Source: Saprospiraceae bacterium (GTDB taxonomy: Bacteria > Bacteroidota > Bacteroidia > Chitinophagales > Saprospiraceae). Taken from it: DNA of 32,103 nt. The notes under the pieces are model-generated. The model was not told where the DNA came from. It saw only the letters and a list, made by a program, of their open reading frames with translations, and made no database searches. The stretch lies in NCBI GenBank assembly GCA_020627865.1, contig JAHDGC010000003.1, forward strand, positions 1 through 32,103, written 5' to 3'. Shown here one piece after another: positions 1-32,103 of the stretch (position 1 is its first letter; the number at the start of each line of letters is the position of its first letter). The translations under genes and the position numbers were made by a program.

Positions 1-441
1 ATTATTATTGTAAAATATATTGTGAATAAAAGTAATGTTTAAAAAATAAAATAACGTATGGAAGACAGATACAAAAACACATGATACATATATTTTTAAT
101 GCGACAAAAACACACAGCTTTTCATATATGATTGTTTGTCAATATGTTATGGTTTTATTGTAAGGCAGCCTAGTAAAATGATACTTAGAGATGACAACTC
201 TTATATATTATCTGATATCTCTACGGATTACAAATCATCACATGCTCATTACGATTAGCATGCAGCCATTAATCATTATGGATGGGATGGTATAATGTTG
301 TTGTCATCCCTCTTCTAAATTATTATTGAGGAAGGTGGTGACCTCAGAAGTGTGGGAGATCGTATTCATATTAATTGAGAGTAATCGCAACGAGACTCTC
401 CAGACGATTACGTTTTTTATATTAAAACAGTAGCCTATCTA
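1..441. other. Non-coding AT-rich stretch with small inverted repeats
   Basis: No convincing gene is seen in these 441 bases. The stretch is AT-rich and holds several short inverted repeats: GGGATG (284-289) with CATCCC (305-310), GAGAGT (377-382) with ACTCTC (395-400), and GTAATCG (381-387) with CGATTAC (405-411). It probably separates an unseen gene to the left from the convergent end of the regulator gene. A 34-codon ATG frame at 191-295 lacks any protein-like character. Confidence 0.5.
381..418 (+). terminator. Possible rho-independent terminator
   Basis: A 7-bp stem GTAATCG/CGATTAC (381-387 with 405-411) is followed at once by a run of six T on the + strand (413-418). It would end a rightward transcript entering from the left edge, facing the leftward regulator gene. 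An overlapping alternative stem GAGAGT/ACTCTC (377-382 with 395-400) competes with it. The stem is short and the loop is 17 nt, so support is modest. Confidence 0.35.
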
Positions 442-1545
442 TCATGCCGTTAACAAGGTCTCTACTTGATACCCTCTCTTCTGATAATACTGCATATTTT
501 CCTTCACGACAATATCCAATGGCAGGTACTGAATGGGTTCCACTGCTTCCTTTTCAACAAGGTGTTTATATAAGGTCTGTATCCCCAAAAAACCTTGCTC
601 AATTGGATTTTGGTTAATCAAAAAATTAATTTTATCTTCCCGTAAATAATTCAGGTTAGACTCGATGAGGTCGAAGCCGATGATCTTGATTTTCTTAACT
701 ATTTTTTCGTCAAGGCACTGTATGGCTTTGTAAGCCCTAGAGTTTGTGAAAAATATACCGGATAAATTAGTATATTTTTCAATCAAGCCTTGTAAAAAAG
801 TTTTTAGTTTCTCATTGTCATTGAATTCTTCAAACTCCAGATTAACAACCTTTACTTTTTTATTGCCATAATTATCAAAATAATATTGAAAACCTTCTTT
901 CTTTTCTATCAAGTGTTTGGCGTTCGTCGAACCTTTGGTCAAGTTTAAAATAATCACCGTTCTTTTTTTCGGTGTCCCAAAATTTAACAACCGTGCAGCA
1001 AGCACCCCGCTTTGATAAGAATGCTGACCGATATAGGATAGCTTTTTAGAAGATTGAAGATTGGTGTTGATAATGACACAGGGAATATTCAGGTTATCGC
1101 ACTTGTTGAGTAATTCCTCTCCTTCATTCAAAAACAAAGGGGAGAACAAAATACCATCTGGCCGGGTACCATCTGGCTGGGTTTTCAGAATATTCCTAGC
1201 TTGGCGATCAAAATCTTCAGGACTTAATAACTTGAAAAAATAATATTCAATATTCAACCCGAAATGCTGCACCTGCTTTCTGGCTTCTTCTGCACCAGCA
1301 AAAGGTTGTTTCCAATAAGGGTCTTCGTTGTAATCAGGAAGTAGCACCGCCACACGATAATTTTCTCCCTTGGCCAAAATACTCGCGGCTATATTACGCT
1401 CATAGCCTAATTCTTTCATGACCTTTAAAACTTCTTCTCTTTTTTCTGGAGATACTTTCCCCCTATTATGAATGACCCGGTCTACTGTGCCTGGGGATAC
1501 GCCGGCATGTTCTGCAACATCTATTATACGTACTCTTTTTTTCAT
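442..1545 (-). CDS. LacI-family transcriptional regulator
   Basis: A 367-aa protein with an N-terminal LacI-type helix-turn-helix (about residues 6-30, with VAEHAGVSPGTVDRVIHNRG as recognition region) and the hinge-like KVMKELGYERN. A periplasmic-binding-protein-like sugar sensor domain follows from about residue 60 (VAVLLPDYNEDPYWKQPFAG) to the end. Length fits LacI regulators. It is divergent from the ROK kinase/NagB operon, and three palindromic sites lie between the two. I infer that it represses, or is relieved by, an amino-sugar signal such as GlcNAc or GlcNAc-6-P and also controls its own promoter. The start is set by MKKRVRIIDVAEHAG, the normal LacI beginning. The effector cannot be read from sequence. 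Confidence 0.9.
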   Translation of the reverse strand: MKKRVRIIDVAEHAGVSPGTVDRVIHNRGKVSPEKREEVLKVMKELGYERNIAASILAKGENYRVAVLLPDYNEDPYWKQPFAGAEEARKQVQHFGLNIEYYFFKLLSPEDFDRQARNILKTQPDGTRPDGILFSPLFLNEGEELLNKCDNLNIPCVIINTNLQSSKKLSYIGQHSYQSGVLAARLLNFGTPKKRTVIILNLTKGSTNAKHLIEKKEGFQYYFDNYGNKKVKVVNLEFEEFNDNEKLKTFLQGLIEKYTNLSGIFFTNSRAYKAIQCLDEKIVKKIKIIGFDLIESNLNYLREDKINFLINQNPIEQGFLGIQTLYKHLVEKEAVEPIQYLPLDIVVKENMQYYQKRGYQVETLLTA

Positions 1546-1610
1546 GTGTTAATCTATTTGAAAATTACATTACTCTTGAGAATATGGTGTAATTAAATGA
1601 AGATTTAATA

Positions 1611-1618
1611 CAAAGATA
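1611..1618 (-). promoter_or_regulatory. Putative -7 element of the regulator gene
   Basis: On the - strand this reads TATCTTTG, a full match to the Bacteroidota -7 consensus TAnnTTTG. The transcript would begin near 1604, about 60 nt before the regulator start codon. The -33 region would fall on operator site 1 (1637-1650), which suggests autoregulation. No transcript data are available. Confidence 0.5.
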
Positions 1619-1636
1619 AGCAAAATTAATGAAAAC

Positions 1637-1703
1637 TGTGTGCGCGCACAGTCAATATTAAATTTTTTGTGTGCGAACACAAAAAAAACTGTGTGCGCAC
1701 ACA
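1637..1703. promoter_or_regulatory. Three LacI-type operator palindromes
   Basis: Three copies of a 14-bp palindrome lie between the divergent genes. Site 1 (1637-1650) reads TGTGTGCGCGCACA and contains a perfect 12-bp palindrome at 1639-1650. Site 2 (1668-1681) reads TGTGTGCGAACACA and is flanked by T and A tracts. Site 3 (1690-1703) reads TGTGTGCGCACACA and is perfectly symmetric. Centres are about 31 and 22 bp apart, near three and two helical turns, so proteins would sit on similar faces. Even-length CG-centred palindromes are typical LacI-family operators. Site 3 abuts the kinase-side promoter and site 1 the regulator-side promoter. No similar site was seen upstream of susC, the GH20 gene or the symporter. 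Confidence 0.75.
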
Positions 1704-1722
1704 CAAATATAAAAATAATTAT

Positions 1723-1730
1723 TACCTTTG
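1723..1730 (+). promoter_or_regulatory. Putative -7 element of the kinase/nagB operon
   Basis: TACCTTTG is a full match to the Bacteroidota -7 consensus TAnnTTTG and lies 33 nt before the kinase start codon. The -33 region falls at about 1698-1704, overlapping operator site 3, which would let a bound LacI protein block the promoter. Confidence 0.55.
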
Positions 1731-1762
1731 TCTCAATAGTATTCCTGAAATTAAAGTTCAAT

Positions 1763-2743
1763 ATGAAAAAAATACATCAAAAATTAATACTCGGGGTTGA
1801 TATAGGTGGTACTTATATCAAGCTTGGGCTGGTTCATCCAGAGCAGGGAATTCTAGGGAAGGCACGGATTCGAACGGCTGCTGTCAAGGGGAAGTCAGGT
1901 TTTGTTAGAGCCCTTTCTGAGAAAATTGATGAATTGAAGCATACTACAAACTTGGATTATACATTAGAAGGGATAGGTATCGGGGCGCCTGGGATAAGTA
2001 CAGAAGAGGGGGTTATTGTTCAGGCCGCGAATATCTCTTTTTTGACGAATGTCAATCTCGTGAAACTGCTGGAGCGGGAATTTCATGTCCCAGTTGTGTT
2101 GGCCAAGGATAGTAGCTTGGCTGCTATAGGGGAAGGAGCGTTCGGTGTAGCAAAAGGTATGAAAAATTATATTGTACTCACACTTGGAACCGGATTGGGT
2201 TGTGCGGTAGTGGTCAATGGAGAAATATTGAAGGGGGCTTCTGGCTTGGCCGGAGAATTTGGACATACCTTAGTCCGGAAAAATGAACGATTGTGCGGTT
2301 GCGGACGAAAAGGATGCCTAGAAACCTATGTGTCAGGGAAGGGAATTGTCAGAACTGTCTTCGAATTGTTGGCCAATAGCAATAAAAAAAGTAGCTTACG
2401 GGATTATTCGTACAATGAAATCACGCCTAAAATAATTTTTCAAGAAGCCCAAAAAAATGATCCGGTTGCTAAAAAGGCATTCCGAGATACTGGAAAAATA
2501 CTAGGAGAGAAGATCGCAAACTTGTTCACCATCTTTGACCCAGAAGCTGTAATCCTCGCAGGAGGCCTCATCGAAGCGGCTGATTTTCTCCTGCCAGTTA
2601 TCGTGGAGACCGTAGAAAAAAGCACACTCTATTTTTTAAAAGATAAAACCAACGTTTTGTTGTCTGCTCTGGGAGCAAATGATGCCGCCTTGTTCGGTGC
2701 CGCATCTTTGATCCTGAAGAGAAAAAAAGAAATTTTGATATGA
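1763..2743 (+). CDS. ROK-family sugar kinase (probable N-acetylglucosamine kinase)
   Basis: A 326-aa protein starting MKKIHQKLILGVDIGGT. It has the N-terminal phosphate-binding DIGGT (13-17), a second nucleotide-binding segment LTLGTGLGCAVV (139-150), and the ROK zinc signature: H168 in EFGHT and C178, C180 and C185 in the CGCGRKGC run. The usual NDANAAA loop around the catalytic Asp reads KDSSLAA, keeping D116 but replacing the preceding Asn with Lys. ROK kinases phosphorylate glucose, GlcNAc or ManNAc. Sitting beside NagB and GH20, GlcNAc to GlcNAc-6-P is most likely. The start at 1763 was chosen over an upstream in-frame ATG at 1640 because that one lies inside the operator and would add 41 residues with no ROK homology. 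It overlaps the next gene by 4 bp (ATGA). Confidence 0.88.
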   Translation: MKKIHQKLILGVDIGGTYIKLGLVHPEQGILGKARIRTAAVKGKSGFVRALSEKIDELKHTTNLDYTLEGIGIGAPGISTEEGVIVQAANISFLTNVNLVKLLEREFHVPVVLAKDSSLAAIGEGAFGVAKGMKNYIVLTLGTGLGCAVVVNGEILKGASGLAGEFGHTLVRKNERLCGCGRKGCLETYVSGKGIVRTVFELLANSNKKSSLRDYSYNEITPKIIFQEAQKNDPVAKKAFRDTGKILGEKIANLFTIFDPEAVILAGGLIEAADFLLPVIVETVEKSTLYFLKDKTNVLLSALGANDAALFGAASLILKRKKEILI

Positions 2744-4683
2744 TTGCAACAAGTAAAATGAAAGAACCCAAGGTTTTAAAGTACCAGCTAAAATCTCTGG
2801 AAAAGCTTCCTGTAAAAATATGGGACGCATCCTCGCAGGCTTCCATTCATGTTGCCCATTCCATAGCCCTAGCGATTCGGCAAAAGCAACAGGAATCCGA
2901 AAATATCGTGTTAGGATTGGCCACAGGTTCTACACCTATTATGGTGTATAATGAATTGGTACGCATGCACAAGGAGGAAGGCTTGAGCTTTCACAATGTC
3001 ATCACGTTTAACCTTGATGAGTACTACCCGATGCCACCCGATGCTCGCCAGAGTTATGTCTACTTCATGAACGAGTATCTGTTTAATCATATTAATATTC
3101 CTAAAGAAAATATTCACATTCCTGATGGCACCCTTTCTATGGACGAAATCGGTGCTTATTGCGAACAGTATGAAAAACTGATTGATTTTCATGGTGGTAT
3201 TGACATCCAACTTTTGGGTATCGGACGAACAGGCCATATTGGTTTCAACGAGCCGGGTTCCTGGGAATCATCCCTGACTCGTCTCGTGCGTCTTGATCCG
3301 GTAACCAGACGAGATGCGTTGAAAGATTTTGTCAAGGAAGAAAATGTACCGCATCGGGCCGTTACAATGGGGATTGCCAGTATCATGAAGGCTAAAACCA
3401 TCTATCTGATGGCTTGGGGACAACACAAAGCTCCCGTTGTACAAAAAGCAGTCGAGGGTGTCATTACCTCAAGCATACCATCTACGTTTTTGCAAAAGCA
3501 TAACAATGTAAAAGTTGTGGTGGATACCGAAGCTGCTGGAGAATTGACGCGGGTTAAAACCCCTTGGCTGGTTGGTTTATGTAATTGGAATGATGACCTT
3601 GTTGCCAAAGCAGTCGTTTGGTTATCCCAAAAAGTAGATAAACCTATCCTAAAATTAACCGACCTCGATTATAACGAAAATCACCTAAGTGATCTTATTG
3701 TAGAACGCCACTCTGCTTATAGTATCAATATTGAAATCTTCAACCGCTTGCAAAGAACCATTACCGGATGGCCGGGCGGAAAACCGGGCGAAGATGACAA
3801 GTACAGACCGGAAAGGGCAATGCCTGCTAAAAAACGAGTCATCATTTTTAGTCCGCATCCGGATGATGATGTCATCTCCATGGGGGGCACTTTCCAAAGA
3901 CTTGTCGAGCAAGGGCATGAGGTGCATGTGGCTTATCAAACTTCTGGGAATATCGCCGTGCATGATCATGACGCTATTCGATTTTTAGAATTTATAGAGG
4001 AGTTTGGTATAAAAGAAGCGATCTTGAGCGAAGAAGGAAAAGAGAAGGTCAATAAGTTGATTAAAAAAATCATCAAGAAAAAAGCAAGGGAAAAAGACAC
4101 GGCTTCTACTTTGAATGTCAAGGGGATTATCAGAAGGGGAGAAGCAAGAGGCGGTGCCCGTTTTTGCGGCTTGACAGATGAACAGATTCATTTCCTCGAT
4201 TTGCCTTTTTATGAAACCGGTGCAACCCGTAAGAACCCTGTTGGAGATTTGGATATTGAAATCATTATGAGTCTAATTGAAAAAATCAAACCCCATCAGA
4301 TATATGCGGCCGGAGACCTTGCAGACCCACACGGTACGCACCGGGTTTGCCTGGATGCGATCTTTGAAGCCTTCGAGAAATTGAAATCCAAGAAGTGGAT
4401 GAAAGATTGTTGGCTTTGGCTGTACCGGGGCGCATGGCACGAATGGCAACCACACGAAATAGAAATGGCCGTGCCGATCAGCCCACAAGAATTGCACAAT
4501 AAACGGAAGGCTATTTTTATGCATCAATCCCAAAAAGATAGCCCGCCTTTCCCTGGCAATGACGAACGCGAATTCTGGGTAAGGGCCGAAGATAGAAATA
4601 GAGAAACGGCAGACAGATATCGCTCATTAGGCCTCGCCGAATATGAGGCGATGGAGGCATTTGTCCGCTGGAAATTTGAATAA
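2740..4683 (+). CDS. nagB: Glucosamine-6-phosphate deaminase fused to LmbE/PIG-L deacetylase domain
   Basis: A 647-aa two-domain protein, against about 260 aa for stand-alone NagB. Residues about 15-340 are NagB-like: LGLATGSTP (58-66), FNLDEYYP (90-97, catalytic Asp93) and GIGRTGHIGFNEPG (160-173). Residues about 364-647 are LmbE/PIG-L-like, with the zinc motif PHPDDD (372-377) and a later HGTH (531-534). NagB converts glucosamine-6-P to fructose-6-P and ammonia. PIG-L enzymes remove acetyl groups from GlcNAc moieties, so the second domain may deacetylate GlcNAc-6-P, which would explain the lack of nagA here; this is inference. The position equivalent to E. coli NagB Asp141 is Thr164, while the His143 and Glu148 equivalents (H166, E171) are kept. 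The start overlaps the kinase stop (ATGA), implying translational coupling. An internal ATG at 2758 is a possible alternative start. Confidence 0.88.
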   Translation: MIATSKMKEPKVLKYQLKSLEKLPVKIWDASSQASIHVAHSIALAIRQKQQESENIVLGLATGSTPIMVYNELVRMHKEEGLSFHNVITFNLDEYYPMPPDARQSYVYFMNEYLFNHINIPKENIHIPDGTLSMDEIGAYCEQYEKLIDFHGGIDIQLLGIGRTGHIGFNEPGSWESSLTRLVRLDPVTRRDALKDFVKEENVPHRAVTMGIASIMKAKTIYLMAWGQHKAPVVQKAVEGVITSSIPSTFLQKHNNVKVVVDTEAAGELTRVKTPWLVGLCNWNDDLVAKAVVWLSQKVDKPILKLTDLDYNENHLSDLIVERHSAYSINIEIFNRLQRTITGWPGGKPGEDDKYRPERAMPAKKRVIIFSPHPDDDVISMGGTFQRLVEQGHEVHVAYQTSGNIAVHDHDAIRFLEFIEEFGIKEAILSEEGKEKVNKLIKKIIKKKAREKDTASTLNVKGIIRRGEARGGARFCGLTDEQIHFLDLPFYETGATRKNPVGDLDIEIIMSLIEKIKPHQIYAAGDLADPHGTHRVCLDAIFEAFEKLKSKKWMKDCWLWLYRGAWHEWQPHEIEMAVPISPQELHNKRKAIFMHQSQKDSPPFPGNDEREFWVRAEDRNRETADRYRSLGLAEYEAMEAFVRWKFE

Positions 4684-4843
4684 TAAGTATTTTTATATAT
4701 AATTCTAAACAAAGCGCAACAAAGAAAAGTCTTTGTTAAATTCCATTCTAGTCTATTGAATATAATATCCATCTTAAGATTAGACCGATGTACTATGTTT
4801 ATCTACAAAGTAAATTAATATTTTTTAATCTAAATTCATTACA

Positions 4844-7800
4844 ATGCGAATTTTAACCACTTTACTTGCGCTACTGCTTTTCGCAACATTAGCTATCGCG
4901 CAAAAAACGGTCTCAGGAACAATCATGGATGCTAATGGGGATACGGTCATTGGCGCCAACATTTTAGAAAAAGGTACTGCCAATGGAACAATAACAGATA
5001 TTGACGGTACTTTTAAATTGAAAGTCACCGATGAAAATGCTGTTCTTGTGATTTCTTACACCGGTTATGCTAATCAGGAATTGAAAGTATCCGAGCAAGC
5101 ATCCTTTGATAACATCGTCCTTCAAGAAGGTATAGATCTTTCTGAGGTTGTTGTCACGGCATTAGGTATTTCTAGAGAGAAGAAAGGTTTGACTTATGCC
5201 GTTGATGAAGTAGATGCTTCAGAGTTAACGACAGTGAAAGATGCGAACGTCGTAAATACCTTGTCGGGAAAAGCGGCTGGGGTATTTATTAATCGTGGTG
5301 GATCGGGTGTTGGTTCTTCTGCTAAAGTTATCTTGCGGGGGAACAAATCTACGACCAATAATCAACCACTGTATGTTGTGAACGGTATCCCGATCACCAA
5401 TAGTAATGCCGGTAGCCAAGCCGGTGTCTTTGGTGGCGGTGTCGATGGTGGTGATGGTATCTCGAATATCAACCCTGAAGACATTGAGTCTGTAAGTATT
5501 TTGAAAGGGGCATCCGCAGCGGCACTTTATGGAAGTCAGGCTGCAAATGGTGTCATCATGATTACTACAAAAAAAGGAGCCGCTGGGAAACCCAAAATTA
5601 GTTTGTCATCCAGTACGGTTTTTGAAAGTGTGTCCAGCCTTCCCGATTTGCAATACAAGTACGGGCAAAGTTCTCCAGGGGCAGAATTCAGTTGGGGCGA
5701 TGCGGTAAGTGCGCCCGATCATGTAACTGATTTTTTCCAGACGGGTGTTAATCTTATCAATTCTTTTTCCATTAGTGGAGGAGCAGAAAATATGCAAAGT
5801 TATTTTTCTTATTCCAATAATAGTGCTAAAGGAATTATTCCGACCAATGAATTGAAACGGCACAATTTCAGTTTCAATCAATCTGCTCAGTTTTTTGATA
5901 AAAAATTGGGCTTAAATGGTTCTGTAAATTTCATTAATCAAAAAGTGAATAATCGTCCTGCTGGAGGATTATATTTTAATCCTTTAACAGGCCTGTATTT
6001 TTTCCCAAGAGGATTGGACTTTGGAGAATATGAAAGCAACTATGAAGTTTACTCTCCTGACAGAAATATCAATTTACAAAACTGGGTGGCAGACAGAGAC
6101 ATTCAACAAAACCCTTTTTGGATTTTGAACAGAAACTTGAATGAAAACACCCGGAATAGAATGATCTCCGCAGTATCTGCAAAATACCAATTGACGGATT
6201 GGCTCAACGTTCAGGCTCGTGGTAATATTGATAAAGCAGTTGATAATTATGAACAAAAAGCTTACGCTTCTACCCAGGGGACATTGGCAGACCACAACGG
6301 ACGTTACGTTTTAAGGAATACAGATGAACAACAGCTTTATGGGGATGTTATACTTGGCATGAATAAAAATTTATCCGATAATCTAGCCTTGGATGTCAAT
6401 CTTGGAGCAAGCCACACGAACCGGAGTTTCTATACTGTTTTTGCAGATTCTAAAGATGGTGATTTATCCTTTGCCAATAAATTCGGATTGCAATATTTGA
6501 AAAACCCTAATGGCGGAAGATTATATGAGGGACTTTCTAGGGTAAAGAAAAATGCCGTTTTCGCAAGTGCGCAGTTAGGGATCAACAATGCCTATTATAT
6601 AGATCTTACGGCTAGAAATGATTGGTCTTCTGCATTGCCAACGCAATCGTACTTCTATCCCTCTATCGGTGCAAGTGTTGTGTTGTCGGAATTGTTTGAA
6701 GTGAAGGGAATGGATTTCGCAAAGCTTCGGGCATCTTATGCCATCGTGGGGAATGATGTGCCTGCCTACGCAACCAACGAGCGAGATAACAGAGGACAGG
6801 TTGTAAACGGTCAATTGGAATTGTCAGGAGAAGGCCCGATTCCGGGAACGATACTGCAACCAGAAGAATCCAAATCATTTGAGGTAGGATTGGATTTAAG
6901 GTTTTTGCAAAGCAAATTGACGCTGGATTTAACGTACTATAAAACAAACACTATCAATCAGTACATTAATATTTCTGCCCCTGCTGGTTCAGGGTTTGAA
7001 AGGTATTTGGTCAATGCAGGTGATATTCAAAATGCTGGAATCGAAGCAGCCTTGGGGTATAGACTTGTTGACAGAAAAAACTTTACATGGAATGGTTTCC
7101 TGAATTTTACAATGAATAGAAACGAAGTACTTGAGGTGCATCCTGAGTTTGATGAGAATGAGGAAGCGACTTTTTTCATTACGAATGAAGCGGTAAATAG
7201 TTATGGAATGGCCCTTAAGAAAGGCGGCTCATTTGGAGATATTTATGGGGTGCAATTCGCTAGAGATGACAATGGCAAAATGATTATTGATGCAGATGGT
7301 AAACCCAAAAAAGGAGACTTTGGGCTTTTAGGAAATCCAAATCCTGATTTCATGATGGGACTGAGTAATGAAATTGCTTTTAAAGGAATCAGTTTACGGT
7401 TTTTAATTGATGGTAGATTTGGTGGGCAAGTCATGTCCATAACTGAAGCCCTTCTGGATGAGTTTGGTGTTTCGCAGAGAACGGCTGATGCTCGGGATGC
7501 GGGCAGCGTATCTGTTGATGCTATTAGTGAAGTGGATAACTCCGCGATTTCAAGTATTGACCCGGCAACTTATTATGGTGCTGTTGGTGGCAGAAATGGT
7601 ATTACCGAAAATTATATTTACGATGCAACGAATATCCGATTAAGAGAGCTATCTGTAGGGTACCAACTTCCAAGTTCATTGTTAAAGAATTCTGGATTTA
7701 TCGAAACGGCAAAAATTTCTTTTATCGGTAGAAATCTTTTCTTCTTGATGAACGAGGCTCCGTTTGATCCTGATGTAACTTTTTCTACAGGTGTTGGACT

Positions 7801-7870
7801 GCAAGGCATAGATATTTTCAGTTTGCCAGCAAGTCGTAATTTTGGATTTAATATAACACTTGGGTTTTAA
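4844..7870 (+). CDS. susC: SusC/RagA-family TonB-dependent outer membrane transporter
   Basis: A 1008-aa protein with a signal peptide (about 1-19, ending AIAQ), a carboxypeptidase-regulatory-like beta-sandwich (about 22-95, VSGTIMDANGDTVIGANI) and the linker LSEVVVTALGISREKKG. A plug domain follows (about 110-235), with the SusC signature PLYVVNGIPI and SVSILKGASAAALYGSQAANGVIMITTK split over its end, then a C-terminal beta-barrel ending NFGFNITLGF. Length is normal. SusC forms the barrel of a pump whose lid is SusD, taking oligosaccharides into the periplasm with TonB energy. The surrounding kinase, deaminase and hexosaminidase point to chitooligosaccharides or GlcNAc-containing glycans. 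A 160-bp gap separates it from nagB. It could be read from the kinase promoter or its own; only a weak TATGTTTA at 4794-4801 resembles a -7 element. Confidence 0.93.
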   Translation: MRILTTLLALLLFATLAIAQKTVSGTIMDANGDTVIGANILEKGTANGTITDIDGTFKLKVTDENAVLVISYTGYANQELKVSEQASFDNIVLQEGIDLSEVVVTALGISREKKGLTYAVDEVDASELTTVKDANVVNTLSGKAAGVFINRGGSGVGSSAKVILRGNKSTTNNQPLYVVNGIPITNSNAGSQAGVFGGGVDGGDGISNINPEDIESVSILKGASAAALYGSQAANGVIMITTKKGAAGKPKISLSSSTVFESVSSLPDLQYKYGQSSPGAEFSWGDAVSAPDHVTDFFQTGVNLINSFSISGGAENMQSYFSYSNNSAKGIIPTNELKRHNFSFNQSAQFFDKKLGLNGSVNFINQKVNNRPAGGLYFNPLTGLYFFPRGLDFGEYESNYEVYSPDRNINLQNWVADRDIQQNPFWILNRNLNENTRNRMISAVSAKYQLTDWLNVQARGNIDKAVDNYEQKAYASTQGTLADHNGRYVLRNTDEQQLYGDVILGMNKNLSDNLALDVNLGASHTNRSFYTVFADSKDGDLSFANKFGLQYLKNPNGGRLYEGLSRVKKNAVFASAQLGINNAYYIDLTARNDWSSALPTQSYFYPSIGASVVLSELFEVKGMDFAKLRASYAIVGNDVPAYATNERDNRGQVVNGQLELSGEGPIPGTILQPEESKSFEVGLDLRFLQSKLTLDLTYYKTNTINQYINISAPAGSGFERYLVNAGDIQNAGIEAALGYRLVDRKNFTWNGFLNFTMNRNEVLEVHPEFDENEEATFFITNEAVNSYGMALKKGGSFGDIYGVQFARDDNGKMIIDADGKPKKGDFGLLGNPNPDFMMGLSNEIAFKGISLRFLIDGRFGGQVMSITEALLDEFGVSQRTADARDAGSVSVDAISEVDNSAISSIDPATYYGAVGGRNGITENYIYDATNIRLRELSVGYQLPSSLLKNSGFIETAKISFIGRNLFFLMNEAPFDPDVTFSTGVGLQGIDIFSLPASRNFGFNITLGF

Positions 7871-7881
7871 TCTTTTGTTCT

Positions 7882-7918
7882 AAATATAGCCGGTAGCTTC
7901 AAGCAATTGACTATATTT
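7882..7918 (+). repeat. Hairpin with GCTTCAAGC apex between susC and susD
   Basis: Outer arms AAATATAG (7882-7889) and CTATATTT (7911-7918) close a long, nearly symmetric stem, with CGGT/ATTG wobble pairs inside. The apex is GCT-TCA-AGC (7896-7904). It starts 12 nt after the susC stop. No T-tract follows, so it may be an RNA-stability or processing element that sets the susC:susD ratio rather than a simple terminator. It belongs to the apex-sharing family also seen at 9598, 12219 and 24243. Confidence 0.6.
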
Positions 7919-8007
7919 AATCTAAAAACAGAGTTTAAGTTGATTTTGGTCATTTAATATTTAGGAAAAATTAATACCAATCAATTAAAACTTAAAATAA
8001 ATTAATT

Positions 8008-9579
8008 ATGAAAAAAGGTATTTTATATGTAGCTTCTTTAACCTTTATGGTTGGAGCAATGTTATGCTTGTCGGGTTGTAATAATGATTTTGAGGAATAC
8101 AACCAAGATCCCTATGCCATTACAGAAACGGATCTGGAAGCAGACTACCGGCTTGTCGGGGAGCCTTTCGTCAATATGATCCGCAACATTTATATACACA
8201 GACCAGAATGGCAACTACAACTACAGCAAAACCTCGTAGGAGATGTTTACTCTGGATACATGATGCCGCCAACACCATTTGCAGGAAATTCTAATAATAT
8301 GACGTACAACTTAGTAGATGGTTGGAATACTTGGATTTGGAATCCCGCGTACAACAATGTGATGTCTTCTGCATTATTTGTCGAACAAAAAGCGGGAGAT
8401 GATTTCCCAGAATTTATTGCTTGGTCTAAGATCGTAAAGGTTGCCGCTATGCATCGTCTGACGGATATATTTGGCCCCATCATTTACACCCAGTTTGGGA
8501 ATGTAGAAAAAGACGGTACCATTGGTTATGATTGCCAAGATGTAGTATACGATAACTTGTTTAAAGACCTCAACAGTGCCATAGCAGAGTTAGATGAATT
8601 TAGAGCCAATAGTGCTGCTGAGCCTTTTGCCCAGTTTGATGAAGTATATGGCGGGGATATGACAAAGTGGGTACAACTGGCCAACTCTTTAAGGTTGCGT
8701 TTGGCTATGCGGGTTTCAAAAGTTGATCCTGCCAGAGCACAAACGGAAGCAGAAAAAGCCATGAACCATCCTGACGGAGTCATCACTTCTAATGATGGTA
8801 ATTTCACCGTCAAGAATGATGTGGCTCATCCGCTGAATACTATAAATAGTGCTTGGGGGGATATCCGCATGGGGGCACCAATGCAATCTATTTTGATGGG
8901 ACTCAATGACCCTCGGATAGGTACTTATTTTCAAGTGTCTGAAAGAACCGGAGATTATCAAGGCATCCGCCAAGGAATTGAGATTGAAGATAAAGGAGAT
9001 TATGTTGACTTTTCCACACTTCAGAATTTAGGAGATGTACAGTTGATGACCGCAGCGGAGGTTTATTTTCTTCGTGCAGAAGGCGCACTTTGGGGTTGGA
9101 ACAACATGGGGGGCACTGCCCAAGAATTATACGAACTGGGGGTAACAACTTCTTTTGAGCAACATGGTTTGAGTGGGGTAAGCGATTACCTAGCTGATGA
9201 TACCAGTACTCCGGCTCCTTACAATGATCCGCAAAACAATGATAACAATGTAGATACAGGTTCTTCATATTTGAGTACGATAACCGTTGCTTGGGAAGGA
9301 GATGGTAATGAATTGGAGCGGATCATTACACAAAAATGGATCGCTATGTTTCCAGATGGACAAGAGGCTTGGTCAGAATATCGGAGGACAGGTTTCCCCG
9401 TTTTATTTCCTGTAATGGTAAATAATAGTGGTGGAGAGATTGATACCGAAGCACAAATCAAGCGGATTAAGTACATCTCTGGAGAGTATGCACAAAATCC
9501 GAATGGTGTCCAAACGGGCGTAAGTTGTTTAGGCGGTAGTGATACAGGAGGTACTGCGCTTTGGTGGGATGTGGATTGA
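8008..9579 (+). CDS. susD: SusD/RagB-family nutrient-binding outer membrane lipoprotein
   Basis: A 523-aa lipoprotein with lipobox LSGC and lipidated Cys24, followed by NNDFEEYNQDPYAITETDLE, the typical start of the SusD-like group 2 family. Family-like segments include KIVKVAAMHRLTDIFGPIIYTQ, the helical WVQLANSLRLRLAMRVSK, and AAEVYFLRAEGALWGW near residue 350. SusD sits on the cell surface as the lid of SusC and binds the sugar ligand. It follows susC after 137 bp with no other gene between. The sequence does not reveal the ligand; specificity for GlcNAc oligomers is inferred from neighbours. Confidence 0.92.
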   Translation: MKKGILYVASLTFMVGAMLCLSGCNNDFEEYNQDPYAITETDLEADYRLVGEPFVNMIRNIYIHRPEWQLQLQQNLVGDVYSGYMMPPTPFAGNSNNMTYNLVDGWNTWIWNPAYNNVMSSALFVEQKAGDDFPEFIAWSKIVKVAAMHRLTDIFGPIIYTQFGNVEKDGTIGYDCQDVVYDNLFKDLNSAIAELDEFRANSAAEPFAQFDEVYGGDMTKWVQLANSLRLRLAMRVSKVDPARAQTEAEKAMNHPDGVITSNDGNFTVKNDVAHPLNTINSAWGDIRMGAPMQSILMGLNDPRIGTYFQVSERTGDYQGIRQGIEIEDKGDYVDFSTLQNLGDVQLMTAAEVYFLRAEGALWGWNNMGGTAQELYELGVTTSFEQHGLSGVSDYLADDTSTPAPYNDPQNNDNNVDTGSSYLSTITVAWEGDGNELERIITQKWIAMFPDGQEAWSEYRRTGFPVLFPVMVNNSGGEIDTEAQIKRIKYISGEYAQNPNGVQTGVSCLGGSDTGGTALWWDVD

Positions 9580-9597
9580 TTGTAATTTTTTTAGATA

Positions 9598-9637
9598 CAA
9601 ATCTGGGTAATAGCTTCTAAGCTATTGCCTAGATTTG
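9598..9637 (+). repeat. Strong hairpin downstream of susD
   Basis: An 18-bp stem runs from CAAATCT (9598-9604) to AGATTTG (9631-9637), unbroken apart from two G-T wobbles, with a TCTA loop inside AGCTTCTAAGCT. It begins 19 nt after the susD stop. The apex closely resembles the GCTTCAAGC apex of the hairpins at 7882, 12219 and 24243. No T-tract follows; a separate terminator-like hairpin comes 38 nt later. Confidence 0.65.
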
Positions 9638-9675
9638 AAATACTCACCATAATTTTGTTGTAATCCGATTTTTTT

Positions 9676-9732
9676 AGCGTTTGTGGAGATTTTAAAATTT
9701 GATTTTAAATTCCCCGTAAACGCTAATTTTTT
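9676..9732 (+). terminator. Rho-independent terminator after susCD
   Basis: AGCGTTT (9676-9682) pairs with AAACGCT (9718-9724). Pairing continues inward to TTTAAAA/TTTTAAA around a 5-nt loop (9698-9702), giving about 22 bp with two mismatches. A T-rich tail (AATTTTTT, 9725-9732) follows on the + strand. It lies 96 nt after the susD stop and 76 nt before the GH20 start, so the GH20 gene may have its own promoter; TACCTTTA at 9734-9741 is a 7/8 match to the -7 consensus. Confidence 0.7.
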
Positions 9733-9807
9733 ATACCTTTAGGTAGGTTTTAAGTTGATGAGAAAATTACTGGAAAATTGTGGGAAGACTTTGTTAAACA
9801 AACCATT

Positions 9808-12072
9808 ATGAAAATTTTAAAAGTACTATCTTTCCTGTTTTTGTTACTATTCATGCTACAATGCACCAATACAAAAACGCCAGAATCTACCCCTGCTAAC
9901 ATTAATACAACGTTCATTCCCTTCCCGCAAAAATTAGAATCTTCAGGCCATTTTTCAAACATCAATAACATTAAGCTATCCGATCAAGGAGTTGCTGTTG
10001 AACAATTCTTACCTTGGCTGACAACTTGGCCAATCCCAGTAGAAAAGACAAAGGCAGGGGAAAAAGCAAACCTAACCCTTAAAAATATCCCAACATTAAA
10101 AGCAGGAGCCTACACCCTTGCTATTCGTGAAAATGATTTTGAAATCCAGCACAAAGATCCAGAAGGATTAAGGAATGCATTGAGTACGGTGCATCAATTG
10201 TTAGAATTTAATGAAAGTAAACTGCCCATATTGGAGATCGCGGACGAGCGGGCTTTCCCATATCGAGGTATGCACCTTGATGTAGCACGGCACATGTTCC
10301 CTGTATCGGATATAAAACGCTATATTGATTATCTGGCTTTCTATAAATTAAACTATTTTCACTGGCATTTAACGGACGACCAAGGTTGGCGTATTGAAAT
10401 CAAAAAATATCCCAAGCTTCAGGAAATTGCCGCTTACCGGAAGGAAACCCTCGTCGGTCATTACAACGATCAACCACATCAATTTGACGGTAAAAAATAT
10501 GGTGGATATTACACCCAAGAAGAAATCAAAGATGTGGTGGCCTATGCCCATGCAAGAGGGATTGAAGTCATTCCTGAAATTGATGTTCCCGGACATAGTG
10601 CGGCTATCTTGGCCGCTTATCCGGAATTTGGCTGTATAGAGAAGACATACGAAACTGGCACGAAGTGGGGTGTTTTTTTTGATGTCCTTTGTCCCAAAGA
10701 AGAAACCTTTCAATTCCTCAGTGATATATTCGATGAAGTGATCGCGCTCTTTCCTTCACAATATGTACACATTGGTGGGGATGAGTGCCCTAAAGATCAA
10801 TGGAAAGAAAGTGCTTTTTGCAAAAAACTAAAAAAAGAGAATAATTTAAAGGATGAACACGAACTACAAAGTTATTTTATTAAACGAGTAGAAAAAATAA
10901 TCAACGATAAAGGTCGGAAGATTATTGGTTGGGATGAAATCCTCGAAGGAGGGCTAGCGCCCAATGCAACCATTACCTCTTGGAGAGGTATTGAGGGCGG
11001 GATTGATGCAGCACAGTTGCATCATCCCGCTATCATGGCGCCGAGTTCTCATTGCTATTTTGATTATTATCAATCAGAAGACCCAGACGAACCATTGGCC
11101 ATCGGGAACCTCATCCCTTATGAGAAAGTATACCATTGGAAACCGATTCCAGAGGAACTGCCCGACTCTTTGCATCAATTTATCATCGGAGGGCAAGGTT
11201 GCATTTGGACAGAGTATATGAAAGATTTTAAAAAGGTGGAATATATGGGATTGGTTAGAATGGCAACGCTAGCTGAAGTTTTATGGGGAAAAAATAGTTC
11301 CGACATTGATGCCTTTACCAATGCCTTATTTAATCATATTGTATATTGGAAAAAAGAAAAAGCAAATATTGCAAATCACTTGTTAGATATTCAGACGAGC
11401 GTAGAAATGGAACCCGGTAAAGGGGTTTATGTTACCTTAAAAACACCGCTTAATGATGCCAATAAATATAGTAAGAAGCCTACTACAAAAGATTTCACTT
11501 CTTTTGAAACAGATAAAATATGGCTTGAAGAAGATGGCAACTACCAATTTTATGCAGCATTACAGGGGCAGAAAGGGAGAACGAAGGACATCAAGTTTCA
11601 GGGTCATAAAGGCAATCTAGCTAAAGTTACTTTGAAAACTAAACCTTCAGAAAGATTTACTGGCAATGGGCCACAAAGTGTTTTTAATGGGATTAAAGGT
11701 TTTGAGGATCGCTATGGTGGTTCGGAGTGGTTGGGCTTCAGTGGAGATGATTTTGATGCGACCCTTACTTTTGATACACCACAAAATATACAATCCCTAT
11801 CCTTCAAATTTTTCAAAGGAGAGGGGCAGTGGATTTATCTACCGGCAAAAATAGAAGTCTACAATATATCCGATAAAGCAAAGCGACAACTGCTGGTCGA
11901 AACCAATAAAATTGAATCAGAAGGGAAAATATCCAACATTACGCTTCCTTTTTCAGCAGCAACGGTATCAAAACTAAATATTGTCGTCAAAAATTTTGGT
12001 AAAATCCCTGAAGGAAGACAAGGTGGTGGTAATGAAGCATTTTTATTTGTAGATGAAATTGAAATTAAATAG
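9808..12072 (+). CDS. GH20 beta-N-acetylhexosaminidase lipoprotein
   Basis: A 754-aa protein with lipobox FMLQC (Cys19), so membrane-anchored, probably at the outer membrane. It has an N-terminal GH20b-like domain (about 30-145). The catalytic TIM barrel starts at FPYRGMHLDVARH (150-162) and continues through LNYFHWHLTDDQGWRIEIK and EVIPEIDVPGHS. HIGGDEC holds the catalytic Asp325-Glu326 pair of substrate-assisted catalysis. The C-terminal part (about 560-754) contains FNGIKGFEDRYGGSEWLGF, typical of a discoidin-like accessory domain. The enzyme removes terminal GlcNAc from chitooligosaccharides or glycans. ATG 9808 was chosen because it begins the lipoprotein signal MKILKVLSFLFLLLFMLQC; an upstream in-frame TTG at 9778 adds ten unrelated residues. 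Confidence 0.93.
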   Translation: MKILKVLSFLFLLLFMLQCTNTKTPESTPANINTTFIPFPQKLESSGHFSNINNIKLSDQGVAVEQFLPWLTTWPIPVEKTKAGEKANLTLKNIPTLKAGAYTLAIRENDFEIQHKDPEGLRNALSTVHQLLEFNESKLPILEIADERAFPYRGMHLDVARHMFPVSDIKRYIDYLAFYKLNYFHWHLTDDQGWRIEIKKYPKLQEIAAYRKETLVGHYNDQPHQFDGKKYGGYYTQEEIKDVVAYAHARGIEVIPEIDVPGHSAAILAAYPEFGCIEKTYETGTKWGVFFDVLCPKEETFQFLSDIFDEVIALFPSQYVHIGGDECPKDQWKESAFCKKLKKENNLKDEHELQSYFIKRVEKIINDKGRKIIGWDEILEGGLAPNATITSWRGIEGGIDAAQLHHPAIMAPSSHCYFDYYQSEDPDEPLAIGNLIPYEKVYHWKPIPEELPDSLHQFIIGGQGCIWTEYMKDFKKVEYMGLVRMATLAEVLWGKNSSDIDAFTNALFNHIVYWKKEKANIANHLLDIQTSVEMEPGKGVYVTLKTPLNDANKYSKKPTTKDFTSFETDKIWLEEDGNYQFYAALQGQKGRTKDIKFQGHKGNLAKVTLKTKPSERFTGNGPQSVFNGIKGFEDRYGGSEWLGFSGDDFDATLTFDTPQNIQSLSFKFFKGEGQWIYLPAKIEVYNISDKAKRQLLVETNKIESEGKISNITLPFSAATVSKLNIVVKNFGKIPEGRQGGGNEAFLFVDEIEIK

Positions 12073-12117
12073 AGTGCATAACAGAAGGGGGGCAAAGGGA
12101 AATTGCGCGAAAGCAAC

Positions 12118-12144
12118 CCTGCCTGCGTGGACTTGTCAGGCAGG
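12118..12144. repeat. CCTGCCTG/CAGGCAGG hairpin element, copy 1
   Basis: An inverted repeat with 8-bp arms (12118-12125 and 12137-12144) and an 11-nt loop CGTGGACTTGT, in the GH20-symporter gap. A second copy with nearly the same arms and loop is at 24441-24466, so it is a dispersed repeat rather than a chance hairpin. Confidence 0.65.
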
Positions 12145-12218
12145 CCCATTGGGGATGTAGGGGAGGCAAGAGCAAAATTTTCCTTTGTACCCGATAGAAA
12201 TTGAAATTAGATAATATT

Positions 12219-12257
12219 CAAATTTGGGAGTTCGCTTCAAGCTAGTTCCCAAATTTG
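12219..12257 (+). repeat. Hairpin with GCTTCAAGC apex upstream of the symporter
   Basis: CAAATTTGGGA (12219-12229) pairs with TCCCAAATTTG (12247-12257). Pairing continues with wobbles to GCT-TCA-AGC at the tip (12234-12242), about 17 of 18 positions. It ends 24 nt before the symporter ATG, so it could affect either the 3' end of the GH20 mRNA or translation of the symporter. It is a member of the apex-sharing hairpin family. Confidence 0.65.
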
Positions 12258-12281
12258 CAAGCAAAACAAAATCAAAACAAT

Positions 12282-14054
12282 ATGGGACTTTCAACATTAG
12301 ACTGGATTTTTATCGCAGCATTTTTCGTCGTATCGCTCGTCATCGGTGTTATTGCCTCGAAACAAAGTGGCAAGAGTTCGGCAGACTTTTTTCTTTCTGG
12401 TAGAAATATGCCCTGGTGGTTGTTGGGGGTATCTATGGTGGCCACGACTTTCTCTGCTGATACCCCGAACCTTGTAACGGACCTTATCCGTAAAGATGGT
12501 GTTGCAGGAAACTGGGTTTGGTGGGCTTTCCTCGTAACAGGAATGCTGACTGTTTTTGTCTATGCCCGTTTGTGGCGGCGTTCCGGCGTGCTGACCGATC
12601 TTGCCTTTTACGAATTGCGCTATAGCGGAAAAGAAGCCGCCTTCTTGCGTGGATTCCGAGCGATCTATCTGGGTGTTGTTTTTAATATCCTCGTGATGGC
12701 TACAGTTTGTTTGGCTGCTATTAAAATCGGAAGTACGCTCCTAAATCTGTCGCCTATTCAAACATTGACTATTGCATCCGTCGTTACGGTAGCTTACTCC
12801 GCGATGGGTGGCCTGCGTGGGATTATTCTAACCGATTTTTTCCAGTTTATACTTGCCATGATCGGGACGGTCTGGGCTGCTGTGGTCATTGTGAATCTAC
12901 CTGAAGTGGGCGGATTGGAAACCATGCTCCAACACGAGAATGTAGTTGGTAAACTAGACTTGATTCCAGACATCAACAATACTGAAGTTTTCGTTACCCT
13001 CATGGTTATTCCTTTGGCTGTGCAATGGTGGGCTTCCTATTATCCCGGTGCAGAACCCGGTGGTGGAGGGTACATTGCGCAACGGATGCTAGCTGCCAAA
13101 GATGAAAAAAATGCCGTAGCAGCAACCTTATTTTTTAACATTGCCCACTATGCTTTGCGCCCCTGGCCTTGGATATTGATTGCCTTAGCGTCCTTGATTG
13201 TTTTCCCTGATTTGGATTCCATACAAAAGGCTTTCCCGAATATAGATAAAGGAGTTGTAGATGATGATCTTGCCTATTCTGCGATGCTGACCTACTTGCC
13301 GAATGGTTTGCTCGGTATTGTTGTGGCTTCCTTGATCGCCGCTTTTATGTCAACGATTTCTACCCATCTTAATTGGGGTTCTTCTTATGTCGTAAATGAT
13401 TTTTATGCCCGCTTTATAAACCCTGATGCTAGTGAAAAACAACTGGTATTTATGGGGCGTATTTCTACTGTTATACTTATGGTGTTGGCAGCTTTTGTGG
13501 CCTTATTCTTAAACAATGCCAAAGAAGCATTCGGCATCATCGTCTTGATGGGAGCCGGAACAGGTTTACTTTTTATCCTGCGCTGGTTCTGGTGGCGGAT
13601 CAATGCCTATAGTGAAATTGCCGCGATGGTCATTTCCTTTTTGGTGGCGGTGTATTTTAAGTTCATCAATCCTGGGCAATTAGCAGGTTATCAAGAATTG
13701 TTGGCGGGTGTCTTTATTACAACCATCGGTTGGATTGCTGTTACTTATATGACGGCTCCTGTTGCACAAAGCAAATTGGTTGATTTTTATAAATTGATAA
13801 AACCGCATGGCTATGGTTGGAAACCTGTTGTACAAAAAGCATTGGCTGCTAATGATCTGAAACAATCAGATATATCGGTAGGGAAATTACCGACGGAAAT
13901 CATGAGTATGTTTGCCGGTATATTTATGGTTTATGGTATTTTAATGTCAACGGGACTTTTCTTCTATGGTAATTATACCAAAATGTTTATCGGCCTAGTG
14001 GTCGCGGCTATTTCTGGTTTTATTATTTGGAAAAATTGGAAGACAGAAAATTAG
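12282..14054 (+). CDS. SSS-family sodium:solute symporter
   Basis: A 590-aa inner-membrane protein with about 13-14 hydrophobic segments. SSS-family features include DWIFIAAFFVVSLVIGV at the N-terminus, KSSADFFLSGRNMPWW, GVSMVATTFSADTPN (TM2-like sodium-site region), AYSAMGGLRGIILTDFFQF and STISTHLNWGSSYVVND. This family carries sugars, including GlcNAc and related compounds, with sodium. As the only inner-membrane transporter in the locus it is the likely importer of GlcNAc released by the GH20 enzyme; substrate is inferred from context. The ATG at 12282 (MGLSTLDW) is preferred over an upstream TTG at 12255 that falls within a hairpin stem. Confidence 0.9.
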   Translation: MGLSTLDWIFIAAFFVVSLVIGVIASKQSGKSSADFFLSGRNMPWWLLGVSMVATTFSADTPNLVTDLIRKDGVAGNWVWWAFLVTGMLTVFVYARLWRRSGVLTDLAFYELRYSGKEAAFLRGFRAIYLGVVFNILVMATVCLAAIKIGSTLLNLSPIQTLTIASVVTVAYSAMGGLRGIILTDFFQFILAMIGTVWAAVVIVNLPEVGGLETMLQHENVVGKLDLIPDINNTEVFVTLMVIPLAVQWWASYYPGAEPGGGGYIAQRMLAAKDEKNAVAATLFFNIAHYALRPWPWILIALASLIVFPDLDSIQKAFPNIDKGVVDDDLAYSAMLTYLPNGLLGIVVASLIAAFMSTISTHLNWGSSYVVNDFYARFINPDASEKQLVFMGRISTVILMVLAAFVALFLNNAKEAFGIIVLMGAGTGLLFILRWFWWRINAYSEIAAMVISFLVAVYFKFINPGQLAGYQELLAGVFITTIGWIAVTYMTAPVAQSKLVDFYKLIKPHGYGWKPVVQKALAANDLKQSDISVGKLPTEIMSMFAGIFMVYGILMSTGLFFYGNYTKMFIGLVVAAISGFIIWKNWKTEN

Positions 14055-14141
14055 TTGTGATAAGATATATGGAATAAGTATTGTTAGTTAAACTTTTCTT
14101 CAATTATATGGTTTACTACTTTAAAATAAAAAAGTAATCTA

Positions 14142-14738
14142 ATGAGAAGTTTAATTTTTATAGCCATACTTTTTGGGCTAAGTGCCTGTACAATGAACAA
14201 GTCAGTTGTCGTAATTCCTGCGGGGCAAACCATTGAGTTGGATTATCCTGACTATGAAGTCTATCGGGCAACATTGAAGAATAAGGGGGGAAAAGGTTTG
14301 GAGGTTGCGGTGTTGTCTAAAGACGAGAACAAACAAATTCGAGGATTTGGATTGGGAACCCTAGGCAAGGTAGATGTCATGGTTGAGGCCGCTAATAAAT
14401 TAGTGTTGCGAAACAAAAATAAATCGGATGCTTCAGTAGCGGTAGCAATTGAAAAAGAGCAACCTTCCGTTTTCGATAAAAAAGGGGAATATGTCAGTTT
14501 TATACTCAGAAATACAACTGCAAAATCAATTCCTTTGATTATACCTTCTGTCATGAATCCTAATTTGTCGCCTTTCTCTAAAAGTGGAGTTGATTTAAAA
14601 TTGGGGCAGGAAATTCTTTTCAAGGCAAAAGGCAAAAAATATGTTTTGCTGACTGTTGATAAATCTATCGCAGAAGGAGATGAAATTAATGTTGCACAAC
14701 TTTTAAAAGATAGAAAGGAGGCTTTGGGTTTGAAATAA
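14142..14738 (+). CDS. Small lipoprotein of unknown function
   Basis: A 198-aa protein with a lipoprotein signal, MRSLIFIAILFGLSAC, lipidated at Cys16. I do not recognise the family. The mature part appears to have two similar halves of predicted beta-strands, one around YEVYRATLKNKGGKGLEVAV and one around YVSFILRNTTAKSIPLIIP, ending in a charged tail (LLKDRKEALGLK). This looks like a small twin beta-sandwich, but that is inference. It follows the symporter by 87 bp on the same strand and is the last + strand gene before the convergent polyamine cluster, so it may be part of the amino-sugar locus. Confidence 0.7.
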   Translation: MRSLIFIAILFGLSACTMNKSVVVIPAGQTIELDYPDYEVYRATLKNKGGKGLEVAVLSKDENKQIRGFGLGTLGKVDVMVEAANKLVLRNKNKSDASVAVAIEKEQPSVFDKKGEYVSFILRNTTAKSIPLIIPSVMNPNLSPFSKSGVDLKLGQEILFKAKGKKYVLLTVDKSIAEGDEINVAQLLKDRKEALGLK

Positions 14739-14850
14739 ACTTGTTTGATATTAGTTTGTTTTGCCCTGTGTGCCACCCAAATTTTAGATCTTAAAAATGT
14801 AAATATATTGTTATTATAATGAATGTTATGTTAAGTAAATAGTACGTTAC

Positions 14851-14880
14851 GGTAGGGACAGGGCATGCCCTGTCCCTACC
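14851..14880. repeat. Perfect 30-bp palindrome between convergent genes
   Basis: The sequence starts GGTAGGGACAGGGCA and its second half is the exact reverse complement, with no mismatch and no spacer. It lies between the + strand lipoprotein gene and the - strand 90-aa gene, whose stop codon is 6 nt away. Similar GTAGGGACAGGG palindromes are, from memory, dispersed intergenic repeats in several bacterial phyla. Here it could act as a bidirectional terminator or mRNA end. Confidence 0.75.
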
Positions 14881-14885
14881 TGTTT

Positions 14886-15158
14886 CTACATTCCCATCAA
14901 ACCTTCGCCCGTATTTTTATCAATAAACCCACGTTCTATTCCTGATCTAGGATCAAGATTCTCATGGTTGATAATATTTTCGTCAAGGTTAAATTTTTCC
15001 CTGAGTGTTTCAATCTCCAAGGCGGTATCAAAATAAATCCAGTGCGCAGAAGGCTTGCTCCAGGCTTGTCCAAAAAATGTAATTGGTATATTTTCAGAGA
15101 CCAGATATCTGGCCACCTCCTGAAGTTGGCTTGATTGTATCAACGCTATTTTATCCAT
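14886..15158 (-). CDS. Conserved-looking small protein of unknown function
   Basis: A 90-aa protein starting MDKIALIQSSQLQEVARYL, with no signal peptide or membrane segment, so probably cytoplasmic. The mixed alpha/beta pattern and the ordered C-terminus (ENLDPRSGIERGFIDKNTGE) look like a real, compact protein. I do not recognise the family. It lies 147 bp downstream of the saccharopine-dehydrogenase-like gene on the same strand. Between them is a GGAACCG/CGGTTCC inverted repeat with a 41-nt loop (15191-15245). It may be the last gene of the polyamine cluster, or independent. Confidence 0.6.
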   Translation of the reverse strand: MDKIALIQSSQLQEVARYLVSENIPITFFGQAWSKPSAHWIYFDTALEIETLREKFNLDENIINHENLDPRSGIERGFIDKNTGEGLMGM

Positions 15159-15305
15159 GATCGTTTTTTATAATTTTATATTTCTGAAAAGGAACCGTTA
15201 AACCTGTTTTATATCCTCTTTTTCCAAAATCATTTTTTCGGTTCCATATAAACCCGCCTTAAACATTGCCTTGCCCAATCGGAAGCATATGGGTACATAA
15301 TAAAA

Positions 15306-16295
15306 CTAATTTTTCACAATAACAATACCATGCGCTTTTAAAAAAGGCATAACTTTTTCAAAAATAGAATGGTCAGCCCCTAATTGTTCGCAAAAAATTA
15401 ATCCTTTAGAGGTGATTTGTTTTTCCAAGAATAGCTTCAGTATGGCGACACAGAACAAGGCCGTGATCCTTTGCATGGAATTTAATGATGCTCTGGCAGG
15501 AGCAGAACAACTAATAGTCCAATGATTTTTCATTCTTTCATTTTCTACAGTAATAGTGGCGCAGGAGATGTTATCCGCTTGTTTAGACTCGACCATTTTT
15601 TTGGTTTGCAATAAATGGGCTTCATCGAAGAAACCATAATTGTGCATGAATTGAAAAAAGTGCATGAACCCTACCGGGCGAATATTGCGATAAGCAAAAT
15701 TTCTAATCTCAACGGGAGCATTGTCCAATAAGTTTTCAAAACCGCTTTGACAAAGATAACTTTCGCAAGCAATACCAAACAAGGATGATGTTTCGTATCC
15801 TGCAAAGGCGGGGAAAACCTTTTTAGCCCCATCGACTAATTGCTCGGATGGATGCAGGAACTCCAAAACCATATCTTCGAAACACCATAAGAAAGGAAAA
15901 AAATTAGCTTGCGGAGAAAGTGATCCTGCCTTCACGACCAATTGTGCTATTCGGTCAAAATTTTGAAATACATGCCCGAGGATAAAATTAACCAATCCGG
16001 GACAAAAACCTGCGCCACAAATTACGGTAATCCCCTGTTCTTCGATAGCACTTTTATGCTCCAGATAAAAATCAGTTTCAAGGTCTGCCAGATCTATCAA
16101 GTCAATTTTATGCTTTAAAGCTAAGTGCAAGGATTTTTCTCCTAACCCTCCAGGCAATGTCCCAATTAAAAGATCACTATATTTTGAAAGTTCCTCCGGT
16201 CTGTCTATATGCAATACTGCTGGGATACGCATTTCGTCAACAAAATGTTGGATGGCTTTGGCAATTCGTCCATTTCCTATAATATCTATGATCAT
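15306..16295 (-). CDS. Saccharopine-dehydrogenase-like NAD(P)-binding oxidoreductase
   Basis: A 329-aa protein with an N-terminal Rossmann start (MIIDIIGNGRIAKAIQHFVD) and the segment VICGAGFCPGLVNFILGHVF (about residues 92-111), typical of the saccharopine dehydrogenase/reductase fold. A C-terminal alpha/beta domain follows. The family includes lysine-pathway enzymes, homospermidine synthase relatives and carboxynorspermidine dehydrogenase, which condenses an aldehyde with a diamine. Its ATG overlaps the speE stop by 4 bp (ATGA), so the two products are made together. That points to a polyamine reaction, perhaps modification of spermidine or use of a related amine; the exact reaction is unknown. 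At 329 aa it is shorter than typical carboxynorspermidine dehydrogenases, which I recall as about 400 aa. Confidence 0.72.
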   Translation of the reverse strand: MIIDIIGNGRIAKAIQHFVDEMRIPAVLHIDRPEELSKYSDLLIGTLPGGLGEKSLHLALKHKIDLIDLADLETDFYLEHKSAIEEQGITVICGAGFCPGLVNFILGHVFQNFDRIAQLVVKAGSLSPQANFFPFLWCFEDMVLEFLHPSEQLVDGAKKVFPAFAGYETSSLFGIACESYLCQSGFENLLDNAPVEIRNFAYRNIRPVGFMHFFQFMHNYGFFDEAHLLQTKKMVESKQADNISCATITVENERMKNHWTISCSAPARASLNSMQRITALFCVAILKLFLEKQITSKGLIFCEQLGADHSIFEKVMPFLKAHGIVIVKN

Positions 16296-17173
16296 TTGAG
16301 TTGCATATTAGTTGGCAAACATTGAGCGGCATGGTGTATGTCTGCATTATAATATTTTAAACTATTTTTCTGTATAAATTTTTCTACTCTTTCTTTTATT
16401 TGCTCCGCAGGAATATTTTTTAAATCAAGCCCATTACTCGCTCCCATGAAACAATATTCCCCACAATGATAACAAGGCATAGTCAATTTACTAGCAGTAG
16501 TATATTTGAAAATAGATTTTAAGTTATCGTGCATTTCCTGCAAGAAGTCAAAATCCATGAAGGAACCCATCTGGAAAGAGCAGATTCCATTTTCAGTGAG
16601 GGCAGCACCAATGTCTTGATAAAATGCCTTGGAGAACAGTTTTTCTGATGGGCCAATGGCATCATTGCAATCAATAATGATGATGTCAAAATGGTTCTGA
16701 AATTTTTTCATGAAGGCCAGACCATCTTCAAACAAGACCTTAGCCTTCTCATGTTGGAAGGCGCCATCTGAAATAAAGGGTAAGTATTGTTGACAAATTT
16801 CGACAACTTTCCCATCAATATCAACCATCGTGCATTCTTCAATATCATGCTTGATGACTTCTCGCAAGGTGCCGCCATCTCCCCCTCCAATGATCAAAGC
16901 CCGTTTCGGATTGGGATGACATAGGATGTAAGGATGCGTAAGCATTTCATGATAGATGAACTCATCACTTTCCGAAAGTTGGACGATACCATCTAAAACA
17001 AGGACTTTTCCATAAACAGCATTCTCGAAGATTAAAATATCTTGAAAATCTGTTTTACCTTTATATATAAGTTGCTCAATTACGAATTTGTGGTGTATCT
17101 TCCCATATCTTTTTCCAGGGACAGTTCCCTCAGAAAAATAAATATCATTTTGAGGGGAGGATGTATTCTTCAT
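16292..17173 (-). CDS. speE: Spermidine synthase (aminopropyltransferase)
   Basis: A 293-aa protein with the family's motifs in order: the substrate region SESDEFIYHEMLTHP (about 67-81), the SAM-type Rossmann loop ALIIGGGDGGTLREVIKHD, the acidic strand end MVDIDGKVVEI, and IIIIDCNDAIGPSEKLF, which matches the usual DSxDPxGPxxxLF catalytic loop with Ala in place of Pro. It transfers an aminopropyl group from decarboxylated SAM to putrescine or a similar amine. It lies 107 bp after speD and overlaps the next gene by 4 bp. Several Cys residues (MPCYHCGEYC) near residue 235 are unusual in appearance and could bind metal, but this is untested. Confidence 0.92.
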   Translation of the reverse strand: MKNTSSPQNDIYFSEGTVPGKRYGKIHHKFVIEQLIYKGKTDFQDILIFENAVYGKVLVLDGIVQLSESDEFIYHEMLTHPYILCHPNPKRALIIGGGDGGTLREVIKHDIEECTMVDIDGKVVEICQQYLPFISDGAFQHEKAKVLFEDGLAFMKKFQNHFDIIIIDCNDAIGPSEKLFSKAFYQDIGAALTENGICSFQMGSFMDFDFLQEMHDNLKSIFKYTTASKLTMPCYHCGEYCFMGASNGLDLKNIPAEQIKERVEKFIQKNSLKYYNADIHHAAQCLPTNMQLK

Positions 17174-17280
17174 TTTTTATTTTAATTTTTTAGTTATAAT
17201 ATGCACTGAAGCACACGATTCTTACCTGTATCGTTTTACACATACAGTTGATAAATAACAGTTACAATATATGGCTTGAC

Positions 17281-17712
17281 TTATTTATCTAATGAGTCTT
17301 TATGTTTCCCTCTATATATGGTGTTGATCTCGAACCGCTCAGGTTTAAGCTGTTCTTTTAAATAGGTAATAGCTTCATGCGGAGAAGTGTGCTTTCCGCA
17401 GGTAAATATATCTAGTGCACAATATTGCTTTTCCGGCCAAGTATGGATAGAAATATGGCTTTCTCCCAAAATAGCAAAAGCCGTATATCCCATCGGGCTA
17501 AACCTATGTGCATCGTATTTCAATAGTTCACAATTGGCTTTGCGGGCAGCTTCCGTGATGGCGGCTTCAAAGTTAAATACGTCCTCCTCTATGCGGCATT
17601 CCCAAAATTCAGCAATAACATGAACGCCAACATATGCTTCCCTTTCATCTTGGAAACCGTTGACATGAAGATTATTTTCTATTGCATTAATAGGTGTGTT
17701 TAATTTTTTCAA
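17281..17712 (-). CDS. speD: S-adenosylmethionine decarboxylase proenzyme
   Basis: A 143-aa protein of the short prokaryotic SpeD type. It holds LGESHISIHTWPE (82-94), in which the bond between Glu84 and Ser85 is cleaved to make the pyruvoyl group, and the following YCALDIFTCG (97-106) with the catalytic Cys. It makes decarboxylated SAM for SpeE. The N-terminus (about 1-25) is somewhat extended and shows no targeting signal. It is the first gene of the cluster, with a -7-like element at 17786-17793. Confidence 0.93.
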   Translation of the reverse strand: MKKLNTPINAIENNLHVNGFQDEREAYVGVHVIAEFWECRIEEDVFNFEAAITEAARKANCELLKYDAHRFSPMGYTAFAILGESHISIHTWPEKQYCALDIFTCGKHTSPHEAITYLKEQLKPERFEINTIYRGKHKDSLDK

Positions 17713-17785
17713 TTCCCTAGTGTGTTTGTTTTGTATAAAAAATTAATGAACTGATTTATTTTAAAAAAAAACAGCGATGACTATA

Positions 17786-17793
17786 CAAATATA
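17786..17793 (-). promoter_or_regulatory. Putative -7 promoter element of speD
   Basis: On the - strand this reads TATATTTG, a full match to TAnnTTTG. A TTTG-type -33 match (CAAA on the + strand at 17815-17818) lies about 21 bp upstream of it. The start of transcription would be near 17779, about 67 nt before the speD ATG. Confidence 0.5.
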
Positions 17794-17889
17794 GAATATT
17801 CCAACATCAAAAACCAAACAAATTTAGCTAATTGTATGGCCTAATCCGAAGAAAATTTTCTATTCACTTTTTTGGGAAAGCATGAACGA

Positions 17890-18873
17890 TCACACATTGT
17901 TTCCACAGACTACTTTTTGTAAATCATGACTGATGAAACAATCGGGATTCAACTCTACGATGAACGTGGAACCCTCCCCAACTTGGCTACGAACACGCAG
18001 CTTCCCTCCCTCACTTTCTACGATTTTCTGACAGGTCGATAGCCCAAGCCCTGTTCCTTCATATTGATCGTTTCGGTGTAATCGACTAAACATCTTGAAA
18101 ATCTTCGGAACCATCTCTTCTGGGATACCAATGCCATTGTCCTGAAAAAGGAGCTGATGGCAACCTTCTTTTTCTATGGCACTAATTTGGATGGTCGGGG
18201 CTTCCGATTCATTGTATTTTATCCCGTTCTCGATGAGGTTCTTAAATAGCATAAATATCTTTGAGGCATTAAATTTTATACAAGGCAGTACATTATGGAT
18301 GATGATTTCGGCATTTCGTTGCTTCAAGTATTCAGATATAGATTCCGTTATCGTCTTGACCAAAGCATTCAGATCTATCTGTTCTAGTTCTTCTTCGGCA
18401 TTACTCGACAGTCGGGAAAACTCCAAAACATCTGTAATCAAGTTTTTAAGTCTGGTACTTCCCAATTTAATAAAGCTCAGATATTGTGAGACGTTTGGAT
18501 TATTCATCCCAGCAATTTCCTTTTCCAATAAAACCGTAAAACTGATAATATTGGCTAAAGGTGTTTTCAGGTCATGTGAGGCGATGTATGCAAAACGCTC
18601 TAATTCACCATTTGATTTTTCCAGTTTTTCATTGGTGTTCTTTAATTCATCATTTGTCTTTTTTAAGGCTTCATTACTGTCTTCTAATAATGCTACTGTT
18701 TTTTTTACGAAATTTTCATTTACTTTTATATCTTGCTTTTGGCGATTAATCCAGAAGACATTCCGGATGTGTTCCTCCTCCAAATCTTCAACCACTTGGA
18801 GCAAGTCCCGTCTTTTTATATCCGTTGTTTCCAGTTGTTTAACCAGCTGCTTGAGCTGTTCAAATTTAGACAT
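17890..18873 (-). CDS. Soluble sensor histidine kinase
   Basis: A 327-aa kinase with no membrane segment or signal peptide. Residues about 1-93 form a long coiled coil (ALKKTNDELKNTNEKLEKSN). The HisKA H-box is FAYIASHDLKTPLANI, with phospho-acceptor His100. The ATPase domain shows the N-box NLIENGIKYN, the G1 box DNGIGIPEE and the G2 box GTGLGLSTCQKI, so it should be active. It lies 4 nt after the FIST gene and is surely co-transcribed with it. FIST proteins are thought to be ligand-sensing, so the kinase probably reads the FIST protein's state in the cytoplasm, with the coiled coil as signal arm. No response regulator is adjacent. Confidence 0.9.
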   Translation of the reverse strand: MSKFEQLKQLVKQLETTDIKRRDLLQVVEDLEEEHIRNVFWINRQKQDIKVNENFVKKTVALLEDSNEALKKTNDELKNTNEKLEKSNGELERFAYIASHDLKTPLANIISFTVLLEKEIAGMNNPNVSQYLSFIKLGSTRLKNLITDVLEFSRLSSNAEEELEQIDLNALVKTITESISEYLKQRNAEIIIHNVLPCIKFNASKIFMLFKNLIENGIKYNESEAPTIQISAIEKEGCHQLLFQDNGIGIPEEMVPKIFKMFSRLHRNDQYEGTGLGLSTCQKIVESEGGKLRVRSQVGEGSTFIVELNPDCFISHDLQKVVCGNNV

Positions 18874-18877
18874 ATCA

Positions 18878-20029
18878 TCACTTTATTTTCAGTCCCATAA
18901 CACTGCAAGTTACATTGTGAAAGTGACTCTTTTTGGATTCATAATTATTGCCAATTTCTCCTGCCGATAGAAATCCAACCATCGGTACTTCCCACACATT
19001 AAATAATTTTGTAACTTCATCTTTGAAAAAGGGGCCTAGAGAGTTGTATCTACCGATGCAATTACTAACCAATAAGGCATCTATATCTGGATAATCGTTT
19101 TTGACAATATTCAATTTTTCCGCCAGATTATTAATAATATCAATACTCGGGTTGGTGCAGAATTTAAACTTTGTACCAACAGGAACACTGCAAATATAAT
19201 TCATAGATTGTCGCTCGATATTCAAGGTGAGGGCTGATTTCATAACGACTTGCCCATCATCCTGTACAACCTTGATCGGGTGGTTGCCTATGAAAACCAG
19301 CCTATCCTCCCCGCTAGCTATTTTCTCTAAATCAAAATAACTGAAATAATTATGAAATACCGACAGGGCTGGTTGGTTATCTATCTCTAACAGTTCATTT
19401 CCGGAAGACTTGGTTACGGTATGCGTGATGCCGATGCTATCCCAACCACTTATAGCGGCACCTATAAGGTTGATTTTGTCACAGTCAAAAATAATACTGG
19501 CGAGTCCTTCATGCAATAGGACACCATTAACGGCTACAGAAAAATTATTAAACTTAAGATCATCCATTGCATTTCCACCATGGATTGGAATTTGTTCGTG
19601 GGTAACGGATTGAATATCTTTGATCAGTAAATCTGATCTTACATTCATGCCGGATATAAGCGCGTATATTCCGGGGTTACTATACGTAGATTTTGCAAAT
19701 TCTCCCAATTCAACTCCCGCATTCTGGGTTTCCGCGAAGGCTACCTTATGTATTGTATAGTAGCTTTTTGGGATATACATGAAAATGGCAGAGATTCCAT
19801 TGTTGCTCAGGGTATTGTTTGTTATGATACCTGGAGTTGAAGCGCCAATATAGTCTACTTTGCGAGCAGCTAGATATTTATTAATAGCTGCGAATTCCGA
19901 ATGAACATCGTAATAAATGATCCCAACTGTTGGCAATCCATTTTGAGCAACCTGCTTTTCAAACTCTATTTTAAACTGTGTGAAATCCTGACCGTGTACG
20001 GTAAATGCTACCTTATTTTTTATTTGCAT
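18878..20029 (-). CDS. FIST-domain sensory protein
   Basis: A 383-aa protein without signal peptide. The N-terminal half (about 1-195) matches FIST N: LPTVGIIYYDV, AARKVDYIGASTPGIITN, and the glycine-rich HGGNAMDDLKFN. The C-terminal half (about 200-383) matches FIST C: INLIGAAISGWDSIG, DIDALLVSNCIGRY and VPMVGFLSAGEIGNN. FIST domains are predicted small-ligand sensors, often linked to kinases or cyclases; amino acids have been proposed as ligands. Here it is a separate protein translated just before a soluble kinase (4-nt spacing), so the two likely act as a split sensor kinase. A -7-like element is at 20085-20092. Confidence 0.88.
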   Translation of the reverse strand: MQIKNKVAFTVHGQDFTQFKIEFEKQVAQNGLPTVGIIYYDVHSEFAAINKYLAARKVDYIGASTPGIITNNTLSNNGISAIFMYIPKSYYTIHKVAFAETQNAGVELGEFAKSTYSNPGIYALISGMNVRSDLLIKDIQSVTHEQIPIHGGNAMDDLKFNNFSVAVNGVLLHEGLASIIFDCDKINLIGAAISGWDSIGITHTVTKSSGNELLEIDNQPALSVFHNYFSYFDLEKIASGEDRLVFIGNHPIKVVQDDGQVVMKSALTLNIERQSMNYICSVPVGTKFKFCTNPSIDIINNLAEKLNIVKNDYPDIDALLVSNCIGRYNSLGPFFKDEVTKLFNVWEVPMVGFLSAGEIGNNYESKKSHFHNVTCSVMGLKIK

Positions 20030-20428
20030 GCTGACATATTTTTAATGTTCTATATAAATTTTGCACCTCAAGTACCTTTTTAATCAAACTTACTTAATGA
20101 TGTAATTTTAGGGCAACGATAATTATACCAGTAACTGATGTTCACCCTACTTTTTTTTTATTACCCTACAGATTCCCAACCACTTGTAAGGATAAAATTA
20201 TTTTTCTTGTTGGGTTTTATACAAATTATTGATAATCAAATGTTTCAGTTGCCTTCGCTAAACCTTCTGTAGCGCTCATGATGTACCTATTTATACAATT
20301 GATGTAGTCGTGATGTACTATTAGATTATCTAGAAGTTGTTTTTTAGAGTATTATTGTTGAATATTTTTCATATATTTAAAACATTATTTTGATTAATCA
20401 TGATCAAAATCCATCTTAACACAATTAA
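20030..20428. other. Divergent intergenic region between FIST and GH16 genes
   Basis: These 399 bases contain no gene I can support. They are AT-rich and should hold two outward promoters. The leftward one is listed at 20085-20092. For the rightward gene the best match is TTATTTTG (20385-20392), 7 of 8 to TAnnTTTG and about 37 nt before the GH16 ATG. No strong inverted repeat was noticed. Confidence 0.45.
20085..20092 (-). promoter_or_regulatory. Putative -7 promoter element of the FIST-kinase operon
   Basis: On the - strand this reads TAAGTTTG, a full match to TAnnTTTG. A TTG trinucleotide (complement of CAA at 20114-20116) lies about 21 bp upstream at the expected -33 site. Transcription would start near 20078, about 49 nt before the FIST ATG. 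Confidence 0.5.
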
Positions 20429-22060
20429 ATGAAGGTACTCACACTTTTCTTTTACTTCCTTCCCTTCTGTTTGTTGGCGCAATTGCCCAGTATCCCTATA
20501 GATTTTGAGCCTTCCACCATTAATTATACCTATTATGACTTTGGTGGCGTAGTGACAAATGGTAGCATTCCCAATCCGGATGCATCAGGAGAAAATACAA
20601 GTTCGCAAGTACTGCAACTGACTAAAATTGCTGGGGCAGAAACCTGGGGTGGATCGGCCATGCCATTGGAGTTTCCCATTGATTTTACTACAAATGGAAA
20701 TATTTTAAGCTTAAAAGTTTATGCGCCCCGCGCCAATATTCCCATATTGCTAAAAGTGGAAGACACTTCTTCACCACCCAATCCGGATGGTTCTCCCTCC
20801 GTTTTTGCGCAGATCAGTATCAGTACCATAAATGTAAACACTTGGGAAGTCCTCGATTTTGATATGGCACTTCATCCCAATTTTGATCTTGCTAATAACT
20901 ATAATCAGATTGTCTTATTCCCCGATTTTGGTTCCATCGGGCAAGGCGAGGTTTTCTATATAGATGATATCGCATTCGACATACCAGATCCACCTATTGA
21001 TGAAGGCTGTATAGATACGATTCAATTGAATACTCATGTACACCTTACAGATAGTACCTTTCATGCAGAACATGTTTTAACTTCTGGTGGCTATGTCTCC
21101 GGTGAGCGCCAAGTTTATTATTATGCCGGTGGCGAAATCTGTCTTGATCTTGGATTTGCCGTAGATGCTGGCAATGAATTCACTGCCGAAATTGTAAACT
21201 GCTGCGTAGAAAAAACGTGGTACCAAGATGCAGATGGAGATGGGTTAGGGAATCCTTATGTCACAATACTAAGTTGTGAACAACCATCAGGATACGTAGA
21301 AACGCCTCGATTCAATATTGGATACACCACCCCAACATCTTATTCCGGATATACTTTAGTCTGGTCTGATGAGTTTGATAACAATATACTTGATCCTGCC
21401 AACTGGGGCTATGATTTGGGCGATGGTTGTCCTAATGTTTGTGGCTGGGGAAACAATGAAATTATTTGGTACCAAGAAGACAACGCTACTGTTGGAGATG
21501 ATTTTTTAACAATAGAAGCACGGGAAGAGGCTGCTGGTGGCTACAATTACACTTCTTCTCGGATAAAAACACAAGGCAAGCAGAGTTTCCAATATGGTCG
21601 AGTTGACATCAGGGCTAAGCTACCTTATAGCCAAGGTATTTGGCCGGCCTTATGGATGTTGGGGGAAAACATCACGACAGTGGGCTGGCCTTCTTGTGGT
21701 GAAATTGATGTCATGGAACTAATAGGTGGTGGTGGCAATGATAGCGTGACGCACGGGACAGGCCATTGGAATAATAATGGTCATAACTATATGGGAGGGA
21801 GTTATAGTTTGGCGAATGGGATTTTTGCAGATCAGTTCCATGTTTTTTCTGTGATCTGGGATGCGAATCAAATCCAGTGGTTCGTTGATGACAATTTATT
21901 TTACACCCTTGATATTACTGACCCGACCCGAAGCGAATTCCACAATCCCTTTTTCTTCATTTTTAATGTTTCCGTCGGAGGCAACTGGCCTGGCTATCCC
22001 GATGCGACGTCAGTATTCCCACAAACTATGGTTGTAGATTATATTCGGGTTTTCCAATAA
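20429..22060 (+). CDS. Secreted GH16 endo-beta-glucanase (laminarinase-like)
   Basis: A 543-aa protein with a signal peptide (about 1-17, LPFCLLAQ) and an N-terminal beta-sandwich resembling a carbohydrate-binding module (about 20-182, ending EVFYIDDIAFDIP). A middle Cys-containing segment follows, with the calcium-type repeat WYQDADGDGLGNPYV near residue 264. The GH16 domain spans about 305-543. Its catalytic motif EIDVME gives nucleophile Glu425, Asp427 and acid/base Glu430. GIWPALWML and the C-terminal VVDYIRVFQ are standard for bacterial beta-1,3-glucanases; laminarin or a similar glucan is the likely substrate. Unlike the next gene it carries no T9SS sorting domain, so it may stay periplasmic or leave another way. 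It may work with the glucan-binding protein downstream. Confidence 0.9.
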   Translation: MKVLTLFFYFLPFCLLAQLPSIPIDFEPSTINYTYYDFGGVVTNGSIPNPDASGENTSSQVLQLTKIAGAETWGGSAMPLEFPIDFTTNGNILSLKVYAPRANIPILLKVEDTSSPPNPDGSPSVFAQISISTINVNTWEVLDFDMALHPNFDLANNYNQIVLFPDFGSIGQGEVFYIDDIAFDIPDPPIDEGCIDTIQLNTHVHLTDSTFHAEHVLTSGGYVSGERQVYYYAGGEICLDLGFAVDAGNEFTAEIVNCCVEKTWYQDADGDGLGNPYVTILSCEQPSGYVETPRFNIGYTTPTSYSGYTLVWSDEFDNNILDPANWGYDLGDGCPNVCGWGNNEIIWYQEDNATVGDDFLTIEAREEAAGGYNYTSSRIKTQGKQSFQYGRVDIRAKLPYSQGIWPALWMLGENITTVGWPSCGEIDVMELIGGGGNDSVTHGTGHWNNNGHNYMGGSYSLANGIFADQFHVFSVIWDANQIQWFVDDNLFYTLDITDPTRSEFHNPFFFIFNVSVGGNWPGYPDATSVFPQTMVVDYIRVFQ

Positions 22061-22137
22061 GTTTGTGTTTATAAGAAGTGAGTTTTATAAACAAAATTTG
22101 AACATATGACAAATTGGGTGCAACTAAGTCAATAACT

Positions 22138-22222
22138 ATCCTCCCCCTATCCCCCTCCTGAGGGGGAAATGGCCTTTCGGCATTAGAGCGATCTCCCCCT
22201 CGGGAGGGGGCGGAGGGAGGAT
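22138..22222. repeat. 85-bp C/G-rich imperfect inverted repeat (REP/MITE-like)
   Basis: The left arm starts ATCCTCCCCCTATCCCCC (22138-) and pairs with the right arm ending GGAGGGAGGAT (to 22222). Arms are about 31 nt with few mismatches, around a loop with ATGGCCTTTCGGCAT. Each arm also contains its own smaller palindrome, CCCCCTCCTGAGGGGG and CCCCCTCGGGAGGGGG. Composition is sharply different from the AT-rich flanks. It lies between the GH16 and glucan-binding genes. Such elements are, from memory, frequent dispersed repeats in Bacteroidota. It contains a spurious proline-rich - strand frame. Confidence 0.75.
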
Positions 22223-22292
22223 TTCTGAAACCCATAATTAGATCGTGATACTACTTAACAAAAATAAAACAAAAATAAAAACAGATTGAATT

Positions 22293-24227
22293 ATGAATGT
22301 ACGTTTTACTTTTTTATGGTCCCTAATACTGATACCATTTTCCTTGCTTGCCGGCAACATCACCTTTGAGGTGGATATGTCTTGTTATAACGGCACTTAT
22401 AATACGGTACATGTGAATGGTACTTGGAATAATTGGTGTGGCGATTGTAATCCGTTGACCAACACCGGAGGTACCATCTGGTCTGGAACTTTTGACATTC
22501 CAGATGGCAACCATGAGTTCAAATTTACTGTTGATGGTTGGACAGACCAAGAAATATTTAACGGCTCCGAAGAATGTACTGGTCCACCGGCAGAGTTTGT
22601 CAATCGCTTGCTTACCGTTGCTGGAGATGCGACATATTCCGCTTTATGGAATAGCTGCACCGGTTCTTGTAATGCTTCCGGCGATGTTACTTTTTCCGTT
22701 GATATGAATTGTGCTGGGCTTAGTTTCACGACGGCTTATGTCAACGGTACTTTTAATGGCTGGTGTGGAACATGCAACCCCATGACAGATGACGATGGGG
22801 ATGGCGTTTGGACATTGACGATGAATTTGCCTGCTGGCGACCATCAGTATAAGTATACGGTAGATGGTTGGACAGCACAGGAAATGTTTGATGGTTCGGA
22901 AGAATGCACTGGGCCTCCTGCAGAATTTGTAAATAGACTGTTAAGCGTTAGTGGAGATATGACAACTAGCAGTGGCTGGAACATTTGTGGCGCTTGTCCT
23001 GTTTCGGAGTCTTTGGTCAATTTCTGTGTAGACATGACCGAAAGTGGCGAAACTTTTGGAACCGTACATGTGAATGGTACTTGGAACAATTGGTGTGGTG
23101 ATTGTAACCCATTGGCCGATGATGACGGTGATGGCATTTGGTGTGGCGAATTCTCTATTCCAGATGGCGATCATGAATTTAAATTTACTTTCGATGGTTG
23201 GACAGGACAGGAAATATTCAGGGGAGGAGAACCTTGCACGGTAGTCATTAATGATTTCATCAACAGAAGTTTGAGTGTTGGAGGAGATATGAGTTATGAT
23301 GCCGTGTGGAATGTTTGTGCTGCTGATCTGGCCAGTGTGCCGCAGCCGGGCATCATTACGCTCTGTGTATGTGTAGCCGATAGTCCGGCAGCTCCTGGGA
23401 ATATTTTTCTGAATGGTACTTTTAATGACTGGTGTGGCGATTGCCTTCCAATGGAAAATGATGGTGGCGATAAATGGTGTGCCAAAAATCTACCCCTTCC
23501 TGCTGGGCCAATTCACTATAAATTTACCGTTGATGGTTGGACAGATCAAGAACAGTTAACCCCTGGCGATGATTGCACCATTACATTGGGAGGGTTTACC
23601 AATCGGGTTGCTTACATTGATGGCCATGCCAACCTCGGTACCGTAAGTTGGAACAGCTGTGATGAAGCGGTTGATGTTTCTTGCTTGATTGCGCTTCCAG
23701 TTGCCCTCACTTCATTTGATGCTCAACTCAAAGATGAAAATGTATTCTTAGATTGGCAAACATCCAGCGAATGGCAGACCAGTCATTTTGTTGTACAACA
23801 TGCCGAAGATGGCATCAATTTCCAAGACCTGCATAAATTAACAGCTCGTGGAGCAGCAAACAAAAATACGAATTATAGTTTTGTCCATGAAAGCCCAGTA
23901 TATGGCGACAATTACTATAGACTTAAGGAAGTAGATATAACCGGAGCCGTTACTTTCAGTAAAATTATCCAGATTCGTTATGATAAAAAAACGGAGTTAA
24001 TGGTTATGCCTTCTGTAGCGAATGATTTGGTTACGGTTGTGTTGCCCACCGGAAATACTGAAGGCTTGATTGAAGTATACAATATTTTTGGCGCTAAATT
24101 ATTTTCTATTCCGGCAGCAGGCAACGCCAAAATGGATTTATCCATCGGTGATTATGCCAATGGACATTACATTGTTGTTTATCAAACAGGGTCAGAAATT
24201 TTAACTCGACGGATTATTAAAATCTAA
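22293..24227 (+). CDS. Secreted protein with four glucan-binding-like modules and T9SS sorting domain
   Basis: A 644-aa protein with a signal peptide (1-20). Four tandem modules, spaced 109-113 residues apart, each carry VNGTWNNWCGDCNP-like and FTVDGW-like signatures; the CxxC pairs are at 49-52, 158-161, 268-271 and 381-384, and DGW at 81, 191, 301 and 414. The W-N-x-W and GDHEFKFTVDGW pattern resembles starch/glycogen-binding CBM20/CBM48 folds; similar modules are known beside glucanases in marine Bacteroidota. Then come a fibronectin-like segment (about 468-570, LPVALTSFDAQL...VFLDWQT) and a C-terminal T9SS type A sorting domain (about 572-644, ending TRRIIKI), so the protein is exported and held at or released from the surface. 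No catalytic domain is evident. It probably binds glucan for the neighbouring GH16 enzyme. Confidence 0.85.
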   Translation: MNVRFTFLWSLILIPFSLLAGNITFEVDMSCYNGTYNTVHVNGTWNNWCGDCNPLTNTGGTIWSGTFDIPDGNHEFKFTVDGWTDQEIFNGSEECTGPPAEFVNRLLTVAGDATYSALWNSCTGSCNASGDVTFSVDMNCAGLSFTTAYVNGTFNGWCGTCNPMTDDDGDGVWTLTMNLPAGDHQYKYTVDGWTAQEMFDGSEECTGPPAEFVNRLLSVSGDMTTSSGWNICGACPVSESLVNFCVDMTESGETFGTVHVNGTWNNWCGDCNPLADDDGDGIWCGEFSIPDGDHEFKFTFDGWTGQEIFRGGEPCTVVINDFINRSLSVGGDMSYDAVWNVCAADLASVPQPGIITLCVCVADSPAAPGNIFLNGTFNDWCGDCLPMENDGGDKWCAKNLPLPAGPIHYKFTVDGWTDQEQLTPGDDCTITLGGFTNRVAYIDGHANLGTVSWNSCDEAVDVSCLIALPVALTSFDAQLKDENVFLDWQTSSEWQTSHFVVQHAEDGINFQDLHKLTARGAANKNTNYSFVHESPVYGDNYYRLKEVDITGAVTFSKIIQIRYDKKTELMVMPSVANDLVTVVLPTGNTEGLIEVYNIFGAKLFSIPAAGNAKMDLSIGDYANGHYIVVYQTGSEILTRRIIKI

Positions 24228-24242
24228 ATGTCCTATATATCC

Positions 24243-24279
24243 AAAGCTACTAACTAGCTTCAAGCGAGTCAGCAGCTTT
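24243..24279 (+). repeat. Hairpin with GCTTCAAGC apex after the glucan-binding gene
   Basis: AAAGCT (24243-24248) pairs with AGCTTT (24274-24279). The stem continues to the tip GCT-TCA-AGC (24257-24265) with three symmetric one-base mismatches. It starts 15 nt after the stop codon. The same apex occurs at 7896 and 12234, and a near-identical one at 9613. Confidence 0.6.
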
Positions 24280-24292
24280 TGCGAGAACAGTT

Positions 24293-24350
24293 AAACCGAT
24301 AAGGGTTTTGCAAGTAATTTGTTACAAATGCAATACCTTTATCGGTTTTT
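24293..24350 (+). terminator. Rho-independent terminator
   Basis: AAACCGATAAGGGT (24293-24306) pairs with ACCTTTATCGGTTT (24335-24348) with one wobble. Inner arms GTAA/TTAC and TTGCA/TGCAA extend it. The tail is TTTTTATTTTG. This is a clear intrinsic terminator for the glucan-binding gene, coming right after the apex hairpin at 24243. Confidence 0.8.
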
Positions 24351-24411
24351 ATTTTGCCAATCCCTGTAGGGTTTTCTTTCCTAGTTTTCAGACAAAAATC
24401 GTGGCAGGTAG

Positions 24412-24431
24412 CGGTCAATTTCAATTGACCG
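24412..24431. repeat. Perfect 9-bp-arm palindrome
   Basis: CGGTCAATT (24412-24420) and AATTGACCG (24423-24431) flank a 2-base centre. It lies in the 406-bp gap 24228-24633, which otherwise holds the hairpin at 24243, the terminator at 24293 and the repeat at 24441. It could be an operator or part of the neighbouring repeat; its role is unknown. Confidence 0.45.
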
Positions 24432-24440
24432 ATAGAAATC

Positions 24441-24466
24441 CCTGTCTGCATGGCTTGACAGGCAGG
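24441..24466. repeat. CCTGTCTG/CAGGCAGG hairpin element, copy 2
   Basis: Arms at 24441-24448 and 24459-24466 with loop CATGGCTTGA. It matches the element at 12118-12144 in arms and most of the loop. Both copies are intergenic and downstream of secreted-protein genes. Confidence 0.65.
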
Positions 24467-24633
24467 CTGTAAAATCAATAAATCCTGTTCCAGACTTTCA
24501 CGGAATTTATCAAAGAATCAATTTTATTAAATTTTTTTCATTTCTCAGGTAACCTTTTGATCCGGTTATATACTAATGTTATGTATTCATTATTTATTTA
24601 ATATTAAAACTTAACCTTTAAAACTTTTTTATC

Positions 24634-25059
24634 ATGTCAAATACAAAAAAATTAGAAAACGGAGCCGCTACAGAAATGATCATGGGAGCTTATCTTATAA
24701 AAGGTACCATGGGAACAGACCGGATGGGCGCAGCAAGGATGAACTTTACCCTTGTAGTTGTTCCTAGCAACGAAAGTATTACCGGTGAAGTAGAAATCAC
24801 ACAAGCTATTTCCGGACCCAATGCCATTCTTAGATTTCCTGTTACCGGAGAAATCAAAGCTACTGGATTGGGAGATAAAACCCAAGCGGTAAGCTTATCC
24901 GGAAAACACCCTTATGCTGCTGAATCAGGAGTTGGCCTTATGTTGTTGCCGTTTACAGCTAACATGTCTATTGACAATAAGTGGAACGGAACAGGTAGCT
25001 GTCAGTATGGCATTAACGGAGAGAAAAAAATTGAAAATGCTACTGTAAAACCAGTTTAA
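24634..25059 (+). CDS. Small DUF1842-like protein
   Basis: A 141-aa protein without signal peptide. It is predicted to be mostly beta-strand, with Gly- and Thr-rich turns. The segments SITGEVEITQAISGP (about 49-63) and the downstream LMLLPFTANMSIDNKWNGTGSCQY resemble the DUF1842 family as I remember it; the function of that family is unknown. The gene stands alone, with an AT-rich upstream region and a strong UUCG terminator after it, suggesting an independently regulated and possibly abundant transcript. The family assignment is tentative. Confidence 0.7.
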   Translation: MSNTKKLENGAATEMIMGAYLIKGTMGTDRMGAARMNFTLVVVPSNESITGEVEITQAISGPNAILRFPVTGEIKATGLGDKTQAVSLSGKHPYAAESGVGLMLLPFTANMSIDNKWNGTGSCQYGINGEKKIENATVKPV

Positions 25060-25123
25060 CCCAATTTCGCTTACCAAATGCAAAACAAAGAGTCAATCCT
25101 CAAATGACTCTATGAAAATTAAG

Positions 25124-25150
25124 AAATACCTGCTTCGGCGGGTATTTTTT
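25124..25150 (+). terminator. Rho-independent terminator with TTCG tetraloop
   Basis: AAATACC (25124-25130) pairs with GGTATTT (25141-25147) through T-G, G-C and C-G pairs up to a TTCG loop (25134-25137), then TTTATT. Two further hairpins flank it: AGAGTCA/TGACTCT (from 25089) and TTGTAGG/CCTACAA (25152-25171). It ends the DUF1842-like gene's transcript. Confidence 0.85.
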
Positions 25151-25254
25151 ATTGTAGGAACCAACCTACAAACCCAGAATAAATTAAACATATTAATGTT
25201 TAACTCATGTTTAAAATACCCTATATTCGTTAGTTCACATTCCCAATAATTTCA

Positions 25255-25262
25255 TACTTTTG
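25255..25262 (+). promoter_or_regulatory. Putative -7 promoter element of the giant surface-protein gene
   Basis: TACTTTTG fully matches TAnnTTTG. Transcription would start near 25269, giving a leader of about 190 nt that contains the two inverted repeats at 25346-25412. The -33 region (about 25230) is weak. Confidence 0.4.
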
Positions 25263-25345
25263 TTATAGCATTTATAAGAATCTGTCATCTTTAAAAATGC
25301 TAGCCCTCACCTTTTTATTCCTTCCCAAATTCCGCAAAACCGTTT

Positions 25346-25412
25346 ACTTATCCTGATTAGGGATAAGTGCTAAGCTGTATACTAAACTTTGAAAGTTTAG
25401 TATACAGCTTAG
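25346..25412. repeat. Twin inverted repeats, one with perfect 21-bp arms
   Basis: First, ACTTATCC (25346-25353) and GGATAAGT (25361-25368) around TGATTAG. One base later, a perfect inverted repeat with 21-bp arms and a single central G spans 25370-25412; its left arm begins CTAAGCTGTATACTAAAC. No T-tract follows on either strand. The 402-bp gap 25060-25461 otherwise holds the terminator at 25124 and the -7 match at 25255. As RNA it would be a very stable hairpin 49 nt before the ATG of the giant gene; as DNA it could be a protein or recombination site. Confidence 0.75.
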
Positions 25413-25461
25413 TCGTAGTTAATACATCATAGATATATTGCCTGTTTCAACTTATAACCTC

Positions 25462-28400
25462 ATGAGAAATTCACAACATATCAACCTGTATTTTTTCATT
25501 CAAAAAATACTAAACACCCGATTTTTACATAAAAATGTAATGACGGGAATTATTCTCCTCCTGTACTTTTGCCAAAATCATACTTTTGCACAAAGCTGTA
25601 CTTTTAATGCTGGGCAAGGTCCTGCATTTATGATAGATTTGGACGACAGCCCTGCATTACCCCTTATGGATAATGCCCCGGTTTTTACACCTGCACTGGG
25701 TAGTATCGTTACCCTTGAGACAGATATGAATATCACACTCTGTTTCTGGGGAGACATGGCGCAGGTAGACCGAACCTTTGATGTGATCATCTCTGGCCAG
25801 ACTTTCCCAACAGGAGGATTTATCACCATACCAACGGCCGGCTCTCCGGAGTGCGTCAACTTCATGGTGCCGATGGCCTTGGTGGAAGCCGATCTTGCTG
25901 ATGGAGATATTGATATTTCCTATGATAATTTTGGTGCCGATTGGGGGCCACAAACTCCGGCTGACTCAGCAGGTGATGAATTCAACGCACAGGTAGAAAT
26001 GATCGACTTTGCTTATGCTGTTCCCCTCACATTGGATGATCCAATAGATCGATGCCAAGATGATCCTGCGGACATGGTCTTCACTGCTACCCCAGCTCCG
26101 GGCACGGCTCCCGGCGATATGGGTAGTTTCTCCATCTTCCCGCCCAACACGGCTGGCTTTATGGATAATGGAGACGGCACCGCAACATTGGATGTTTCGG
26201 CAGCTACGCCCGGTAATTACAATATTATTTATACCTATGTTCTAGATGGGTGCAACTTTTCTGTTTCTTCTTTTGGCAACATGGATACGGTGACGGTTTT
26301 CCCAACTCCAGTAGCCAGCCTTCAGGAGACTTTTGTAGATTGTATCGTGCCGGGAACCGAAATCAACTTGGAGGTCATGTTCGACGGTCGCAACGATACC
26401 GGAGGGACGTTTACGGCTTCCCCTGCTGCAACCATCAATGGTAATATGCTTACGGTTCCACCTAATGGGGGTTGCTTTACCATTAGCTATGCTGTAGATA
26501 ACCCTAATAATTGTCCCAACGGGCCTTATATGGATAGTGCCGAATTGTTACTTACAACAAGGCCAGATCCCGACTTTTCTATTTCCGGTGCGATGTCTCC
26601 GGTTTGTAGTGATGGCACCACCATTGATGTTGATATTATCAACCTTAACAACGGGCCTTCTCCCGAATTAACGCTCGACGGTAACCCTATTGCTTTTGGC
26701 ACAAACAGCCTTCCCGTGCCTGCTACTGCGGGAGCCGTTACCTATGATATATGCCTTACGGAAAGCAATATTTTCCCTCCTGCTTGTGGGACAAATCCAC
26801 CTGCGGATTACACGCCCTGTTCCGTTACGGAGTGCAGGTCTTTTACCATTTATAATGATGGTGCAGGTTGCGGAGCAGACGCACCCTTCCCCATCGAGTG
26901 TCCACCATCTGAAGAAAACCTCGCTTCTCCATGCCCGATTACGGTAGATCCCGATTTGGATATTGCCTGTAGTTTTTTCGCCCTTCCGGGAATTGAAATG
27001 GTCGATGCAAGCCTTGATCCCGATGCAGATATATTATCCTCTTGTGAAGCGGATTCGCTTTGCTTTGATTGGGAAGGTGGGCTTGAAGGAGACTTGGGAG
27101 ACATTGCGGGTAGTGGCCCCACGTTAGGAGAATTAAACCCAGCAACAGAAATCATCTGTGCGGTCATCACTTTTGAAATTTGTATTCCGCTACCCATTGT
27201 AGATGATATATGTATTGACCCTTTGCCGCTAGGTGACTTCGAAGATGCTTGTGACCAAACGATAGGAGAATTTATCGTTACAACGTTAAATGTATTGTTA
27301 GGTGGTGATGGCGGCGGCGGTATTATTGTGGCCGATACAGATGGTGATGGCAGCTTTGATCTGATCATCGACGAGTACGAATTTCCAGAAAGTGGACAAG
27401 ATATTTGCATTCCTAATAACAATACTTTTGGGCAAAACGGTTCTATCACCATCAGGAATGTGGTCTCTTGGCCTTTTACACCTGAAGACGTTTGTGGTAC
27501 GCCAAATTCCCAACAGATAGATTTATTGGAACTCTTGCCTATTGGAGCGATTCCTTTAGTCGGTTCTATTATTGAAGATCTTTTGGCAACAGCCGGTTGT
27601 AATGTCAATCTCGTTTTCTCCGATGAAGAAACGGTTCAAATTCCAGTGTTAAACAATAGTCCTCCGGAATTTTTCAATTGCAATGAAAGTGGCTATGTTT
27701 TCTCCGAAGATTTTTCTTGTGACACTGAAGTGAATTGGTCTATTCCATTGGCTTATGATCCTTGTAATGGAGATCGCCTGGTTTACTATGGAAGAACCGC
27801 CGGTACGGATGATACTTTTTACAATGGCACACCACCGGATGTTGTCACTATTGATAACTCTGGTTTGTACCAAACGGCTGGCCCCATTATCGGTTCTGAT
27901 TTGCCGCCCGGAACGTACTCCGTCACTTATACCGCTTACTCTTGTGCAGGTATTGCTGGAGAATGTACTTTTCCCGTTGTCGTTACTGCAGGTGATCCAG
28001 TATTGGCTTGCCCTTCAGACATGACACTCAATACCGATGTTGATAATTGTGAAGCTTATGTAACAGGACTTACCCCTTCACAAGGAATTGGTTGCGCGAC
28101 CATTATCAACTATGCGGTCACTTATCCGGCAGGATCGGGCTTCACCGATGTTGCCACCAACACGATGTTTTCACAAGCGGATTTGGGTACGCATAATGAT
28201 GCCAGTGGCTTAGCTTTCCCGTTGGGAACAACAACCGTTGAATACACCATGATGGTGGATATTGATGGCAATGGTGATGTACTTGGCGCAAACGAAACAC
28301 AAACCTGCGCTTTTACCATTACCATAGAAGATACGCAAAAACCCGTTGCGGAATGTCGTTACTTTGATGTACAATTAGACAATACAGGCAATGCAACTAT

Positions 28401-31400
28401 TTTCGCAGTAGACCAATTAGATGGTTCTTTGTTTATTGATGGCGGCAGTTCCGATAATTGTGATCCTAATCCAACTATTGAAGTTGCTATCCCCGGAGGT
28501 ACGCCAGGAGATTCTGTATCTTTTGATTGCTCTAATGTTGGAACCAACTATATCAACCTTATCGTAACAGATGCCGCTGGCAATGTTGCCACCTGTATCG
28601 CGGAAATAAATGTGATTGATTTCTTTGATAATGTACAATTGGAATTAGATGCACCTGAAATTTGCCTTGAAGCAAACAACCCCGTTCAACTGGATTTTGC
28701 CAATTATCTCAACATTACACTTCCGAATGGACAAGCCATCACCCATGCCAACGTTGCCGACAACACCTTCCTTGGCGATGCTGTTGGTGCTTTTGGTATT
28801 ACAGCTTTTGCCCCTCATCCCGGCACGACTTCTACTGATCCGGGAACCATTACCACCGATGGTATTTATACGCCCGGTGCAGGCTCTGGTTATGTAACCA
28901 TTTCCTACGTGGTAGCCTTGCCCGGTGTTTCGATTCCTCAAAATGGTAACATTGCGCTTGCAGGTTGTTTGAAGATTGTGCATGCGACTTTTGAATTGCG
29001 CCAAGCGCTAGACATGGCTTCGCCCGAATGTGTTTGTGGTGACGGGGAAGAAAGAGCCGTTGATCTCGGCGTCATTTCTGGTGGATTAGAACCGTACACC
29101 ATTCAATACAGTGGTGGACAATTGGATTTGGATGGCGACGGTGTCAGTGATGATGTGGATGGTTCCTATATTTATGGAGAAAGTAACGGTCATGATATTA
29201 ATGACTTTATGGAAGACTTAGGAGAAATCCGAGTTTTATATACACAACCGACTTGGTCGTTTACTATCGTAGATGCAAGGGGCTGCGAACTGTTCCGTTC
29301 CGGTTCTTGCGACAATGATGATGATACGGCTAGTCCGCAAATTCTTTGTGCAAATGATGTGACGATCAATGTGGATACCGCCTTGTGCACATCCCGCTAT
29401 ACTTGGCAGCATGAAATCCCGACGGATAATTGTACTGTCGTGCAATACAGCTACCAGATTACGAATCCAGATGGTAGCACTACCGGATCATTGGAACTTG
29501 ATCCTTTATTAAACATTGAACCCGGCACGCCGCTGTCTGAACTGTTGGAGAGCAGCTACGATTTCCAATTGGGCACCAGCACCGTTTCTTATTATGCTGA
29601 AGATGCCGTTGGTAATTTTGCAACCTGCTCCTTCGATGTTATCGTTGAGGATGACCAGCATCCTATTCCGCAATGTCGCTTTTTTGATATACAACTAGAC
29701 AACACCGGCAATGCCATCATTTTTGCCATAGATCAACTGGATGGTTCTTTATTCGTGGACAATGGTAGCTTCGATCACTGCGACCTCAATCCATTGATTC
29801 AGATTGCGACCATAGGCGGTACACCCGGCCCATCCGTATCCTTTGATTGTACCGACATCGGCCCGAACCTGATCGAACTCATCGTGACAGATTCTTCTGG
29901 CAATGTCGCTTCCTGTTTTGCAGAAATAAATGTGATTGATTTCCTTGATGATGTCTTACTTGAACTAGATGCACCTGAAATTTGCCTTGAGGCGAACAAC
30001 CCCGTTCAACTGGATTTTGCAAACTATTTTAACATTACACTTCCAAATGGACAAGCCGTCACGCATGCTGAAGTTGAGGACAACCTTTTCCTAGGGGATG
30101 CTAGTGGCGCTTTCGGCATTACAGCATTCGATCCGCATCCGAGTTCTACTTCGACCGATCCGGGCAGCATCACCGCCGATGGCATCTACACACCTGGTGC
30201 AGGCTCCGGCTTTGTAACGGTCTCTTATGTGATTGCCTTGCCCGGCACCATCATTCCACAAAATGACAACACCGTGTTGGATGGATGCTTTGAAATTGTA
30301 CATACTACTTTTGAATTAAGACAACCACTAGACATGGATGCTCCAGAATGTATTTGCGGAACTGGAGAAGAAAGAGCTGTTGACCTCGGTGTCATTTCTG
30401 GTGGTTTGGAACCATACACGATTTCGTATACGGGCAGCCAACTGGATTTGGATGGCGATGGTGTCAGCGATGATGTAGACGGCACTTACATTTATGATGT
30501 TAGCAATGGTCATGATATTGATGACTTTATGGAAGACTTAGGAGAAATCCGAGTTTTATATACACAGCCGACTTGGTCTTTCACTATCGTAGATGCGAGA
30601 GGTTGTGAACTTTTCCGTTCTGGTTCTTGCGACAATGATGACGATACGGCTGACCCAGAAGTACTTTGCATCAATGATGTTTTCCTCAGTGCAGATTCTG
30701 CCCAATGCGTCGCGCAATACAATTGGCAACATGCTATTCCAACAGACAACTGTACGGTTGTCCAATATAGTTATGAAATTCTAAATCCAGATGGTACCAT
30801 TGTTGGGCCATACGAATTAGATGCCTTATTGAATATTGAACCGGGCACGCCATTACCAGAACTGATAGAAGCCACTTATGGTTTCCCTCTAGGAACAACG
30901 GTCGTTTCTTACTATGTAGAAGATGCTGTGGGCAATTTCGATACTTGCGCTTTTGAAGTCACCGTGATAGACGAAGAGCCGCCAGCTTTCATCAACTGCC
31001 CATATCCTGACGTGGTCGAAAATGCAGAAACTGACCTTTGTGATGCTTATGTCAATTTTGCCTTGCCGCTGGCTATTGATAATTGTGCGACACCAACGGT
31101 AACACAAATTGATAACACCGGACTTACATCCGGAGATCGTTTCCCTGTCGGAACAACAGTTTTATATTTTCAAGCTGAAGATGATTTTGGCAACAAAGAT
31201 ACTTGCCGTGTGAAAGTTATCGTCAATGATTATTGGGAAGTGCCCACTATTGCTTGTCCAGAAAATGTTGTACAAGATAATGACGATTGGTCTTGTGATG
31301 CTGTTGTCGATGATATTGCTCCGGTTATAGCCAGTTCATGCCAAGACAATCTTGCTGTCACCTACTCCATTTTTGGGGATGCGGATTTAACGGAACGTTT

Positions 31401-32103
31401 AGCCTGCGGTGTCTGGGATGCCAGTGGAGAAGCCTTCCCTGCCGGAACAAGTTATGTACAATACACCGTTCGCAATCAAGCTTTATTATTAATAACAGAA
31501 ATCGCACAATCTACCGCAATGGATCAATTGGAGATCACCAACTTTGGCCCAGCCGATTTGGATATTACTTGCATGACGATTACAAGGATAACGAGCAACC
31601 CAGCCGCAGATGAAATCCTTGGCCCATTGAATATGATTCCATCATTAGACGGAACCATTGTACCTTCGGGGAGTACGGCCGTTTTTGATTTCACCTTCGA
31701 TGGTGGCTTGGCCATGCCGGCTTGTTACACCATTGCTTATAATGATTTAATTCTAGATCAAGTTGCTGTAAATGGCTATGCCGATTGTGCTGGATTTACC
31801 GGAACCTTGGACAGTGGCGATGTGTATAGAACTTGTGAAGATGACACAGACGATGCAGCAGATTGGACAACCATAAAATTATGTGAACCATTAACCATCG
31901 GGGAACTCAATCCTAACCTGGATGTGATGCCTGCCAATGGGACACAGACTTCCTTCCAATCTATCCCGCCACATGAAGCAGAATGCGTTTTTGCCGTTAC
32001 CATCAATGATGGGGAAAGTCCTTTCTGTGGTCGATTAGATGTTATCAACAATTATACAGGTGATGCTATTGATGTGATTTCTGAGGCGGCTTGTAACCAA
32101 TCT
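25462..32103 (+). CDS. Giant HYR/SprB-type surface protein, 3' end cut by the window
   Basis: An open frame of 2214 codons with no stop before the right edge, so the C-terminus is missing. A signal peptide ends NHTFAQS near residue 45; an internal ATG at 25540 (MTGIILLLYF) would give a normal-length signal and may be the true start. Residues about 46-840 are Cys-containing beta-rich repeats with GG and DGDG turns. An HYR module spans about 844-958 (DPVLACPSDMTL). Two 440-aa units follow (964-1403 and 1404-1843), then HYR modules at about 1842-1922 (FINCPYPDVVE) and 1930-2005 (TIACPENVVQ), and a lamin-tail-like segment from about 2009 (LLITEIAQSTAMDQLEITN). Such proteins act as adhesins or matrix proteins and usually end in a T9SS sorting domain, which would lie outside the window. 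No catalytic motif was seen. All - strand frames over this region are shadows. Confidence 0.88.
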   Translation, partial: MRNSQHINLYFFIQKILNTRFLHKNVMTGIILLLYFCQNHTFAQSCTFNAGQGPAFMIDLDDSPALPLMDNAPVFTPALGSIVTLETDMNITLCFWGDMAQVDRTFDVIISGQTFPTGGFITIPTAGSPECVNFMVPMALVEADLADGDIDISYDNFGADWGPQTPADSAGDEFNAQVEMIDFAYAVPLTLDDPIDRCQDDPADMVFTATPAPGTAPGDMGSFSIFPPNTAGFMDNGDGTATLDVSAATPGNYNIIYTYVLDGCNFSVSSFGNMDTVTVFPTPVASLQETFVDCIVPGTEINLEVMFDGRNDTGGTFTASPAATINGNMLTVPPNGGCFTISYAVDNPNNCPNGPYMDSAELLLTTRPDPDFSISGAMSPVCSDGTTIDVDIINLNNGPSPELTLDGNPIAFGTNSLPVPATAGAVTYDICLTESNIFPPACGTNPPADYTPCSVTECRSFTIYNDGAGCGADAPFPIECPPSEENLASPCPITVDPDLDIACSFFALPGIEMVDASLDPDADILSSCEADSLCFDWEGGLEGDLGDIAGSGPTLGELNPATEIICAVITFEICIPLPIVDDICIDPLPLGDFEDACDQTIGEFIVTTLNVLLGGDGGGGIIVADTDGDGSFDLIIDEYEFPESGQDICIPNNNTFGQNGSITIRNVVSWPFTPEDVCGTPNSQQIDLLELLPIGAIPLVGSIIEDLLATAGCNVNLVFSDEETVQIPVLNNSPPEFFNCNESGYVFSEDFSCDTEVNWSIPLAYDPCNGDRLVYYGRTAGTDDTFYNGTPPDVVTIDNSGLYQTAGPIIGSDLPPGTYSVTYTAYSCAGIAGECTFPVVVTAGDPVLACPSDMTLNTDVDNCEAYVTGLTPSQGIGCATIINYAVTYPAGSGFTDVATNTMFSQADLGTHNDASGLAFPLGTTTVEYTMMVDIDGNGDVLGANETQTCAFTITIEDTQKPVAECRYFDVQLDNTGNATIFAVDQLDGSLFIDGGSSDNCDPNPTIEVAIPGGTPGDSVSFDCSNVGTNYINLIVTDAAGNVATCIAEINVIDFFDNVQLELDAPEICLEANNPVQLDFANYLNITLPNGQAITHANVADNTFLGDAVGAFGITAFAPHPGTTSTDPGTITTDGIYTPGAGSGYVTISYVVALPGVSIPQNGNIALAGCLKIVHATFELRQALDMASPECVCGDGEERAVDLGVISGGLEPYTIQYSGGQLDLDGDGVSDDVDGSYIYGESNGHDINDFMEDLGEIRVLYTQPTWSFTIVDARGCELFRSGSCDNDDDTASPQILCANDVTINVDTALCTSRYTWQHEIPTDNCTVVQYSYQITNPDGSTTGSLELDPLLNIEPGTPLSELLESSYDFQLGTSTVSYYAEDAVGNFATCSFDVIVEDDQHPIPQCRFFDIQLDNTGNAIIFAIDQLDGSLFVDNGSFDHCDLNPLIQIATIGGTPGPSVSFDCTDIGPNLIELIVTDSSGNVASCFAEINVIDFLDDVLLELDAPEICLEANNPVQLDFANYFNITLPNGQAVTHAEVEDNLFLGDASGAFGITAFDPHPSSTSTDPGSITADGIYTPGAGSGFVTVSYVIALPGTIIPQNDNTVLDGCFEIVHTTFELRQPLDMDAPECICGTGEERAVDLGVISGGLEPYTISYTGSQLDLDGDGVSDDVDGTYIYDVSNGHDIDDFMEDLGEIRVLYTQPTWSFTIVDARGCELFRSGSCDNDDDTADPEVLCINDVFLSADSAQCVAQYNWQHAIPTDNCTVVQYSYEILNPDGTIVGPYELDALLNIEPGTPLPELIEATYGFPLGTTVVSYYVEDAVGNFDTCAFEVTVIDEEPPAFINCPYPDVVENAETDLCDAYVNFALPLAIDNCATPTVTQIDNTGLTSGDRFPVGTTVLYFQAEDDFGNKDTCRVKVIVNDYWEVPTIACPENVVQDNDDWSCDAVVDDIAPVIASSCQDNLAVTYSIFGDADLTERLACGVWDASGEAFPAGTSYVQYTVRNQALLLITEIAQSTAMDQLEITNFGPADLDITCMTITRITSNPAADEILGPLNMIPSLDGTIVPSGSTAVFDFTFDGGLAMPACYTIAYNDLILDQVAVNGYADCAGFTGTLDSGDVYRTCEDDTDDAADWTTIKLCEPLTIGELNPNLDVMPANGTQTSFQSIPPHEAECVFAVTINDGESPFCGRLDVINNYTGDAIDVISEAACNQS
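28351..30990 (+). repeat. 1320-bp direct tandem duplication within the giant gene
   Basis: Unit A is 28351-29670 and unit B 29671-30990, in exact 1320-bp register throughout. By hand count about 77% of 420 aligned residues are identical; the residues coded at 29221-29280 and 30541-30600 are identical. Each 440-aa unit contains, in order, an Ig-like part (FDVQLDNTGNA...), a segment I do not recognise (LELDAPEICLEANNPVQLDF onward), an SprB-like part (SGGLEPYTI ... FTIVDARGC) with a calcium-type loop LDLDGDGVSDDVDG, and an HYR module (LC.NDV ... DAVGNF.TC). The boundaries fall between domains, which fits unequal recombination. Confidence 0.88.

Follow-up and report, generated by a model that had tools for sequence, protein, structure and literature searches.

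A NagB–PIG-L fusion protein as a candidate bifunctional enzyme of GlcNAc-6-P catabolism in a predicted chitin regulon of a Saprospiraceae bacterium

Proteins in which a NagB domain is joined to a LmbE/PIG-L domain are already known, and form the NCBIfam family PRK02122 (NF002557), named "glucosamine-6-phosphate deaminase-like protein". BT_0258 of B. theta is presumably a member. By its sequence, the fusion described here is also a full-length member with the same architecture, 56-72% identical to the other copies aligned. It represents a named family and is no discovery of the present window, which is the whole 32,103-nt stretch of DNA analysed. The "NagB" of the F. johnsoniae ChiUL, Fjoh_4557, is very likely another member, as suggested by a matching locus in our set (L082). 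Larsbrink et al. named this chitin-locus gene nagB and gave the NagA role to a different gene; they were unable to express the nagB product in E. coli, and deletion of nagB gave no chitin phenotype, three other nagB-like genes being present (PMC5127042). No paper assaying the PIG-L half of the fusion was found in the open-licence literature.

Three described enzymes are useful for comparison. NagA (TIGR00221) catalyzes the reaction proposed here for the PIG-L half, GlcNAc-6-P to GlcN-6-P and acetate; however, it has an unrelated amidohydrolase fold and was not found in the assembly. In the work of Price et al. 2022 (PMC9007349), NagA was implicated in the use of glucosamine for just four of the five bacteria; the remaining one (panel 3E) is Echinicola vietnamensis, a member of the Bacteroidota. 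The N,N'-diacetylchitobiose deacetylases (4xm1, 8bgo) are, among solved PIG-L enzymes, closest to the PIG-L half by sequence and fold, and share its HxDD + H site and a role in chitin catabolism, but they are separate enzymes and their substrate is unphosphorylated. The monomeric B. subtilis NagB (2bkv) resembles the NagB half in fold, with 41% identity and equivalents of D93, H166, E171, and K230, although it has no PIG-L half and contains Asn in place of Thr164.

Domains and conserved residues of the fusion protein

The fusion is encoded by one uninterrupted ORF at 2740..4683 on the plus strand (647 aa, ATG start). The earlier note had read this ORF as NagB joined to LmbE/PIG-L, and the profile searches found both Pfam domains in it. 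The NagB domain (2800..3549, residues 21-270) matches Glucosamine_iso (PF01182) over residues 32-255 with 78.7 bits (cutoff 27), and the NagB model TIGR00502 is also matched above its cutoff (244.6 vs 236.9 bits). A linker of about 90 residues follows (3550..3825, residues 271-362), in which GWPGGKP is invariant. The PIG-L/LmbE domain (3835..4374, residues 366-545) matches PF02585 over residues 369-544 with 63 bits (cutoff 28.2). The C-terminal extension (4375..4680, residues 546-647) lies past the Pfam PIG-L model and carries WLYRGAW, HQSQKD, and REFW. Linker and extension are both strongly conserved among the fusions; in the extension, 26 of 102 positions are at least 98% conserved (98 sequences). 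The bacillithiol deacetylase model BshB1 (TIGR04001) reached only 26.8 bits against a cutoff of 182.5, and the searches of the window proteins, the fusion included, gave no match to the NagA profile or the amidohydrolase domain.

The family model NF002557 covers residues 9-646 (profile positions 15-652 of 653) with 1047.9 bits against a cutoff of 384, so the fusion is not a chance match. The same model was searched in a sample of 392 Bacteroidota genomes, at least 95% complete except for the window's own genome (87.6%). It scored above the cutoff in 171 of them, many of which carry two or three copies. The identical architecture in 171 genomes rules out an assembly artefact as the origin of the fusion. 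The AlphaFold (AF2) model of the protein has a mean pLDDT of 88.6 and a pTM of 0.81.

The two zinc motifs of the PIG-L half lie exactly where they had been placed, PHPDDD at residues 372-377 (3853..3870) and HGTH at residues 531-534 (4330..4341). The HxDD + H motif and the roles of its residues have been described for the LmbE superfamily (PMC4101496). H373, D376, and H534 correspond to the metal ligands and D375 to the general base; all four are kept in 98 of 98 fusions. H531, the likely general acid, is kept in 96. In a Foldseek search, the nearest solved fold to the PIG-L half of the model was the archaeal N,N'-diacetylchitobiose deacetylase 4xm1 (TM 0.70 by target). By sequence, too, diacetylchitobiose deacetylases are the nearest PIG-L proteins of solved structure, with the similarity confined to the first motif; the insert and the C-terminal extension of the fusion do not align to them. 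Several invariant basic residues (K461, R465, R610, R615, and R619, together with K498 in 97 of 98) form an attractive candidate for a 6-phosphate site.

The NagB half is also well conserved. D93, H166, E171, and K230 are invariant in the 98 fusions, and we take them to be the equivalents of the catalytic Asp72, His143, and Glu148 and the phosphate-binding Lys208 of E. coli NagB. The position of E. coli Asp141 is occupied by Thr164 in the present fusion, and by Thr (75), Asn (17), or Ser (6) across the 98 sequences. In the alignment, the solved B. subtilis NagB has Asn at this position; Asp141 is therefore not strictly required, and its replacement alone is no argument for lost activity. The NagB half of the model superimposes on B. 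subtilis NagB 2bkv with a TM of 0.97 by target. Judged by the conserved residues, both halves look active.

The locus and a predicted chitin regulon

The fusion gene lies in an operon with GlcNAc-related functions. A LacI-family regulator (442..1545, minus strand; PF00356 and PF13407) is divergent from the operon. The first operon gene encodes a ROK sugar kinase (1763..2743, plus strand; PF00480, 227.6 bits), which likely starts at an ATG, the GTG start listed at 1640 overlapping the operators; its stop codon overlaps the start codon of the fusion (ATGA). The following genes, all on the plus strand, encode a SusC-type TonB-dependent receptor (4844..7870), a SusD-like lipoprotein (8008..9579; PF12741, 606 bits), a GH20 hexosaminidase (9808..12072; PF00728, 392.8 bits), and an SSF sodium:solute symporter, which is the probable GlcNAc importer (12282..14054; PF00474, 119.6 bits). 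The hexosaminidase, importer, kinase, and deaminase named in the earlier note are thus all present. Among 80 named loci, some of them incomplete, a relative of the window's kinase, symporter, GH20, or SusC/D was found on the same strand within 8 kb in 31, and a nagA homologue in two.

The remainder of the window encodes other functions. A polyamine-type cluster (15306-17712, minus strand) contains a saccharopine-dehydrogenase-C protein, a spermidine synthase, and, by eye, an AdoMet-decarboxylase-like protein. A FIST sensor-domain protein adjoins a histidine kinase, the latter recognized by eye (17890-20029, minus strand). On the plus strand, a GH16 protein precedes one containing repeated AMPK1-CBM/CBM48-like modules (20429-24227), and a repetitive surface-type ORF of more than 2,200 aa (25438-32103) continues beyond the window end.

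Three predicted operators lie between the LacI gene and the ROK kinase gene, ahead of the operon: TGTGTGCGCGCACA at 1637..1650 and TGTGTGCGAACACA at 1668..1681, each with one mismatch to the palindrome, and the perfect palindrome TGTGTGCGCACACA at 1690..1703. With up to two mismatches, 0.08 occurrences are expected per window and four were found, one of which overlaps the third copy. Their position and symmetry suggest that they are bound by the LacI protein. In a genome-wide search allowing one mismatch, TGTGTGCGCACACA was found in just two places besides the operon; a reversed-pattern control gave none. Two copies lie 52 bp before the gene of a secreted GH18-domain protein on contig C156, and the second place, on contig C329, is 134 bp before an LPMO10 gene. 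The first of these predicted LacI-regulon members (L237:2545-6309, plus strand) is 1254 aa long and has a Por secretion tail; the second (L238:1813-3141, minus strand) has a weak CBM5/12. Two further PIG-L genes score above the cutoff in the assembly (C814 and C199), neither with such an operator. In other bacteria, an exact copy of the operator lies 104 bp before the fusion in L050, and a copy with one mismatch lies 115 bp before it in L087. With up to three mismatches and within 600 bp upstream, a site was found for only 3 of 97 other fusions; therefore, the operator is not general to the fusion family.

The fusion thus belongs to a predicted chitin regulon comprising GH18, LPMO10, GH20, SusCD, the symporter, and the kinase. 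This regulon would span the route from chitin to fructose-6-P, and the PIG-L half is its sole candidate for GlcNAc-6-P deacetylation. The source bacterium appears to eat chitin.

Distribution of nagA and the function of the PIG-L half

The window encodes no NagA, as the earlier note had observed. The search was extended to the rest of the genome (7.30 Mb, 997 contigs, 87.6% complete), and only partial matches to TIGR00221 of at most 28 bits were found in the assembly (cutoff 225.65). A nagA hidden elsewhere is ruled out for this assembly, which is about 12% incomplete. The fusion is the one NagB-family gene found in the assembly by the NF002557 search.

The genome sample shows a similar pattern, with nagA called by TIGR00221 at E <=1e-20. 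Of the 171 fusion genomes, 124 (73%) lack it, compared with 11 of 35 genomes having only a strong unfused NagB (31%; Fisher p 8e-6, uncorrected for kinship). The contrast is also seen in the GH20-positive genomes only (Fisher p 7e-4, likewise uncorrected). Nearly all of the 124 fusion-positive, nagA-negative genomes are at least 95% complete, and 88 of them contain GH20, compared with 43 of the 191 genomes that lack both the fusion and nagA.

The two genes also occur together, in 47 of the 171 fusion genomes (27%), and a strong nagA was found in 28 of 49 named fusion genomes of a second set (57%). Coexistence is usual in Pedobacter, Mucilaginibacter, and Sphingobacterium. At L125, L126, and L065, which are Flavobacterium-type loci, nagA is the immediate neighbour of a fusion whose PIG-L residues are intact; a GlcNAc 2-epimerase gene and a sialate-esterase-type (GDSL/SASA) gene are located near L125 and L065, and the three loci probably serve sialic acid use. 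In four other genomes with both genes that were checked, nagA adjoins a separate divergent NagB, and in G119 it lies among housekeeping genes. On the fusion tree, nagA presence requires 14 changes versus 17 when shuffled, which is weak clustering. The PIG-L metal and base residues are all kept in the 98 fusions, with or without nagA in the genome. As a gauge of relaxed selection on the PIG-L half in genomes that have nagA, the median ratio of PIG-L to NagB distance was compared; it is 0.91 where nagA is present and 0.77 where it is absent, with no correction for kinship. Since nagA coexists with intact fusions, the PIG-L half is no simple substitute that vanishes where NagA is present; its retention beside NagA might mean that the two are redundant, or that its substrate is different or broader.

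The earlier note had proposed that the PIG-L half fills the nagA gap. This part of the claim gains from the assembly and the predicted regulon, which offer no nagA and no other deacetylase candidate, respectively, from the higher frequency of nagA absence in fusion genomes, and from the kept catalytic residues; it is weakened by the genomes having both genes and by the Flavobacterium loci in which they adjoin. The F. johnsoniae nagB deletion, which left chitin use unaffected with paralogues present, and the unphosphorylated substrate of the nearest solved PIG-L enzymes also count against it. On balance, we consider it probable, with reserve, that the fusion is a bifunctional GlcNAc-6-P deacetylase/GlcN-6-P deaminase of cytoplasmic GlcNAc catabolism within the chitin regulon. 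Chitin would be cut by the secreted LPMO10 and the GH18 protein, and its oligomers taken in and split by SusC/SusD and GH20. GlcNAc might then be imported by the SSF symporter and converted to GlcNAc-6-P by the ROK kinase. The PIG-L half would deacetylate GlcNAc-6-P to GlcN-6-P, using one metal on H373, D376, and H534, D375 as the base, and H531 as the likely acid. The NagB half (D93, H166, E171, and K230) would isomerise and deaminate GlcN-6-P to fructose-6-P and ammonia. In this scheme, the PIG-L substrate and the step order are inferences, and channelling between the active sites is a possibility.

Other functions of the PIG-L half were also considered. It might act on another N-acylated amino sugar, such as GalNAc, ManNAc, or a muropeptide derivative, leaving GlcNAc-6-P to NagA or an unrecognised enzyme. 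The loci where nagA adjoins an intact fusion beside GlcNAc 2-epimerase and sialate-esterase-type genes would suit this idea, as would the coexistence of nagA in 27% of the fusion genomes. Moreover, eleven genomes with an unfused NagB lack both the fusion and nagA, which shows that another route exists. However, the present operon and predicted regulon hold only chitin/GlcNAc functions, and in the four checked genomes nagA accompanies the divergent NagB rather than the fusion. Such a substrate therefore appears unlikely for the present fusion.

It also seems rather improbable that the PIG-L half removes the acetyl group from unphosphorylated GlcNAc or chitobiose, with the ROK kinase then phosphorylating GlcN and the NagB half finishing the route. 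The nearest solved relatives by sequence and fold (4xm1) do act on diacetylchitobiose in chitin catabolism, and a B. theta ROK kinase was reported to phosphorylate both GlcN and GlcNAc (PMC11300592). But a kinase step would separate the two fused halves, which would then not be consecutive; the sequence likeness stops after the first motif; and little chitobiose should reach the cytoplasm past the periplasmic GH20. As the assembly is 87.6% complete, a structural or regulatory, non-catalytic PIG-L half with nagA in the unassembled 12% was considered as well. The metal ligands and general base invariant in 98 of 98 proteins, and the absence of nagA in 124 fusion genomes out of 171, almost all of which are at least 95% complete, make this highly improbable.

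There is an even chance, in our estimate, that NagA–NagB pairs have given way to NagB–PIG-L fusions widely across the Bacteroidota, so that GlcNAc-6-P is converted to fructose-6-P by one protein, possibly with channelling. The PIG-L half would then be an enzyme with specificity for a sugar 6-phosphate, and the change would amount to a non-orthologous replacement of NagA throughout the phylum, in a textbook pathway. The Bacteroidota are known for the breakdown of chitin and host glycans; most of their fusion genomes have no recognisable NagA, so GlcNAc use appears incomplete there in pathway tools. The function of the PIG-L half bears on this gap for about 40% of the sampled Bacteroidota, and also on whether sugar phosphates can be substrates of PIG-L enzymes.

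Split and divergent relatives

In one genome (G257), the NagB and PIG-L parts are two distinct genes that lie next to each other, both on the minus strand (C39:16219-17810; loci L179, L190, and L191). The missing linker makes a frameshift artefact unlikely. This genome has no nagA. In the class to which G257 belongs, every other match to the PIG-L profile of the fusion lies in a fused frame, except two that are cut at contig ends. The split PIG-L gene has no in-frame ATG or GTG upstream of the motif, and may start at TTG. By eye, the neighbours of the pair are Mla-type ABC transporter genes and not GlcNAc genes.

A divergent NagB–PIG-L relative of 786 aa is encoded in a genome of the same taxonomic family as that of the window (G007, contig C52; L174:568-2925, minus strand). 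Its NagB-like part carries GPDGHIAFN and its PIG-L part carries PHHDD and PDTH, with a Pfam PIG-L score of only 21.6 bits. Proteins of this type possibly form a second fusion family.
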